Shown: piece by piece, positions 1 to 64,000 of the stretch | Layout: each line of letters begins with the position of its first letter | Numbering within the stretch: position 1 is the stretch's first letter | Assembly (NCBI RefSeq): GCF_024346055.1 | Contig: NZ_JAGQCH010000001.1 | Span: forward strand, 62,001 to 126,000 | Reading direction: 5' to 3' | Source of the DNA: Cyanobium sp. Cruz CV13-4-11 | GTDB lineage: Bacteria > Cyanobacteriota > Cyanobacteriia > PCC-6307 > Cyanobiaceae | DNA: 64,000 nt | Translations under genes and position numbers: made by a program | The notes under the pieces: model-generated | Databases searched by the model: none | Told to the model about the DNA's origin: nothing | The model's input: only the letters and a program-made list of their open reading frames with translations

Positions 1-1471
1 AGGTGGGCAGTGCCCCCAGAAGGGCGTCCACCTCGGCGTTCCAGCCCTTGCCGGCCTGGCTGGTGAGGCGATCGGCGAAGTCGCGGGCCGCTTCGTAGCG
101 CAGGGCGTCGGAGATCACCACAAACAGGCGCTTGAGCCCCTGGGAGCCGAGGGGAGCATGCACATAACGCATGTGGAACTCCTTCTGCCGCGGCAGCACC
201 TCGCTCCCCCAGCTGCTGAGCCCGGCCACCTGATCGCTCCAACGATTGGTGAGCGGCAGCAACACATTGTTGACGTACTGGGCCTCCAACCAATCGCGCA
301 GCGGCTTGAGCAGCCCGGGCTGTTGATAGGCACGGGCGTGGTGGATGCAGCGGCGGTAGGCCTGATCCAGCCGCCACCAGCCGTTGCAGTAGCGCTGCAG
401 GCCCTCCTCGAAGCTGGGCACCTGCAGATCGGCTTTCGCCAGCAGGCTGCGGAAGGTGATGGCCTGCTCGAGGGCGCGATAGCCGTGCTGGTGCTTCTCG
501 AACCAACACGAACTGCTGCGGTTGCGGATCGCCTCCAGCAGGTCGGCGTCTGAGGCGTTGCTCACGAAGCGCTGCAGGAGGCGGCTGAGCACAAAACGCT
601 CGATCAGCTCGTAACTGTCGTCGTCGTCCGGGTCGTAACTGTCGGGCGCATCGTTGAGCTGCTCCTCCACCCGCAGCACGCCGGCAAGGTGGTCACTCCA
701 TGTTTCGAAGGACGGCCGGGCACTGAGGCTGTCCTTCCAGATGCTCTGGAAGACGCGGGCGTGGGGCAGCAGCTCGCCTGAGGGGCCGATGCCGCTGACA
801 CTGTTGAACAGGGCAACGGCGAAGTCGCGCAGGTTGGGCTCAGGGCAGCGGTAGCCGAACTTCTCGCCGACGGCCTGCCAGAAGTGGCGGCTCAGCTGAT
901 GGCTGCCGTAGAGGGCCTCCACGGGGTCATCGGCGTCTGGATTGGCGGGATCCAGCTGGCTGAAGGCGTGCAGCAGCAGCTTGTCGATGTCGGGCGGCTG
1001 CTTGGCCAGCACGGCCAGCATCTTGAGCCGCACGGCCACCTCGTCGTCGTTGGGACGCAGCAGTTCCTTGAGCTTGCTGGTGCGAACCGGTGAGCGGAAG
1101 AAGGCCTTGTGCTGCTGGGCGAGCTCCTTGAACTCCAGCGTTAGTCCGGCGTCCTGGATGTCGAGTGAGGCGCGGTCGGCGGTGAACTCATGGCCGGCCA
1201 GCAGCAGATCCAGGAGCCAGTTCTGGGGCTCTGGTGGTTTGGCGGAGGGGAGGTAGAGGAGGAAGTGTTGGGCGAGGGGGGCGCGGCTGATCGCCACTTT
1301 CACCGAGAACTCGTTGCCCTCTACCCGCAGCTTCTCGGCCGCAGCGGGTTGGTAGCCATCGAACTCCGAGGCCCATTCACCGTTGGCGTCGTACCAGAGC
1401 ACCACGCGCCTGCGGGAGAGCGCGGCGTCGAGGCTTTCGTGGATGCGAGTCGTGGCGGGGGAAGCAGGCAT
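1..1471 (-). CDS. pglZ: BREX type 1 phosphatase-like protein PglZ (3' end outside window)
   Basis: PglZ is an alkaline-phosphatase-superfamily protein required for BREX phage exclusion; its exact substrate is unsettled. The reverse strand is open from the ATG at 1471 to the window edge, giving about 490 N-terminal residues. They begin MPASPATTRIHESLDAAL and continue with the family hallmark VVLWYDANGEW near residues 28-38, then FLLYLP near residue 80. The metal-binding phosphatase core lies further downstream and is not visible. The start overlaps the stop of hipA (ATGA), so translation is probably coupled. Assignment rests on the N-terminal signature plus brxA, brxB, brxC and pglX on the same strand upstream. 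Confidence 0.85.
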   Translation of the reverse strand, partial: MPASPATTRIHESLDAALSRRRVVLWYDANGEWASEFDGYQPAAAEKLRVEGNEFSVKVAISRAPLAQHFLLYLPSAKPPEPQNWLLDLLLAGHEFTADRASLDIQDAGLTLEFKELAQQHKAFFRSPVRTSKLKELLRPNDDEVAVRLKMLAVLAKQPPDIDKLLLHAFSQLDPANPDADDPVEALYGSHQLSRHFWQAVGEKFGYRCPEPNLRDFAVALFNSVSGIGPSGELLPHARVFQSIWKDSLSARPSFETWSDHLAGVLRVEEQLNDAPDSYDPDDDDSYELIERFVLSRLLQRFVSNASDADLLEAIRNRSSSCWFEKHQHGYRALEQAITFRSLLAKADLQVPSFEEGLQRYCNGWWRLDQAYRRCIHHARAYQQPGLLKPLRDWLEAQYVNNVLLPLTNRWSDQVAGLSSWGSEVLPRQKEFHMRYVHAPLGSQGLKRLFVVISDALRYEAARDFADRLTSQAGKGWNAEVDALLGALPT

Positions 1472-2805
1472 CACAGTTGGCATTCGAGCTGGCTGGCGGA
1501 GGCTTGCAGGCCTGTCAGCACGGGTTCGGCGACGGCGTGTGGAAACCCAGCAGGCAACTGGGCCCGCACGGAACCAATCACAGCCGGAGTCTTAGCGATC
1601 AGAGCTTCGAGGATGGCTTGAGCATCAGCAATCCCAAGCCGTTTTGCGGTGAGCAGCATGCGACGACCTGTGATCTCCAGAGGCTTGGTGGAATGGCCTT
1701 GTTCACCAAACCAGGCCATCGCCATCTTGAGCTTTTGCTGGGGCCATTGGCCGCTGCCGCGGCCGATCACCGGCCAGGCCGAGAGCACGTCGTAGAGCGG
1801 TGTGAGCTGAAAGCGGCCGCCCGGGCTCAGAAAGAGGCTGAAGTTTTTGGCGTGGCCATCAATGGCGCGCAGCATCCAGAACAACACCTGCGCCTTGAAA
1901 AAGGTGGCCAGATCGCTGCGCTCGGAGGATTGAGCCAGCAGCTCGGCAATGGGCACCATGCCTGGACCGCCGTTGTTCTCGTATTTGTTGGCGGCTGCTT
2001 TGGAGGTGGCCTGGCAAAAGTCTTCTGTGGGCAGGCGCAGCCAATAGGCGCCACTGGCATGCAGGCGACGATCGAAGCGTTGAACAATCAGGCAGCGCTC
2101 GCCGTCAAAACTGGCTATCTCCGTGGAGGCCACAGGCAACCCATAGGCCTTGAGCACCTTGCTGCAAAGCCACTCGTTCTCCACCGAGGTGCTGAAATCA
2201 ATCTGGCCCTCACCGATCACCCCCATCGGCAGCTTGAACAGGTGGGTGGTGGGGGTACTGCCCAGCGGCAGACACCATTGGTTGTTGTGCCAGAGGAAGG
2301 CGGTCTTCTCCTGGGCACCGGCCACCGAGAGGCGCAGCGCATCGGATTCAGGGCCCAGGGATCCTGGAGCCGGCGCCGCCGTGACGGCGCGCAGGCGCCG
2401 GCCGATCTCCTGGTTGCTCAGGGGCCGGGCCTCGATGCGATCGATGCCGCTGGGCTTCTGGTCTGGCGGCAGCAGCTGCACGGCTCCGGCACAGTCGCGG
2501 CCGACCGCAGCCAGCAGATCGAAGGCATTGGTGCTGGCGGTCTGAAACCGGGTCTGGGCCCTGCCTCGGATGGCGTCGCTGTCCGGGAGGAGGTTGTCAA
2601 ACCAGCTCTCCACGGCATCACCGCTGAGTGTTGAGGTCCCGATGCCCGCCGGCAATGACAACGACACCGGGCGGAACTGGCTGGAATGCAGCCAGGTTTC
2701 GTCGTAAGTGAAGGTCTGTGGCCCCCGCGCCGGCAAGGTCCAGGTGCCGATCCGTTCACCGTTCATCCACACCGCCAGGGAGCGCGCCCGCGTTGGCCTG
2801 CCCAT
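1471..2805 (-). CDS. hipA: HipA family serine/threonine kinase toxin
   Basis: HipA toxins phosphorylate a cellular target (GltX in E. coli) and cause growth arrest; HipB neutralises them. The 444-residue product has an N-terminal HipA subdomain (residues 12-54), the SVAGAQEK nucleotide-binding loop (160-167), VQRFDR (241-246), the catalytic DGHAKN (316-321) and YDV (338-340). All kinase residues I can recognise are present, so it looks active. The ATG at 2805 was chosen over an upstream in-frame start because it overlaps the hipB stop (ATGA) and gives the normal HipA length. It overlaps pglZ in turn, placing a kinase toxin inside the BREX operon. Confidence 0.9.
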   Translation of the reverse strand: MGRPTRARSLAVWMNGERIGTWTLPARGPQTFTYDETWLHSSQFRPVSLSLPAGIGTSTLSGDAVESWFDNLLPDSDAIRGRAQTRFQTASTNAFDLLAAVGRDCAGAVQLLPPDQKPSGIDRIEARPLSNQEIGRRLRAVTAAPAPGSLGPESDALRLSVAGAQEKTAFLWHNNQWCLPLGSTPTTHLFKLPMGVIGEGQIDFSTSVENEWLCSKVLKAYGLPVASTEIASFDGERCLIVQRFDRRLHASGAYWLRLPTEDFCQATSKAAANKYENNGGPGMVPIAELLAQSSERSDLATFFKAQVLFWMLRAIDGHAKNFSLFLSPGGRFQLTPLYDVLSAWPVIGRGSGQWPQQKLKMAMAWFGEQGHSTKPLEITGRRMLLTAKRLGIADAQAILEALIAKTPAVIGSVRAQLPAGFPHAVAEPVLTGLQASASQLECQL

Positions 2806-3059
2806 CACCACTCGGCCGGCTCGATGCTGATCTCTCGGGGCCGCAGCACCAGTTCGAGGTCGAGGGCGGCCAGGATCAACAGCAGACGCTCCACGGTGAG
2901 GCGCCCCGGTTGCAATTCGAGCTGGGAGAGCCTGGCCTGGCTGGTGCCTCCGGCCTTGAGGGCTAGCTCTTGCTGGCTCAGGCCTTTCTGCCGCCGGACA
3001 CCCTTGAGGAGGACCCCCAGCTGGGCAGGGGCGCGGATCACCTGCTCGCCTGCGGCCAT
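2805..3059 (-). CDS. hipB: HipB-like XRE antitoxin
   Basis: An 84-residue DNA-binding antitoxin directly upstream of hipA, overlapping it by ATGA. It carries an XRE helix-turn-helix (GLSQQELALKAGGTSQARLS, about residues 26-45) and a C-terminal strand (LELVLRPREI) of the kind HipB uses for dimerisation. It should repress its own promoter and inactivate HipA. The first seven codons (MAAGEQV) and the upstream region recur at 4119-4200 in a decayed second copy. The family call is firm; regulation is inferred from the family. Confidence 0.88.
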   Translation of the reverse strand: MAAGEQVIRAPAQLGVLLKGVRRQKGLSQQELALKAGGTSQARLSQLELQPGRLTVERLLLILAALDLELVLRPREISIEPAEW

Positions 3060-3120
3060 GACCTACTTGGAATCTCAACAAACGCAGGATAACAGGATTA
3101 CTACTAAGTGGCATTCATTG
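3060..3120 (-). promoter_or_regulatory. hipBA promoter/operator region
   Basis: AT-rich 61 bases immediately upstream of hipB. They contain two closely spaced GGAT elements on the plus strand (GGATAACAGGATTA), resembling the TATCC/GGATA half-sites known for E. coli HipB. The segment aligns visibly with 4140-4200 upstream of the hip remnant, sharing GGAATCT, AAACGCA, AGGATT and GGCATT. Retention in both copies supports a regulatory role. No transcription start can be placed. Confidence 0.45.
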
Positions 3121-3154
3121 GCAATCCGAGTGACTGGAGGGCTGTTCTGGTTGC

Positions 3155-3583
3155 TCAGGGCGCCGGCCAGGGATTGATCAGTGCCAGGCCAATCCCTTCA
3201 AAATCGACGGTATTGCGGGTGGCAAGGGTGGCTCCAAGGGCCAGGGCGATGGCCGCAATGAGGGCATCAGCCGTTGAAATCGGTTGGCCAAGGCGTTCTC
3301 GCCGCTGGAGCAAGGCGGCATACCAGTGGGCCGCTGGGCGGTCAAAGGAGAAGACACGGCCTGCAAATAGATCTGCCACCAGTTGCTCCCAGCGCGCCTC
3401 CAGGGCCTGGCGGCGTCGACCAACCGGCAAGCGGGCCAGGCCATGCAAGATCTCGGCTTCATCCATGGCCGTGATGCCCACCGCTGCTGGGTCGAGCTGG
3501 TCGGCCCAAGCGAGCACGGCAGGCTGAGGATCCGATCGCATCAGCTCGGAGAGCACGTTGGTGTCGAGCAGAAGCAGAGCCAT
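3155..3583 (-). CDS. FitB/VapC-type PIN-domain toxin (locus 1)
   Basis: PIN-domain ribonuclease toxin of 142 residues. The N-terminal strand and first acidic residue are LLLLDTNVLSE; a second acidic cluster is MDEAEILHG, a third is STADALIAA and the last element is ATRNTVDFEG, so all four PIN positions appear intact. The toxin should cleave RNA unless bound by the antitoxin encoded three bases upstream. FitB and VapC share this fold; the FitA-like partner argues for the FitB branch. It lies between hipB and the hip remnant. Confidence 0.88.
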   Translation of the reverse strand: MALLLLDTNVLSELMRSDPQPAVLAWADQLDPAAVGITAMDEAEILHGLARLPVGRRRQALEARWEQLVADLFAGRVFSFDRPAAHWYAALLQRRERLGQPISTADALIAAIALALGATLATRNTVDFEGIGLALINPWPAP

Positions 3584-3586
3584 GGT

Positions 3587-3841
3587 TCAGCTCAGGGCTG
3601 CAGGTTCAGGCGTGGAGGTGCGGCGTGGCGGTTCGAGCTCCATGCCGCCGAGCTGGGCGAAGTGAGCGCGAATGCGGCTGCCCAGTCCCGGTTCGCTGTA
3701 GGCAGGGGCCGCTGGAGGCGCCAAGGCTGCGGCAAGGATCTGGCGCACCTCCTCTTCCATGGAGCGGCCATGGCCTGCGGCCTGCAGGCGTAGGCGGGAT
3801 TTGAGCTTGTCGTCGAGGTTGCGGATGGTGATCGATGTCAT
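3587..3841 (-). CDS. FitA-type ribbon-helix-helix antitoxin (locus 1)
   Basis: 84-residue antitoxin with an N-terminal ribbon-helix-helix domain (ITIRNLDDKLKSRLRLQA, then RSMEEEVRQIL) and a C-terminal tail that would wrap its PIN partner (LGSRIRAHFAQLGGMELEPP). The ATG at 3841 gives the standard FitA length. The same frame stays open upstream to 4111, joining it to a HipA fragment; that longer form is probably accidental but is a genuine in-frame chimera. The stop is three bases before the toxin start, so the pair is an operon. Confidence 0.85.
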   Translation of the reverse strand: MTSITIRNLDDKLKSRLRLQAAGHGRSMEEEVRQILAAALAPPAAPAYSEPGLGSRIRAHFAQLGGMELEPPRRTSTPEPAALS

Positions 3842-3860
3842 CGGCACGCCTGGCGCGATT

Positions 3861-3885
3861 GCATTGAAATCAATGCTAGCAATGC
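3861..3885 (-). promoter_or_regulatory. Candidate FitA operator, locus 1
   Basis: Three copies of one 6-mer: GCATTG at 3861-3866, its inverse CAATGC at 3871-3876 (a perfect inverted repeat with a 4-base spacer) and CAATGC again at 3880-3885. The 12-mer ATCAATGCTAGC at 3869-3880 also occurs at 13174-13185, upstream of the second fitA in this window. Position and recurrence suggest the autoregulatory site of the ribbon-helix-helix antitoxins. Confidence 0.55.
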
Positions 3886-3982
3886 CTGCATGGCGCAGGC
3901 CAGGTTTCGCCAGATCGGCCAAGACTTCGCACCGGACCGGCCGGGGATTGGCAGAACCACCCTCGTGCAAATGGTGCAGGAG

Positions 3983-4200
3983 GCCAGCCGGCAGTGACAG
4001 CGATAACGGCCGGAACTGACCTGAGTGAAGCCAGGATTCGGCGTAGGTGAAGGTCTGTGGCCCCCGCAACGGCAGGGTCCAGGTGCCGACGCGTTCGCCG
4101 TTCATCCACACCGCCAGTGACCTGCTCGCCTGCGGCCATGTCTCACTCGGAATCTGAATAAACGCAAACTAATAGGATTCCTAGTGATTGGCATTTATTG
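3983..4200 (-). pseudogene. Decayed second copy of hipB-hipA
   Basis: This stretch repeats the hipBA promoter (4140-4200) and the first seven hipB codons (4119-4139, MAAGEQV), then jumps to HipA residues 12-54 (3983-4111). The HipA part matches the intact protein at 36 of 43 residues by direct comparison. About 260 bases, most of hipB and the first hipA codons, are missing at the junction near 4110-4118, and everything after HipA residue 54 is gone. It cannot encode a HipB or a kinase. The HipA piece stays in frame with the FitA antitoxin downstream. It is a tandem duplication or second acquisition that later collapsed. Confidence 0.85.
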
Positions 4201-4224
4201 ATTTTCCTGCTGGCGAAAAGAATT

Positions 4225-4285
4225 GTATTGCCAAAATGGCCAATACATGACCAGTATTGGCTGGCTGAGGCCCCTTGCCAATACT
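4225..4285 (+). promoter_or_regulatory. Cluster of four alternating GTATTGGC half-sites
   Basis: Half-sites are GTATTGCCA at 4225-4233 (one base shorter than the consensus), TGGCCAATAC at 4237-4246, AGTATTGGC at 4253-4261 and GCCAATACT at 4277-4285. The last two form a perfect 9-base inverted repeat with a 15-base spacer. They end 7 bases before the ATG of the ATPase gene. A possible promoter (TTGATT at 4198-4203, 17 bases, AATTGT at 4221-4226) would be overlapped by the sites, so repression is the likely mode. The binding protein is unknown; the gene's own winged-helix tail is one candidate. Confidence 0.55.
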
Positions 4286-4292
4286 TCGCGCC

Positions 4293-5516
4293 ATGGCGCT
4301 GCCGAGCCTCTGGGGCCTCTACAACCTGCGCTCCTCGCCCTTCTTCCAGGCCACCCTGCGGGCGGATTCGCAGGCCACGCCGCTGCGCCTGTTCGTGGGG
4401 AGGCAGCGGGAGCGGCAGCTGCTGCTCACCACGATCGGCAGCAGCGCCAGCTCCCGCCAGGCGGTGGCGGGGCGTCCAGGAATCGGCAAAACCACCCTGG
4501 TGCAGACGGTGAAGGCCGATGCCCAGGCGGAGGGCTACTGGAGTTCCGACGAGATCATCCCGATCAGCGCCGAGGGCGCCAGTGAACAGCTGCTCGGGCA
4601 GTTGCTTTCTGGTGTGTACGACTCCGTTCTGGCGAACTGCCCGACGGCGGCGGGACCCGAAGTGGAGGCCGCGCAGCAACTGGTGCGGGGCATCCGCCTG
4701 CGTGGGGGCGGGCTCACGGTGTCGGCCTTTGGGCTTGGGGTTGGGGGAAGTCAGAGCGAAAGCGTGGCCACACCGCCAGAGGCGCTGCTGCTGGATGGTC
4801 CGCGGGTATTGCGCGATCTGATGGGCTATGCGATCGGTCAGGGGGCCCGCGGCGTCGTGCTGCACCTCAACAACCTCGAAAACCTCAGTGAGGCGGATGC
4901 GACGCGGGCGGCGGATCTGTTGCGGGGCATCCGCGATCAGGCCCTGCTGCAAGAGGGCTTGCATCTGATCGTGGTGGGCACCCGCTCGGTGTTCAGCAAT
5001 CCGTTGGTGCTGGAGCCACTGGGGCTGGCGGATGTGGAGCAGTTGTTGGCCAATCGCTATGGGTCTTTGCAGCTGGATCCGGCCAGACCCTGCCGATCTC
5101 CTGTGGAGCGTGCCGTGGTGCAGCGGCTGTACGAGCTATTCCGCGGCGATTTGCGCGGCATGTTGAAGGCCCTGGAGGATGGGATCACAGCTCTGCTGGG
5201 GCTCACCAGCGCAGGAGCCGACGTGGCGCCGGTAGGGCTGGAGGATCTGCTGCTCTCGCTTCGGCAACGCAACCAGGTGGAACTGCAGGAGCAGCTGGGC
5301 GACACCGCCTGGGAGCGCCTGCTGGCCTGGGCGCAGGTGGATGCGGCTACGGCCCAGACCCAGGCGGAGCTAGTGGAGCTGTGGCAGGTGAAGCAACCCT
5401 CGGTGTCGCAAACCTTGCAGCAACTGATTGAGGCCGGAGCTGTTGAGGCCTTGCCTCGGCGGGGGCGTGAGGCGATTCAGTACCTGATGACCGGAATATC
5501 GAGGCTGGCATTTTGA
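4293..5516 (+). CDS. AAA-type ATPase with C-terminal winged helix
   Basis: A 407-residue ATPase. Near the N-terminus it has a TniB/ExeA-like segment (LWGLYNLRSSPFF, residues 6-18), then Walker A GRPGIGKTT (60-68) and a Walker B-like GVVLHLNNLENLSE. The last 60 residues read as a winged helix (LVELWQVKQPSVSQTLQQLI). ATG 4293 was preferred to a TTG at 4275 because it starts just before the conserved segment and lies outside the inverted repeat. It is one of three plus-strand genes in the island and is transcribed against the BREX genes. A DNA-binding regulator or defence ATPase is possible; function is not established. Confidence 0.8.
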   Translation: MALPSLWGLYNLRSSPFFQATLRADSQATPLRLFVGRQRERQLLLTTIGSSASSRQAVAGRPGIGKTTLVQTVKADAQAEGYWSSDEIIPISAEGASEQLLGQLLSGVYDSVLANCPTAAGPEVEAAQQLVRGIRLRGGGLTVSAFGLGVGGSQSESVATPPEALLLDGPRVLRDLMGYAIGQGARGVVLHLNNLENLSEADATRAADLLRGIRDQALLQEGLHLIVVGTRSVFSNPLVLEPLGLADVEQLLANRYGSLQLDPARPCRSPVERAVVQRLYELFRGDLRGMLKALEDGITALLGLTSAGADVAPVGLEDLLLSLRQRNQVELQEQLGDTAWERLLAWAQVDAATAQTQAELVELWQVKQPSVSQTLQQLIEAGAVEALPRRGREAIQYLMTGISRLAF

Positions 5517-5548
5517 AATTGAGCTTGGTCTGATTAGTAAGGTCAGCA

Positions 5549-6805
5549 TCACAGAGCACTAGGAATCGTGAGCAGCAGCTCGTTGTTGTCAATGAGGCGG
5601 TAGTGCGGAAGCTGTCCTGACAACTCCAGTGTTCGAGAAAGAATCAAGGGCACACCTTCGCCGCGACGATCCATGATGTAGCGGCGATGGCTGACGCCTG
5701 CAGCAGCCTCTACAGGACAACGCGCAAGCAGGCTGGCGACCAGCTCATTGCGGCAAGCCTGACGGAGCGGCAAGCTTTCAGGAGTCATCGTGTTTGGCAG
5801 CATGCCTGGCGAAAAGATCTCGAGGTGATCATCAAAGAGACGGAGTCTCACCTTGCTGCCGGGGATGGAATAATCGCGATGGGCAACGGCATTGGTGATG
5901 GCTTCGAACACAGCCAGAGCATCAAACTGTGGGCGATCAATCCGGCCTCCCTCCAGCGTCTTCGCGGCACCGCTGCGGCTGTTGCGAGCTACAAACTTGC
6001 AGGCGGCTGTGATCTGTTGATCCAATGGGCCTGTGAGATCGGCAGCGTCACGCTGGTACATGACGTCCTCTCCCAGGGGCGATACCTGGGTACCCGCATA
6101 GGCAACAGCCTGGATGTAAGCGCCCCTCAGGAATGGCTGGGGATTGAGGCTGGCAAGCAACACTCCCGCCACTGAAGGGTGGAGAGATCCGTCTTCCGCT
6201 TCGACCACCAGGCCTGTCTTCGACTGCCAATTTGCATCAGGCGATAACTGAGGGTGAAAACGTTCGAGCAACACGGTATCCAGATCCTCGCATTGAGCAG
6301 ACACAAGCGGCAGCTCATCAAATCGGATCACTCGGCTCTGACTGCGCTGCTGAAAAAGCTGCGCCAGGTAGTCAGGCGGAATAGGGCGCTTTGAGGAACC
6401 GACCCGGTGCAAATAGCCAGCAGGGCTCTGATGTACAAACAGACTGGATGCGATGTCCACTCTGAGGGTGGCGTGATCCACGCCAAGGGAATCGGGCAGC
6501 GTGAGCCGCTCAATCACTGGGGCCAATGGCGGCTTGATGCTGTCCTCAACGGCCTGGCGCACCAGGGCCTCGACGAGATCAAGGCGATCAACAGGGATTC
6601 CCAGGACATCGCGAGTCTTGTCATTGATGCCGAGCAGCAGAGTGCCGCCGGTTCTGCTATTGGCGAAGGCAGCGAGCTCATCAGCCAGGTCGTTTGGGGA
6701 AGGGCCACGCACAGACGCTCCGCAAAAGCGAACCTCTTTGCATCCCAGGAGGTTGTCTTCTCCCAGTCTCAACTTGGCGATCAGTTCATTTCGGCTCAGT
6801 CGCAT
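5549..6805 (-). CDS. AlbA_2 (Schlafen-like) / HATPase_c_4 protein
   Basis: 418-residue protein of the type often annotated as ATP-binding transcriptional regulator. The N-terminal AlbA_2 domain is complete (DLADELAAFANSRTGGTLLL near residues 39-58). The C-terminal half has the GHKL-like block FEAITNAVAHRDY and LFDDHLEIFSPG. The ATG at 6805 has a good ribosome-binding site (GGGAGGTG). The family is frequent in defence islands, with proposed nucleic-acid binding; the precise activity is unknown. It ends convergent with the ATPase gene. Confidence 0.85.
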   Translation of the reverse strand: MRLSRNELIAKLRLGEDNLLGCKEVRFCGASVRGPSPNDLADELAAFANSRTGGTLLLGINDKTRDVLGIPVDRLDLVEALVRQAVEDSIKPPLAPVIERLTLPDSLGVDHATLRVDIASSLFVHQSPAGYLHRVGSSKRPIPPDYLAQLFQQRSQSRVIRFDELPLVSAQCEDLDTVLLERFHPQLSPDANWQSKTGLVVEAEDGSLHPSVAGVLLASLNPQPFLRGAYIQAVAYAGTQVSPLGEDVMYQRDAADLTGPLDQQITAACKFVARNSRSGAAKTLEGGRIDRPQFDALAVFEAITNAVAHRDYSIPGSKVRLRLFDDHLEIFSPGMLPNTMTPESLPLRQACRNELVASLLARCPVEAAAGVSHRRYIMDRRGEGVPLILSRTLELSGQLPHYRLIDNNELLLTIPSAL

Positions 6806-6806
6806 C

Positions 6807-7365
6807 TCACACCTCCCGCCCAAGCCGGGCCCAACGCCGAGCCAGCGCCTGTCGCTGCCGGAAAAGGGCGATCGAGGTTCTCCCACTCCACGGCGAGCAG
6901 GCGAGCAGGCGAGCTACCTCGAACAACTGCTTCAAGGTGGTGGCATCAACAATGCTGGCTTGGCTGCCCTCTCGAATGGCAAACAGGGCTTTGCCTGAGG
7001 GGGGGGGAATGGTCGGCATGGGCAGGGATGGGGATGGCTCCGGCTTCCTGTTCCATCTGTCGGTAGGCAGCCTGCAGAGGATCGATCCAATCGCCACTGT
7101 TGTGATCGGTGATCGCGACGCAGTCCATACCGGCAGCCATGAACTGGCTCAACCAGCGCTCAAGTGTCACCTCTTGATCAGTGCCGTTGGCCTGGTGCCA
7201 GTGGGGGGTATCGGAGGAGGCTGGCGTGTGAGCGTGGAAGTCGAACGACCACCAGCGAGCGCCGAGGTAGGGCCAGGCGGCTGGACTAGGCGTGGCGGCA
7301 AAGGAGGCCACGGGACTGGGCGGGCTGGCGGTGAGCGCGTTTGGATCCGGCATGGCAGTGATCAT
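6807..7365 (-). pseudogene. Decayed PHP-domain (TrlF-like) gene
   Basis: Starts with ATGA overlap on the preceding AlbA_2 gene. The N-terminal part is a clear PHP metal-dependent hydrolase start (SFDFHAHTPASS, then VAITDHNSGDW). Family members are long ATPase fusions; here the sequence jumps from YRQMEQEAG to PIPAHADHS, so most of the domain is lost. A run of nine C on the coding strand (plus-strand G at 6999-7007) then breaks the frame: the current frame stops at 6946, while the next frame continues GKALFAIREGSQASIVDATT and runs to 6807. Removing one C would join them into a 186-residue product. It sits between two AlbA_2 genes, a common pairing. Confidence 0.75.
6999..7007. repeat. Homopolymer run of nine G/C
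   Basis: Nine consecutive G on the plus strand (C on the coding strand) at the point where the PHP gene changes frame. Such tracts gain or lose a base readily by slippage or sequencing error, so the break could be a real mutation, a phase-variable switch or an assembly artefact. Confidence 0.8.
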
Positions 7366-8612
7366 CGCCGCGAATGTCCGAGTCGCCGGTATTTCTGCAG
7401 CCGGCTGTTGGGGGTATCCGGCAAGGTGTAGCCGATCTCGTCTCGATCCAGAAGCTGGCGGATCGTGCGGTTGAGTGCCCCGGAGACGGAATCTCGCCCA
7501 AGGGCATGGGCAATTTCAGACTTGCTCAAGGGCCCGTCGGCCAGGACTTGGAGCACGAAGTGGCCTAGTCCGCCCTCCGCCAGCGACTCTGCCCTTGACT
7601 CTGCCCTTGACTCTGCCCCCCTTGGCCGACTCTGCCCCTGGGCTGGGGAGCTGGCTTGGTCTAGGGGCAGAGTCACTCGAAAACGCAGGCCTACCTCTTC
7701 AAACAGGGGTGGCGGCAGGTGTTGGCTGGCGGCTTCCTCCAGGATCACAGGGATACCACTGCCCCACTGCTCGATCAGGCCGAGTTCGCGGAACACGCGA
7801 CTGATCACGCGATTCCGCAGGCGGCTGATCCCGCGCGGAAGGTCGTCGAGGCTCAGGCCGGGGATCAGCACACCTGGGTTTTCAATTTCGATTCGGTCGT
7901 CGAAGTAGGCAACGCGAATCGGTGCGCCGCGCTGGGAGTAATCGGCATGCACCAGCGCATTGGTGAGGGCTTCCCGCAGGCTGGCCAGGGGAATGCTCCA
8001 GCGATCCACGCGCCGCAGCTCCTGGAAATCGGCCGAACGCACAGCATGCTTCTTGAGGAAGGCCAGAGCTTGCTCCAATGCCTGTGGCAGGGGGGCCTGG
8101 ATGTCGAGCTGATCAAAGATCCCGGCCTTGGTGGTGCCCACAAAACGGGCGCACTGGAGCCAGGCATCGGGAAACCAGCGCTGGCGATCGCGGCCGAAGA
8201 GCAGCATCCCGCCAACGGTGGGAACATCACGGCCCTGAGCGGTGGTAAGCACACGCAGGCTGTGCAGCTCCTGGTCGCTGATCGATCGGATGCCCTCAAA
8301 GGCCGCCGTCATCGCATCGCGATCCAGATCATCGACAGAGAGCTCCGCGATGGGCTGCTCATCAAAGGCTGCGCCACTCACACTGCGGCGCAGCTCCTCG
8401 ATCAAGGCGGAATCAGCCTGGCGATTGGTGGACCCCAGGCGCACGAACACACCCTGGTCAGGGCCTTGCTTGATCAGGTGATGGGGCCTCTGACTGCTGG
8501 GGAACACCTCCACCAGCAGCAGGTTCTTGGGTGATGAGAGATCGCGCTTGCACTCGAAGGTCTTGCCCTCGGGAGTGGTGAGCAACTCGTTAATGGATCT
8601 CTGCATCACCAT
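7362..8612 (-). CDS. AlbA_2 / HATPase_c_4 protein with shortened AlbA_2 domain
   Basis: 416-residue relative of the protein at 5549-6805. The N-terminus reads EGKTFECKRDLSSPKNLL and jumps straight to VEVFPSSQRPHHL; the usual segment between these blocks, containing AFANT..GG and the GI/GV glycine turn, is absent without a frame break. The ATPase half looks complete (LREALTNALVHADYSQRG, YFDDRIEIENPG), as does a C-terminal winged helix (SKSEIAHALGRDSVSGALN). The start overlaps the pglX stop (TAATG), indicating coupling. An ESRAESRAESLAE repeat lies between ATPase and winged helix. The protein may keep ATP binding and DNA binding but lack AlbA_2 activity. Confidence 0.8.
   Translation of the reverse strand: MVMQRSINELLTTPEGKTFECKRDLSSPKNLLLVEVFPSSQRPHHLIKQGPDQGVFVRLGSTNRQADSALIEELRRSVSGAAFDEQPIAELSVDDLDRDAMTAAFEGIRSISDQELHSLRVLTTAQGRDVPTVGGMLLFGRDRQRWFPDAWLQCARFVGTTKAGIFDQLDIQAPLPQALEQALAFLKKHAVRSADFQELRRVDRWSIPLASLREALTNALVHADYSQRGAPIRVAYFDDRIEIENPGVLIPGLSLDDLPRGISRLRNRVISRVFRELGLIEQWGSGIPVILEEAASQHLPPPLFEEVGLRFRVTLPLDQASSPAQGQSRPRGAESRAESRAESLAEGGLGHFVLQVLADGPLSKSEIAHALGRDSVSGALNRTIRQLLDRDEIGYTLPDTPNSRLQKYRRLGHSRR
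7585..7639. repeat. 12-base tandem repeat inside AlbA_2 gene
   Basis: GACTCTGCCCTT occurs at 7585-7596 and 7597-7608, with variant copies at 7609-7620 and, after a short gap, 7628-7639. On the coding strand it encodes the repeated AESR linker between the ATPase and winged-helix parts. Because 12 is a multiple of three, copy-number change would alter linker length without breaking the frame. Confidence 0.85.
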
Positions 8613-11600
8613 TAGTCCTCCTTCGCCGCCAGCCCCGGAATCGGCGCCAGCACGTCCTGGAGCTTGAGGTAGTTCACCTTGACGCCGTCATCGAGATCCA
8701 GCTCGATGCGTTGCTGGGCCAGGGGCAGCAGGGAATCCTGCTCCCAGGCCTGGCAGTCCTTGAGCACCTTGGTGATTTTTTCGGCTTCCTTGCGGGCGGC
8801 GGTGCGGTCGCGGCTGGGGATGGCGTCGTTGAGTTGATCGAGGCCGAGCTGGGCTTGGCGGGCTTCCAGTTTCTGCAGGTAGGGCCGGAAGTAGTTGTTG
8901 AGAACGAGGTTGAGGGTGTCTTTGGTGTAGCGGTGCAGGTAGATCAGGCAGGCGAAGCCACCCTTGGCAGGGCCAGCGGGGCTCTGCACCAGCCAGTAGA
9001 TCGGGCGTTTTTTGTAGGTTTGCAGGTGATCTTTGTAGAAGTCTGTGCAGAAATATTTGCGGAGGTCTTTGCCGAGGGAGGTTTCGATGAAGGCCAGATC
9101 GGTGTTGAGGGAGCTGGCGGGGAAGCAAACGCGCAGGAACTCGCGGCTGCGGGCGACGATGTCGTCTTCAAACCACTCGCCATCGAGCACGGGGATGATG
9201 CCGTCGCGGTCGGGTTGGAAGCTGAGATCGCCAGTGCATTTGCCGACGTTGGCGTCATAGTTTTCTAACGTGTCGCCGGCATTGGCGAGGATCAGGCCGG
9301 GGTGAGCGAGGCTGTAGCGGCCCATCATGCAGCCGGTGGCGTAGGAGAGTAACGCGGCTATGTCCGTCTTTGGGTCGGCGCGGGCGAGGGTGATTTGATC
9401 CTCAGGAACTTCGGGCTGCAACTCGCCGTCTAGGCCATAAGCGGAGATGAAGAGCCTGTTGTTCTCCGTCTCCAGCTCCTGCATCCGGCGGATGGCGGTG
9501 GTGGTCTGCGCTTCCCAATTCCGCCAGCTTGCCTCCAGCGTCGTGTCCTTCAGCCCCGGTCGCAGCAACGGCTGGTCGCGGAAGTCCCAAGAGGTCTCGT
9601 AGTTGTTCCAGTCAACGCGACCAAGCTGAACTAATTCTTGAACCAATCCCGAGTGCATCTCCTCAAGTTTCCCCAGCGGCTTGAACGGAATGCGTGAGAT
9701 GTCGCCTGCTTGAAATTCAATAGTTGGGTTGAGAGCCTTTAACAGGGAGGTGACGAGCTTTGAATTAAGGAGCCCCAATAGTGTTTGCCAATTGGCTTTC
9801 ACGGGGGCCACGAACGAGCCTTTCGCGTCAAAGAGGAATCCAACGGGCGAATAGCGAATAGCGAAATACGAAGAACTAGTCGCTGTGTAAGTCAAAGCCT
9901 CTCTGAAATAGAAATCTCGGCTGCGTGGTGAAGCCCGCCCAGTTGACAGAATTTCTTGGCCGTCGTTTGCCCAGTTCACCACATAGTCTTGATTGCCATA
10001 CCAACGCCGAAAAGGGCCGCCCTTGTTATATGGAAACCATTTGCAGCCTGATGCTGCTGCCAATTTCTGGTTATCAAAGCCAGTGCCAAAACTGGTATTG
10101 GACACTTCATGCCAGAGCCGAAGGAATCGGTCATTCTCTCCAGTTGTCATCCCGCCCCGTACTTTTGCGACATCTTCAACCGGTGGGCAGGTTGAAAACA
10201 CAGTCAGCAACGCATCGTTCAGCCAGTATGCGATTGGACTGCCAGGAATCTTGTAAAAGTTGGCGGCATCGGTGTGGAAGAACCAGCCGCAGTCTGGATT
10301 CTTGATGGCTTCTAATGTTCGCGGGCCTTGGTTTTCGCTACCACGAAAATCAGAGAGGCGAATATAGCCACCTCTATAAAGAGCATGACGTTTATTTTGG
10401 AGCGTGAAGGTGCAAATAGGAACAACAGCCCCGTCGAATCCCGAATATTCTAATTGCACGAGCGTTGAAATCGTTGCCTGGGAAATCAGCCGCTTGCGCA
10501 GTTCTTCGTATGACGAAATGAACATCCATACAAACGGTGACATGAAACCGAGATAGCCATTTGAAAGTGCCAGCGACAGGGATCGGGCGATAAAGGCCGA
10601 GAAAAGATCTGCTTTATAGTCACTAAAGTTGTCTTGAAGAAACTGCTTAATGAGAGGGTTCATCCCTTTCCCGCCCATATACGGCGGATTCGCCACGACG
10701 ACGTGATACCGCTGGGTTAGAGCCTCAGATTGTTCGATAACGCGCAGGACCTTGAGGTGCGTCACGCGCAGAAAGAGCTGGCTACCAAGATCTTTCTGCC
10801 CAATTGAACGTCGGAGTTCGGCGATTGATCGTTCGTCGAGGCACGGCTGGATGAGCGAGCCGAAGGTCTTCGCCTCCTCGAACTGTCGTAGAAGCTTGAG
10901 AAGCGACGGATCAAAGAGCTCGCCTAAATCTAGGGACTGAATATAATCATTTAATTCATTTTTCCCAAATCGTACATCCTGCAGCACAAGAATCTTGGAC
11001 TGCACCAGCTGTGCTGGCTGGAAGAACCGACGCGATTGTTCCCGGGCCTTGAGAACCAAAGCCAGGCCAGCCAACTGGGCAGCGCGGGGGCAAATGTCCA
11101 GCCCATACAGATTGTGCTGCAGGATCAATCTGGGGATTTCAGCCGACGCATAGCCTTCTTCTGTGTAGATGTGGCTGAGCAGGTCAAAGGCATAGGTAAG
11201 CATGTGCCCGCTGCCACAGGCGGGATCCAGCAGTTTGATGTCTTCCGGTTTGTTGATCCGTAGGAAGTCGGTTTCTGTTTCGCCTTCGATGTAGTACGGC
11301 ATCTGGTCTCGCAGCTTCGACTCCGGCCGGTTCAGCAGCCATAGCCGCCCCAGCGAGTTCTCCACGAGATAGCGCACGATCCAGTGGGGCGTGAACAGCT
11401 GGGTGACGGCCGGGATGTCTTCGGTGGGCACCGCCTTCTTGCGGGCCATCACTTCATCTTTCTTTTCGGCGATATAGAACTGATACAGCCAGCCCAGAAT
11501 CTCCACATCCTCGCAATCGCTATCGCTGATCTGGCTGCGGAAACCGCCGGCAATCGAGCCATCACTGAGCAGATCGTCCGGTAACAACAACTCGCTGGCA

Positions 11601-12112
11601 TCATCCAGCCCTTCAAACAGATTCGGCAGCAGCTGGTGATAGGAGCGGCACACCGCCAGGATCAGCTCGCGATACACCTCCCCCTGGGGATCGGCGCCGG
11701 CCGTGGCCGTGGGGATCCGGCCATCGAGCAGGCCCTGCAGGCGCGCCTCATCGGTGTGGGGCTGCAGTTCAGCGGGCAGGCTGCCGCTGCGCAGCAATTT
11801 CAGTAACTCGGGCTGGGTTTCTGTTTCCGTCTGCGGCATCAACACCCTGGCGCCGAAGGGATGCCAAAGCCGGGCATCGAGATAGCGCAGCGCCGCCAGA
11901 CGGTTGAACCAGCTGTAGGCCACCCGCTCCAGCAGCTCCTGGCGATTGGTAGCCTCCTGCTGCCGCAGCTCTGCGATCGGGCCGGCGGCGGTGGTCAGCG
12001 TGTCGGCGCTGGCCTGGTGCAGCAGCAGGTCTAGCTTGCGGCCCAGCGCCTCGATCAGCTGCCGCCGCATCGCCGGGGCGAAGGTTTTGAGGGCGGCGGT
12101 GTTAACGGGCAT
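8612..12112 (-). CDS. pglX: BREX type 1 adenine-specific DNA methyltransferase PglX
   Basis: Site-specific m6A methyltransferase that marks host DNA and is needed for BREX exclusion. The 1,166-residue product has the SAM motif LLDPACGSGHM (about 294-304) and catalytic NPPY (475-478), followed by a long specificity region, as in type II-G/BrxX enzymes. The ATG at 12112 starts MPVNTAALKTFAPAMRRQL, typical of the family; in-frame codons further upstream lie in a low-complexity region. The stop overlaps the next gene (TAATG). Roughly residues 380-840 (9,600-10,980) are clearly AT-richer than the flanks: 29 of 60 bases are G/C at 10381-10440 against 41 of 60 at 12001-12060. That suggests exchange of the recognition region. 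Confidence 0.93.
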   Translation of the reverse strand: MPVNTAALKTFAPAMRRQLIEALGRKLDLLLHQASADTLTTAAGPIAELRQQEATNRQELLERVAYSWFNRLAALRYLDARLWHPFGARVLMPQTETETQPELLKLLRSGSLPAELQPHTDEARLQGLLDGRIPTATAGADPQGEVYRELILAVCRSYHQLLPNLFEGLDDASELLLPDDLLSDGSIAGGFRSQISDSDCEDVEILGWLYQFYIAEKKDEVMARKKAVPTEDIPAVTQLFTPHWIVRYLVENSLGRLWLLNRPESKLRDQMPYYIEGETETDFLRINKPEDIKLLDPACGSGHMLTYAFDLLSHIYTEEGYASAEIPRLILQHNLYGLDICPRAAQLAGLALVLKAREQSRRFFQPAQLVQSKILVLQDVRFGKNELNDYIQSLDLGELFDPSLLKLLRQFEEAKTFGSLIQPCLDERSIAELRRSIGQKDLGSQLFLRVTHLKVLRVIEQSEALTQRYHVVVANPPYMGGKGMNPLIKQFLQDNFSDYKADLFSAFIARSLSLALSNGYLGFMSPFVWMFISSYEELRKRLISQATISTLVQLEYSGFDGAVVPICTFTLQNKRHALYRGGYIRLSDFRGSENQGPRTLEAIKNPDCGWFFHTDAANFYKIPGSPIAYWLNDALLTVFSTCPPVEDVAKVRGGMTTGENDRFLRLWHEVSNTSFGTGFDNQKLAAASGCKWFPYNKGGPFRRWYGNQDYVVNWANDGQEILSTGRASPRSRDFYFREALTYTATSSSYFAIRYSPVGFLFDAKGSFVAPVKANWQTLLGLLNSKLVTSLLKALNPTIEFQAGDISRIPFKPLGKLEEMHSGLVQELVQLGRVDWNNYETSWDFRDQPLLRPGLKDTTLEASWRNWEAQTTTAIRRMQELETENNRLFISAYGLDGELQPEVPEDQITLARADPKTDIAALLSYATGCMMGRYSLAHPGLILANAGDTLENYDANVGKCTGDLSFQPDRDGIIPVLDGEWFEDDIVARSREFLRVCFPASSLNTDLAFIETSLGKDLRKYFCTDFYKDHLQTYKKRPIYWLVQSPAGPAKGGFACLIYLHRYTKDTLNLVLNNYFRPYLQKLEARQAQLGLDQLNDAIPSRDRTAARKEAEKITKVLKDCQAWEQDSLLPLAQQRIELDLDDGVKVNYLKLQDVLAPIPGLAAKED

Positions 12113-12164
12113 GGGGGGGGGACTGTGGAATGAGGGGAAACCTTGTGACGTTGGCCGTGTTGGA

Positions 12165-12497
12165 TTACCCCTCAACAGCAGCGGCGCAGGCATGAAGCCT
12201 CAGGCCAAGAGCCTTGGTCACCTTGAGCACGGTGGCGAAACTTGGATTGCCATCGGCGCTGAGCGCCCGATACAAGCTCTCCCGGCTGAGACCGGTCTCC
12301 TTCGCCACCTGCGTCATTCCCTTGGCTCGGGCGATGTCCCCCAGGGCCCGTGCCAGTCCGCCCACATCATCCGGTGCCTCCTCCAGCCAGGCCTCCAGAT
12401 AGGCCGTCATCTCTTCAGGGGTTCTGAGATGCTCGGCCACGTCGTAGGGCACAAAGCCGGTTGCCGATTCGTTGGCAAGGGGAGGTGTCTGGGTCAT
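12165..12497 (-). CDS. HigA-like addiction-module antidote (orphan)
   Basis: 110-residue XRE-type antitoxin. A helix-turn-helix is visible at GMTQVAKETGLSRESLYRAL (about residues 60-79) followed by GNPSFATVLKVTKALGL, the pattern of the 'probable addiction module antidote' family whose usual partner is a RelE/HigB toxin. No RelE-like gene is adjacent. Instead its start overlaps the stop of a PIN toxin (ATGA at 12494-12497), forming a three-gene fitA-fitB-higA order. It is 52 bases upstream of pglX in the same direction and could influence pglX transcription. Confidence 0.85.
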   Translation of the reverse strand: MTQTPPLANESATGFVPYDVAEHLRTPEEMTAYLEAWLEEAPDDVGGLARALGDIARAKGMTQVAKETGLSRESLYRALSADGNPSFATVLKVTKALGLRLHACAAAVEG

Positions 12498-12931
12498 GGG
12501 GCAGGCTCGGTTGGCCCTCGAAAGGGATTCAGCAAGGCCACGCCCGTGGGCAGAAAATCGGCCGTGTTGCGCGTCACCACCGTGAGGTCATGCAGCAGTG
12601 CGATCGCCGCGATCTGCTTGTCGAGCGCATGTCCGGAATGCGGCACCCGCAGCCGCCCCCAGAGCTGAGCGGCCTCCGCGTCCAGCACCAGGACCCGATC
12701 GCCGTAGGTCTCCAGGAGCACAGCCAGCCACTGCTCCAATGCATCGGCCTGAGCCGCATCGCCTCTGCGGCGGATCAGATCCACGCCACGGCGCAGTTCA
12801 CCGATGGTGATCGACGCCAGATACAACGGCTGGTCTTGGTCGCTGACCGCGCCGAAGAAGGCCCGCACCCCCGGATCAGCCCGTGAACCCTTGCGCGCTT
12901 CGCTGATGACGTTGGTATCAATTAAATACAT
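12494..12931 (-). CDS. FitB/VapC-type PIN-domain toxin (locus 2)
   Basis: 145-residue PIN ribonuclease toxin. Acidic positions are visible in MYLIDTNVISEARKG, ITIGELRRG and ALDKQIAAIAL, followed by VTRNTADF, so the active site appears complete. It overlaps its antitoxin gene upstream by 14 bases and the HigA-like gene downstream by 4 bases. It is a paralogue of the toxin at 3155-3583 in architecture but not a recent duplicate, since most positions differ. Confidence 0.88.
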   Translation of the reverse strand: MYLIDTNVISEARKGSRADPGVRAFFGAVSDQDQPLYLASITIGELRRGVDLIRRRGDAAQADALEQWLAVLLETYGDRVLVLDAEAAQLWGRLRVPHSGHALDKQIAAIALLHDLTVVTRNTADFLPTGVALLNPFRGPTEPAP

Positions 12932-13154
12932 CGGTGTCGGCCGCGGCCTCGCTCTGACGCTCGAAATCTGCGTCGCGCCCTACATCCGGCATGGCGGCCA
13001 GCAGGTCGGCCAGTTTGCGGCGGGGTGGGCTCAACAACGCCGCCTTGAGAATGGCCCGGTGTTCCGCTTCTGAACTGCGGCCATGCTCTCCGGCCTGCTT
13101 TTTCAAGGCTCGCACCAGGGACTCCTCCACGCCTCGCACCAGCAGGTCAGCCAT
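12918..13154 (-). CDS. FitA/VapB-type antitoxin (locus 2)
   Basis: 78-residue antitoxin beginning MADLLVRGVEESLVRALKK, a FitA-type ribbon-helix-helix followed by RSSEAEHRAILKAAL. The ATG at 13154 was chosen because the next upstream candidate (13178) adds eight unconserved residues and would cover the shared operator motif. The C-terminus (LADLLAAMPDVGRDADF) is the expected toxin-wrapping tail. It is divergent from the AbrB-type module at 13280. Confidence 0.85.
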   Translation of the reverse strand: MADLLVRGVEESLVRALKKQAGEHGRSSEAEHRAILKAALLSPPRRKLADLLAAMPDVGRDADFERQSEAAADTDVFN

Positions 13155-13170
13155 GCATGTCCTCCAGGTC

Positions 13171-13185
13171 GCTATCAATGCTAGC
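13171..13185 (-). promoter_or_regulatory. Candidate FitA operator, locus 2
   Basis: GCTATCAATGCTAGC, containing the ATCAATGCTAGC 12-mer also found at 3869-3880. It lies 20 bases upstream of the fitA start. As I recall, the gonococcal FitAB operator is built from TGCTATCA and TGATAGCA; GCTATCA here matches seven bases of that half-site. It sits in the short divergent spacer (13155-13279) and could also affect the plus-strand module. Confidence 0.55.
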
Positions 13186-13279
13186 GGTGCTGGGGGGCTT
13201 GAAGCCCGTCTTCACCAGCTGGCACGAGTCGGCAGCCAACGCGAGTAAGATTCTTACTGGAATTGCCGAGTATCGGTCG

Positions 13280-13519
13280 ATGCGGATCACCAGCAAGGGG
13301 CAGGTCACCATTCCCCAGGAGATCCGCGAGCAGTGTGGCCTGTTGCCCCACACCCAGGTGCGCTTCCTGGTGGAGGGCGGCCGGGTGCTGATCGAAAAGG
13401 CGCCTGCGGAAGGATCGCCCGGCAGCGAAGGCCTGCAACGGCTGCGTCGGGCCCGCTTGCGCACGCGTCTCAGCACCGATGAACTGCTCGCCCTCAGCCG
13501 CGGCGAAGAGCAATCCTGA
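13280..13519 (+). CDS. vapB: AbrB/MazE-type antitoxin VapB
   Basis: 79-residue SpoVT/AbrB swapped-hairpin antitoxin: MRITSKGQVTIPQEIREQCG at the N-terminus, the canonical family signature, then TQVRFLVEGGRVLIEKA. The C-terminal half (RARLRTRLSTDELLALSRG) is the toxin-binding tail. The ATG at 13280 gives the conserved start; upstream codons in frame have no family similarity. It shares one base with the toxin ATG (TGATG at 13517-13521), a coupled VapBC pair. Confidence 0.9.
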   Translation: MRITSKGQVTIPQEIREQCGLLPHTQVRFLVEGGRVLIEKAPAEGSPGSEGLQRLRRARLRTRLSTDELLALSRGEEQS

Positions 13520-13926
13520 TGGTGTTCATGGATTCCAATGTGATCCTCGATGTGATCACAGCTGATCCCCTCTGGCAGGCGTGGAGCGAGGAGCAACTCA
13601 GCCGCTGGCTCGACAGCGGTCCCGTGCTGATCAATCCGATTGTCTATGCCGAGATCGCCTTTGCCTGCGAGGCGATCGAGGCCGTGGATGACCTGCTGCC
13701 GGCCCATCTTTATGCGTACCGTCCCATCCCCCGCGAAGCCGCCTTCCTGGCCGCCCGCGCCCACGCCGAATACCGGGCCCGGGGCGGTTCGCGCCAGACC
13801 GTGCTGGCGGATTTCCTGATCGGCGCCCATGCCCTGGTGGAGCGGGTCCCCCTGCTCACCCGCGACAGGCGCCGCTATCGCCAGGCTTTCCCTGGCCTCG
13901 AGCTGATTGCTCCATCCCCCGCTTGA
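13519..13926 (+). CDS. vapC: VapC PIN-domain toxin
   Basis: 135-residue PIN ribonuclease. MVFMDSNVILDV carries the first acidic residue, VYAEIAFACE the second, and VLADFLIGAHAL with LLTRDRRRY the rest of the active site. It directly follows the AbrB-type antitoxin with a one-base overlap. The gene ends convergent with the next PIN locus, the two stops being separated by one base. Confidence 0.9.
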   Translation: MVFMDSNVILDVITADPLWQAWSEEQLSRWLDSGPVLINPIVYAEIAFACEAIEAVDDLLPAHLYAYRPIPREAAFLAARAHAEYRARGGSRQTVLADFLIGAHALVERVPLLTRDRRRYRQAFPGLELIAPSPA

Positions 13927-13927
13927 T

Positions 13928-14365
13928 TCATCCATCGATTAACCACAGGGCCTCGCGGCCGCCAGCCACCGCCTCGCAGCTCAGGCGGCGATCGAAGCTC
14001 ACCAGCCGCCCGCCGTGGTGCACCGCCAGGGCCAGCAGGTAGGTGTCGGTGAGTTGTCCTGACTCCAGCAGCCGGGAAGCATCGATGCCGATGGGATGGA
14101 GCAGGCTGATCGCATCGGGCCAGAATTGGTGCTGGGGATGGCGGATCAGTTCGGCCACGACGGGCGCCACCACCGCCGGCGGCCCAGGACTGTTGGGGTA
14201 GCGCGGCTGGCCCAGGATCCGCAGCACGGCGTTCTGGGTGAGCGGGCAGGTGGCCCAGCCGTTGGCCTCAGCGGCAGCGAACCAGCCATGGGCCGGCTCG
14301 TGATGGACATGGCGCCGATCCAGCAGGGCGATCAGCACGTTCACATCGAGCAGGGCAACACTCAA
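13928..14365 (-). CDS. PIN-domain toxin of VapBC locus 4
   Basis: 145-residue PIN protein starting at a TTG (14365) that overlaps the antitoxin stop (TTGA). SVALLDVNVLIALLDRRHVH supplies the first acidic residue, the middle has FWPDAISLLH, and DTYLLALAVHHGGRLVSFD the last acidic residues. It resembles the VapC subgroup paired with ribbon-helix-helix VapB proteins. A longer reading frame extends upstream to 14656 but its translation lacks domain character and overlaps the antitoxin, so it was not used. Confidence 0.85.
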   Translation of the reverse strand: MSVALLDVNVLIALLDRRHVHHEPAHGWFAAAEANGWATCPLTQNAVLRILGQPRYPNSPGPPAVVAPVVAELIRHPQHQFWPDAISLLHPIGIDASRLLESGQLTDTYLLALAVHHGGRLVSFDRRLSCEAVAGGREALWLIDG

Positions 14366-14613
14366 GCCAATTCGTCCCGCAGGCTGTTGACCAACTCCAG
14401 ATCGACCGGCGCGCCCTGGGTCTGCCAGGGCAGCAGGGGCAAGCCGTTGCAATGGTCGGATTCGGGGTTGCCAAGGCTGGAGCCAGGCGCCGGGGCCACC
14501 AGGGCCTGACGTGCCAAGGCGCTGATCACGGCACCCAGGCTGGTGTGCCGCTGTCGGGCCAGCACCCGGGCGGCAGCGAGCACATCGTCGTCGAGCTGCA
14601 GGGTGGTGCGCAT
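14362..14613 (-). CDS. Ribbon-helix-helix antitoxin of locus 4
   Basis: 83-residue antitoxin starting MRTTLQLDDDVLAAARVLAR, then HTSLGAVISALARQAL, a typical VapB ribbon-helix-helix. The C-terminus ends VNSLRDELA. Directly upstream is the coding-strand tandem CTTGATGCTTGATGC, a possible operator. It sits 39 bases after the ATPase gene and is probably co-transcribed with it. Confidence 0.85.
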   Translation of the reverse strand: MRTTLQLDDDVLAAARVLARQRHTSLGAVISALARQALVAPAPGSSLGNPESDHCNGLPLLPWQTQGAPVDLELVNSLRDELA

Positions 14614-14652
14614 CTGATGACTCCGCATCAAGCATCAAGTTTAGGCTGAGCG

Positions 14653-16110
14653 TCATGTCTGCAACCCCTCCGTCAGGTCCGCCAGTGACTGCGGCAGGTA
14701 TCCCGCTGCCTGGATCGCACGGCGGGTTTCGGGCGTGAGCGAGGGCGCGATCGCCACCTGCTCCACCTGCCAGTTCTCAAACCGTGGGAAGGCCTTGAGG
14801 AAGCGGGCCACATGGCCATCGAAGTTAGCCAGATCCTTCAACAGTGCCTGCTCTGATCGCTTGCAGCTGCCCAGCCGCAGCCGCTGCGAGGGTTCATCGA
14901 GGGCCACCAGGTCGATCTCGGTGTCGCTGCGGTCCCACCAGCCTTCAATCCGTGAGGTGAGTGGGAAATCACCCACACCCAGGCGGCTGCGTTCTTCATA
15001 CAGCTGACCCACCAGCCGCTCCAGTCCGTAGCCCTCCGCCGTCATCAGCCGCTGGTCGGCCTGCTCGACAAGGCCTTGTAGGGGGCGGAAATGGATAGCG
15101 GCGGTGGGGACCGCCAGCGCATCAAGCCAGCTGCGCAGGAAGTTATCGCGGATCGTGTAACGCCCTTTGCGGGCGTTGAGCTTGGCGAAAACCGGCAGGC
15201 GCTTTTCCACCATCTCGTATTTCTCTTCCAGCGTCTTCAGGTAGACCCACACCTGGCTACCCAGATCGGGATCCACCGAGTTCACATGGGCCAGGAGGTC
15301 GGCGTGGGTGCAGCCGGGATGGCGGGCCACGTACTTGAGCACCAGGTCGTAGCGGCCCCGCAGTTCGCGCAGAAACCAGTTGTCGGCCTCGGTGCGCAGC
15401 GGGGAGCTGCTGCTGAAGAACATCCGCTCCAGCAACGTTTGCCGATCCGCGTTGATCACCCCTTGCTCGAAGCAGTCGCGGTAGAACTTCGGCACTCCCT
15501 CGAACAGGTTCCAAAGAAACAGCAGCCGCTCCGGGCTGGCGTCCGCATGGGCCTGCAGAAGCTCCAGCAGGGAGGCGATGTCGAGGTGGCCCAGGCTGAT
15601 GGTGTCGGTGAGGCGCTGGTAGAGAGGGGCACTGCGGTCCTCCAGGAGCGCCTGCATCTCGGTGTGCAGGGAGCCCAGCACGATCAGGCCACCCTTGGCC
15701 TCGGGTGTGGCCGCCAGTCGGTCCACCTCGGATTGAAGCTCGGACGTGAAGGGATAGAGGGCCTTACGGCTGAAGTACTGGAACTCATCGAGGGCCACGA
15801 TCCAGCCCTCGGCGCAGAGTTGACCGATGCGCACCGCCAGCGAGCGCAGGTCATGGGGCAGGGGGGGGCTCACCCCGAAGTTCTCCATGAAGTCGCGGGC
15901 GGTGCTCACCACGCCGGCCGGATCGGAGTCCGGGATCTGGATGTAGAGCACCCGCTCGCGACGCTCTGGCTGCAGCAGCTCCTGCACCAGCCGGGTCTTG
16001 CCGATGCGGCGGCGCCCGGAGATCTGCAGGAAGAACCAGCGCCCGCGGCTGAGCACCTGGGCCAGCTGCGCTCGCTCCTGACGCCGGCCATAGAAGCCCC
16101 ACTCCGCCAT
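14653..16110 (-). CDS. ATPase with DUF234 nuclease-like C-terminus
   Basis: 485-residue protein of the archaeal-ATPase type. Walker A is GRRRIGKTR (about residues 32-40), Walker B WIVALDEFQYFSR (about 103-115), followed by a winged-helix region (GCTHADLLAHVNSVDPDLG). The last 130 residues match DUF234, which is related to PD-(D/E)XK nucleases: SDTEIDLVALDE then LRLGSCKRS supply the D/E and K positions. It lies 67 bases downstream of brxC on the same strand, so it may be expressed with the BREX core. Function is unknown; a DNA-cleaving or sensing accessory is an inference. Confidence 0.85.
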   Translation of the reverse strand: MAEWGFYGRRQERAQLAQVLSRGRWFFLQISGRRRIGKTRLVQELLQPERRERVLYIQIPDSDPAGVVSTARDFMENFGVSPPLPHDLRSLAVRIGQLCAEGWIVALDEFQYFSRKALYPFTSELQSEVDRLAATPEAKGGLIVLGSLHTEMQALLEDRSAPLYQRLTDTISLGHLDIASLLELLQAHADASPERLLFLWNLFEGVPKFYRDCFEQGVINADRQTLLERMFFSSSSPLRTEADNWFLRELRGRYDLVLKYVARHPGCTHADLLAHVNSVDPDLGSQVWVYLKTLEEKYEMVEKRLPVFAKLNARKGRYTIRDNFLRSWLDALAVPTAAIHFRPLQGLVEQADQRLMTAEGYGLERLVGQLYEERSRLGVGDFPLTSRIEGWWDRSDTEIDLVALDEPSQRLRLGSCKRSEQALLKDLANFDGHVARFLKAFPRFENWQVEQVAIAPSLTPETRRAIQAAGYLPQSLADLTEGLQT

Positions 16111-16177
16111 CGCGCACTTTACCTAAGACTTTTTATGTTAAACGACCAATGCTGTGCTGGCCTGGCTTCTGGGGCTA

Positions 16178-19100
16178 TCACAGGCTGATCCGATGGCCCA
16201 GCTCAAGCTCTGCCTGAGCTGATGCCCGGAGAGCATCGAGCCACTGCTGCAGCTCCTGGCTGTTGGTGATCTGGCTCAGCGGGCAGTTCACCTTCAGGGC
16301 TGAGGCCGCCACCACCTTGATGGGCGCTGCCGTTGGTGTGTCTACCGGATCTGCCAGTGCCGCCAGGCGCTGCAGCTGTTTAGGCACCTCCTCAGCGCGG
16401 TAGCGGCTCACCCGCAGCAAGGCCCGTCCTGGCTGGCTTGCGGCCTCCACATCGGTTTTGGCCGCTGCGGTGGCTGCCAGCACCTGCTCCTGTTTGCTCG
16501 CCTCCAGCCTCTGGAAGTCGGCAGTTGCCTTGAGCCGGGCTTCCTGCTCGCTGATCTCCTCCAGCGCCTTGGCCTTGGCCGCCGCCAGTCGCTCGCCCAG
16601 CTGCTTCTGCAGTTCGACTATGGCGCTTTTTGCCTGGGGGATCAGGCCGCCGGGATAGGGCTTTTCGCTCTCCAGCAGCATTCGCAGCGGAGCCACCAGA
16701 TCGGCCGGCAGGTCGGCGAATTCATCGCCGTAGCGCAGTTCAAAGGCCCGCACCTCGTCGTAGACCGTTTTCTGGTTGCCATTGAGGAACTGCTTCAGGG
16801 GGGTGAGCAGGTCTTCCTCCGCATCCAGCCAGCTGTCCTTGAAGCTCTCCAGCTGGTTAAGCAGGTAGCCGTCGTCCTTTTTGGCCATTGCTTCTGCCTT
16901 CTCGGCCCAAGGCTTCACAGCTGCAAGGAAGGGATAGCTGGCGGCTTGGGCTGCGATCTCCCGCAAGTCCTGGGCTTCTTCGGCCATCGCCATCCGGAAG
17001 GCCTCGCACGTGCTGCGGGCATCGGTGCCGAGGCTCTGCACGTTGAACAGCTCCTGGTGGAAGCGTTTCAGCGCATTCACCGTGCTCGTATCAAACTGCT
17101 CTTGCTTGCGCACGCTCACGCCACCCAGCCGGCGGCTGTTGGTGAGCGCTTCGATCACCTCCACGCTGCTGAGCAGCTCCTTCTCACGCAGCTCCAGCTT
17201 CCCGAGCCGGTACAGCCGGGCGATGAAGGAGAGCGTGGCCCAGTTGCTCCAGCCATAGGGGCGCGCCTCGAACTTGCGCACCAGATCTTCCGCGCTCAGG
17301 CGCTCGCCCAGCTTCTGCTGGCGCTCCACATCCACCAGCACCTCCTGCTCCGCCTCTGAGAGCTGGATCGCTGAACCCTCCAGCAGGTCGTCCTGCTCCC
17401 GCACCACCTGGGCCACGGTGGCTTCGCTGAAGTTGCCGCGGATCATCTTCAGCTTGGGGAAGGCCGAGCGGATCAGCTCCTGGTAGGCCTTGCTGAAACG
17501 GGTCTTGGGGTCGCCTTCGCCCACCGAGAGGGTCTGCCCGTTCACCACCAGCGCAGCGGTGCGCAAAAGCTCCTCGGCTTGGCGGGTGATCTCCTGACGC
17601 CGGGCACTGTTCTGCCTGGAGCGCACGGCCAGGATGGCGTTCAGAGCCTCGTCTTCACCGCCGCTGTTCTGGCGAATGTAGAGGTCGGTCTTGAGGTGGT
17701 TGCGGATCTGATCAAGCAACCGGTCCTTGGCCGGCAGGATCGCCATCAGCTCGGTGCCGCCCATGTTGCGGCTGTGGAGGATCCCCTCACTGCCGTAGTT
17801 GGGGTGCTCCGGTGTCACCAGGTTCACAGCCACATCGGTGTCTCTGCCCTTGATCAGGCCGTCGTCGATCTTCTGGGCAAACGGGTAGTCGTTGCCGTTG
17901 TCTTCAAAGCGGATCTTGTTGCTGCGCAGCACGTCGTCAAACACCACGCCGTGCAGGGTCTTCACCACCACTGAATCCGACACCTCCACCCGCTTGATCT
18001 CCTGCTCCACATCCTTTTCCTTGTCGGTGAGGAACTCGTAGACCTCACCGCTGCGCTGCAGGTAGCTCTGGCTCTCCAGGTTGATCAGGGCCTCCTTCAC
18101 CGCCTGCTCATGGGCGCGGATGTCGAAGTTGGGCTCCTGGATCAGCAGGATGGCGATGTTCCGCGCCGTGCTCTTGAACCCCTGCACCCACTTGAGCAGG
18201 AACAGGGCCTTGAGGATGCGCAGCTCCAGCTCGCCCACCTGGTTCTGGGCGGTCACCATTGTCTGCTGTTTGTCGGCCCGGATCACATCGCGGATGCCGT
18301 CGTAGAGCTGGTCAAAGCTGGCCAGCCGGCCCACCGGCAGCTCCTTGATGGCTTTGGCCACCTCCTGAAACACCGAGAGCATCGAGCGCTCTCCCACGGC
18401 CATGTTGCGGCCCTCGAAGATGCTGTGGGTCGCCAGGCTCTGGATCGCCTGCTGAAACAGGCTCAGCTGGTAGGGGTGAAAGGGGTAGAGGCCGCAGAAG
18501 CTCTGGCAGTCGCCCCAGCCCTTGAGCTGAATCGAGCCATCACCAAAGCGGAAAAGGGTGGTGAAGTTGTCCTTCTCCTGCTCATAGATAGCGATCAGCT
18601 GCTCCGGTTCATCCGGGGTCTTGGCCAGCAGGCGCCTTTGGATTACCTCCTGCACATCGGCGCTGGCCAGGGTGAGCTTGGTCTTGAAGCGGCCCTGGAT
18701 CTTGCTGAGATCATCGGCCTGCTCAAACTTCACCTGCCCCAGGATTCCCTCCAGGTCGGCCTGGGAGGTGATGAACACCGCGGCCCGCCCATCGGTGGCA
18801 GTAGCCAGGCTCTCCACCACGGTCTGCAGGTTGAGCAGGCGGCTGCGTTCCTGGCCGATGAACTGACCGGCCTCATCCACGAAGAAGTTGAGCCGGAAAC
18901 CCGGCGGCTGGCTGTCCAGGTACTCCTTCACCCGGCCGGCGAAGCCCTCGATTGAGAGGCGGTAGCTGTCCTTGGCGTCATTGATCACCTTCACCGCGTC
19001 GTCTTCGCTGCCACCGAACTGCTCGGCATAGGCCCTTGCGAAGCTGCGCTTGGTCACCGTGGCCAGCGCATCACGGTCGTTTTCCCAGGAGCGGCCGTTC

Positions 19101-19663
19101 ACCCGCTGATAGGTCTGCTTGAACGCCTCGAACTGGCTGCGCTTGTTGAGGTCGTGCTCGAACTGGGCCACATAGCCCTGGTTGCCGTAGTAGCCCTGCA
19201 GCTCATTGAGCACCTTCATGAACACTTCGAGGATCGGTGCTTCGTGGGTGCCGCCGATGCCATCGAACTTCTGATCGATGTTGAACAGCAGGCTGCGGGC
19301 CGGGATCGCCGCCGCCTTCTTCAGATCGGCGCGGATGATTTCGTCCTCCACCTTCGGCAGCAGGATCTCCACCGGCCGGCTGTCCTGCTCGCCCACCCGC
19401 TTCTCGCCATCCAGCATCAGCGAGAGCATTTTCAACAGGTGCGACTTGCCCGAGCCAAAGAACCCCGAGATCCACACGCCATTGGCGGTGGGGTTGTGGA
19501 GGTAGGCATCGGTGAAGGCACCCAGGCCCTTGCTCACCTCCCGGGTCACCACGTACTCGTCGAGCTCGACCTGGAGATGGCGCTCGTCGTCGGCCTTGAT
19601 CACCCCTTCGATCGGTCGATCCACCGGCTTGGCGAAGAGCTCGCGGATGGTTTGGGCTGTCAT
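16178..19663 (-). CDS. brxC: BREX P-loop protein BrxC
   Basis: Large ATPase conserved in all BREX types and needed for phage exclusion. 1,161 residues, normal for the family. Walker A is GFFGSGKSHLLKML (67-80) and Walker B LNFFVDEAGQ (about 258-267); a long helical C-terminal half includes coiled-coil stretches (QLGERLAAAKAKALEEISEQ). The start overlaps the brxB stop by ATGA. No disruption is seen. In BREX type 1 it is followed by pglX; here seven toxin-antitoxin genes plus the DUF234 ATPase intervene. Confidence 0.94.
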   Translation of the reverse strand: MTAQTIRELFAKPVDRPIEGVIKADDERHLQVELDEYVVTREVSKGLGAFTDAYLHNPTANGVWISGFFGSGKSHLLKMLSLMLDGEKRVGEQDSRPVEILLPKVEDEIIRADLKKAAAIPARSLLFNIDQKFDGIGGTHEAPILEVFMKVLNELQGYYGNQGYVAQFEHDLNKRSQFEAFKQTYQRVNGRSWENDRDALATVTKRSFARAYAEQFGGSEDDAVKVINDAKDSYRLSIEGFAGRVKEYLDSQPPGFRLNFFVDEAGQFIGQERSRLLNLQTVVESLATATDGRAAVFITSQADLEGILGQVKFEQADDLSKIQGRFKTKLTLASADVQEVIQRRLLAKTPDEPEQLIAIYEQEKDNFTTLFRFGDGSIQLKGWGDCQSFCGLYPFHPYQLSLFQQAIQSLATHSIFEGRNMAVGERSMLSVFQEVAKAIKELPVGRLASFDQLYDGIRDVIRADKQQTMVTAQNQVGELELRILKALFLLKWVQGFKSTARNIAILLIQEPNFDIRAHEQAVKEALINLESQSYLQRSGEVYEFLTDKEKDVEQEIKRVEVSDSVVVKTLHGVVFDDVLRSNKIRFEDNGNDYPFAQKIDDGLIKGRDTDVAVNLVTPEHPNYGSEGILHSRNMGGTELMAILPAKDRLLDQIRNHLKTDLYIRQNSGGEDEALNAILAVRSRQNSARRQEITRQAEELLRTAALVVNGQTLSVGEGDPKTRFSKAYQELIRSAFPKLKMIRGNFSEATVAQVVREQDDLLEGSAIQLSEAEQEVLVDVERQQKLGERLSAEDLVRKFEARPYGWSNWATLSFIARLYRLGKLELREKELLSSVEVIEALTNSRRLGGVSVRKQEQFDTSTVNALKRFHQELFNVQSLGTDARSTCEAFRMAMAEEAQDLREIAAQAASYPFLAAVKPWAEKAEAMAKKDDGYLLNQLESFKDSWLDAEEDLLTPLKQFLNGNQKTVYDEVRAFELRYGDEFADLPADLVAPLRMLLESEKPYPGGLIPQAKSAIVELQKQLGERLAAAKAKALEEISEQEARLKATADFQRLEASKQEQVLAATAAAKTDVEAASQPGRALLRVSRYRAEEVPKQLQRLAALADPVDTPTAAPIKVVAASALKVNCPLSQITNSQELQQWLDALRASAQAELELGHRISL

Positions 19664-20274
19664 GAGATCTTGATATCGAAGTAGTCGAGGTTGGTGGCGC
19701 GGTAGTGCTGGTTTTCGATCTTGCTGGCCGTTGTCGTGCCGAACAGGCGCAGGTACGAGCCGCCGTCGGCGTCCTGGGAGTACTCGCCGGGGAAGAAGAT
19801 CACCACCGGGTGGCGCACCATCGCCGGCTGCAGCGCTTCCAGGATCGTGTGGGTGCGCAGGAACGGGTAGATCCGGCCTGATCCGGTGATCAGGCTGATC
19901 TGGGCGTCGTTCCCTAGCGCCTCCATCAGCTTTGGCACCAGGGCCGTGGTGGGTTCGGCCACGTTCTGGAGGGTGTCGAACAGGTCGCTCTTGCTCCAGC
20001 TCGCCTCTTCTTGCAGCACCACATCCAGGTAGCCCTTGGCCTCCAGCAGCTGCAGCACCAGCTCAAACAGATCCACGTGCTTCACCCGCAGTCCCTGCTT
20101 ACGCAGAAACTGCTCGGCTCCCTTCACCACCACCCGCAGCTGGTCTTCATCGGCGGGGCTGTAGGTCTGGATGAAGATCGGCACCTCCTTGGCCACACCC
20201 CGCATCTCCAGGAACTCGGGGCGGGTGAGCACCTCCTGCAGGCGCTTGTCGAGGCCGGTGACGCTGCTGCTCAT
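19660..20274 (-). CDS. brxB: BREX protein BrxB (DUF1788)
   Basis: 204-residue BrxB, a core BREX protein without known enzymatic activity. Recognised by the DUF1788 pattern, including KVPIFIQTY-like KEVPIFIQTYSP near the N-terminus and SGRIYPFLRTHTILEALQP plus HPVVIFFPGEYS near residues 140-175. It overlaps brxA upstream and brxC downstream by ATGA, making a coupled trio. Length and context agree with type 1 BREX. Confidence 0.93.
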   Translation of the reverse strand: MSSSVTGLDKRLQEVLTRPEFLEMRGVAKEVPIFIQTYSPADEDQLRVVVKGAEQFLRKQGLRVKHVDLFELVLQLLEAKGYLDVVLQEEASWSKSDLFDTLQNVAEPTTALVPKLMEALGNDAQISLITGSGRIYPFLRTHTILEALQPAMVRHPVVIFFPGEYSQDADGGSYLRLFGTTTASKIENQHYRATNLDYFDIKIS

Positions 20275-20966
20275 GCCGTTATCCGTTGCGCACGGCGTAC
20301 CCGCTTGGCTGCCGGTTGGACCGTCGGCGCTGGACTGAGCAGAAAGCCACCCAGTAGGGCCGGGTCTTCCTGCTCCACCAGCCCATGGGCCTTCGGTGAG
20401 AGCAGGGGACGCTGCACCGTGCCGAGCGTTCCTCCCTTGCCCGCTTTCCCTGCCAACAGGCCGGCATCACGCAGCATGTGCAGGAGGGTGGAGCGGATCT
20501 TCTGCTGGGAGGAAGGAGACAGAGCTGCCACCTCGGGGTGTGCACGTTCGCAGGCCTCGTAAAAGCCCGCCATGTCGGAGCGTCGCAGCACCGGATCGAG
20601 GCTGCTGAGCTTCCTTGCCAGGACTTCGCGCGTCAGGTCGAGTGCGATCGCGATCCGCTTGAGCACGGCCAGCCAGGCCATGGCGTTGCGCTCATCGCTG
20701 CTGCCCTGCGCCAGCAGCTCGAGTTGGGATGGGTTGAGCTGTTGCAACCGCTGCCGCAGTTCGGACTCCAGCCGCTTGGCCGTGCTGGCCGATCGGGCCT
20801 GGAGGGCATTGCGCTCCAGCACAGCCGCCTTGGTCTTGCGCCAGTCTCCCTGCTCCAGGTGGACCTGGGCGACCACGCTGGCCAGTTCTGGCCTCAAGCT
20901 GGCGGCGGTGAAGCTGAGGCAATAGCGGCTCGCCTGTTCGGCGGTGCGGGCCAAGGCGATCAGCAT
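20271..20966 (-). CDS. brxA: BREX protein BrxA (DUF1819)
   Basis: First gene of the BREX operon. BrxA is a small DNA-binding NusB-like protein. Family features are YCLSFTAASLRPELASVVAQVH and ALQARSASTAKRLESELRQ near the N-terminus. The ATG at 20966 places the first conserved tyrosine at residue 14 and gives 231 residues; an ATG at 21041 in frame would add 25 proline-rich residues. Neither has a clear ribosome-binding site. The proline/alanine/arginine-rich C-terminus is less conserved. The promoter should lie within 20967-21228, shared with divergent aroE. Confidence 0.88.
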   Translation of the reverse strand: MLIALARTAEQASRYCLSFTAASLRPELASVVAQVHLEQGDWRKTKAAVLERNALQARSASTAKRLESELRQRLQQLNPSQLELLAQGSSDERNAMAWLAVLKRIAIALDLTREVLARKLSSLDPVLRRSDMAGFYEACERAHPEVAALSPSSQQKIRSTLLHMLRDAGLLAGKAGKGGTLGTVQRPLLSPKAHGLVEQEDPALLGGFLLSPAPTVQPAAKRVRRAQRITA

Positions 20967-21228
20967 CAGGCTGCGACGCAATCTTGGCACCGGGATGGGG
21001 GGCTTGGGGGTCAAGGGGGTGTGGCGCCCTGGGCGATCCATGGCCCGGAAGCTAGGGGGCCTGGCCGATTTGGAAGCTCTCCTACGTGCGAAACAGCAGA
21101 GCGAGGTGAAGTCGATGCAGAGGCTGCGGGAGGTGAACGCGTCAACGAACCATCCGGCTGCCCCATCGCCCCACCCCTGCCAGCCTGGGGCCTCCCGCCG
21201 GCTCGCCTTGATCCCTCCCCAGAAGCAG

Positions 21229-22056
21229 ATGACCGGCATGCTCGGCCACCCGGTGGCCGAGAACCCGATCGATCGGATGTTCGATGCGGTCTATGCCCAC
21301 CACGGGCTGTGCTGGCAGTTCTGGAAGAACGACATCGCCAACACGGCCGACCTGGCCCTGGCGGTGCGGGCCCTGGTGCCCCTGGGCTACAGCGGCATGG
21401 CCATCACCGTGCCCTACAAGGTGGCGGTGCTGCCCCTGCTTGATGCCGTCGATGACGACGTACGAGCCATCGGCGCCGCCAACTACATCACGATCGAGGC
21501 GGGCCGCCTGATCGGCCACAACAACGACGGCAAGGGGGTGGTGAAGGCGATCGAGAAGCTGGCGCCCCTGGCGGGCCGGCGGGTGGTGATGCTCGGGGCC
21601 GGCGGTGCCGGTCGGGCGATGGCGGTGGAGATGGCCTGGGCCGGCGCGTCCCACCTCACCCTGATCACCCGGCGGCAGGAGCAGGGCCAGGAGGTGGCCG
21701 ACACCGTCACCCGGGCCTCCGGGGTGCCGGCGGTGTGGCAGGCCTGGGAGGGGGAGGTGGCGCTGCCGGCGGGCACCACCCTGCTGATGAATGCCACCCA
21801 CCTGGGCTGCGCGCCGGAGCTGGAGCCGGTGCCCGTCCGCTGGGACACGGTGGATCCGGCCTGCGTGGTGGTCGATGTGATCACCAACCCCCGCATCACC
21901 CCCTTCCTGGCCACGGCGCGGCAGCACGGCTGCCCGGTGGTGGATGGCGTCGAGATGCTGGTGCAGCTGGCCATGCAGATCTTCGAGCAGTGGACCGGCG
22001 TGACCCCCGAGGAGGCGGTGTTCCAGCGCGCCGTGGCCGAGGCCCTCGGGGAGTGA
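21229..22056 (+). CDS. Shikimate/quinate dehydrogenase family protein
   Basis: AroE-family NADP-dependent oxidoreductase, expected to interconvert 3-dehydroshikimate and shikimate. The substrate domain starts MTGMLGHPVAENPIDRMFDA and has AITVPYKVAVLP with the catalytic lysine; DDVRAIGAANY and IGHNNDGKG carry the usual asparagine and aspartate. The nucleotide domain has VVMLGAGGAGRAMAVEMAWAG. The usual SxS of the substrate site reads AENP, so specificity may differ from classical AroE. ATG 21229 leaves only three residues before the first conserved glycine; a TTG at 21208 is possible. The 5' end borders the BREX island, and a few N-terminal codons may have been replaced. Confidence 0.85.
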   Translation: MTGMLGHPVAENPIDRMFDAVYAHHGLCWQFWKNDIANTADLALAVRALVPLGYSGMAITVPYKVAVLPLLDAVDDDVRAIGAANYITIEAGRLIGHNNDGKGVVKAIEKLAPLAGRRVVMLGAGGAGRAMAVEMAWAGASHLTLITRRQEQGQEVADTVTRASGVPAVWQAWEGEVALPAGTTLLMNATHLGCAPELEPVPVRWDTVDPACVVVDVITNPRITPFLATARQHGCPVVDGVEMLVQLAMQIFEQWTGVTPEEAVFQRAVAEALGE

Positions 22057-22099
22057 GTCCGGCGCCCTTACGTTGGCGGGCGTTGTCTCCGGCATCCCC

Positions 22100-22414
22100 A
22101 TGACCCGGGTTGTCTCTCTCGCCGCCCTTGCGGCCCTCGGCTTCCTGGCCGGGTGCGGCCGCCCCGATGGCCGGGCCCTGCAGACCATCGCTTGCCAGCA
22201 GGTGGCCAACACGATCGACCTCCAGTCGGTGGGCCAGATCGATGCGCTTCGCAAGGCCCTCGGCCTGGCACCGGGCGTCGATCCGATCGGCACCTGCCGT
22301 GAGCTCGGCGTCACCATGGACGCCGGCGCCCCCGGGGCGGGCTCCCCAGCGCCGGGCGGTTCCGGCGGTGAAGCCGAAGAGGGCGAGAACGGCGGTGAGG
22401 AACGCGGCGAGTGA
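22100..22414 (+). CDS. Predicted lipoprotein of unknown function
   Basis: 104-residue protein with a lipoprotein signal: MTRVVSLAALAALGF followed by LAGC, the lipobox cysteine. The mature part has a short helical segment (CQQVANTIDLQSVGQIDALRKALGL) with two further cysteines and ends in a glycine/glutamate-rich acidic tail. The family is not recognised. It follows the AroE-family gene by 43 bases on the same strand and may be co-transcribed. Confidence 0.65.
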   Translation: MTRVVSLAALAALGFLAGCGRPDGRALQTIACQQVANTIDLQSVGQIDALRKALGLAPGVDPIGTCRELGVTMDAGAPGAGSPAPGGSGGEAEEGENGGEERGE

Positions 22415-22418
22415 GGCC

Positions 22419-22976
22419 CTAGGCCGCCTGCAGCACCCGCCAGCGGCCCCGCAGCACCTGCCGCAGCGCCGCCATCGCGGCCCCGGCTTCCTCGGCTGCC
22501 TCGCCGCTCTCCACGCCCGTTTCCGGCAGCCAGCCCAGCCAGGGCAGGCCGTCGCGGCGGCGCAGTGCCGGCTGCCAGTCGCCGCCCACCTGCACCAGCC
22601 CGGCCAGGGGCACCCGCCAGTGCTCCAGCAGGGCGGCGCCGGCCGCCGGCAGCCCCGTGGCCATCTGTTCGCCCCGCAGCACCAGCAGGCAGGGCTGGCG
22701 CCAGGCCCCGAGGGCCTCGGCCCAGCTGCCGCCCCGCTCCAGCGGCAGCCCCGGATCCAGGGGTAGGGCGGCCAGCCACGGGCTCGCCGCCCCCGCCGTC
22801 AGGGCCGTCAGGCCGGCATCGGGATCGCCGGCGCCGGCCAGCTGCCGCAGGGCGACACCTTCAGCGTCGGCGAGCCGCGCCGCCACCGCCGCCAGGCCCT
22901 CCAGCTCCCGCCGCAACCCCAGCCCCACCAGCAGCAGGCCGCCGCAGCGCTCCGTTTCGGCCCCTGAAACCGACAT
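22419..22976 (-). CDS. Conserved cyanobacterial hypothetical protein
   Basis: 185-residue protein starting MSVSGAETERCGGLLLVGLG. The sequence alternates short hydrophobic strands and helices (GLLLVGLGLRRELEGLAAVA, CLLVLRGEQMATGLPAAGA), suggestive of an alpha/beta fold, but no nucleotide-binding or catalytic motif is obvious. No function is assigned. It is divergent from prs with a 67-base spacer holding both promoters. Codon use and third-position GC match the neighbours, supporting a real gene. Confidence 0.65.
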   Translation of the reverse strand: MSVSGAETERCGGLLLVGLGLRRELEGLAAVAARLADAEGVALRQLAGAGDPDAGLTALTAGAASPWLAALPLDPGLPLERGGSWAEALGAWRQPCLLVLRGEQMATGLPAAGAALLEHWRVPLAGLVQVGGDWQPALRRRDGLPWLGWLPETGVESGEAAEEAGAAMAALRQVLRGRWRVLQAA

Positions 22977-23043
22977 GGTTGTTTGCACTGTCCGGGCCGT
23001 CTCGCTTCTACCATCGTGCTGCGAAGCAACGCCGCCTGCGCCC

Positions 23044-24051
23044 TTGTCCACTTTCTCGACCGCTGAACGGGTGGAGCAGAGCGGGCAGCCGCCCCTCACC
23101 AGCCACGACCCTCGCCGGTTGCGGTTGTTCTGCGGCAACGCCAACCCCGATCTGGCCCGGGAGATCGGCGCCTATCTGGGCGTGCCCGATGGCCCAAGGG
23201 TGATCAAGCGTTTCGCCGATGGCGAGCTCTACATCCAGATCCAGGAGTCGATCCGCGGCTGCGACGTCTTCCTGATCCAGCCCACCTGCGCTCCGGTGAA
23301 CGACCACCTGATGGAGCTGCTGATCATGGTGGATGCCTGCCGGCGGGCCTCGGCGCGCCAGATCACGGCGGTCATCCCCTACTACGGCTACGCCCGCGCC
23401 GACCGCAAGACGGCCGGACGGGAATCGATCACGGCCAAGCTGGTGGCCAACCTGCTGGTCAAGTCCGGCGTCGAGCGGGTGCTGGCCATGGACCTGCATT
23501 CCTCCCAGATCCAGGGCTATTTCGACATCCCCTGCGACCACATCTACGGCTCACCGGTGCTGGTCGACTACCTCTCCACCCGGGACCTGGGCGAAGTGGT
23601 GGTGGTCTCCCCCGACGTGGGCGGTGTGGCCCGGGCCCGTGCCTTCGCCAAGCAGATGAAGGATGCGCCCCTGGCCATCATCGACAAGCGGCGCTCCGGC
23701 CACAACGTGGCCGAAAGCCTCACCGTGATCGGTGACGTGGTCGGCAAGACGGCAATCCTGATCGACGACATGATCGACACCGGCGGCACCATCTTCCAGG
23801 GCGCCCAGCTGCTGCGGGCCCGGGGGGCGGCCCGGGTGCTGGCCTGCGCCACCCACGCCGTCTTCTCCCCCCCCGCCGTCGAGCGGCTCTCCACGCCGGG
23901 CCTGTTCGAGGAGGTGGTGGTGACCAACAGCATCCCGCTGGCCCCCGACCTGTACTTCCCCCAGCTGCGGGTGCTCTCGATCGCCAACATGCTGGGGGAA
24001 ACGATCTGGCGGATCCACCAGGAGAGCTCGGTCAGCTCGATGTTCCGCTGA
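23044..24051 (+). CDS. prs: Ribose-phosphate pyrophosphokinase (PRPP synthetase)
   Basis: Makes PRPP from ribose 5-phosphate and ATP for nucleotide, histidine and tryptophan synthesis. Class I signatures: KRFADGELYIQIQESIRG, DLHSSQIQGYFDIPCDH and the PRPP-binding loop ILIDDMIDTGGTI. From TTG 23044 the product is 335 residues, starting LSTFSTAERVEQ, which resembles the N-terminus I recall for other Synechococcus enzymes; a GTG at 23071 is the alternative and no ATG fits. The catalytic part, from RRLRLFCGNANPDLAREI, is complete. Confidence 0.93.
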   Translation: MSTFSTAERVEQSGQPPLTSHDPRRLRLFCGNANPDLAREIGAYLGVPDGPRVIKRFADGELYIQIQESIRGCDVFLIQPTCAPVNDHLMELLIMVDACRRASARQITAVIPYYGYARADRKTAGRESITAKLVANLLVKSGVERVLAMDLHSSQIQGYFDIPCDHIYGSPVLVDYLSTRDLGEVVVVSPDVGGVARARAFAKQMKDAPLAIIDKRRSGHNVAESLTVIGDVVGKTAILIDDMIDTGGTIFQGAQLLRARGAARVLACATHAVFSPPAVERLSTPGLFEEVVVTNSIPLAPDLYFPQLRVLSIANMLGETIWRIHQESSVSSMFR

Positions 24052-24062
24052 GCGGCACCGCC

Positions 24063-25316
24063 ATGACCGCCACACCGCCGCCCGCCCAGCGGGTGCCCCT
24101 CAAGCGCTTCGCCCACCTCAAGCGCCACCTGCCGGTGCCGCTCACCGTGCTGGTCACGGCCCTGCTCGCCCTCACCGTGTGGGCCCCCCGCCCCGCCGCC
24201 GCTGAGGGCCGCCTGCCCAAGGGGTTCGAGCGCCGCGTCGGGGTCTGGCTCACCAACAGCCCCAGCCCCCTCTACTACGACGTCAGTCGCATCGAGGCCG
24301 CCGTGGCCCAGCTCGATGCCGCCGGCTTCAACACCCTCTACCCCAACGTCTGGAGCAGGGGTGCCACCTTCCACCGCAGCCGCTGGGCGCCGATGGAGCC
24401 GGCCCTTGCGAAGGCCAACCCCGGCCTCGACCCGATCTGCCGCTTCACCAAGGCGGCCCACCGCCGCGGCATGCAGGTGATCCCCTGGTTCGAGTACGGC
24501 CTGATGGAGCCTGGCGATGCCGAGGTCGTGCAGCGCAACCCGGAGTGGGTGCTGCGCCGCGCCGATGGCAGTGCCCTCTATGCCATGCACGGCGCCAACC
24601 TGAAAACCTCCCCGCTCAAGGATCTGCGGGTGTGGCTGAATCCGGCCCACCCGGGCGTGCGCGCCCGCTTCATCGGTCTGATCAAGGAGATCGTCCAGCG
24701 CTGCGGCGTCGACGGCATCCAGCTCGACGACCACTTCGCCTGGCCGGTGGAGCTGGGCTACGACCCCTACACCCGCGCCCTCTACCTGGCGGACACCGGC
24801 CGGGAGCCGCCCGCCAACTTCAACGACCGCTACTGGATGAAGTGGCGCCGCCAGCAGCTCACCGCCCTGCTGCGGGAACTGCGGGGCACGATGCAGGAGG
24901 TGGGCGGCCCGCGCCGCACGGTGATCAGCCTGTCGCCGGGCCCCTTCCGCTTCGCCTACAACCACTGGCTGCAGGACTGGGAGCTCTGGGCCCTGGGCGA
25001 ACTGGTGGACGACCTGATCGTGCAGAACTACGCCTATTCGGTGAAGGGCTTCGAGCGCGATCTCGACCAGCCGGCGCTGGTCAAGGCCCGCCGCTGGGGC
25101 ATGCCGGTGGAGATCGGCATCCTCTCCGGGTTCGGTGGCCGCACCCCCGACATGGCCACCATCGAGCAGAAGGTGCGCCTCTCCGCTGCCCGGGGCCACG
25201 GCGTGATCTTCTTCTACTGGGAGGGCCTCTGGGGCCAGCACGCCGGGCCGGAGGGAGCCGCCGCCCGGCAGGCCGCCTTCCGCCGCCTCAACAAGGAGGT
25301 GTTCGGCAGCCGCTAG
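24063..25316 (+). CDS. Exported glycoside-hydrolase-like 10 (GHL10) protein
   Basis: 417 residues: basic N-terminus, one hydrophobic signal segment (PVPLTVLVTALLALTVWA, about 25-42), then a GHL10-type TIM barrel. Recognisable blocks are VGVWLTNSPSPLYYD, FNTLYPNVWSRG, IPWFEYGLM, GVDGIQLDDHFAWP with probable catalytic acids, and DLIVQNYAYS. Substrate is unknown; cyanobacterial members are assumed to act on cell-surface glycan. It lies 11 bases after prs and overlaps the pepN stop convergently. Confidence 0.88.
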   Translation: MTATPPPAQRVPLKRFAHLKRHLPVPLTVLVTALLALTVWAPRPAAAEGRLPKGFERRVGVWLTNSPSPLYYDVSRIEAAVAQLDAAGFNTLYPNVWSRGATFHRSRWAPMEPALAKANPGLDPICRFTKAAHRRGMQVIPWFEYGLMEPGDAEVVQRNPEWVLRRADGSALYAMHGANLKTSPLKDLRVWLNPAHPGVRARFIGLIKEIVQRCGVDGIQLDDHFAWPVELGYDPYTRALYLADTGREPPANFNDRYWMKWRRQQLTALLRELRGTMQEVGGPRRTVISLSPGPFRFAYNHWLQDWELWALGELVDDLIVQNYAYSVKGFERDLDQPALVKARRWGMPVEIGILSGFGGRTPDMATIEQKVRLSAARGHGVIFFYWEGLWGQHAGPEGAAARQAAFRRLNKEVFGSR

Positions 25317-28021
25317 GCATCCTCGGCAGCCGTGCCGAGGCATTGCCCCACCACCTCGCGGGTGTTGGTGGAGAGTTCGGCGGCCGCCAACTGGTCGAGG
25401 GCCTGCCGCATCCGCTCCCGGCGACCGGGGCCGTAGCTCTGCCAGCGGCTGAACACCTTGGCCAGGCGCGACGCCGTGATCGGATTGCGCTGGTCCAGGG
25501 CGGCGATCTGATCGGCCATGAAGCGGTAGCCGCTGCCATCGTCGGCATGGAACACCGATGGATTGCCCGCCAGTCCCCCCAGCACCGCCCGCACCGAATT
25601 GGGCGCGGCCGGATCGAAGCGCGGATGCTCGAGCAGCCGCTGCACCCGCTCCAGGCCGTCGGCGAAGGGGGCGGAGGCCTCCAGGGCGAACCAGGAATCG
25701 AGGATCACCGGCTTGTGCTCCCAGCGGGCATAGAAGGCGTCCACCGCCTCCTGGCGGGCGGCGATCGGGTGATCCTGCAGCGCCCTCAGGCCCGCCCGGG
25801 CCAGGGTCATCGACGGGCCGTCCACCGCCGAGCGGGCGGCGGCGATCACCGACGCGTCGCCGGCTGCCACCCGCCAGCTCCAGATCGAGGCCGTCAGCAT
25901 CCGGTCGCCCACCCCCTCCGGCCAGGCCAGGGACCATTGGTCGCTGCAGCGCTGCAGGGCCCGCTGCAGCGGTTCGGCCAGGGCCTCCCCGAAGCGGCAA
26001 CGCAGGGCCTGCAGCGCCGCGAACAGGGCCGGGGGATCGGGCTGCGGCGCGGCATCCTCCAGCTCGGCCAGGCCCGGCAGGGCCAGGAGCACGCTGCGGC
26101 TGGCTTCCGACAGGGAGGGATCGGCCAGGATCCGCTCGAAGGCGGCGATCAGCGCCTCTTCCAGGCCCCCATCCACCCGTCCGGCGGCCCGGCGCAGCAC
26201 GGCCCGCCGCAGCAGCAGCTGGCCCGCGTCCCAGCGGGCGAAGGGGTCGCTGTCGGCGGCCAGCAGGTGCACCAGTTCGCTGGAAGGCCGCCCCAGCGCC
26301 ACCTTCACCGGCGCCGAGAACTGGCGCAACAGGGAGAGGGCCGGCGGCGGTGACTGGGCCGGCAGCCCCTCAAAGCGGAACACCTGCGCCTCCTGGTCGA
26401 TCAGCAGCAGGCGCGTGCCCGCCCCCCAGCGGCGGTCCAGCAGCGGGGCGGCGCCGTGGTCGGGATCCTCGGCCACCAGTCGCATCGGCAGGGGCTGGCC
26501 CGCCTGACCCACCAGGCCGACGGCCAACGGGATCACCAGGGGCTGCTTGTGGGGCTGGCCGGGGGTGGCGGGGGTCGACTGGCGCACGAACAGCTCCAGG
26601 ATTCCCGCTGCCTTGTTCCAGCGGCGCCGCACGTGCAGCACCGGCGTGCCCGCCTGGTGGTACCAGCGGCGGAACTGAACGAAATCAAAGGGGGGCAGCC
26701 GGCAGTTGTCGTCCAGCTCGCCGGCCGCGTCCTGCATCGCCTGGACGAAGTCCTCGCAGGTGGCGGCGGTGCCGTCGTGGCGCTTCACGTACAGCGCCAT
26801 GCCCCGCTGGAACGTTTCTTCCCCCAGCAGGGTGTGCAGCACCCGGATCACCTCCGAGCCCTTTTCGTAGATCGTGGTGGTATAGAAATTGTCGATCGCC
26901 TGGTACTGATCCGGCTGCACCGGATGGGCCGTCGGCCCGGCATCCTCCCGAAACTGGGTGTTGCGCAGCATCGCCACGTTCTCGATCCGGTTGAGGGCAT
27001 GGCCATGCAGATCGGCCGAGAAGCTCTGGTCGCGGAAGACGGTGAGCCCCTCCTTCAACGACAGCTGGAACCAGTCGCGGCAGGTGATGCGGTTGCCCGT
27101 CCAGTTGTGGAAATACTCATGGGCGATCACACTTTCGATCCGCTCCAGTTCGCCATCGCTGGCCGTGGCGGCATCGGCGAGCACCAGCTTGGAGTTGAAG
27201 ATGTTGAGGCTCTTGTTCTCCATCGCGCCCATGTTGAAGTGGCGCACGGCGACGATGTTGTACTCGTCGAGGTCGTACTCCAGCCCGTAGACGCGCTCGT
27301 CCCACTCCATCGACCGCTTCAGGGACGCCATGGCGTGGGCGGTGAAGGGGGCATCGCCTGGCTCCACGTGCAGGCGCAACTGCACCGTCCGGCCGCTGGC
27401 GGTGACGAACGTGTCGCGCACCTCCTCCAGCCGGCCCGCCACCAGGGCGAACAGGTAGGAGGGCTTGGGGAACGGGTCGTCCCAGACGGCGTAGTGGCGG
27501 GCCTCCCCGCCGGGCCCGGGCGGCAGGGCGCCGGCCTCGATGCCGTTGCCGTTGGAGAGCAGCACCGGGCAGCTGTCCCGGTCGGCCTCGATCCGCACCC
27601 GGAAGCGGCTGAGCAGGTCGGGGCGATCCGGGTGATACGTGATGCGGCGGAAGCCCTCCGCCTCGCACTGGGTGGTGACCATCCCGCCGCTCACGTAGAG
27701 CCCTTCCAGGCTGGTGTTGGCCCGGGGATCGAGCCACACCGTGCTGGTGATGAGGAAGGGCCGATCGGGCGGCTGCAGCACCAGCAGGCGGTCGTGCTCG
27801 AGCCGGAACGCTTCGGCGGGCAGGGGAACGCCGTCGAGCTCCAGGGAACGCAGTTCCAGATCCACGCCTCTCAGCTCCAGCGGCTCCTCGCCACCAGGCC
27901 CGGGGAGGAACGCCAGTCGCGCCTCCACCAGGGCATGGTCGGCGAACAGGCGCACCGTCAGATCGGTGCGCTCGAGCCGGTAGGGCGCCGGACGGTAGTC
28001 GGCGAGGTGCACGACGGCCAT
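25313..28021 (-). CDS. pepN: Aminopeptidase N (M1 family)
   Basis: 902-residue zinc aminopeptidase that removes N-terminal residues from peptides in the cytoplasm. The exopeptidase motif GAMEN (MGAMENKSLNIFN) and the zinc site HEYFHNWTGNR followed by KEGLTVFRDQ (HEXXH plus the downstream glutamate) are present. Length and order agree with bacterial PepN, including the C-terminal helical repeat region (QNPITASRLAKVFSRW-like RNPITASRLAKVFSRW). No disruption seen. Start at ATG 28021. Confidence 0.96.
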   Translation of the reverse strand: MAVVHLADYRPAPYRLERTDLTVRLFADHALVEARLAFLPGPGGEEPLELRGVDLELRSLELDGVPLPAEAFRLEHDRLLVLQPPDRPFLITSTVWLDPRANTSLEGLYVSGGMVTTQCEAEGFRRITYHPDRPDLLSRFRVRIEADRDSCPVLLSNGNGIEAGALPPGPGGEARHYAVWDDPFPKPSYLFALVAGRLEEVRDTFVTASGRTVQLRLHVEPGDAPFTAHAMASLKRSMEWDERVYGLEYDLDEYNIVAVRHFNMGAMENKSLNIFNSKLVLADAATASDGELERIESVIAHEYFHNWTGNRITCRDWFQLSLKEGLTVFRDQSFSADLHGHALNRIENVAMLRNTQFREDAGPTAHPVQPDQYQAIDNFYTTTIYEKGSEVIRVLHTLLGEETFQRGMALYVKRHDGTAATCEDFVQAMQDAAGELDDNCRLPPFDFVQFRRWYHQAGTPVLHVRRRWNKAAGILELFVRQSTPATPGQPHKQPLVIPLAVGLVGQAGQPLPMRLVAEDPDHGAAPLLDRRWGAGTRLLLIDQEAQVFRFEGLPAQSPPPALSLLRQFSAPVKVALGRPSSELVHLLAADSDPFARWDAGQLLLRRAVLRRAAGRVDGGLEEALIAAFERILADPSLSEASRSVLLALPGLAELEDAAPQPDPPALFAALQALRCRFGEALAEPLQRALQRCSDQWSLAWPEGVGDRMLTASIWSWRVAAGDASVIAAARSAVDGPSMTLARAGLRALQDHPIAARQEAVDAFYARWEHKPVILDSWFALEASAPFADGLERVQRLLEHPRFDPAAPNSVRAVLGGLAGNPSVFHADDGSGYRFMADQIAALDQRNPITASRLAKVFSRWQSYGPGRRERMRQALDQLAAAELSTNTREVVGQCLGTAAEDA

Positions 28022-28028
28022 CAGAGCC

Positions 28029-28481
28029 TCACTTGGGGGCTGGCTTGGTGGCGCCCTGCTGCTTGATGGCGTCCTGAACCTTCTTCATGACGTCGGCAGG
28101 CACTTCCTTGGGGCAGATCTCAGCGGCACCGAGCACGGCCGAATTGATGGCGCCGCGGCGCAGTTCCTCGATGGTGAGGGCCTTGGTGCCCACCTGCTGG
28201 ATTTCTCCCTTGTGCTGGCCGAGGATCAGCTGGGCGATGGTCTCGCCGGCGATGCCCACTGATTTCTCGAAGTCGATGCCGGCGGCGCGGGAGATGCAGA
28301 CGTTGACGGCGCCGATACGGGTGTACAGAGCCATCTCAGCGGCGGTGGCGGGTGCGGCATGGGCCGCCACGGGGGCCAGCAGCATCGGCATAGCCACCAG
28401 GGGTGCCACCAGCAGCGGCCGGGTGCGGCGAAGCAGGAAAGACAAAGGGGTAGAAATCCGTGAACCCCCATCGTGATGCAT
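28029..28481 (-). CDS. Secreted conserved protein of unknown function
   Basis: 150 residues with a signal peptide (LLRRTRPLLVAPLVAMPMLL, then AHAAPA as a likely cleavage region). The mature part is mostly helical (AEMALYTRIGAVNVCISRAA, IAGETIAQLILGQHKGEIQQ) with two cysteines that could pair (VCIS, EICPKE). Similar small exported proteins occur in picocyanobacteria, but I do not recognise a function. The stop is 7 bases from the pepN start, on the same strand, so co-transcription is possible. ATG 28481 gives the best signal peptide. Confidence 0.72.
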   Translation of the reverse strand: MHHDGGSRISTPLSFLLRRTRPLLVAPLVAMPMLLAPVAAHAAPATAAEMALYTRIGAVNVCISRAAGIDFEKSVGIAGETIAQLILGQHKGEIQQVGTKALTIEELRRGAINSAVLGAAEICPKEVPADVMKKVQDAIKQQGATKPAPK

Positions 28482-28558
28482 CACAGCAGCTGCCACACAC
28501 GCCGCAGAGTCCGCTCCGCGAGGCGGCCCTGCCGCCATGGCTCCGGTGCCGACAGCGC

Positions 28559-29116
28559 TTAACCGATCGGTTCTCCGGCGGCCTCCAGCCGGATCTCGTG
28601 GTGCAGCTCCACCAGCTCGAGGCTGCCGTGGCGCCAGGTGTGGATCGAACGGGAGCGGTAGTTGTCCCCATCCACCAGGCGGATCTGCTCCAGCACCTCC
28701 CAATCGTCGTAGTGGGACTGGAACGCCATGGTGTGCTCATCGATCTGGCGGATCTGGCTGACGGTGGGGGCCCCCGCCAGGTAGCCGCAGCTGCGCCGCA
28801 GCTGGTGGCCGCACAGCCAGGCCTCCATGGTCCCCTCCGCCCTGTACTCGGGTTTGGTCTCGAAGAAGGGCTGATGCCCTTCCGCCCACCAGGTGAACCG
28901 GTAGCCCTCATCCCCGTCCACCAGTTCGCTGTGGACCTCGATGCGCAGGTTCATGTCCACCCGCAGCACCGCGTCGTCCTCGGTGAAGAAGTAGGTGCGG
29001 CGCGACCGCCAGACCCCCAGGTTGCGGGCGAACCAACGCCTCAGGCTGGTGTCGAGGCGGATGCGGCTCTGCACGGGCTTCTCCCTGGAGTGACCGGGAT
29101 GGGTCGGTGTGGTCAT
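28559..29116 (-). CDS. Conserved cyanobacterial protein, possibly lipocalin-like
   Basis: 185 residues from ATG 29116. After an unstructured start the sequence is strand-rich: [83 protein letters not shown]. The opening WRSRRTY block followed by beta strands recalls CpcS/CpeS-type bilin lyases, but similarity is too weak for assignment. It is divergent from sasA. A longer upstream frame overlaps sasA and was discarded. Confidence 0.7.
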
Positions 29117-29231
29117 GGCTGGACCTTCCGGGCACGGGGACGCGATGCCTGAAGTCCTAGCGAGGTTCATGGGGTTGTGCCCAGAACCCCATAAGGTTGG
29201 GTGCATTGCCGCATGCCTGCCGTTGCCGGTC

Positions 29232-30443
29232 TTGGGGGAGTCCGAGTTCCCGACGTCGGCGGTGTCAGCCGCCACCGCCGAGGCCAGCGCCGCCGGCGCT
29301 GAGGCCCAGAAACCGCTCAAGCTGCTGCTGGTGGCGGCCCGCCACCACATGGCCTCGGCCGATCTTCGTGCCCTGCTTGGCTTTCTCAACTCGGAAGAGT
29401 GCACCTGCAAGCTGACGCTGCAGGTGGCCGACCCGGCCGACCATCCCGAGCTGCTCGAACTGCACCGGCTGGTGGCCACCCCGGCCCTGATCAAGCTCGA
29501 TCCCCTGCCCAAGCAGGTCTTCGCCGGCAACACCCTGGCCCAGCAGCTGCGCATCTGGCTGCCCCGCTGGCAGCAGATGGAGGTGGTCACCACCCTCGGG
29601 CTCAGCCTGCGGCCGGCGGAGATCGACGGCAGCCGCAGCCAGCGGGAGGTGCAGCTCGAGGACCAGCTGCTGGTGCTGCGTCAGGAGAACGAAACCCTGA
29701 TCGAGCGGCTCGGGGTCCAGGAGAGGCTGCTGCGCATGGTGGCTCATGAGCTGCGCACCCCCCTCACCGCCGCCAAGCTGGCCCTGCAGAGCCACGCCCT
29801 GGGCCAGATCGACGAGAGCCGCTTCCGTGACGTGCTCAACCGCCGGCTCGATGACATCGAGGCCCTCTCCCGCGACCTGCTGGAGGTGGGCACCACCCGC
29901 TGGGAGGCCCTGTTCAATCCCCAGCGCCTCGACCTGAGCCAGGTGGCGGCCGAGGCGATCCTTGAGCTGGAGAAGCTCTGGGTGGGTCGGGGGCTGCGGC
30001 TGGTCACCGACATCCCCGCCGACCTGCCCGACGTCCACGCCGACCAGCGGCGCATGCGGCAGGTGTTCCTCAACCTGCTGGAGAACGCCCTGAAGTTCAC
30101 CCCCGATGGCGGTAAGGTGAGCCTCAGCCTCATGCACCGCACCAGCCAGTGGGTGCAGGTGAGCATCTGCGACAGCGGCCCTGGCATCCCCCGCCAGGAG
30201 CAGCACCGCATCTTCCAGGACCGGGTGCGGCTGCCCCAGACCTCCGGCACCACCTCCGGCTTCGGCGTCGGTCTGTCCGTCTGCCGCCGCATCGCCGAGG
30301 TGCACGGCGGCCGCATCTGGGTGGTGTCCGAGCCCGGAGAGGGCGCCTGTTTCAACTTCACCGTGCCGGTCTGGACCGGCCAGAGCTCGCCCGATCCCGA
30401 TCGTGTCGCCGCCGTCGGGCCTGGCGCCAGCGACCTTTCTTGA
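29232..30443 (+). CDS. sasA: Clock output histidine kinase SasA
   Basis: SasA senses KaiC phosphorylation state and phosphorylates RpaA, driving circadian gene expression. The N-terminal KaiB-like thioredoxin fold is visible ([37 protein letters not shown]), then a coiled coil, HisKA with [10 protein letters not shown] and the GHKL ATPase ([33 protein letters not shown]). Start: in-frame TTG 29232 gives MGESEFPTS, close to the MGESLSPQ start I recall for S. elongatus SasA; ATGs at 29145 and 29169 would give unusual extensions into the divergent gene's leader. An imperfect hairpin with CGAAGGG/CCCTTCG arms follows the stop. Confidence 0.92.
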
Positions 30444-30507
30444 CGAAGGGTCCCTTCGGCCCGTAGCGTCCATCACATCAGATCGGCCGAAAGCCGGCTG
30501 TGGCCTC

Positions 30508-30580
30508 GCCCCCATCGTCTAGAGGCCTAGGACACCTCCCTTTCACGGAGGCGACAGGGGTTCGAATCCCCTTGGGGGTA
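30508..30580 (+). tRNA. tRNA-Glu (TTC)
   Basis: 73-base cloverleaf without CCA. Acceptor arm GCCCCCA pairs with TGGGGGT (one G-T pair), anticodon stem CCTCC/GGAGG encloses loop CTTTCAC with anticodon TTC, and the T arm has GTTCGAATC. In cyanobacteria charged tRNA-Glu also feeds tetrapyrrole (chlorophyll, haem, bilin) synthesis through glutamyl-tRNA reductase. Confidence 0.97.
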
Positions 30581-30593
30581 TGCATCGGTTACG

Positions 30594-30619
30594 GGTCCGA
30601 GGCGATGTCGCCTTGGACC
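30594..30619. terminator. Strong hairpin between tRNA-Glu and SRPBCC gene
   Basis: Arms GGTCCGAGGCG (30594-30604) and CGCCTTGGACC (30609-30619) pair over 11 positions with one G-T pair and an ATGT loop. It lies between the convergent ends of the tRNA and the downstream minus-strand gene, as a bidirectional terminator would. There is no T-run on either side, so intrinsic termination is uncertain. Confidence 0.45.
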
Positions 30620-30622
30620 GAA

Positions 30623-31141
30623 TCAGCCTGATTCGAAGCGCTGCTGGGCTTCGCGCTGCACGCCCCGCAGGTTGCTGGCCAGGTCCTCCTTGAGGCGCTG
30701 CTCGATCAGACCGATCGGCATGCCCGGCTTGCCCTGCACGGTGAGGTCGTAGAGGAGCCAGGTGCTGGTGTCGTCGACGCCGACCTGCCAGAGGCCCTGG
30801 AAGCAGCGGAAATCGCCCTCCAGCATGCGGAAGGCGAGGCGTCCCTGGTCGGGCTCTTCATTCAGCTCCAGCTGCACGCGGGCACTGAAACGCAGGCCGC
30901 AGAACTGCTGGGTGCCCACCTGCTCCAGGGCCACCTGGTTGCCGCGACGCCAGAGCTGGCGGGAACTGGCCAGGTTGGGGATGAAGCGGTCGAGGTGGTC
31001 GTAGTCGGTGAGCACCGACCAGATCCAATCGGGGGCAAGACTGAGCCGCAGCTGCACCGCCAGGCGCCGGGTGCCCTGGGGGAGCCGTTCCATCTCCTGC
31101 TGGATCGTATCGAGGGAACAACAGGCCTCTCTGGCGACCAT
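30623..31141 (-). CDS. SRPBCC (START-like) domain protein
   Basis: 172 residues from ATG 31141. The helix-grip fold common to polyketide cyclases and CoQ-binding COQ10 proteins is visible: VQLRLSLAPDWIWSVLTDYDHLDRFIP at the start, then strands QVALEQVGTQQFCGLRF and FQGLWQVGVDDTSTWLLYDL and the final amphipathic helix EQRLKEDLASNLRGVQREA. A hydrophobic ligand is expected but unknown. An in-frame TTG at 31273 would add 44 residues without domain character. Confidence 0.8.
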   Translation of the reverse strand: MVAREACCSLDTIQQEMERLPQGTRRLAVQLRLSLAPDWIWSVLTDYDHLDRFIPNLASSRQLWRRGNQVALEQVGTQQFCGLRFSARVQLELNEEPDQGRLAFRMLEGDFRCFQGLWQVGVDDTSTWLLYDLTVQGKPGMPIGLIEQRLKEDLASNLRGVQREAQQRFESG

Positions 31142-31326
31142 GGCCTCGGGGGACGGGAGGGTCACGGGGCTGGGAAAGAACGCCAGGGGCTGGGCCAAGA
31201 CGGATCGGAGCTCGCTCGGGGCTGGGGGGAGGGTGGCAGCGGACGGCACCGGTAAGGGTGTGTCGGAACACAAACTAGCCCGCGTTTCCGCTTTGCGGTC
31301 AAAGATCCCACCCCGAGGGGGCGTGA

Positions 31327-32577
<1,251 letters not shown>

Positions 32578-32585
32578 CCCCCCAT

Positions 32586-32608
32586 GGCCCGCCTCCGGCG
32601 GGCCTTTT
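32586..32608 (+). terminator. Intrinsic terminator after petH
   Basis: Perfect 8-base-pair stem, GGCCCGCC at 32586-32593 and GGCGGGCC at 32597-32604, with a TCC loop, followed by TTTT at 32605-32608. It begins 9 bases after the petH stop. Confidence 0.85.
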
Positions 32609-32714
32609 CTCTGGGCGACGATCCGAGAATGCACACACCGGCAGGCTCCCTGCGGCGGCGATGCAGCGGGATGTCTGGGCAGCCGTTAAACCAGGGTGAC
32701 CGGACGCCCTCCCC

Positions 32715-34238
32715 ATGACCGCCATCCTCACCAATCCCCTGCGGGTGGGTCTGCGCCAGGAGCGGGTGATCTCGCCCCAGTGCATCGTCATCTTCGGGGC
32801 CAGTGGTGACCTCACCCACCGCAAGCTGATCCCGGCGCTGTTCGAACTCTTCCGCCAGCGGCGGCTGCCCAGCGAGTTCGCCGTGCTGGGTTGCGCCCGC
32901 CGTCCCTGGAGCGATGAGGAATTCCGCGACAAGATGGGCGCCGCCATGGCCGAGGAGATCGCCTCCCATCGCACCGCCTGGGAGCAGTTCGCCCAGGGGC
33001 TCTTCTACGAGCCGGTGGATCTGCAGCAGCCCGACCACCTGGTGCGCCTCGGCCAGCGGCTTGAGGGCATCGACCGGTTGCGGGCCACCCGCGGCAACCG
33101 CACCTTCTACCTCTCGGTGTCGCCGGAGTTCTACGGCAGCGGCTGCCGTGCCCTGGCCGGGGCCGGCCTGCTGGCCGATCCGGAACGCAGCCGGGTGGTG
33201 ATTGAGAAACCCTTCGGCCGCGACTACGCCAGTGCCCAGGCGCTCAACAAGGTGGTGCAGGCCTGCGCCAAGGAAAGCCAGGTGTTCCGCATCGACCATT
33301 ACCTGGGCAAGGAAACGGTCCAGAACATCCTGGTGCTGCGCTTCGCCAACACGATCTTCGAGCCGATCTGGAACCGCAACTACATCTCCAGCGTCCAGAT
33401 CACCGCCGCCGAAACCGTGGGGGTGGAGGAGAGGGCCGGCTACTACGAGTCCTCCGGCGCCCTGCGGGACATGGTGCAGAACCACCTCACCCAGATCCTG
33501 GCCCTCACGGCCATGGAGGCGCCCGGCCGTTTCGATCCGGAGGCCATCCGCAACGAGAAGGCCAAGGTGCTGCAGTCGGCCCGCCTGGCCAACGAGGAGG
33601 AGGCCTGGAAGTGCTGCGTGCGGGGCCAGTACGCCGCCGGCGGCAGCCTGACCAAGCCCCTGCCCGGCTACCGCCAGGAGCCGGGGGTGAACGCCAACAG
33701 CACCACGGAAACCTATGTGGCCATGAAGGTGGCCATCAACAACTGGCGCTGGCAGGGTGTCCCCTTCTATCTGCGCACCGGCAAGCGCTTGCCGAAGCGC
33801 CTCAGCGAGGTGGTGCTCACCTTCCGGGAGGCCCCGGTGCACCTGTTCGATGCCGCCGGTGGCGCCCCCACCCCCAACCAGCTCATCCTGCGCATCCAGC
33901 CCGATGAGGGCGCCGAGTTCAAGTTCGAGGTCAAGGCCCCCGGCTCCGGGATGCGCAGCCGCCCCGTCGACATGGCCTTCAGCTATGACGAATCCTTCGG
34001 TGAACCCTCCGATGAGGGCTACGTCCGGCTGCTGGCCGACGCCATGCTGGGGGATCCCACCCTGTTCACCCGCAGCGACGAGGTGGAAGCGGCCTGGCGC
34101 CTCTACACGCCGCTGCTGGCCCTGATCGAGGAATCCCCCTGGCAACTGCCGGTTCACCCCTACGAAGCCCGCACCTGGGGGCCGGCCGCCGCCGATGGCC
34201 TTCTGGCCGATGACGGCCTGATCTGGCGCCGCCCCTGA
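32715..34238 (+). CDS. zwf: Glucose-6-phosphate 1-dehydrogenase
   Basis: First enzyme of the oxidative pentose phosphate pathway; supplies NADPH at night in cyanobacteria. 507 residues, the family norm. Nucleotide motif FGASGDLTHRKLIPALFEL near residues 22-40 and active-site RIDHYLGKETVQN near 195-207 are intact. Cysteines that could respond to thioredoxin in this branch are present in the N-terminal half (SGCRALAG, QACAKES). It is followed after 70 bases by opcA, the usual cyanobacterial arrangement. Confidence 0.97.
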   Translation: MTAILTNPLRVGLRQERVISPQCIVIFGASGDLTHRKLIPALFELFRQRRLPSEFAVLGCARRPWSDEEFRDKMGAAMAEEIASHRTAWEQFAQGLFYEPVDLQQPDHLVRLGQRLEGIDRLRATRGNRTFYLSVSPEFYGSGCRALAGAGLLADPERSRVVIEKPFGRDYASAQALNKVVQACAKESQVFRIDHYLGKETVQNILVLRFANTIFEPIWNRNYISSVQITAAETVGVEERAGYYESSGALRDMVQNHLTQILALTAMEAPGRFDPEAIRNEKAKVLQSARLANEEEAWKCCVRGQYAAGGSLTKPLPGYRQEPGVNANSTTETYVAMKVAINNWRWQGVPFYLRTGKRLPKRLSEVVLTFREAPVHLFDAAGGAPTPNQLILRIQPDEGAEFKFEVKAPGSGMRSRPVDMAFSYDESFGEPSDEGYVRLLADAMLGDPTLFTRSDEVEAAWRLYTPLLALIEESPWQLPVHPYEARTWGPAAADGLLADDGLIWRRP

Positions 34239-34308
34239 GGGACGGGTCCTGTCCCTCCTCTGCCTCCAGCTCCCCAGCCCAGCGACCACCGCCCCCTGCC
34301 GCGCCCCC

Positions 34309-35607
34309 ATGGCTCCCCAGCTCACCCTCCAGGCCCCCCTCGATCTGCCGCCCGAGGAGGTCCATCCCTACCTCCAGCGCCTCTGGACCCAGGACCTGGA
34401 GGGGTCCATCGGTGCCGCCACCTTCACCTTGGTGGTGTGGGAGCCCTCCTGGCTCGAGCAGCAGATGGTGCGCATCGGCCGGGTGGATGGGCCCATCACC
34501 GGCCTGCTGCGCAAGGAGCTGCTGGAGGCGGCCCGCCACGCCCTGCCGGACACCGACCTGCCCCTCAGCACGGCTCCGATGGATCCCCGGCTGGCCTGGG
34601 CCATCGGCCAGAAGGATGGCGACCACCGGGTGCAGGACCTGCGGGGCCAGTTCGTTGAAAGCGCCATCAGTGCCCACATGCCGCGGCGGCTGATCACCCT
34701 GGCCCCCACCCTCGATCCCGGCCATCCCCTCGAGACCCTGGTGGCGGCCTACTGCCCGTTGCCGGAGGAGGGTGGCGCCGGAGCCGCCTGCGGCGACGTG
34801 GTGGTGCTGCGCGGCGGCATGGGGGCGCTGCAGCAGAGTCTCGACCTGTTCCAGACCCTGGTGGACGACACCCTGCCCTGCTGGGTGTGGTGGAACAGCA
34901 GCCTGGATGAACCCTCCGAGATGCTGGAGGCGCTGGCGCCGGTGCCCCGGCGGCTGGTGATCGACAGTTCCCTCGGGGAGCCGCGCCGCTGCCTCGATCT
35001 GATGCTGGCCCGGATCAGCTCCGGCCAGGCCGTCAACGATCTCAACTGGCTGCGGCTGCGCACCTGGCGCGAGTCCCTGGCCATGGTGTTCGACCCCCCG
35101 TCCCGTCGGGATGCCCTCGGCCATGTGGTGCAGCTCGACATCGACGTGGAGGGGGACCACCCGGTCAAGGGGTTGCTGCTGGCGGCCTGGATCGCCGACC
35201 GCCTGGGTTGGCACCTGGTGACCAGCTATGCGGTGGAAGTGGACGGGCCGGGCCCGGGAATCACCGCTGAGTTCGAGCGCACCGACGGCGTGGCGGTCCA
35301 GTTCACGCTCATGCCCGTGCCCATGGGAGTGCCCAAGACCCACCCCGGCGCCATCGTCGGCATGCGGCTGATCTGCGAACCGGTGAGCCGGCCGCCCCTG
35401 TGCGTGATCCTCTGTTCGGAATCGGGGGGCTGCATGCGGCTGGAGTCGGGGGGGATGGCGAGCATGGAGCTGGCCGAGGGGGTGGTGCCCCTGCCCGAGG
35501 AGAGCGAAGAGATGGAAATGGCCCGCCTGCTTTCCGGCGGCCACGATTCCACCTCCCCGCTGCTGGCGGCGGCCGTGCCCCTGGCGGTCACCCTGCTGCC
35601 AGGCTGA
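34309..35607 (+). CDS. opcA: Glucose-6-phosphate dehydrogenase assembly protein OpcA
   Basis: 432-residue allosteric effector and redox link for Zwf. Recognised by its place directly after zwf and OpcA blocks such as DQRVQDL-like DHRVQDLRGQFVESAIS, WWNSSLDEPSEMLEAL and SGQAVNDLNWLRLRTWRE. No enzymatic motif is expected. OpcA makes Zwf more active and sensitive to thioredoxin control. Start ATG 34309; no strong ribosome-binding site. Confidence 0.93.
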   Translation: MAPQLTLQAPLDLPPEEVHPYLQRLWTQDLEGSIGAATFTLVVWEPSWLEQQMVRIGRVDGPITGLLRKELLEAARHALPDTDLPLSTAPMDPRLAWAIGQKDGDHRVQDLRGQFVESAISAHMPRRLITLAPTLDPGHPLETLVAAYCPLPEEGGAGAACGDVVVLRGGMGALQQSLDLFQTLVDDTLPCWVWWNSSLDEPSEMLEALAPVPRRLVIDSSLGEPRRCLDLMLARISSGQAVNDLNWLRLRTWRESLAMVFDPPSRRDALGHVVQLDIDVEGDHPVKGLLLAAWIADRLGWHLVTSYAVEVDGPGPGITAEFERTDGVAVQFTLMPVPMGVPKTHPGAIVGMRLICEPVSRPPLCVILCSESGGCMRLESGGMASMELAEGVVPLPEESEEMEMARLLSGGHDSTSPLLAAAVPLAVTLLPG

Positions 35608-35653
35608 AGCACTCTCCTCTCGCGGCGCGCCGACGCCGTCCCGACCCGATCGC

Positions 35654-37150
35654 ATGAGTTGCCTGATCGCCGCCCCCTGCAGCGGCAGCGGCAAGACCCT
35701 GTTGAGCCTCACCCTGGCGGCCGTGGCACGGGCGCGGGGGGAGACCATCCAGCCCTTCAAGGTGGGGCCCGACTACCTCGACCCCCAGTTGCTGGGGGCG
35801 GTGGCGGGGCGCCCCTGCCGCAACCTCGACCCCCTGCTCTGCGGCGAGGAGTGGGTGCGGCGCTGCTACCGCTGGCATGGCGGCCGGGCCGGCCGGGTGC
35901 TGGTGGAGGGGGTCATGGGCCTGTTCGATGGCCGTGGCTCCGGCAGCGAAGGCAGTTCCGCCGCCGTGGCCGATCTGCTCGGGCTGCCGGTGGTGCTGGT
36001 GGTGGAGGCGTCGCGCCAGGCCGGCAGCCTGGCGGCCCTGGTGCGCGGCTTCCGCGACCACGGCCCGCCCCGGGTGGCCTTGGCCGGGGTGGTGCTCAAC
36101 CGGGTCGGCAGCGACCGGCACCACCGCCTGCTCGCCGAAGCCCTCGAGGCCATCGAGGTTCCCCTGCTGGGGGTGCTGCCCAGCCATCCAAGCCTGGAAC
36201 TACCCTCCCGCCACCTGGGCCTGCTCACCCCGGGGGAGCTGGGCGACCTGGGCGAGCGCCAGCGGATCTGGGCCCGGTTGGCCGAAGAGCACCTCGACCT
36301 GGGCCGGCTCTGGCCCCTGCTGGCACCACCGGCCGGTCCGCCGGATGGGCTGGATCCGATTCACTGGTGCCTGGGGCAGGTCCCGCCGGAGCCAACCACC
36401 GCCGCCCCCTCGGCCGCCAGCACCCCGTCCCCCGCGCTGCCCGTGGCGATCGCCAGCGACGCCGCTTTCCACTTCCGCTACCCCGAGGCCCAGGAGCTGC
36501 TCTCGGCCTGCGGCCTGCGGCCGGTGCCCTGGAGTCCCCTGGCCGACGAGCCGCTGCCGGCGGACTGCCGGGCGGTGCTGCTCCCCGGCGGCTACCCCGA
36601 GCTGCATGCCGCCCAGCTGGCGGCCGGCCGGCGCAGCCTGGGATCCCTCGGTGCCGCCGCCCGCGCCGGTCTGCCGATCGTGGCCGAATGCGGCGGCCTG
36701 CTGCTGCTGGGCCGGGAGCTGGAGGATGGTGACGGGAACCGGCATTCCATGGCCGGCCTGCTCCCCTTCAGCGCCCGCCGGGGTGGCCTCAGCCTCGGCT
36801 ACCGCCAGGCGGTGCCCGTCGCCGATGGCCTGCTGGTGCGCCGCGGTGAAGCCCTCAGCGGCCATGAGTTCCACCGCTGGCAGCTGCGGCCCCAACCACC
36901 CTTGGCCGATGAGTTGGCAGGGGGGGAGGGCCTGTGGCAACTTGATGGCTGGGGAACACCCGCGAGGATTGAAGGATGGACCGCTCCGAGCGTTCACGCC
37001 ACCTGGCTGCACCTCCACTGGGCTGGATGCCCGGCGATTCCCTCGAGACTGGCCAGAGCCGCCGCCAGCGCCGTGCCGCTGCCGAGGAACGCCGTTTCGT
37101 GCAGCCCGCTCTCCGGGTCACCGCTTCGCCCCATGAGCGCTGGCGCATGA
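35654..37150 (+). CDS. cobB: Cobyrinic acid a,c-diamide synthase
   Basis: Amidates the a and c side chains of cobyrinate in (pseudo)cobalamin synthesis using glutamine and ATP. The N-terminal BioD/CobQ-type P-loop is APCSGSGKTLLSLTL (residues 6-20), followed by FKVGPDYLDP. The C-terminal class I glutaminase has VLLPGGYPELHA and AECGGLLLLGREL with the nucleophilic cysteine, and SGHEFHRW with the histidine. 498 residues is longer than many homologues: about 35 alanine/arginine/proline-rich residues follow ATWLHLHWAG. The stop overlaps the acylphosphatase start (ATGA). Confidence 0.93.
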   Translation: MSCLIAAPCSGSGKTLLSLTLAAVARARGETIQPFKVGPDYLDPQLLGAVAGRPCRNLDPLLCGEEWVRRCYRWHGGRAGRVLVEGVMGLFDGRGSGSEGSSAAVADLLGLPVVLVVEASRQAGSLAALVRGFRDHGPPRVALAGVVLNRVGSDRHHRLLAEALEAIEVPLLGVLPSHPSLELPSRHLGLLTPGELGDLGERQRIWARLAEEHLDLGRLWPLLAPPAGPPDGLDPIHWCLGQVPPEPTTAAPSAASTPSPALPVAIASDAAFHFRYPEAQELLSACGLRPVPWSPLADEPLPADCRAVLLPGGYPELHAAQLAAGRRSLGSLGAAARAGLPIVAECGGLLLLGRELEDGDGNRHSMAGLLPFSARRGGLSLGYRQAVPVADGLLVRRGEALSGHEFHRWQLRPQPPLADELAGGEGLWQLDGWGTPARIEGWTAPSVHATWLHLHWAGCPAIPSRLARAAASAVPLPRNAVSCSPLSGSPLRPMSAGA

Positions 37151-37401
37151 ATGTGCGCGGGCTGGTGCAGGGGGTGGGCTACCGGGTGAGCTGCCGCCAG
37201 AAGGCCATCGACCTCGGCCTCAGCGGCTGGGTGCGCAACCGCTCCGACGGTTCGGTGGAACTGGAGGCCGAGGGGCTTCCGGATCGGCTGGAGGAGCTGC
37301 GGCTCTGGTGCGAAAAGGGGCCCCGGGGGGCCCAGGTGAGCGGCGTCAGCAGCGGCCAGGTGGCCGTGGCGGGCACCGACTGGTTTGAGGTCCGCACCTG
37401 A
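37147..37401 (+). CDS. acyP: Acylphosphatase
   Basis: 84-residue enzyme that hydrolyses acyl phosphates. The catalytic signature VRGLVQGVGYRVSCRQKA supplies the phosphate-binding arginine, and GWVRNRSDGSVELEAEG the catalytic asparagine. ATG 37147 overlaps the cobB stop and starts one residue before the conserved strand, short but workable; longer in-frame starts overlap cobB extensively. No other gene in the window suggests its substrate. Confidence 0.88.
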   Translation: MNVRGLVQGVGYRVSCRQKAIDLGLSGWVRNRSDGSVELEAEGLPDRLEELRLWCEKGPRGAQVSGVSSGQVAVAGTDWFEVRT

Positions 37402-37460
37402 ACGGCTGAGTCACCCCTGGTGGCACGGCACCGGAGAATGGGACGCCCCGGCCCGCAGCG

Positions 37461-38147
37461 ATGCCGACCACCAACCTCTGGAGTGAACTGTTCGGATTCG
37501 GCCTGGCGATCAGCTTCAGCCCGCTGCACATCGGCCTGCTGCTGCTGATCCTGGTGGGCCCCAGTCCGCTGCGCAGGGGAAGCTGGTTCGTGCTGGGGTG
37601 GCTGTTCACCTCCGCGGCGGCCATCGCCCTGCTGCTGAGCGTGGGCCATGGCCTGCTGCTCACCATGGAGCAGGGCACCGATCAGCGCACCGGCCTCGAC
37701 CTGCTGGGGGCCGGTGCGCTGCTGGCCCTTGGCCTGAACGGCCTGCAGGGCAGCCGCCAGGGGAGTGGCCCCCCCGGCTGGACCCGCCGGCTGGATGGCT
37801 TCTGCGCCCTGCCCCTGCCGCTGCTGCTCGGCCTCAGCGCCGCCGTGCAGGTGTCCAGCCCGGATGATCTGTTCCTTTACGCCAAGACCGCCGCCAGCCT
37901 GCTGGAGGCGGGGTTGAGCCGGCCCCGGGAGGTGCTCACCACGGGGGTTTTCAGCCTGTTCAGCGGCCTGCTGCTGCTGCTGCCCCTGGCGGGACTGGCG
38001 CTGGTGGGCCAGGAACGCCTGCGGCCCGTGCTGCAGGCGGGCAAGGACTGGCTGTTTGCCAACGCCGAGCTGATCGTGGCGGCCATCTGCTTTGGCCTGG
38101 CCGCTTACCTCGGCTGGCAGGGGATCGAGGGGCTGCGGGCCCGCTGA
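37461..38147 (+). CDS. GAP/Sap family membrane protein
   Basis: 228-residue integral membrane protein with six probable membrane segments (for example FGFGLAISFSPLHIGLLLLI, SWFVLGWLFTSAAAIALLL, GVFSLFSGLLLLLPLAG). The pattern matches the GAP family, known for Sap proteins involved in peptidolipid export in mycobacteria. The ISFSPLH motif with a small periplasmic loop is characteristic. Its role in cyanobacteria is unknown. It ends two bases before the convergent small membrane gene. Confidence 0.82.
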   Translation: MPTTNLWSELFGFGLAISFSPLHIGLLLLILVGPSPLRRGSWFVLGWLFTSAAAIALLLSVGHGLLLTMEQGTDQRTGLDLLGAGALLALGLNGLQGSRQGSGPPGWTRRLDGFCALPLPLLLGLSAAVQVSSPDDLFLYAKTAASLLEAGLSRPREVLTTGVFSLFSGLLLLLPLAGLALVGQERLRPVLQAGKDWLFANAELIVAAICFGLAAYLGWQGIEGLRAR

Positions 38148-38149
38148 GA

Positions 38150-38347
38150 TCAGGGTCCGTCCGGGGGGTCCTCAGCCTCCAGGATCCGGCCGAGGTACTT
38201 GGGATCATGCAGGGTGCCGTGGCGGGAGAACGGCAACACCCGCTCCCGTGGCAGCCCTGGCATCGACGGCCGCGAGCGCAGCCTCAGCCACCGCCGCACC
38301 AGCACGATCACCCCCACCAGGACCGCAGCGACGAGGAGGGCCCCCAC
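38150..38347 (-). CDS. Possible small single-pass membrane protein
   Basis: 65 residues from a GTG at 38347: one membrane helix (GALLVAAVLVGVIVLVRRW) then a basic, proline-containing cytoplasmic tail ending LEAEDPPDGP. The frame stays open further upstream without ATG, GTG or TTG but has a serine/alanine/glycine-rich stretch, so a start with a rarer codon cannot be excluded. No family recognised; a weak candidate. Confidence 0.4.
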   Translation of the reverse strand: MGALLVAAVLVGVIVLVRRWLRLRSRPSMPGLPRERVLPFSRHGTLHDPKYLGRILEAEDPPDGP

Positions 38348-38536
38348 CTCGGTGACCAGCTCTCCGCCGCCACCGGAGGCAATGGCTCCGGCCTGGCTGG
38401 CAGAGGACTCGCTGGCCGATGGAGTGGTGCCCAGGACGGGCGCCGGATCCGCCAGCGGTCGGGATAGGGCGTGCAGAGACTTCAGCGGAGGGCCTCGGTA
38501 AGAACCAACGCCACGAGGGTAGGCGGTGGGCTCCGG

Positions 38537-40006
38537 TCAGGCCACCGCATCGGGCCCTGCGCCGGCGTGGGCCTCCCGCAGCCAGCGTTCCCAGTGCTCC
38601 CGCTCGGGGGCATCACCGGCCCCGGCCATCAGGGTCACCGCCTGGCTGGCCCGGCTCACCGCCACGTACACCAGCCGCTGCCGCAGCAGCAGGTCCCGGG
38701 GCCAGAAGACGTCCTCATCAATGAAGACTTCGCCGAAGGTGCTGCCCTGGCTGCGGTGGACGGTGAGCACGGCCGCCGGTCCCAGGGAGGCGAAGGCGTC
38801 ACGCACCAGGAAGTAACGGCGCCAGAAGGGTTTGCCGTCTTTCTTGCCCGCCTCGCGGGCCTGCTGGCGCAGCTGCTCCATCACCCCGTCCAGGCTCGCC
38901 CGGGGACCACTGCCGAGGGGCGGCAGCAGGCGCAGGTTCAGCTGGGCCTCCCCCGCCTCTACGGTGGCGGTGAGGGTGTCGATCACGGGGGCGCCAAGGG
39001 AGGCCTCCACGCCGAATTCGGCCAGCTCACAGCGTTCGGGGCGCACGTCGCGCACCACCAGCTCCCGGTTGCTGCCCAGCAGCAGATCCGGCTCCTCGGC
39101 AGCGGCGTCCCCTTCGCGGCAGGCCGGCGCCATCACGGCCGTGCGGGTGATCAGCACCTCACCGGGCAACACGGGCAGCTGGTCGGCCATGGCGCCGTGC
39201 AGGGCGCGGCGGGCGATCGGCACCAGCCGCTCGAGGGAACGGTTGGTGTAGCAGAGGATCCGGGCCAGGTCAGGATCGTCGGCTTCGGCGCTGCGGCGCA
39301 GGCCCTCCTGGGCGGCCGCCAGCCAGTCGCGGCGCCCCAGCAGTGACACCCGGCCCGTGGTGGTGCGCACCGGCGCCAGCACGGGCGGCCTGCGGCAAGG
39401 CAGGTTCCCCTGCCGCAGGCCGCCGGCCAGGCGCAGCACCGGTCCCTGGTGGCGGACCACATGGGTCAGGGCCACCCGCTGGGCCCGGCCCAGGGCGAAC
39501 ACCGGACTCTGCTCCTCGCCCACCGGCGGCAACTGGGCCGGATCCCCCACGAACACCAGGCGGGTGCGGTAGGCCTGGGCGCAACGGAGGGTGATCTCCA
39601 GCAGGCTGCCATCCACCATCGAGGCCTCATCGATCAGCACCAGCCCGAGGTTCTCGAGCGCCAGGGCTGTCTGGGCCGTTTCCTCGCAGCGTTCCCGATC
39701 CCCTTCCCGCTTCAGCTTGAGCCGCAGCAGCCGGTGGATGGTGGAGGGGAACCAGGTGGGGCGCAGACCCGCCAGGGCGAGGTGGTGGCGCAAGACGCCC
39801 ACCGCCTTGTGGGTGGGGGCGACCACGGTCCAGCAGAGGCCGGCCTGCTCCGCCTGGGCCAGGAAGCGCATCGACAGGAAGGTCTTGCCGGTGCCGGCAT
39901 AGCCCTCCAGCACGAACGGCACGCCGTCGGCGGGGGCCGACAGCCAGGCGGCGAAGGCGGTGGCAGCGTTCTGCTGGTCGTCGCTCAGGCCGGGGAGATC
40001 GCTCAC
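38537..40006 (-). CDS. RecD-like superfamily 1 DNA helicase
   Basis: 489 residues from GTG 40006, which overlaps the stop of the next gene (GTGA). Helicase motifs in order: GYAGTGKTF (Walker A), APTHKAVGV, VLIDEASMVD (Walker B), FVGDPAQLPPVG, and the UvrD_C_2 end LTVHRSQGSTFGEVFIDE plus YVAVSRASQAVTL. It lacks RecBC partners here, so it is a stand-alone RecD2/Dda-type helicase acting in DNA repair or fork processing by inference. A TTG at 40021 is the alternative start. Confidence 0.9.
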   Translation of the reverse strand: MSDLPGLSDDQQNAATAFAAWLSAPADGVPFVLEGYAGTGKTFLSMRFLAQAEQAGLCWTVVAPTHKAVGVLRHHLALAGLRPTWFPSTIHRLLRLKLKREGDRERCEETAQTALALENLGLVLIDEASMVDGSLLEITLRCAQAYRTRLVFVGDPAQLPPVGEEQSPVFALGRAQRVALTHVVRHQGPVLRLAGGLRQGNLPCRRPPVLAPVRTTTGRVSLLGRRDWLAAAQEGLRRSAEADDPDLARILCYTNRSLERLVPIARRALHGAMADQLPVLPGEVLITRTAVMAPACREGDAAAEEPDLLLGSNRELVVRDVRPERCELAEFGVEASLGAPVIDTLTATVEAGEAQLNLRLLPPLGSGPRASLDGVMEQLRQQAREAGKKDGKPFWRRYFLVRDAFASLGPAAVLTVHRSQGSTFGEVFIDEDVFWPRDLLLRQRLVYVAVSRASQAVTLMAGAGDAPEREHWERWLREAHAGAGPDAVA

Positions 40007-40548
40007 CCCAGCGGCAACCAACCGGCGTGGAGGGCGATCTGCCAGGGCGATCCGAGCAGGGCCAGGCCCGGCAGGGCCACCAGGGGGCCCATCAGGCTGC
40101 CGACCAGCACCTCGGAGCGGGTGTGGCCGAGGTTTTCCTTGAGGGGGCGCAGCACCGGGGGCCCCTCCGGCGGGCTGTCCTGGGGATGGGTGTCCCAGAG
40201 ACCGTCGGGGAGGCCGTTGACCCGCTGGGCCGTCAGCCCGGCGGCCCGCCTCACGCCGCTGGCGTCATAGAGGACGACGAAGCAGAGCACGGCCGCCAGG
40301 GCGAACAGGGGATCGGCGAAGCCCAGTTCCCAGCCCAGGCCCGCCGCCGTCCCGGTCATCAGGGCGGAATGGCTCGAGGGCATGCCGCCCGTCTCGATCA
40401 GCACCGCGGGCCTCCAGCGCCGGTGCAGCACCAGTTCGATCACCAGCTTGGAGAGCTGGGCCACGCCGCAGGCGGCCAGACCCCAGGCGAGCACACCGTT
40501 GGCCAGGAGCTCCCCCAGGGCATTGAGCGCGCCGACGGTTTCGCTCAT
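40003..40548 (-). CDS. Divergent PAP2 family (DUF212) membrane protein
   Basis: 181-residue membrane protein with the DUF212 hallmark [22 protein letters not shown] and later [22 protein letters not shown], which correspond to divergent PAP2 phosphatase motifs. About five membrane segments. Likely a lipid phosphatase relative, substrate unknown; the tight link to crtE hints at prenyl diphosphates but that is inference. ATG 40548 overlaps the crtE stop, and its own stop overlaps the helicase start. Confidence 0.88.
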
Positions 40549-41447
40549 CGGTCGCGACTGGTGATGTAGTCGGCCAGGGCCAGCAGGGGAGCCGCCTGGG
40601 CGTTCCAGGGGGCCAGCACCGCCTTGGCCTCGCTCACCAGGGCTTCGGCCCGACGGCGGGATTCCTCCAGGCCCAGCAGTTTCGGGTAGGTGGTCTTGTC
40701 GGCGGCCAGGTCCTTGCCCGCCGTCTTGCCCAGCACGTCGCTGCTGGCGGTGACATCGAGGATGTCGTCGATGATCTGGAAGGCCAGGCCGATGCCGCGG
40801 GCGTAGGTGCGCAGGGACGCCAGCAGCTCCTCGGAGGCCCCGGCGATCAGGGCACCGGCGATCACGCAGGCCCGCAGCAGGGCTCCGGTCTTGTGCAGGT
40901 GGATGTATTCGAGGGTGTCGAGATCCACCTGGCGGGCCTCGCATTCCAGGTCGACCACCTGGCCGCCCACCAGGCCGGGGGCGCCGGAGGCCAGGGCGAG
41001 TTCGCCGACCACCTGCAGCAGCCGTTCGGGGGGCACCCCCGGGCTGCGCAGGGCCACCATCTCGAAGGCGCGGGTGAGCAGGGCATCGCCGGCCAGGATG
41101 GCCTTGGCTTCGCCGTACACCTTGTGGTTGGTGGGCCGGCCGCGGCGCAGGTCGTCGTTGTCCATGGCGGGCAGATCGTCATGGATGAGCGACATGGTGT
41201 GGATCATCTCCATCGCCACCGCCGTGGGCATGGCCAGATCGGCGTCACCGCCGGCCAGCTCACAGGCCGCCAGGGTGAGGATCGGCCGCAGCCGCTTGCC
41301 ACCGGCCAGCAGCGAGTAGCGCATCGCCTCCCGCAGCGACTCCGGACGCTCGGGGCCCAGGGAGCTGTCCAGGGCGGCCTCCACGCGCCAGCGGGACGCC
41401 TCCAGATAGGCGGTGAAGTCGAAGGCCGTGCTCACCGCCGGGGTCAT
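40545..41447 (-). CDS. crtE: Geranylgeranyl diphosphate synthase
   Basis: 300-residue prenyltransferase making the C20 precursor of carotenoids, chlorophyll phytyl tails and quinones. The first aspartate motif is [21 protein letters not shown] and the second [17 protein letters not shown] and the allylic lysine/threonine region HLHKTGALL are present. ATG 41447 was chosen over an upstream start 34 codons earlier because family members begin a few residues before FDFTAYLEA. First gene of a coupled trio with the DUF212 protein and helicase. Confidence 0.95.
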
Positions 41448-41565
41448 GGGGTCCTGAGGGTTGGCGCGGATTCTCTCAGGCCGATGGTGGCAGGTGCCGG
41501 GTTCGCGCAACAGTTTGGGATCGGTTGCGATGCAGAGGGAAGCATTCACTTTGCCGTTGGCGTTG

Positions 41566-42444
41566 TCAGCTGAGCAGATCCCCTAGCTCATGCTCCAGCC
41601 CATGGCGGTTGCACCAGGCCACCACGGTGTTGACCAGCAGCATGGCCACGGTCATCGGCCCCACCCCGCCCGGCACCGGCGTGATGGCCGCCGCCAGCGG
41701 CTCGACCGTCTCGTAATCCACATCGCCGCAGAGCTTGCCATCCACCCGGTGGATGCCCACATCGACCACCACGGCCCCCGGTTTGACATGCACCGCGCCG
41801 ATGAGCTGGGGGCGGCCGGCCGCCACCACCAGGATCTCGGCCTGGCGGGTCACCTCGGCCAGGTGGTGGGTGCGGGAATGGGCCACGGTGACGGTGGCAT
41901 CGGCCGCCTGGAGCATCAGGGCCATCGGCTTGCCCACCAGGATGCTGCGGCCGACCACCACCGCCTGGGCTCCGGCGACCGGCACGTCGGCGCTGCGCAG
42001 GAGAGCCATCACCCCGGCCGGTGTGCAGCTGCGCGGGCCCCGCTCCCCCTTCAGCAGCCGACCCAGGTTGAGGGTGTGCAGACCATCGGCATCCTTGTCC
42101 GGGTCGATCGCCGCCAGCAGCGGTTCTTCGGCGAGCCCCTCCGGCAGGGGCAGCTGCAGCAGGATGCCGTCGACCGTCGGGTCGGCATTGAGGCGCCGGA
42201 TCAGGGCCAGCACCGCCTCGGCCGGGGTGTCCGCCGCCAGATGGCCGCCATGGCTGCTGATGCCGACGCGGCTGCAGGCTTTTTCCTTGTTGGCGACATA
42301 GACGCCGCTGGCGGGGTCATCCCCCACCCGCAACACCGCCAGGCCGGGTGCCCGACCCGCCACCTCCAGGCCGTCGCTGATCACGGCGGCCAAGCGCCGT
42401 TCGATCTGCGCCGCCAATCGCCGGCCGTCGAGAAGGGTGGCCAT
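41566..42444 (-). CDS. folD: FolD bifunctional methylene-THF dehydrogenase/cyclohydrolase
   Basis: 292-residue enzyme interconverting 5,10-methylene- and 10-formyl-tetrahydrofolate for purine and formyl-Met synthesis. Signatures are [14 protein letters not shown] with the catalytic lysine, [29 protein letters not shown] at the NADP site and [19 protein letters not shown] 42444 gives the standard N-terminus [11 protein letters not shown]. It is divergent from the 7TM-HD gene across 82 bases. Confidence 0.97.
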
Positions 42445-42526
42445 GGGGAGAACGCGCTGCCGACCTCCAGCATGCACCGACAGCCCCCGGATGGAGCGAC
42501 GTTCTGTATTGGCTAGCGTGGACTCT

Positions 42527-44617
42527 ATGAGAATGGGGCTGCGGCCGATCAGGGGACTCTGGCGCCAGCTGTTGCGGCTCGAGCGTCCCCGCCAGGCCCT
42601 GGTGGCCTGGCGCAGCGGGGGCTCCCTGCTGGTGCTGTTGTGCTGCCTCCTGGTGGCCCTGCTCTCCAGCTGGCCCTGGTTGGTGGAGCCCAACCTGCGG
42701 CCCGGCATGGCGGCCCCCTTCACCGCCCGGGCGCCCGCCGATGCCACGGTCATCGACAGCGCTGATCTGGAGCAGCGCCGCAGCCAGATGCTGCCGCGCA
42801 GCCAGGTCCAGGTGGTTGACCCCCAGGCCAGCGAGGCCCTGGTGCAACGGCTGGAGCAACGCCTGCAGAACGTGCGCGAGCAGGTGGCCGACGACCAGCC
42901 CCGCCCCGATTCCCTCAACCTCACCGAAGAGGAGCGCCGCTGGCTGACCGGCTTGACGCCCCCCGAGCTGATGCGTTGGAAGATTTCCCTGCGACGGGCC
43001 CAGCAGCGCATGCTCAGCCAGGGCGTCGTGGCCAGCCTGTCCGAGGGTCAGCTGCTGCTGGCGGCGGAGCTGCAGCTCAACGACCTGTCACCACCGGCCC
43101 GCAGCCTCGGCAGCCGCCTGCTGGCCAGCAGCCTGCAGGGACGCACCAACCTTCGCGGCGACAGCTTCCTCAGTCAGCGCCGGATCGAAGACCTGCTCAC
43201 CCGCCAGGGGCTGCCCACGATCCGGGTGCGCAAGAACGACCTGATCACCCGCCAGGGGGAACCGATCAGCCCCCAGGCCTTCGATGTGCTGGAGCACTTC
43301 GACCTGGTCAACCATCGCCCCCGCCCCCTGGCCTGGCTGGTCCGCTTCAGTGAGGCCCTGGCCGCCTGCGGGGTGATGCTCCTGGTGATGCGCCGCTGGC
43401 GAGCCAGTCTCGAACCCCGCCAGGCCTTGCTGGCGCTGGCGATGCTGCTGCTGGTGCAGGGGTGCAAGCTCTGGCTGGGCAGCCAGGTCAGTCCCCTGGC
43501 CCTTCTGCTTCCCCCCACCCTGCTGCTGTCCCAGGGCCTGGGCACGGCCGCCGGCCTGGCCTGGCTGGCCGTGGCCGCCATGCTCTGGCCGGTGCCGGTG
43601 CAGGGACTGCTGGCGACCCAGCTGGGGGTGGCGGCCCTGCTGGCTGCCGTCGCCGCCGTGCTCGCCGGACGCCAGCGCAACCGGGCCCAGCTGCTGCAAC
43701 TGGCCCTCTTGCTCCCGGTCGGCGCCGTGCTGCTCCAGTGGCTGTTGATCCAGACGTTCAACCTGCGCGCCCTGGAAACCTCCCCAGGACCGTTCAGCGG
43801 CAGCGACCTGCTCCAGGAGGCCCTGCTGGTCACGGGTCTGCTGATGGCGGGGCTGCTGCTGGCGCCTCTGGTGGAGAGCTTCTTCGGCCTGCTCACCCGG
43901 GCCCGGCTGATGGAGCTCGCCGACCTGGAACGCCCCCTGCTGCGGCGCCTCTCGATGGAGGCGCCGGGCACCTTCGAGCACACCCTGATGATCTGTGGCC
44001 TGGCGGAGGAGGGGGCCCGTGCCATCCAGGCCGATGTGGATCTGATCCGCACCGGTGCCCTTTACCACGATGTCGGCAAGCTGCACGGTCCCCAGTGGTT
44101 CATCGAGAACCAGGAGAACGGCGCCAACCCCCACGACGAACTGGATGATCCCTTTGCCAGCGCCGCCATCCTCCAGGCCCATGTCGATGAGGGTCTGAAG
44201 CTGGCCCGTCGCTACCGCCTGCCCCGCCCCCTGGCGGATTTCATTCCCGAGCACCAGGGCAGGCTGAAGATGGGCTACTTCCTGCACCAGGCCAAGGAAC
44301 GGGATCCTGCGGTGCGGGAGGAGCAGTTCCGCTACCGCGGCCCCGCCCCCCGCAGCCGGGAGACGGCCATCCTGATGCTGGCCGATGGCTGCGAAGCCGC
44401 CCTGCGCTCCCTGCCGCCGGGCACCACGGAGGCCGAGGCCCAGTCGATGGTGCGACGCCTCGTCGAAGCCCGACAGAACGACGGCCAGCTCGATGGCAGC
44501 GGCATCTCCCGGGCGGAACTGGAACTGGTGATCCGGGCTTTCGTGCGGGTCTGGCGGCGCATGCGTCACCGGCGCATTCCTTACCCCATCTCCCCCCGCA
44601 AGGCCTTCAGCGCCTGA
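42527..44617 (+). CDS. 7TM-HD membrane phosphohydrolase (PgpH-like)
   Basis: 696 residues: an N-terminal membrane helix ([20 protein letters not shown]), a large extracytoplasmic 7TMR-HD domain (about 70-280), a cluster of seven membrane helices (about 290-450), then an HD domain with [17 protein letters not shown] and LYHDVGKL. In firmicutes PgpH degrades c-di-AMP, so control of potassium or osmotic balance through c-di-AMP is likely. ATG 42527 was chosen; ATG 42533 is equally possible. The last 11 bases overlap the convergent crcB. Confidence 0.92.
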
Positions 44618-45041
44618 GCCTCCCGTGGCCGAGCCGGCGGCCCACCACCAGACCCGCACGCACCGCCAGCAGCCCCGCCAGCAGGCTGATCAGCACCACG
44701 GCCAGGGCTTCGTCGGGGCGCCCGCGGCGCAGGGCCAGGCTGATCTGCAGCATCCAGCTGCTGAAGGTGGTGAGCGAGCCGCAGAAGCCGATGCCCCCCA
44801 GCAGTATCAGCCGGGGCCGGGGGGCAGGCAGCCCCGCGATCACACCGATCAGGAACGTGCCGAGCAGGTTGGCCACCAGGTCGGACTCGATCAGACCGGC
44901 GTGGCCCCCCGCCAGGCCCTTGCCCAGGTCCTCCAGCTGCCAGCGCAGCAGGGCACCAGGCACGGCGCCGGTGGCCACCAGCAGCAGGTCCCGCGCTTCG
45001 CGGCGCAGGCTGGGAGAGCTTCCGGTGGGGGATGGTGCCAT
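44607..45041 (-). CDS. crcB: Fluoride channel CrcB/Fluc, copy 1
   Basis: 144-residue four-helix protein that exports fluoride. Family features: TGAVPGALLRWQLEDLG at the start, the NLLGTFLIGVIAGL helix and the sodium/filter region GFCGSLTTFSSWMLQ. A proline/serine/arginine-rich N-terminus precedes the first helix. It follows the second crcB by 9 bases. Adjacent unequal pairs usually assemble as heterodimers. Confidence 0.93.
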   Translation of the reverse strand: MAPSPTGSSPSLRREARDLLLVATGAVPGALLRWQLEDLGKGLAGGHAGLIESDLVANLLGTFLIGVIAGLPAPRPRLILLGGIGFCGSLTTFSSWMLQISLALRRGRPDEALAVVLISLLAGLLAVRAGLVVGRRLGHGRLRR

Positions 45042-45050
45042 GGCTCCGGC

Positions 45051-45434
45051 CTAGGAGCTGCCCAGGGCGAGGCCGGCGCCCACGGCCAGCAGCCCCCCCA
45101 GCACCGAACCGCCACAGAGGAGCAGGGCCTCCCGGCGCTGGTGCCGGTGCAGGGTCGCGTGCAGTTCAGCGATCCAGGTGGAGAAGGTGCTGAAGCTGCC
45201 CAGAAATCCCGTGCCCAGCAGCAGCAGGGTGCGGCCCGCCGCCAACCCGCAGCTGGTCTGCAGACTCACCAGCAGGCCGAGGGCGAAACAGGCGATCAGG
45301 TTCACACCGAAGGTGCCCCAGTGCTTGCGGGGCAGCATCGGCTCGAAATGGTTGACGACCCGGAAGCGCAACCAGGCCCCTGGTACCGCTCCGATGGCGA
45401 CGAACAGGGCATCGTTGCTGAAGGGTGCCGCCAT
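45051..45434 (-). CDS. crcB: Fluoride channel CrcB/Fluc, copy 2
   Basis: 127-residue partner of the preceding entry, with AIGAVPGAWLRFRVVNHF, GVNLIACFALGLLVS and the filter region GFLGSFSTFSTWIAEL. ATG 45434 follows the SemiSWEET stop by one base. The two CrcB proteins are clearly related but not recent duplicates, the pattern expected for obligate heterodimeric channels. No fluoride riboswitch was recognised upstream. Confidence 0.93.
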   Translation of the reverse strand: MAAPFSNDALFVAIGAVPGAWLRFRVVNHFEPMLPRKHWGTFGVNLIACFALGLLVSLQTSCGLAAGRTLLLLGTGFLGSFSTFSTWIAELHATLHRHQRREALLLCGGSVLGGLLAVGAGLALGSS

Positions 45435-45435
45435 C

Positions 45436-45741
45436 TCAGCCCTTCCCCCGGGGACCACGGCCCCAGGGCTCTCGCCCCTCCAGCAGCGCCCGCAGCTTGC
45501 GTTCCAGCACCACCGTTGCCGGCACCAGGGTGATCAGGTTGGCGACGATCACCGGCCCATCGGCCTTGAGCAGTCCGTAGGCGGCCCAGGCCAGGATGCC
45601 CAGGGTGAACAGGCCGTACATCCGCAGCGAGATGGCGCTGGTGTCGCCGCTGCGCACCGTCTTCACGGCCTGGGGGAAGAGGCTGAGGGTGGTCAACGTG
45701 GCGGCCCCATAGCCAAGGGCACTGACCGCGATGGACTCCAT
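45436..45741 (-). CDS. SemiSWEET (MtN3/PQ-loop) transporter
   Basis: 101 residues with three membrane helices. The PQ motif FPQAVKTVRSGDTSAISLRM and the asparagine of ANLITLVPATVVL identify a SemiSWEET sugar facilitator, which works as a dimer. Start ATG 45741 gives MESIAVSALGYGAATLTTLS. It is the first gene of a tight three-gene unit with the crcB pair, divergent from the ATP-grasp gene. Substrate unknown. Confidence 0.88.
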   Translation of the reverse strand: MESIAVSALGYGAATLTTLSLFPQAVKTVRSGDTSAISLRMYGLFTLGILAWAAYGLLKADGPVIVANLITLVPATVVLERKLRALLEGREPWGRGPRGKG

Positions 45742-45792
45742 TGGCGCTGGCCGTTGTTGGGTGCAGCATGACGACATTCCGCCCGTTGCGCC

Positions 45793-47304
45793 GTGGTCTT
45801 GAGCTTCCGCGAACTGCAGGGGCAGCTGCAGGCCCCCTGGGGCCGGGAGCACGGCGAGGCCGGTGCCGGCGGGGCCGGTGTGGACTTCGATCTGCTGATG
45901 GTGCCCTCGCTCACCATGGACCCCTCCCAGCTGGCCCTGGTGACCGGAGCCCACCACTACGAGGAACGGCAGCTGTTCTCCCTGATGCGGCTCCGCAACC
46001 CCGGGGTTCAGGTGGTCTACGTGACCAGCAAGCTGCTGCCGGAACTGGTGGTGGATGCCGTGCTGGAGCTGATGCCCGGGGTCCCCACCTCCCATGCCCG
46101 CCGGCGGCTGCACCTGTTCGACACCGATGACGGCTCCGCCCGGCCGCTCACCCAGAAGCTGCTGGAGCGTCCGGCGTTGCTGGGCAGGATCCGGGAACGG
46201 TTGCGGCCCGGTCGCAGCTTCATCAACTGCTACGTGGTGACGGAGCTGGAGAAGACGCTCTCCGAACGTCTGCAGGTGCCCCTGCTGGGCACCGACCCGG
46301 CCCTGGGCTACTGGGGCACCAAGGCGGGCAGCCGGGAACTGTTCGGCCGTTGTGGCGTTCCCCATCCCCCTGGCACCGGGCTGGCCCACAGCCCCGGGGA
46401 TCTGGCCGAGGCGGTGGCCGATCTCTGGGACGCGCACCCCGAGCTGGGCGGTTGCGTGATCAAGCTGAACGAGGGCTTCAGCGGTGAAGGCAATGCCCGG
46501 CTCGACTTCACCCCCCTGGCCCTGGCCGGTCTCTCCAGGCGGGAGCGGGTCGTCCGGCTGGCCGAGGCCCTGGAGGGCCTGCCGATGCCGGCGGACGCCT
46601 GGAAGGAACTGCTGACCCGTCAGGGGGCCCTGGCCGAGGCCTGGCTGGAGGGTGGAGCCGAGCTGCGTTCTCCCAGTGTGCAGGGCACGATCCATCCAGG
46701 CGGGCTGGTGGAGGTGCTCTCCACCCACGAGCAGATCCTCGGTGGCCCCGGCGGCCAGACGTATCTGGGCTGCTGCTTCCCCGCCGCCGAGCCCTACCGG
46801 GTGGCGCTGATGGAGCACGGCCAAGCCGTCGGCCAGGCCCTCGCCGCCGAAGGGGCCCTGGAGCGCTATGGGGTCGACTTCATCGCCCGCCGCTTCGGCG
46901 ACACGTGGGATCTCCAGGCCATCGAAGTCAACCTGCGCCAGGGCGGCACCACCCATCCGTTCATGGCCCTGCGGGCGATCACCGCCGGCAGCCTGGAGCC
47001 CGCCACGGGCCGCTTCCTCTCCCCCACGGGCCAGCCGTTGCACTACCGCGCCACCGACAACTTCAGCGACCCCCGCCTGCGGGGCCTGATGCCCCTCGAT
47101 CTGATCGACATCGTCGCCGAGGCCGGCCTGCATTACGACCCCGCCCGGTTGCAGGGCAGCGTCTTCCACCTGCTGGGCTGCCTCTCGGAGTTCGGCAAGC
47201 TGGGCATGACCTGCATCGGCCGCGATCCGGAGCAGGCCTCGGCCGTCTACCGCTCCACCGTGGCCGAGCTGCTGGCCGGCGCCAGCGCTCGCAGCGGGGC
47301 CTGA
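45793..47304 (+). CDS. PGM1-related ATP-grasp ligase-like protein
   Basis: 503 residues from GTG 45793. An N-terminal pre-ATP-grasp region (FDLLMVPSLTMDP, QVVYVTSKLLPELVVDAVL) is followed by an ATP-grasp fold (GGCVIKLNEGFSGEGNARLDF and QAIEVNLRQGGTTHPFMALR with metal ligands). It resembles the PGM1 peptide ligase of pheganomycin synthesis and cyanobacterial relatives with unknown substrate. It probably forms an amide bond using ATP. No peptide precursor gene was recognised nearby. Divergent from the SemiSWEET. Confidence 0.85.
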   Translation: MVLSFRELQGQLQAPWGREHGEAGAGGAGVDFDLLMVPSLTMDPSQLALVTGAHHYEERQLFSLMRLRNPGVQVVYVTSKLLPELVVDAVLELMPGVPTSHARRRLHLFDTDDGSARPLTQKLLERPALLGRIRERLRPGRSFINCYVVTELEKTLSERLQVPLLGTDPALGYWGTKAGSRELFGRCGVPHPPGTGLAHSPGDLAEAVADLWDAHPELGGCVIKLNEGFSGEGNARLDFTPLALAGLSRRERVVRLAEALEGLPMPADAWKELLTRQGALAEAWLEGGAELRSPSVQGTIHPGGLVEVLSTHEQILGGPGGQTYLGCCFPAAEPYRVALMEHGQAVGQALAAEGALERYGVDFIARRFGDTWDLQAIEVNLRQGGTTHPFMALRAITAGSLEPATGRFLSPTGQPLHYRATDNFSDPRLRGLMPLDLIDIVAEAGLHYDPARLQGSVFHLLGCLSEFGKLGMTCIGRDPEQASAVYRSTVAELLAGASARSGA

Positions 47305-47348
47305 CGGCCAGGTCCGCGCAGGGCAGGATGGGTCAGGACAGGGGGCGC

Positions 47349-47846
47349 ATGGTCTCGATCACCGACCGCGACGACGACGGCGCAGGGCACCCCCCGCAGG
47401 CCCCCCTGGGTCCGCCGGTCTGGACCGGCTGGCTCCAGATCGGTCTGAGCACCATGCTGGCGGTGCTGTTTCTGGTGATCCTGAGCAAGACGCAGGAGCA
47501 GAACCAGCGGCTGATGCGGATCGAGCAGCGCCTGCAGGGACTGGAGAACAGCCGGGCCCTCGATCGCACCTCCGTGCTGGAGGAGCAGCAGCGGGCCATG
47601 CTGGGACGCCTGCAGACGCTTGAGTCCGGCGCCCAGCGGCTGGAAGCGCTCGAGCGGCAGCAGGAGCAGTGGCGCTCTGCCCTGGCCGACATGCAGGGCC
47701 GCGCCGTGCGCCGCCCCCAGGCCGATCCGGACCTCTTCCCCGCGCCGCCGCCGCCCACGTCAAGCCCCGGCGGTCGCCCCAGTCCCCCTCCGTCCGACCG
47801 CGGTGATGGCGGCGTTCTGCGCCCGCCAGGTCCCGGCAGCCCCTGA
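47349..47846 (+). CDS. Membrane-anchored coiled-coil protein
   Basis: 165 residues: one membrane helix near the N-terminus (LQIGLSTMLAVLFLVIL), then a coiled coil from about residue 50 to 115 (QEQNQRLMRIEQRLQGLENS, QQRAMLGRLQTLESGAQRLE) and a proline-rich tail. No enzymatic domain. It follows the ATP-grasp gene by 44 bases on the same strand. Function unknown; a scaffold role is only a guess. Confidence 0.7.
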   Translation: MVSITDRDDDGAGHPPQAPLGPPVWTGWLQIGLSTMLAVLFLVILSKTQEQNQRLMRIEQRLQGLENSRALDRTSVLEEQQRAMLGRLQTLESGAQRLEALERQQEQWRSALADMQGRAVRRPQADPDLFPAPPPPTSSPGGRPSPPPSDRGDGGVLRPPGPGSP

Positions 47847-47872
47847 GGGCCATTCCACGCTGACCGGGCGCT

Positions 47873-48709
47873 TCAGCCCTTCACGGCATCACCGCTGGCG
47901 CTGGGCAGGATATAGCGCTGCAGCAGCACGAACAGCAGCAGCACCGGCAGGATCGAGACGACCGAGCCGGCCGCCACCAGGCGCCAGTCGAGGGAGAAGC
48001 TGCTGGCCAGCTGCTGCAGGCCCAGGGGCAGGGTGTAGAGGGTGGGGTCGTCAAGAATGATCAGCGGCCAGAGGAAATCACTCCAGGTGCCGATGAAGAC
48101 GAACATCGCCAGGGTGATCAGGTCGGCCCGCGCCGCCGGCAGCATCACGTTCCACCACTCTCCGACGGGGGTGCAGCCGTCGATCCGGGCCGCCTCCTCC
48201 AGTTCCACCGGCACCGCCAGGAAGCTCTGGCGCAGCAGAAAGATGCCGAAGGCCGTGGCCGCCTGGGGCACGATCAGGGCCCAGAGGGTGTTGCGCAGGC
48301 CGATCTGCACCATCAGCAGGTAGAGCGGGATCATCACCACCTGGAAGGGGATCAGGATCGTGGCCACCACCAGGGCCAGCACCAGCCCCCGGCCGCGGAA
48401 GCGCATCCGCGCCAGGGGGTAGGCCGCCAGGGAGCAGAACAGCAGGTTGGCCAGCACCGCCAGGGCGCTGACGATCGTGCTGTTGAGCAGGTAGGTGCCC
48501 ATGGGATTGGCGGCGAACAGGCGCCCGTAGGCCTCCAGGCTCGGCTGGCTCGGCAGCAGGGCCGGGGGGCTGGTGAAGATGTCCTCCGCCGGCCCCTTCA
48601 GGGACGTGCTCACCAACCAGAGCAGGGGCAGCAGCAGCAGCACGGCCACCAGCAGCAGCAGGGCGAGCTGCAGCCCGGTGGCCAGCGGGGAGCGGTTGGG
48701 GGCGTTCAC
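47873..48709 (-). CDS. Sugar ABC transporter permease (MalG/UgpE type)
   Basis: 278-residue inner-membrane permease with six helices. The coupling motif [21 protein letters not shown] (about residues 167-187) contacts the ATPase, and the N-terminus [21 protein letters not shown] is typical of the MalG class. It starts at GTG 48709, overlapping the leuA stop, so translation is coupled to leucine synthesis. No partner permease, binding protein or ATPase of this class is in the window. Probable substrate: sugar or osmolyte, unproven. Confidence 0.9.
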
Positions 48710-50331
48710 AGACGCGGCAGTTCCGCCACCGGAAGGGGGGTCTTCTGGGGATGGAGCGGGGCGCGCTGGCTGCCGGAGACCAGCCGGTTGAGGGCGTTGA
48801 CGAAGGCCTGGGCCGCCGCCACGACGATGTCGGTGTCGGCCGCATGGCCCGAATAGAGCACGCCCTGGTGGCGCAGGCGGATGGTCACCTCACCCATGGC
48901 GTCGATGCCCTCGGTGACGGACTTGATGCTGAACTCCACCAGTTCGTTCGGCACCTGGGCCAGGTGGTTGAGCGCCTGGCAGACCGCATCCACCGGACCG
49001 GTGCCGATGGCCGCCTCGGTCAGGTCGATGCCGTCCCCGTCCCGCAGGGTGACGGTGGCGGTGGGCTTCAGGTTGGTGCCGCAGCTCACCTGCACCGATT
49101 GCAGGGAGTAGTGGGGGGCGTCCTGTTGCTGCACCTGCTCACTGACGATCGCCTCCAGATCCCGGTCGGTGATCTCCCGCTTGCGGTCGGCCAGCTCCTT
49201 GAAGCGGGTGAAGGCGTCGTCGAGGTCGTGGCGCTCCAGGCTGTAGCCGAGCTCCTCCAGCCGGGCGCGGAAGGCGCTGCGGCCCGAGAGCTTGCCGAGG
49301 GAGAGGCGGTTGTCGGCCAGGCCGACGGTGCGGGCATCGATGATCTCGTAGGTGAGCCGGTTCTTGAGCACGCCGTCCTGGTGGATGCCGGACTCGTGGG
49401 CGAAGGCATTGGCACCCACGATCGCCTTGTTGGGCTGCACCGCCATGCCGGTGAGGTTGGACACCAGCCGGGAGGTCTTGGTGATCTCCTCGGTGCGCAC
49501 GTTGGTGAGGGGGTCGCGCTGCTCGGCCGGACGGCCCAGGAACGGATTGAAGTAGCTGCGGCGCACATGCAGCGCCATCACCAGCTCCTCAAGGGAGGCG
49601 TTGCCGGCCCGTTCGCCGATGCCGTTGATGGTGCACTCCAGCTGGCGGGCACCGTTCTTGACGGCCTCGAGGAAGTTGGCGACGGCCAGCCCCAGATCGT
49701 TGTGCCCATGCACCGAGATCACCGCCTGGTCGATGTTGGGCACCGAGCGGTTGATGCCGGCGATGATCTCGCCGAATTCGGCCGGGGTGGTGTAGCCCAC
49801 CGTGTCGGGAATGTTGATGGTGGTGGCACCGGCGTTGATCGCCGCCTCGATCACCTCGTGCATGAACGCGGGGTCGCTGCGGCCGGCGTCCTCGCAGGAG
49901 AACTCCACGTCGTCGACCAGGGAGCGGGCGTAGGCCACCATCTCCGCGGTGATGGCGAGCACCTCGGCGCGGCTCTTGCGCAGCTTGTGCTCCAGGTGGA
50001 TGTCGCTGGTGGCGATGAAGGTGTGGATGCGGCGGCGGGCGGCGGGGGCGACGGCGTCGGCGCAGGCCTTGATGTCGCCGCTGGCGGCCCGGGCCAGGCC
50101 GCAGATCACCGGTCCCTCCGGGGTGCCAACGCTGGCGGCGATCTTTTGAACGGCGTGAAAATCGCCACTGCTGGCGAAGGGAAAGCCGGCTTCGATGATG
50201 TCGACCCCCAGGCGGGCCAGCTGCTGGGCGATCGCGAGCTTCTCCTCGAGGTTGAGGCTGGCGCCAGGGGACTGCTCCCCGTCGCGGAGGGTGGTATCGA
50301 AGATCAATACCCGGCCGGGATCGCGGGCCAT
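48706..50331 (-). CDS. leuA: 2-isopropylmalate synthase
   Basis: 541-residue first enzyme of leucine synthesis, joining acetyl-CoA and 2-oxoisovalerate. Signatures: [15 protein letters not shown] near residue 11, metal-binding [20 protein letters not shown], and the C-terminal LeuA dimer regulatory domain that binds leucine ([20 protein letters not shown]). Full length. ATG 50331. The gene ends inside the start of the sugar permease. Confidence 0.96.
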
Positions 50332-50428
50332 GGGGTTAAGCGGAACAGCTATGAGTTAGGCCCACTCTAGGGGCCGGCAGGGATGGCTCCGTGAGCGGAC
50401 CGTACAGTGGCGCCACAGAGGTTTCCCC

Positions 50429-51994
50429 ATGGCCGCAGGCGATCTGGCCCTGGTGTTGCATGCCCACCTCCCTTACGTGCGATCGGGAGAACCGGGTTCG
50501 CTGGAGGAAGACTGGTACTTCCAGGCCCTGCAGGAATGCTATCTGCCCCTGCTGGCCGTGCTGGAGCGGGCCGCCGCCGACCCGGAGCAACGGCCGAAAC
50601 TCACCCTCGGCCTCTCCCCCACCCTGTTGTCGCTGCTGAGCGACAGGGCCCTGAACAGCCGTTTCCCGGCCTGGCTGGCCCTGCGCCGCACCCTGCTCGA
50701 CCAGGTGGATCCGCAGCTGGAGCTGCCGGCGCGCCAGCTCCAGTCCACGCTCGCGGCCATCGAGGCCCAGTGGCGGCAGCTGGGGGGGAGCCTGCTGCCC
50801 GGGTTCCGGCGCCTGCAGGAGCAGGGGGTTCTCGACCTGATCACCTGCGGCGCCACCCACGGCTACCTGCCCCTGCTGCGGGATTCGCCCGAGGCGGTGC
50901 GGGCCCAGTTGCTCACCGCCGTGCGGGAGCACCAGCGGCTGCTCGGTGTGCGCCCCCTGGGGATCTGGCTGCCGGAATGCGCCTATTACGAGGATCTCGA
51001 CCGGCTCCTGGCTGAGTGCGGCCTGCGCTACTCCCTGCTCGACGGCCACGGCCTGCTCCATGGCCTGCCAAGGCCCCGTTACGGGGTCTATGCCCCGATC
51101 TGTTCCACCGCCGGGGTGGCTTTCTTCGCCCGTGACAGCGAATCCACCCTGCCGGTGTGGAGTGCCAGCCAGGGCTACCCGGGCGACGGGGCCTACCGGG
51201 AGTTCCACCGCGACCTGGGCTGGGACCTGCCCCAAGAGGCGCTGGGCGCCCTCGGCATCCGCGACCGGCGCCCCCTGGGCCTCAAGTTGCATCGGGTCAG
51301 CGCCCAGGGCTGTCCCCTGGAAATGAAGCAGCCCTACGACCCGGAGCGGGCCTCGGAGAAGGTGAAGGAGCATGCGGCGGCGTTTCTTCGCGGTCGCTGC
51401 CAGCAGATGGCCCACCTGGCCGCCACGATCGAGCCGCCACCGCTGCTGGTGGCGCCCTTCGATGCCGAACTGTTCGGCCACTGGTGGTTCGAAGGGCCCC
51501 AGTTCCTGGCCGAGCTGTTCCGCCAGGGCCCGGCGATGGATGTGGGCTTCACCCACCTGCGCGACGTGCTCAGCCAGAACCGGGCACTGCAGGTCTGCCG
51601 GCCGGCCCCCTCCAGCTGGGGCCAGGGGGGCTACCACGACTACTGGCTGAACGACACCAATGCCTGGGTCGTGGCCGAGTGGCAGCGGGCCTCCCGCGCC
51701 ATGGTGCAACGGGTCAACCGGGGTGTGGGCAGCACCGACCAGCGCGCCCTGCTGACCCAGGCGGGGCGCGAACTGCTGCTGGCCCAGAGCTCCGACTGGA
51801 GCTTCATCCTGCGGGCCGGCACCACCACCGGCCTGGCCCGCGAGCGCATCCACCGCCATCTCGACCGTTTCTGGCGCCTGATCGATGCCCTCGAGCACGG
51901 CACCGACCTGTCCCGGGAATGGCTGGTGGGGGTGCAGCGGGAGGACGGTCTGTTTCCGGAGCTGAATGCCGCCGACTGGGCGACCAGGGGCTAG
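50429..51994 (+). CDS. GH57 glycoside hydrolase (glucan branching type)
   Basis: 521 residues of GH57 with a C-terminal DUF1957 helical domain. LALVLHAHLPYVR opens the barrel; GIWLPECAYYE carries the nucleophile glutamate and APFDAELFGHWWFEGP the acid/base aspartate. The architecture matches alpha-1,4-glucan branching enzymes or amylopullulanase-like proteins of cyanobacteria, so a role in glycogen metabolism is likely. Start ATG 50429. Divergent from leuA. Confidence 0.92.
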   Translation: MAAGDLALVLHAHLPYVRSGEPGSLEEDWYFQALQECYLPLLAVLERAAADPEQRPKLTLGLSPTLLSLLSDRALNSRFPAWLALRRTLLDQVDPQLELPARQLQSTLAAIEAQWRQLGGSLLPGFRRLQEQGVLDLITCGATHGYLPLLRDSPEAVRAQLLTAVREHQRLLGVRPLGIWLPECAYYEDLDRLLAECGLRYSLLDGHGLLHGLPRPRYGVYAPICSTAGVAFFARDSESTLPVWSASQGYPGDGAYREFHRDLGWDLPQEALGALGIRDRRPLGLKLHRVSAQGCPLEMKQPYDPERASEKVKEHAAAFLRGRCQQMAHLAATIEPPPLLVAPFDAELFGHWWFEGPQFLAELFRQGPAMDVGFTHLRDVLSQNRALQVCRPAPSSWGQGGYHDYWLNDTNAWVVAEWQRASRAMVQRVNRGVGSTDQRALLTQAGRELLLAQSSDWSFILRAGTTTGLARERIHRHLDRFWRLIDALEHGTDLSREWLVGVQREDGLFPELNAADWATRG

Positions 51995-52030
51995 CGGCTC
52001 CCGCGTCGCGGCCCCCGGTGGCAGCCTCCC

Positions 52031-52780
52031 TCAGAGGATCTGATCCAGGAAACGACGGGTGCGCTGGTGGCTGGGGTTGGTGAAGAACACCTCCGGTTCG
52101 GCCTCCTCCACCACTTCGCCTTCTGCCATCAGCACCACCCGGTGGGCCACATGGCGGGCGAACTTCACCTCGTGGGTCACCACCACCATGGTGATGTCGT
52201 CGGCGGCGAGGTTCTGCATCACCTCCAGCACCTCCCGCACCATCTCCGGGTCGAGGGCGCTGGTGGGTTCATCGAACAGCAGGATGCGGGGCTCCATGCA
52301 GAGGGCCCGGGCGATCGCCACCCGCTGCTGCTGGCCCCCCGAGAGCTGGCCGGGAAACTTGCCCGCCTGTTCGGCGATGCCCACCCGCTCCAGCAGGGCC
52401 CAGGCCTGCTGCTCCACCTCGGCCTTCGGGCGCTTGCGGACGAGCACCGGGGCCAGGGTGAGGTTGTCGAGCACCGAGAGGTGGGGAAACAGGTTGAACT
52501 GCTGGAACACCATCCCCACCTCCCGGCGGACGGCGTCGATGTTGCGCAGGTCGTCGGAGAGCACGATGCCGTCGACGGTGATGCTGCCCTTCTGGAAATC
52601 CTCCAGGGCATTGAAGGTGCGGATGAAGGTGCTCTTGCCCGAGCCCGAGGGGCCCATGATCACCACCACCTCGCCGCGCCGCACCGTCAGGCTGGCGCCG
52701 CGCAACGCCTGGAATCCGTTGGGGTACCACTTCTCGACGCCCCGCGCCTCGATCATCAGTTCGTTACTGGGTTGGCTCAT
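52031..52780 (-). CDS. aapP: Polar amino-acid ABC transporter ATPase
   Basis: 249-residue ATPase of the GlnQ/AapP class. Walker A GPSGSGKST, signature LSGGQQQRVAIARAL, Walker B ILLFDEPTSALDPEM and the switch histidine VVVTHEV are intact. It energises the two permeases encoded upstream. Last gene of the nine-gene unit that starts at ndhF3; 50 bases separate it from the preceding permease. Confidence 0.95.
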   Translation of the reverse strand: MSQPSNELMIEARGVEKWYPNGFQALRGASLTVRRGEVVVIMGPSGSGKSTFIRTFNALEDFQKGSITVDGIVLSDDLRNIDAVRREVGMVFQQFNLFPHLSVLDNLTLAPVLVRKRPKAEVEQQAWALLERVGIAEQAGKFPGQLSGGQQQRVAIARALCMEPRILLFDEPTSALDPEMVREVLEVMQNLAADDITMVVVTHEVKFARHVAHRVVLMAEGEVVEEAEPEVFFTNPSHQRTRRFLDQIL

Positions 52781-52830
52781 GGGGCGGGCAGCGGGATCGG
52801 AGCTGGGGAGGTGGGAATGGGGAACGCGAA

Positions 52831-54042
52831 TCAGGTGGCGGAAGGCACCGCGTGGGGATCAAGGCGCCGCTCCAGGGCCCGGCTGCCCAGTCCGAGGGCG
52901 GCACAGCAACCCCAGAACAGCACCGCCAGGGTGAGGTACACCTCACCGTTCCGCCCCAGGAAAGCCGGGTTGGCCATCACGGTGCGGGCCGTGCCGAGCA
53001 GTTCGAGCAGTCCGATCAGCGACAGCAGGGTGGTGTCCTGCAGGAGCGAGATGAACTGGCCCACCATCGCCGGCAGGGCCACCCGCAGGGCCTGGGGAAG
53101 CACCACGTGCTGAAGCGCCTTCGGATAGGACAGACCCAGGGAGCGGGCGGCCTCCAGCTGGCCCCGGGGCACGGCCGCCAGACCGGAGCGCACCGCCTCG
53201 GCCAGGTAGGCCGCGGCGAAGAAGGTGAGCACCCAGGCCGCCCGCCAGACCCGGTCGGGCGCCAGGCCGCCGGGCAGCAGGAAACCGAGGATGTTCTGGC
53301 CCAGGAACAGCAGGGTGATCAACGGCGCGCCGCGGATGAACTCGATGTAGAGCACCGAACCCCAGCGCAGCAGCGGCAGGTCGCTGCGGCGCCCGAGGGC
53401 CAGCAGCACCCCGATCGGGAAGCACAGCAGGATCGCGAAGCTGGAGGCCAGCAGGGTGAGCATCAGTCCGCCCCATTCCGAAGGGGAGACGCTGACCAGG
53501 CCCAGGCCGCCGCTGATCAGCACCATCCCCACCAGGTAGAGCAGCGGCCACACCAGGGCGGCGAGCCGCCTGCCGGTGGGAGAGAGCCCGGGCCCGAAAC
53601 GGCCGGCCAGCCAGCGGCAGAGAACCAGCAGCACGGCGAGCCCCCACCAGCGGCTGGCAATGGCCAGGCTCAGTTCCAGGGCCCAGGGCACGGCCAGGGC
53701 GATCAGCCCGAGCAGGCCCACGGCGAGCCGGTCGTTGCGCGGCCAGAGCACGCCGGTGCGGTCGGGGCGGGGGTGGGCCCGCAGCAGGCCCCAGGTGGCG
53801 CCGCTGGCTGCCACCAGCAGGGCGGTGAGCAGCCAGAGGCGCCACTGCTGCTCCACCGGGTAGCGGCCCACGGCGAACAGGGTGCTGTTGACCTTTACCA
53901 CGGTCCACTGGGCCTGGGTGAGGGCCCAGCGCAGGACGCCGAAGGCCCCCAGGCTGAGCATCGTGATCAGGGCCAGACTCAGCACCGTGTCGGTGCGGGT
54001 GGCGAAGAGTTCGGCGCGCAGCCGCCGCAGCAGGGAGTTCAT
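52831..54042 (-). CDS. aapM: Amino-acid ABC transporter permease (AapM-like)
   Basis: 403-residue permease. A first membrane helix and long N-terminal segment precede a C-terminal HisMQ-type core with EAARSLGLSYPKALQHVVLP, the ATPase coupling motif. AapM-type proteins of general L-amino-acid systems have this extended form. Start one base after the aapQ stop. It should pair with AapQ as a heterodimer. Confidence 0.92.
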   Translation of the reverse strand: MNSLLRRLRAELFATRTDTVLSLALITMLSLGAFGVLRWALTQAQWTVVKVNSTLFAVGRYPVEQQWRLWLLTALLVAASGATWGLLRAHPRPDRTGVLWPRNDRLAVGLLGLIALAVPWALELSLAIASRWWGLAVLLVLCRWLAGRFGPGLSPTGRRLAALVWPLLYLVGMVLISGGLGLVSVSPSEWGGLMLTLLASSFAILLCFPIGVLLALGRRSDLPLLRWGSVLYIEFIRGAPLITLLFLGQNILGFLLPGGLAPDRVWRAAWVLTFFAAAYLAEAVRSGLAAVPRGQLEAARSLGLSYPKALQHVVLPQALRVALPAMVGQFISLLQDTTLLSLIGLLELLGTARTVMANPAFLGRNGEVYLTLAVLFWGCCAALGLGSRALERRLDPHAVPSAT

Positions 54043-54043
54043 C

Positions 54044-55081
54044 TCAGCGCTCCCGGATCTGGACCAGGTGGTTGAGACCGTTCATCAGGGCCGAAATCAG
54101 CAGGTCGAGGGTGAGGTAGGCCGCCAGGAGCACCAGAATCACCTCCACCGCCCGTCCGGTCTGGTTGAGCGTGGTTTCGGCCACGGAATAGAGGTCGGTG
54201 TAGCCCACGGCAACGGCCAGAGAGGAGTTCTTGGCCAGGGAGATGTACTGGGTGTTCAGACCCGGCACGATCACCCGCAGCGACTGCGGCAGCACGATGC
54301 GGCGCAGGGTGGCGAACCAGCTCAGCCCCAGGGAAGAGGCCGCCTCCCACTGCCCCTTGGGAACGGCGGCGATGCCGCCCCGCACCACCTCGGCGATGAA
54401 GGCCCCCGAATAAACGATCAGGCCGGTGAGCAGGGCGCCGAACTCGACGCTCAGACGCACCGGTGCCTGCCAGACCCCGTTCACCAGGGTGGGGCCCATC
54501 CAGCGCAGTCCCTCGCCGAACCCGGCGATGTACAGGCCCGATTTGGCCAGCACCACGCCGGGGAGCTGGATCGCCGCCAGGCCGTTGGGCAGGGTGAGAA
54601 ACACCACGAAGTACCAGAACACCAGCTGCAGCAGCAGCGGGATGTTGCGCACCACCTCCACGTAGACCCGAGCCAGCCGCCGCAGCAGGCCGTTGTGGCT
54701 GAAGGAGGCCATTCCCACCAGGGTGCCCAGCAGGGTGGCCCCCACCAGACCCACCAGCACCGCCCGGATCGTGTTGACCAGACCGGCCGCCAGGGCGCGC
54801 CAGTAGGGCAGCTGGGCATTGAAGGGAATCACCGATTCCGAGATGTCGAAGCCGGCGGGCTGCTGCAGCCAGCGCCAGCTCAGCAGCAGGCCGGCCGCCG
54901 TCAGGTTGCGGATCAGATTGCCCAGCAGGAAGGCGATCAGCAGCAGCACCAGCAGACCCACCACGGCCTGCACCACCCAGGGCACGATGCGACGGTCGCG
55001 CCACCAGGGCGGCTTGGGGGCAGGCCGTTTGGGGGCAGACAGTGGCGAAGGGGTCGGGTCGGCGGGGGGGACCGGCGCCAT
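54044..55081 (-). CDS. aapQ: Amino-acid ABC transporter permease (AapQ-like)
   Basis: 345 residues from ATG 55081, which overlaps the binding-protein stop (ATGA). N-terminal helix VVQAVVGLLVLLLIAFLLGN, then the HisMQ core with EAASSLGLSWFATLRRIVLPQ as the ATPase contact. Partner of AapM. Together with two binding proteins and AapP it makes a complete general L-amino-acid importer. Confidence 0.92.
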   Translation of the reverse strand: MAPVPPADPTPSPLSAPKRPAPKPPWWRDRRIVPWVVQAVVGLLVLLLIAFLLGNLIRNLTAAGLLLSWRWLQQPAGFDISESVIPFNAQLPYWRALAAGLVNTIRAVLVGLVGATLLGTLVGMASFSHNGLLRRLARVYVEVVRNIPLLLQLVFWYFVVFLTLPNGLAAIQLPGVVLAKSGLYIAGFGEGLRWMGPTLVNGVWQAPVRLSVEFGALLTGLIVYSGAFIAEVVRGGIAAVPKGQWEAASSLGLSWFATLRRIVLPQSLRVIVPGLNTQYISLAKNSSLAVAVGYTDLYSVAETTLNQTGRAVEVILVLLAAYLTLDLLISALMNGLNHLVQIRER

Positions 55082-56142
55082 CAACGGAAGGGAGGCGAGT
55101 AGATCAGGCCGCCGTCCTTCCACTGGCGGTTGAGGCCCCGGTCGAGCTTGAGCGCCGAGGCTGGACCCACGTTGCGGTCGAAGATCTCGCCGTAGTTGCC
55201 CACGGCCTTCACCGCCTTGACCACGAAGTCGGGCGGCAGACCGAGCAGCTTGCCGAAATCACCCTCGACGCCAAGGAAGCGGCGCAGGTCGGCCTGGTTG
55301 GTGTTGTCCTTGGCCTCGGCCAGCTTGGCGTCCACGTTGGCCTGGGTGATGCCGCTCTCTTCGGCCTGCATCAGGCCGTAGACGATCCAGCGCACCGCAT
55401 CGGCCCAGGCGGGATCGCCGTTGGTGGTGGCGGGGGTGAGGGGCTCCTTGCTCATCACCACGGGCAGCAGGGTGTGGGCATCCGGGTTGGGGAAGCTGGT
55501 GCGCTTGCCCGCCAGCTGGGAGCGGTCGCTGGTGACGGCCACGCAGCGGTCGCCGAGATAGGCGGCAAAGGTCTGGTCGCTGGTCTGGAACTTCAGCGGC
55601 GTGTAGGGGATGTTCTGCTCCCGCATCCGGTCGGCCAGGTTGAGCTCGGTGGTGGTGCCGCTCTCGACGCAGATCGGCTTGCCGGCGAGGCCCTTGAGGT
55701 CCTTGATGCCGCTGGCCACGGGCACCAGCACGCCCTGGCCGTCATAGAAGGTGGTGGGGGCGAAGCTGAGGCCATTGCCGCCGGCCGCGTCGCGGCTGAG
55801 GGTCATGGTGGTGTTGCGCGACAGCAGATCCACCTCGCCGCTGGCCAGGGCGGCGAAGCGCTCGCTGGAGTTCAGGTCGCGATACTCCACCTTGGCCGGG
55901 TCCCCCAGTACCGCAGCGGCCACCGCCTTGCAGACGTCCACGTCGAGGCCCAGGTACTTGCCGTCGGGGCCCACGAAGCTGAAGCCGGGCAGCTTGCCCT
56001 CCACGCCGCAGATCAGCTTGCCCCGCCCGGTGATCGTGGAGAGCTTCTGGCTCTGCACACCGCCACCATCGCCGGCGCATCCGGCGAGCAGGCCGGCGGC
56101 CAGGAGGGAGGCCCCGAGGGAGAGGGTCCGGTACCAGAGCAT
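55081..56142 (-). CDS. aapJ: Amino-acid ABC transporter binding lipoprotein, copy 1
   Basis: 353 residues. Lipoprotein signal with lipobox LAGC (LGASLLAAGLLAGCAG). The family-3 binding-protein fold shows GKLICGVEGKLPGFSFVGPD, LGLDVDVCKAVAAAVLGDP, RNTTMTLSRDA and KPICVESGTTTELNLADR. Similar across its length to the next gene, a tandem paralogue. Start ATG 56142; an upstream ATG adds eight residues. Confidence 0.93.
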   Translation of the reverse strand: MLWYRTLSLGASLLAAGLLAGCAGDGGGVQSQKLSTITGRGKLICGVEGKLPGFSFVGPDGKYLGLDVDVCKAVAAAVLGDPAKVEYRDLNSSERFAALASGEVDLLSRNTTMTLSRDAAGGNGLSFAPTTFYDGQGVLVPVASGIKDLKGLAGKPICVESGTTTELNLADRMREQNIPYTPLKFQTSDQTFAAYLGDRCVAVTSDRSQLAGKRTSFPNPDAHTLLPVVMSKEPLTPATTNGDPAWADAVRWIVYGLMQAEESGITQANVDAKLAEAKDNTNQADLRRFLGVEGDFGKLLGLPPDFVVKAVKAVGNYGEIFDRNVGPASALKLDRGLNRQWKDGGLIYSPPFR

Positions 56143-56210
56143 GCTTGCTTCCTTGAGTGGCCGCATTGTTGCAGGTGCGGGCCGGCGCAGGTAGGCCGCC
56201 CGGAACCTCC

Positions 56211-57260
56211 TCAGCGGAAGGGCGGGGCGATGTGCAGGCCGCCGCGGCTCCAGAGCCGGTTGAGACCCCGCTCCAGGCCCAAGGGCGTGGCGCTGCCCAG
56301 GTGCCGCTCGAACAGCTCGCCGTAGTTGCCCACCGCCTTCACCACCTGCACCGTGAAGTCGGCGGGCAGGCCCAGCTGGCGGCCGAAATCCCCCTCGATT
56401 CCCAGGAAGCGGCGTTGCTCCGCCTGGCTGGTGTCCTTCTTGGCGGCGGCCCGCCGGGCCTCCACGTTGGCCTGGGTGAGGCCGCTCTCCTCCGACTGGA
56501 CCAGGGTGTGGGTGACCCAGCGCACCGCATCGGCCCAGGCCGGATCCGCCTGCACCGTCACCTTGGCGCTGGGCTCCTTGCTGAGCAGCTCGGGGAGCAG
56601 CCCATGGGCCGCCGGCTCCTTGAAGCCGCTGCGCTTGGCCGCCAGCAGGGAGCTGTCGCTGGTGATGGCGGCGCAGCGCCCCTGCTCGTAGGCCGGATAG
56701 GCCTGCTCGCCCGACTGGAACCGCAGCGGCTGGTAGGTGATCCCCAGCTCCCGCATGCGATCGGCCAGGTTGAGCTCGGTGTTGGTGCCGCTCTCGACGC
56801 AGATCGGTTTGCCGGCCAGATCCTGCAGGCGGCGGATGCCGCTGGCCGCGGGCACCATCACCCCCTGGCCGTCATAGAAGAAAACGGGCCCGAAGCTGAG
56901 GGCATTGCCGCCTGGGGCGTCGCGGCTGAGGGTGTGGGTGGAGCTGATCGAGAGCAGGTCCACCTCGCCACTGCTGAGGGCCACGAAGCGCTCGCCTGCC
57001 GTCACCGGCCGGAACTCCACCTTGGTGGGGTCCCCGAGCACCGCGGCAGCCACCGCCCGGCAGAAGTCGGCGTCGATGCCCACGAAGGCGCCGCCGGGGC
57101 CCACCGTGCTGAATCCAGGAACGGCCCCATCCACGGCGCAGACCAGCCGTCCCCGTTCACGGATCTTGGCCATGGTGGGGCTGCCGGGGTCCCCGTTGCC
57201 GGCGGCGCAGCCCACCAGGGCACCGACCAGCGCCAGCCCCAGCAGGCCCGCTCTACTCAT
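56211..57260 (-). CDS. aapJ: Amino-acid ABC transporter binding lipoprotein, copy 2
   Basis: 349 residues with lipobox LVGC. The same blocks as copy 1 appear: GRLVCAVDGAVPGFSTVGPG, VGIDADFCRAVAAAVLGDP, KPICVESGTNTELNLADRMR. Divergence in the ligand region suggests different preferences for one shared permease. ATG 57260 overlaps the cupS stop by ATGA, tying transporter expression to the CO2-uptake genes. Confidence 0.93.
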   Translation of the reverse strand: MSRAGLLGLALVGALVGCAAGNGDPGSPTMAKIRERGRLVCAVDGAVPGFSTVGPGGAFVGIDADFCRAVAAAVLGDPTKVEFRPVTAGERFVALSSGEVDLLSISSTHTLSRDAPGGNALSFGPVFFYDGQGVMVPAASGIRRLQDLAGKPICVESGTNTELNLADRMRELGITYQPLRFQSGEQAYPAYEQGRCAAITSDSSLLAAKRSGFKEPAAHGLLPELLSKEPSAKVTVQADPAWADAVRWVTHTLVQSEESGLTQANVEARRAAAKKDTSQAEQRRFLGIEGDFGRQLGLPADFTVQVVKAVGNYGELFERHLGSATPLGLERGLNRLWSRGGLHIAPPFR

Positions 57261-57658
57261 CCCGGCAGGATCACCCTGTCGATCACATGCACGATGCCGT
57301 TGTCGCAGACGATGTCGGCGGACACAACGGTGGCGTTCTTGACCTCGAAGGGCTCCGCCCGCCGGATCGCCACCGGTGCCCCCTCCAGGCTCTCCCATTC
57401 CGGCTGGGTCACCAGTTCCTCCCGCCGGTAGGCCCCGGAAAGCACATGGAATTTGAGGATCCGGGCCAGCTGGGGCAAGTTGTCCACCAGGGTCTGGACC
57501 GTGCCGGGGGGAAGGGCCGCGAAGGCGTCGTCGACCGGGGCGAAGACGGTGAAGGGGCCGGGGCTTTCCAGGGCACCCGTGAGCCCGGCCACCTCGACGG
57601 CGGTGAGCAGGGTGCCGAAGACGCCGGCGCCCTTGGCGGTCTCGATGATGTTGGCCAT
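57257..57658 (-). CDS. cupS: Fasciclin-domain protein CupS
   Basis: 133-residue single FAS1 domain: TVFAPVDDAFAALPPG (H1), ARILKFHVLSG, and NGIVHVIDRVILPG (H2). In Synechocystis a protein of this kind (Sll1735, CupS) is the small subunit of the inducible NDH-1MS CO2-uptake complex, encoded directly after cupA as here. No signal peptide, consistent with a cytoplasmic-side subunit. A ribosome-binding site AGGAG precedes ATG 57658, 9 bases after cupA. Confidence 0.92.
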   Translation of the reverse strand: MANIIETAKGAGVFGTLLTAVEVAGLTGALESPGPFTVFAPVDDAFAALPPGTVQTLVDNLPQLARILKFHVLSGAYRREELVTQPEWESLEGAPVAIRRAEPFEVKNATVVSADIVCDNGIVHVIDRVILPG

Positions 57659-57667
57659 GGGGATCTC

Positions 57668-58978
57668 CTAGCGGTAGTCCGGGGTCTGGATCTGGGGAAG
57701 GCGGGCCTCGGGTCTGAGGAAGCGGTCCATCTGGGCCTCGAAGAAACGCCGGTTGGCCATCAGGTGTTCGGGATCGGTGTCATCGAGGGGATAGAGCAGG
57801 GCGCAGCGCAGGGCCTGGATCACCGCCGAGGTGACGTTGTACATCGAGCGCTGGAAGGTGATGCCCAGCTGGATCAGCTGATCCTCCTCACCGCGCTTGT
57901 GATTCTTGTAGAGCTCCACCAGATAGGGCGGCAGGAAATGCAGCATGTCCTGCATCAGCAGGGTGGGAGGGATGCCGGCCGAGCCCACGGGGAACACGTC
58001 GGCGTAAAGGATGCCGTAGTGGAAATCGGCCTGATCGGCAGGCACCTGACCGGCCTGGGCGTTGTAGCTCTTGGTGCCCCGAAATGGCGCCGTGCGATAG
58101 AACACCGCCTCCACGTAGGGCAAAGCCGCTTCGTAAAGCCAGGTGAAGCCTTCGCTCTTGGGGATGATCTCAAAGCATTCCCCGCCGATGAACACATGAT
58201 GGTAGATCGGGCGGCCCGCCACGGCGAAGATGCCGTTGACCAGGAAGTTCATGGCGTCGGGAACACCCTTGAAACCTCCCTCGTCGTAGATGTCGCTCAT
58301 CTCGAAGAACACCGGCGCCATCACCTCCCAGAACAGGCCGAGGTTGGCGTAGTAGCTCATCTTCTTCACCTGCTCCATGAACATCTCAGGGAACAGGCGA
58401 TAGAGGCCGAGCATCAGTGGATTGCCGCGGAAGTAGGCCTTGATGGCGCGATCGGCGTTGGCCCGGTAAGCATCACTGGCGAGATAGTCGTAGAAGCGAC
58501 CGCCCATGCCCTGATGCCAGAGCATGGCTTCCATGCAGGCCTCGGCGAACTCCATGTTGATCCGGTCATGCCAGAGGTGATGGAGCAGCTTCGGCATCTT
58601 GCCGGCCTCCCCCTTGGCCATGAACTCCAGCAATTCGGGGTGGGCCTTCTCGCCACCACGCCAGATCCGCAGCTTCGATTGATCGCCGGCGTAGGAATTG
58701 GGGAGATCGAGGTACTCCTGACTGATGAAGTACTTGAAGGCCGGCAGGGGATCGAGAAACACCTGCTCGGCGATGTAGAGCAGGTCGCGCCAGTAGAAGT
58801 CCATCGGCACGGCATAGGCCTTGTAGATGCCGATGATCTGCATCAGGTTCTCCGGCGTGTCCGGCAGCATCGAGCCGCCGGCCTCCAGCCGGTGGATCAC
58901 ATCGGCATAGCGATGGGTGGAGGGCGGGATCAGGGGAGCGGTGACGGGCTCGGGGGCTGTGGCGGTGGGGGGGGTCAT
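57668..58978 (-). CDS. cupA: CO2 hydration protein CupA (ChpY)
   Basis: 436-residue subunit that couples NDH-1 electron flow to one-way hydration of CO2 into bicarbonate at the thylakoid. Recognised by the ChpXY family pattern (ENLMQIIGIYKAYAVPMDFY, YLDLPNSYAGDQSKLRIWRG, HHVFIGGECFEIIPKSEGF) and its place after ndhD. The partner genes (cupS downstream, ndhD/ndhF upstream) point to the CupA rather than CupB branch. ATG overlaps the ndhD3 stop. Confidence 0.93.
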   Translation of the reverse strand: MTPPTATAPEPVTAPLIPPSTHRYADVIHRLEAGGSMLPDTPENLMQIIGIYKAYAVPMDFYWRDLLYIAEQVFLDPLPAFKYFISQEYLDLPNSYAGDQSKLRIWRGGEKAHPELLEFMAKGEAGKMPKLLHHLWHDRINMEFAEACMEAMLWHQGMGGRFYDYLASDAYRANADRAIKAYFRGNPLMLGLYRLFPEMFMEQVKKMSYYANLGLFWEVMAPVFFEMSDIYDEGGFKGVPDAMNFLVNGIFAVAGRPIYHHVFIGGECFEIIPKSEGFTWLYEAALPYVEAVFYRTAPFRGTKSYNAQAGQVPADQADFHYGILYADVFPVGSAGIPPTLLMQDMLHFLPPYLVELYKNHKRGEEDQLIQLGITFQRSMYNVTSAVIQALRCALLYPLDDTDPEHLMANRRFFEAQMDRFLRPEARLPQIQTPDYR

Positions 58979-60495
58979 GACGTGCGCAGCTCCGAGGCTG
59001 AAGGGAGGGTGACGGCGACGAGGGGGGAGCTGCTCAGGAACGGCTGGGTGCGCAGGGCCAGAGCCGTGGATTCCGTCTCACTCCAGCCCGTGAGGGCCGT
59101 AGGCCAGAGGCCCGCTGCGATCACGAGCACGGTGAGGGCCATGGCCGGCGCCCGCTCGCTCCAGCAGGTGGAGGACCAGTCGGCCCGCTCGTTGTCGAGG
59201 CGGCCGAAGCCCACCCTGTTGAACAGGCGGACGGCGTAGACGGCAGTGAAGCCCGAGGCGATCAGGCTGACCAGGGTGGCGCGGGGGAAGGTGGTCCAGC
59301 TGCCCTCGAACACCAGCAGCTCGGCCGGGAAGCCAGCCAGGCCGGGGATGCCGGCGGCCGCCATCATGGCCAGCAGCAGCATGCCCATGGTGAACGGCAG
59401 TCCGCGCAGCGGATTCATCAAGCCCGAGAGCTCCGGAATGGAGGTGGTGCCGGTCTTGCGCTCGATCAGCCCCACGCAGGCGAACAGCAGGGCCACGATC
59501 ATTCCGTGGGCCAGCATCTGGGCCACCGCCCCCTGCAGGCTCAGGGGGGTGGCGGCCGAGAGCCCCAGCACCAGCAGGCCCATATGCCCGAGGGAGCTGT
59601 AGGCCATCAGGCGGCGGATGTCGCTCTGGGCGATGGCGTTGAGGGCGCCGTACACCGCGCTGATGGCACCGGCGGCGGCGATCCACGGCGACCAGGCGGC
59701 CCAGGTGTCCGGAAGGAAGCCAACGCCGAAGCGCAGCAGGCCGTAGGCGCCCAGCTTGGAGACGGAGCCCGCCAGCAGCATCACCACCGGGGTGGGGGCC
59801 TGGCCGTAGGTGAAGGGCTGCCAGCCGTGCAGGGGAAAGACGGGAAGCTTCAGGCCGAAGGAGAGCAGCAGCAGGGCCAGGATCCAGCGTTGGGCCGTGG
59901 GGGAGAACTGGGCCTGGCGAAGATCCTCGAAAGCGAAGAGCGGACCGGCGGGATTGAACCAGGCGAAGGCCAGCACGGCCGCCAGCAGGGCCAGGCCGGA
60001 GACGGCGCCATAGAGAAGGAAACGCACCGCGGCCCCGGCCCGTTTCTCGCCGCCCCAGATCGCCAACAGCAGGGTGATGGGGATCAGCACCAGCTCGAAG
60101 GCCAGAACGAACAGCAGGGCGTTGCGGGCCAGCAAACCCGCGACGACACCAAGGTTGGTGGCCAGCATCAGGGAGAAGAACAGCCGCGGCCGGGACTGGT
60201 CCGCCGCTGCCGAGAGGATCGAAAGGGAGGTGATCAGCGCGGTGAGCAGCACCAGCGGCAGCGAGAGCCCGTCGAGACCGAGATCGAGCCTGAGCCCGAG
60301 TTTCGGCAGCCAGGAGAGCTGCAGGTCGGCGGGGGGGTGCTGCCAACAGAGCAGGCCCACCAGGAACTGAAGGGCGCCGAACAGGGCCGCGATGCCGCGG
60401 ACCCGAACGGAAGGAACGGTTGCCGGCAGCAGGGGCAGCAGCAGGGTGCCGGCCAGGGGTGCCGCCAGGAGAAGCAGGAGTGAGGACGATCCCAT
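58975..60495 (-). CDS. ndhD3: NDH-1 subunit NdhD3
   Basis: 506-residue proton-pumping antiporter-like subunit (NuoM type) with about 14 helices. Typical blocks are LPVFPLHGWQPFTYGQAPTPVVMLLAGSVSKLGAYG and MAYSSLGHMGLLVLGL, with conserved membrane lysine and histidine residues. Fourth-class assignment as NdhD3 rests on the adjacent cupA-cupS. It overlaps ndhF3 (ATGA) and cupA (ATGA), so all three are co-translated. Confidence 0.93.
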   Translation of the reverse strand: MGSSSLLLLLAAPLAGTLLLPLLPATVPSVRVRGIAALFGALQFLVGLLCWQHPPADLQLSWLPKLGLRLDLGLDGLSLPLVLLTALITSLSILSAAADQSRPRLFFSLMLATNLGVVAGLLARNALLFVLAFELVLIPITLLLAIWGGEKRAGAAVRFLLYGAVSGLALLAAVLAFAWFNPAGPLFAFEDLRQAQFSPTAQRWILALLLLSFGLKLPVFPLHGWQPFTYGQAPTPVVMLLAGSVSKLGAYGLLRFGVGFLPDTWAAWSPWIAAAGAISAVYGALNAIAQSDIRRLMAYSSLGHMGLLVLGLSAATPLSLQGAVAQMLAHGMIVALLFACVGLIERKTGTTSIPELSGLMNPLRGLPFTMGMLLLAMMAAAGIPGLAGFPAELLVFEGSWTTFPRATLVSLIASGFTAVYAVRLFNRVGFGRLDNERADWSSTCWSERAPAMALTVLVIAAGLWPTALTGWSETESTALALRTQPFLSSSPLVAVTLPSASELRTS

Positions 60496-62411
60496 CAGCG
60501 GAACGGGCGAACGAGTTCGGACGGAACGGAAGGCGCGGAGGCCAGCAGCCAGGCGGCCATCAGCAGCACCCCGAGAACGAGGGTGAGGGCATAGGCCTGG
60601 GTGCGGCCGGAGGTGGTGAAGCTGAGGCGGCGGGCTCCCTCGAGGGCGGCGCTGCCGGAGGCTCCGCTGAAGCCCTCGATCAGCCGGTCATCCGACCAGG
60701 CGCTGAGCCGGGCCAGGGCCACCACCAGCCACACGACGGTGCGGTGGTAGAAGCTCTCGGTCTGCATGTCGTGGGCCAGCCAGTCCTGCAGGCCGCCGAG
60801 GGCAGCGGGCAGGTGGGCCAGGGGGTGGGGCCGCAGGTAGAACGCCGCCGAGAGGCCGCCGCCCACGAGGGTGGAGATCAGCAGGGGCACCGCCAGCGGA
60901 CCCCAGCCCGGAAGGGGGGACAGGGCGAAGACGCCGTTGATCACCATCAGCTGCGGCAGGTGAAGCACCAGACCCATGAGCACCAAGGTGGGCAGGGCCA
61001 TCAGCCACAGCACCTCCGCGGAGCGGGTGGTGAACACCGACGGACGCCCGCCCCAGATCAGACCGAACACCCGGATCAGGCCGGCGCTGATCAGGGCATT
61101 GGTGAACAGCACCAGGCAACCGAGCAGCACCGGATGGGAGCTCTCGGCCGTGAGCTCCATGAGCTCGCGCAGGGCGGCGAAGCCACCGAACGGCGGCAAG
61201 GCCATCAGGCCAGCGGCGCCTGTGAGGAAGGCCAGGCCCATCAGCGGACGCTTGCTCCACAGGCCCCCAAGCTGGGTGAGGTCCTGGGTGACGTTGGTGA
61301 TCACGATGGCGCCGATCACCATCAACATCAGCGCCATTGGCAGGGGGTACACCAGCATCAGGTGATCGGCCACGCTGATGCCACCCAGACCCACCGCCAC
61401 GAACAGCAGGCCGAGCCAGCTGCTCACCAGGAAGGAGAGGGCGCGCTTCACATCGATCTGGGCGAGGGCGATCAGGGAGGCCACCAGGGCAGTGGTTCCG
61501 CCCACGATCACGAGCACGGTCTGCACCAGGGGGCTGAGTTCGATCAGGGGCTCGAGCCGCAGCAGCACCCAGGCGCCGCCCACCACCACCACCGAGTTAC
61601 GAAGCACGGTGGAGGGCAAGGGGCTCTCCATGGCCTCATCGAGCCACAGGTGCAGGGGGATCTGGGCGCACTTGCCCATCGGCCCGGCGATCAAGGCCAG
61701 CAGGATCAACGGCAGAACCTGGGGAAGGGGGTTGCCGTTGTTGACCTGATCGGCGGCCCAGGCCTGCAGCCCATGGAAGTTCCAGGTGCCGGTGATCGGC
61801 AGCAGGGCTATCAGGCCCGCCAGCAGGATCAGGTCGCCGATCCGCTTGGTGAGGAAGGCATCCCTCGCGCCCTTCACCACCAGGGGCTGGTTGTACCAGG
61901 TGCCCACGATCAGATAGGTGCCGAGGGTGAGCAGCTCGAGAATCACGTAGCTGAAGAACAGAGAATCCGTGAGCACCAGGGCGCACAGACCGGCTTCGAA
62001 GAAGCTCAGGGACCCGAAGAAGCGGGGCCAGCCCCAGTCCATCTCCAGATAGCCGATGGCGTAGATCTGCACCAGCACATGCAGGCCGGTGATCACCGTC
62101 ATCGCGATCAGGGCCGGCTCGGTGATCAGGCCGTCGAAGCCCACCTTGAGCCCGGCGGTCTCCAGCCAGGTCCAGCCGAAGGTGAGGGGCTTGTAGAGGG
62201 CAGCGGCACCGGCGGCGGAATTGGAATGGAGGGCTATCAGGGCGGCGGCGCTATGGACGAACGCCACGCTCACCAGGGTGAGGTTGAGATAGCCGCAGGG
62301 GCGGGGGCCCGTGCGTGAGATCAGCCCCGGAGACCACAGCAGCGACAGCAGGGACGCCAGCAGCGGATACAGCGGAACCAGCCAGGCCGTCTGGGCGAAG
62401 AACAGGGTCAT
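60495..62411 (-). CDS. ndhF3: NDH-1 subunit NdhF3
   Basis: 638-residue NuoL-type subunit from ATG 62411. The quinone/proton-channel region has ICAQIPLHLWLDEAM-like KCAQIPLHLWLDEAMESPLP and an FLVSSWLGLLFVAVGLGG helix; a C-terminal lateral helix is followed by the last membrane segment. It is shorter than respiratory NdhF1, as expected for the CO2-uptake paralogue. First gene of the unit; its promoter should be in 62412-62555, where I do not see an NdhR-type TCAATG/ATCAAT site. Confidence 0.93.
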   Translation of the reverse strand: MTLFFAQTAWLVPLYPLLASLLSLLWSPGLISRTGPRPCGYLNLTLVSVAFVHSAAALIALHSNSAAGAAALYKPLTFGWTWLETAGLKVGFDGLITEPALIAMTVITGLHVLVQIYAIGYLEMDWGWPRFFGSLSFFEAGLCALVLTDSLFFSYVILELLTLGTYLIVGTWYNQPLVVKGARDAFLTKRIGDLILLAGLIALLPITGTWNFHGLQAWAADQVNNGNPLPQVLPLILLALIAGPMGKCAQIPLHLWLDEAMESPLPSTVLRNSVVVVGGAWVLLRLEPLIELSPLVQTVLVIVGGTTALVASLIALAQIDVKRALSFLVSSWLGLLFVAVGLGGISVADHLMLVYPLPMALMLMVIGAIVITNVTQDLTQLGGLWSKRPLMGLAFLTGAAGLMALPPFGGFAALRELMELTAESSHPVLLGCLVLFTNALISAGLIRVFGLIWGGRPSVFTTRSAEVLWLMALPTLVLMGLVLHLPQLMVINGVFALSPLPGWGPLAVPLLISTLVGGGLSAAFYLRPHPLAHLPAALGGLQDWLAHDMQTESFYHRTVVWLVVALARLSAWSDDRLIEGFSGASGSAALEGARRLSFTTSGRTQAYALTLVLGVLLMAAWLLASAPSVPSELVRPFR

Positions 62412-62555
62412 GGCGGGAGAACGATCGGGACCGGAGATGGCCCGCGTGGTGGCGAACACTAAGATCCCAGGCGACGAGCAGAGGCCTTTCCAGGAAGGAA
62501 AGACCTATGGGTTCACCAAGCACTCGTGATCAGTCGGCCGGGGTCGGTGCGGGGC

Positions 62556-64000
62556 TCAGGCGTTGGCACTGCGACGACGGCGCCAGATCCGCCACACCTT
62601 CTCCAGTTCCAGGTAGAGGAAGAACAACAGACTGAAGCCCACGCAGATGCCCAGATCACGGGCCGAGAGGGGAACGGTGCCGAAGAACTTCGCCAGCACC
62701 GGCACATAGAGCAGCGACAACTGCAGCAGGGTGGTGAACACCACCGCTCCCAGCAGCCAGGGGTTGGTGAAGGGATTCACCTGCACCAGGGGACGGTCGC
62801 TGCGCGCCGCCAGGGCATGGCCCATCTGGGCCAGGCACAGCATCGTGAACACCATCGTCTTCCAGGGAGCACCGGCCCTGGAGGCCAGCACCATCATCGT
62901 GATCGTGATGACGGCGAACACCACGCCGATGCGCAGGATGTAGCTGCCGATGCCCCTGGCGAAGATCGATTCACCCGGCTCGGCGGGGGGGCGTTGCATC
63001 AGGCCGGCCTCCCCGGGCTCCAGGGCCAGGGCCAGGGCGGGAACCCCGTCGGTCACCAGGTTCATCCAGAGGATCTGGAGGGGGGTCATCGGCACCCCCA
63101 CCAGCCCCAGCAGGGGGGCGGAGGCAATCGTGATCAGTTCACCCACGTTGCTGCCGAGGATGTACTTGATGAAGCGGCGGATGTTGGCATACACCAGCCG
63201 GCCCTGCTCCACGGCGTTGACGATCGTGGCGAAGTTGTCGTCGAGCAGCACCATGTCGGAGGCCTCCTTGCTGACCTCGGTGCCGGTGATGCCCATGGCC
63301 ACCCCGATGTGGGCCTGCTTCAGGGCCGGGGCGTCGTTGACGCCGTCGCCGGTCATGGCCACCACTTGACCAAGGCCCTGGAAGGCCTTGACGATGCGCA
63401 GTTTCTGCTCGGGCGGCACCCGGGCAAAGACGTTGCAGCGGGCGACGATCGCGGCCAGGGCCTCGGAATCAGCCTCCTCCAGCTGCCGGCCCAGAACCAC
63501 CTCGGCGCCGGGGTCCACCAGGCCGATGTTGACGCCGATGGCCCGGGCTGTGAGGGGGTGGTCGCCGGTGATCATCACCGGGCGGATGCCGGCCTCCCGG
63601 CAGCGCGCCACCGCCTCGGCCACCTCGGGACGGGCGGGATCGAGCTGGGCCATCAGCCCCAGCAGCACCTGGTGCTCCAGTTCGTGCTCGGGGCTGGGGT
63701 GGTGGGGGGCGCAGGCGAAGGCGAGTACCCGCAGGCCGGAGGCGGCCAGATCCCTGGCCTGCTCCAGCCACCACTGGCGCTGGTCCTCGCTGAGGGCCGC
63801 CACACCGGAGGCGTCGAGCCAGCGGTCACAGGTGCCGAGAATCACCTCGGGGGCCCCCTTGCTGATCATCAAAGTGGTGGAGCCGGCCGCCGTGTCCCCG
63901 AGGGGGGCCTGCAGGCTGCCGTCGGGGTCGTTCACCCAGACGGCCATCAGCTGGCGCTCGGAGCTGAAGGGGATCTCGGCGTCCCGCTTGAAGTGGCTGC
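62556..64000 (-). CDS. P-type cation ATPase (5' end outside window)
   Basis: About 480 C-terminal residues of a P-type ATPase, probably of the PacL/Ca2+ or P2 group. [14 protein letters not shown] is the nucleotide-binding loop, [13 protein letters not shown] and [21 protein letters not shown] the P-domain hinge, followed by four to six C-terminal helices. The DKTGT phosphorylation site lies beyond the window. The frame remains open to position 64000. It pumps a cation across the plasma or thylakoid membrane; the ion cannot be decided. Confidence 0.93.

Follow-up and report, generated by a model that had tools for sequence, protein, structure and literature searches.

The ATPase gene lies in a BREX-1 island behind a block of four half-sites

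The window analysed here, the whole stretch of 64,000 nucleotides from Cyanobium sp. Cruz CV13-4-11, comes from a genome that groups with picocyanobacteria. Inside its BREX-1 island lies, on the plus strand, the gene of a 407-aa AAA_16 ATPase with a C-terminal MarR-like winged helix (P0001; 4293..5516). The minus strand of the island carries, in order, brxA (20271-21239), brxB (19660-20274), brxC (16178-19663), the methyltransferase gene pglX (8612..12193), a HATPase_c_4 gene, a fragment resembling the beginning of the anti-phage model Ppl, and an AlbA/HATPase_c_4 gene; the ATPase gene comes next and, past it and again on the minus strand, an RHH/PIN pair, a hip module, pglZ and brxL. The start of pglZ (1..1471, minus strand) runs off the window, with brxL next and outside it (L043). 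The hip module, which has a HipA match (1471..3114), and the module of a PIN toxin with a FitA-like RHH antitoxin (3155..4111) both lie on the minus strand between pglZ and the block described below. The extra island genes at 5549-8612 and 12494-16110 comprise those of two HATPase_c_4 proteins (one with an AlbA domain), the Ppl-like fragment, two PIN proteins and a DUF234-like ATPase.

Directly before the ATPase gene the window holds GTATTGCCA at 4225-4233, TGGCCAATAC at 4237-4246, AGTATTGGC at 4253-4261 and GCCAATACT at 4277-4285. An earlier note on this DNA had reported these four strings within 4225-4285, the last two as a perfect 9-base inverted repeat just before the start codon; all four are found where it had placed them, and the repeat is indeed perfect and ends 7 bases (4286-4292) before the ATG at 4293. 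The conserved element is a four-half-site block at 4225..4284 on the plus strand, with the layout 8-6-8-7-8-15-8 and half-sites of alternating direction. Half-site 1 (GTATTGCC, 4225..4232, plus strand) is the left homology limit of the ATPase module in comparison with L003, L004, L005, L006 and L008, and forms with half-site 2 (GCCAATAC, 4239..4246, minus strand) HP1, a dyad of 22 nt with outer pairs that covary from copy to copy. Half-site 3 (GTATTGGC, 4254..4261, plus strand) doubles as a -35-like TTGGCT (4258-4263), and half-site 4 (GCCAATAC, 4277..4284, minus strand) overlaps AATACT (4281-4286), a possible -10.

The unusual density that had been claimed for these strings is borne out for their clustering, while the single half-site is not over-represented: GTATTGGC with at most one mismatch has 30 matches in the window versus 26.8 expected. 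None of 200 dinucleotide-preserving shuffles of the 64-kb window held four half-sites (at most one mismatch) within 61 bp, so the density is not due to chance; three exact half-sites occurred in none of the 200 either, the largest cluster being two. The pattern GTATTGGC-N0-40-GCCAATAC has one place only in the whole own genome, and that is the block at 4225-4284, the one block found there.

Two remnants lie left of the block. At 3903..3990 on the plus strand stands the ghost of a second copy, in which a collapsed block, reduced to mutated sites 1-2, is fused with part of an ATPase P-loop; L009 has this ghost too, and L011 and L012 have a collapsed block. The remnant of a second hip module, an N-terminal hipA piece with the hip promoter region, occupies 3980..4200 on the minus strand. 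In L008 the hip promoter region holds a near-perfect GGATTCCCAAT...ATTGGGAATCC palindrome (about 4872-4904), which is possibly the site of a HipB-type antitoxin. L003, L004 and L044 lack the hip and PIN modules, and their pglZ begins 6 nt left of half-site 1, which leaves hardly any DNA other than the block between the divergent start codons of pglZ and the ATPase gene (the pglZ query, from L003, carried six extra codons before the likely start).

Half-sites are conserved before homologous ATPase genes

The block lies upstream of the ATPase in 25 of the 31 distinct full-length genes with upstream DNA read, a set that includes the window's gene and three genes with an in-frame stop. In those 25 it stands 7-9 nt from the ATG, with the block of L050 degenerate. 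The six genes without a block are the most distant homologues, at most 57% identical. The earlier note had looked to homologues for conservation of the repeat, which is what the 25 genes show and the six most distant do not. The ATPase and its block are not tied to BREX: pglZ or pglX occurs in the stretch read for 7 of the 25 block-bearing full-length genes (the window, L003, L004, L007, L008, L044 and L045), and BREX queries had no matches in the stretches of about 20 kb around L050 and L052-L056, nor in L048; several other contigs in this survey are too short to tell.

Conservation is concentrated in the half-sites. In 20 distinct copies before the gene, the half-site columns are 0.88-0.97 conserved, the spacers 0.64-0.78 and the left flank 0.56, and the solo copies and the right copies (those after the gene) described below, pooled, are 0.88-0.96 conserved at the half-sites (16 distinct copies). 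All 54 collected copies fit the 60-nt layout without gaps, and one further copy, L233, needs an extra base; because copies were placed ungapped at model positions, a common layout here means that all copies fit the layout. L233, with an interior of 16 nt, was left out of the interior, conservation and covariation counts. The truncated or degenerate copies L230 and L238 and the partial blocks L034/L060, L011, L012, L323 and L330 were left out of the 60-mer and covariation counts, and alignment A5 omits L046 (a near or exact copy of L008) and L228 (of L227).

Among the copies, the outward extension of the first dyad (sites 1/2) covaries, with 163 of 318 cells Watson-Crick versus 135.3 in permutations (0 of 5000 as high) and 19 double-changed cells versus 10.8 (0 of 500 as high); these permutations ignore relatedness, so the small counts are not probabilities. 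Most of this signal stems from the solo and right copies; it is weak, with a z of 1.2, when only copies before the gene are taken. Half-sites 1 and 4, on the outside, form an 8-bp inverted repeat in which 37 copies have 90.9% of cells paired. Inside the second dyad (sites 3/4), self-complementarity is no higher than in shuffled sequence (mean z -0.08, 36 copies). Two folded forms were rejected: a hairpin of sites 3/4, whose 15-nt interior appeared self-complementary by eye and is not above shuffles, and a nested foldback, whose pairing shows no clear covariation. Since pairings other than the first dyad lack clear covariation and the second interior is unstructured, we read the block as probably dyad-symmetric protein sites first and a folded site second. 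An Rfam search gave one match, far below its gathering score.

The half-sites also contain promoter-like parts. A scan found the pair TTGGCA-17-AATACT on the minus strand (4281 down to 4253; 9 of 12). On the plus strand TTGGCT (4258-4263) and AATACT (4281-4286), 17 nt apart, match at 8 of 12, a pair noticed by eye that lies below the scan threshold; a start from it would fall near the ATG.

Second and solo copies of the block

In nine loci of several genera a second block follows the ATPase gene in the same orientation. In L052-L056, units of about 69% identity, it stands about 8 nt past the stop codon, again in the same orientation; in L301 and, degenerate, in L023 it stands 40-45 nt past the gene, and in L304 and L306 a block follows ATPase fragments. 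The units of the clade of about 90% identity have no second block visible at the 3' ends inspected and none by model search. Left and right copies within a unit agree at the half-sites (0.72-0.97) but not in the spacers (0.21-0.43; seven units), so the half-sites look constrained at both ends.

Solo blocks whose surroundings were sketched lie mostly beside VRR-NUC genes or ATPase relics, in the helicase-purB gap or in a BREX island. The gap between the convergent helicase and purB genes was read in 30 loci: nine, the window's own genome included, have 2-68 nt without a block, two hold a solo block, three hold block-ATPase-block and 16 are arranged otherwise. In the two solo copies from this gap, L223 and L224, the left flank continues to site 1 and is followed by right-copy sequence, so that the exchange falls within the block's left arm. 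Upstream of VRR-NUC the block is present in 10 of 30 loci (two of them partial) and absent in 20, L325 having the block with the ATPase and L323 with a truncated ATPase. This stretch, read in L316-L345 before VRR-NUC in islands with replication-type genes, is hypervariable, its variants being YoeB-like toxin gene ends, other sequence, a solo block, or block and ATPase.

Five loci share the left edge of the ATPase module. Homology to the window starts at 4223-4225 in L003, L004, L005, L006 and L008; the two loci in which it reaches beyond this edge, as far as 4120, are L007 and L010, both with the hip remnant. Several loci have a damaged ATPase gene with the block still present, and ATPase relics occur in L225, L226 and L237. 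In L009, L010, L011 and L012, in BREX or related islands, the ATPase is mostly deleted and parts of block or gene are left, L011 and L012 retaining half-sites 1-2 only. There is no recombinase or transposase gene inside the block-ATPase unit. Comparisons of empty and filled sites at helicase-purB and VRR-NUC established no clean target-site duplication; one site has a 4-nt candidate, read by eye only.

Block and ATPase occur together in the family

A sequence-only block model (R1) has matches in 39 of 197 relatives at E <= 0.01, including genomes without the ATPase. Model R2 matches 43 of 400 family genomes at E <= 1e-4, with 1-3 block places per genome, and finds none in the other 357. The ATPase or a large piece of it (E <= 1e-30) is present in 36 of the 400; named relatives holding the gene are Synechococcus lacustris, Vulcanococcus limneticus and 'Microcystis elabens' FACHB-917. 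Block and ATPase occur together in 27 family genomes versus about 3.9 expected if they were independent, a count that is partly by construction because many of these genomes supplied training copies for R2. Its cleaner part is formed by 15 genomes with a block from which R2 drew no sequence; eight of them hold the ATPase.

The ATPase is missing at E <= 1e-30 from 16 of the 43 block-bearing genomes. A few of these (G001, G036, G120) hold ATPase relics and others, such as G008 and G018, have none that we could find, so that there the block survives although its presumed binder is missing. At E <= 1e-4 no block is matched in nine of the 36 ATPase genomes; four of the nine hold gene fragments only and one a partial block. 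Because IMG/VR viral contigs, phages and plasmids yielded no relatives of the ATPase, a virus- or plasmid-borne origin of the unit was rejected, and no vehicle carrying the unit was found among plasmids, phages and viral contigs. The DNA pattern applied to viral contigs has only 15 fixed bases, and its loci were left out of the analysis.

The winged helix of the ATPase is the most likely binder

In the Pfam searches, AAA_16 is the best match of the ATPase, with a weak match to MarR_2 or a MarR-like winged helix. To BrxC_BrxD (PF10923), P0001 scores exactly at the cut-off (22.2 bits), and 21 of 22 homologues match at E <= 0.01. No PADLOC BREX or NCBIfam BREX model matches P0001 at E <= 0.001, and none of the 22 homologues has a Pfam WYL domain at E <= 0.01, so the protein is not of the wHTH-WYL-WCX kind. 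No solved structure is a significant relative by sequence (best E 0.018), and an AlphaFold2 model built from 6 sequences is unusable (pLDDT 39.6). For a comparison with ORC/Cdc6-type initiators that act at origin repeats, which have an AAA+ domain and a wHTH of that clade, the protein offers AAA_16 and the weak MarR_2 match. In nine pairs dN is 0.041-0.234 and dS 0.258-0.876, which indicates that the ATPase is under purifying selection. P0001 lacks 14 residues that most relatives have after the VVGT motif (L040 has the same gap plus another); the missing residues probably lie near sensor 1, and the window's ATPase may be impaired.

The winged-helix segment KQPSVSQTLQQL (residues 367-378; codons at 5391..5426 on the plus strand, from protein numbering and sequence) would be the recognition helix. 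It is near-identical across 22 block-bearing proteins and different in five of the six block-less ones, the sixth, L315, retaining part of it (the QPAVS motif). We ranked 401 windows by identity within the block-bearing proteins (22) minus identity to the block-less ones (6), and three overlapping windows over KQPSVSQTLQQ and its neighbours rank 1-3; QPSVSQTLQQL has an identity of 0.90 within the block-bearing proteins and 0.35 to the block-less ones, a test that is confounded by descent because clades are compared. L006, L022 and L300, which have an in-frame stop each and count among the 25 block genes, were excluded from the comparison, and L302 duplicates L007, the two records being one contig. 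Apart from the ATPase, no gene constantly adjoins the block in the sketched loci. Because this segment best separates block-bearing from block-less proteins, the ATPase is, by a correlation among related clades, the best candidate, and its winged helix would be the most likely binder of the block.

Discussion

The block before the ATPase gene is a conserved element of four half-sites that recurs at both ends of some ATPase units and alone at sites that are empty or filled in sister genomes. What is it for? The earlier note proposed a cooperative repressor site, perhaps bound by the winged helix of the ATPase itself, and a gene that would stay off until repression is lifted, as during infection. 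Part of this is supported by correlation, as the site is conserved before homologues and the recognition segment tracks the block (22 versus 6 proteins). As a full account it falls short, since the block also occurs after the gene, solo in ATPase-less genomes and beside damaged genes.

In its simplest form the block would be an ordinary autoregulatory operator of the ATPase, with the other copies as decayed leftovers of lost ATPase genes, a reading that we regard as somewhat unlikely. It accounts for the position 7-9 nt before the ATG in 25 genes, for the relics beside several blocks without an intact gene (L225, L226, L237) and for the recognition segment that tracks the block. It leaves two things unexplained, the further block behind the gene in nine loci and the sharing of half-sites alone between left and right copies, and decay sits badly with half-site conservation of 0.88-0.96 in the 16 distinct solo and right copies. 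Moreover, a solo block between two convergent genes has no gene to serve, so an operator alone gives no full account.

A close comparison for a switch of this kind is BrxR, a DNA-binding protein with a winged helix that is likewise encoded in a BREX-1 locus and has a palindromic site just 5' of its own gene that overlaps a predicted promoter; the study of such BREX regulators describes a stem-loop of about 70 bp with a 25-bp pseudo-palindrome (PMC9122589). BrxR differs in being a WYL protein and in having its gene at the head of the BREX transcript, whereas the AAA_16 ATPase is encoded inside the island on the opposite strand; several relatives of the ATPase, furthermore, are not near BREX. 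The ATPase shares an AAA+ domain with a winged helix with the ORC/Cdc6-clade BREX ATPases BrxC and BrxD (PMC12839542), but it is a 407-aa stand-alone gene in an island with its own brxC, and its best Pfam match is AAA_16. The ATPase and its block would thus work most like a self-binding regulator beside BREX, as BrxR does, without being BrxR.

Alternatively, the block could be a small insertion repeat, MITE-like or of another kind, that has promoter activity and was captured by chance by the ATPase gene, the ATPase not being its binder. Like the MITEs and promoter repeats covered by PMC10969869, which reports sigma70-like promoters on Correia repeats, the block is short, intergenic and palindromic, is present or absent at sister sites and has promoter-like parts; its outer half-sites are inverted repeats, and sites 3/4 form the TTGGCn-17-AATACn pair found by the minus-strand scan. 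It differs from those elements in its link to a non-transposase gene and in its few copies per genome. The 1-3 places per genome (E <= 1e-4), the co-occurrence with the ATPase far above chance and the want of an established target duplication make this reading doubtful. A REP element with a Y1 transposase was ruled out, as Y1_Tnp, the transposase family searched for, is absent in all nine genomes searched.

Integron attC sites have the cores R'' RYYYAAC and R' GTTRRRY, and a folded single-strand site for a tyrosine recombinase, comparable to attC, would account for the nested four-half-site layout and for the covarying outward extension of the first dyad. Integron cassettes likewise combine one gene with a palindromic site of four half-sites and, as the unit here apparently is, are gained and lost as a unit. 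In block copies, however, the AAC/GTT cores are absent, the arms are asymmetric (6 and 15 nt), the block lies upstream of its gene and no array is seen; the second-dyad interior is not structured and nested pairing shows no clear covariation. Attention to this reading is drawn by an integron-integrase-like gene above the curated cut-off in 28 of 42 genus genomes (for example G000:C2:543-1481 and G000:C50:330-1262), but across 41 genus genomes the overlap is not persuasive (both 17, block only 4, integrase only 11, neither 9). The seven integrase loci read have no block, no attC array and no attC by strict scan, with one isolated loose-scan candidate (L350), and the attC scan found nothing at the block in the window, L003, L023, L052, L054, L223, L229 and L301. 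Identity with integron attC was ruled out by the absent cores and arrays, and we find the broader comparison improbable. The block-ATPase unit resembles a MITE or an integron cassette in its gain and loss, with some of their defining features missing.

That the block is the operator of a host regulator unrelated to the ATPase is highly improbable: conserved half-sites in ATPase-less genomes would fit, yet 357 of 400 family genomes have no block (E <= 1e-4), the single block of the window's genome is the one before the ATPase, and the sketched solo copies lie largely beside VRR-NUC genes or ATPase relics, in the helicase-purB gap or in a BREX island.

The explanation that we prefer, with about even confidence, is that the block is an array of four sites for the winged helix of the ATPase that serves both as promoter-operator and as terminal repeat of a mobile one-gene unit. 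The comparisons show that the block is conserved in a common layout, stands at both ends of some units and alone elsewhere, is present or absent at sister sites and has a left-arm junction in two solo copies; from them we infer binding by the ATPase, autoregulation and any active role of block or ATPase in movement. The protein that binds the four sites would most likely be the adjacent ATPase, through its winged helix. The block would form the 5' end of a mobile unit of block and ATPase, in several genera with a second block at the 3' end. Next to the gene it would act as promoter-operator and let the ATPase regulate its own expression; in its role as a repeat it would be the point at which gain and loss of the unit take place, with a solo block left behind. 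The block may be a switch and, in addition, the boundary of a mobile unit of one gene. An extended version, in which the ATPase recognises the array at both ends, the array is promoter-operator and exchange point, and the ATPase takes a hand in being gained and lost and brings promoters along into defence islands, is tentative and, on present comparisons, rather unlikely.

We found no published description of the block or the unit in literature titles and abstract openings. An AAA+ winged-helix protein and its array form a testable pair, for which the empty, solo and filled versions of one chromosomal site provide natural controls. If the preferred explanation is true, BREX-type defence islands would be reshuffled and rewired, besides by transposons, by a single-gene unit that carries its own arrays.
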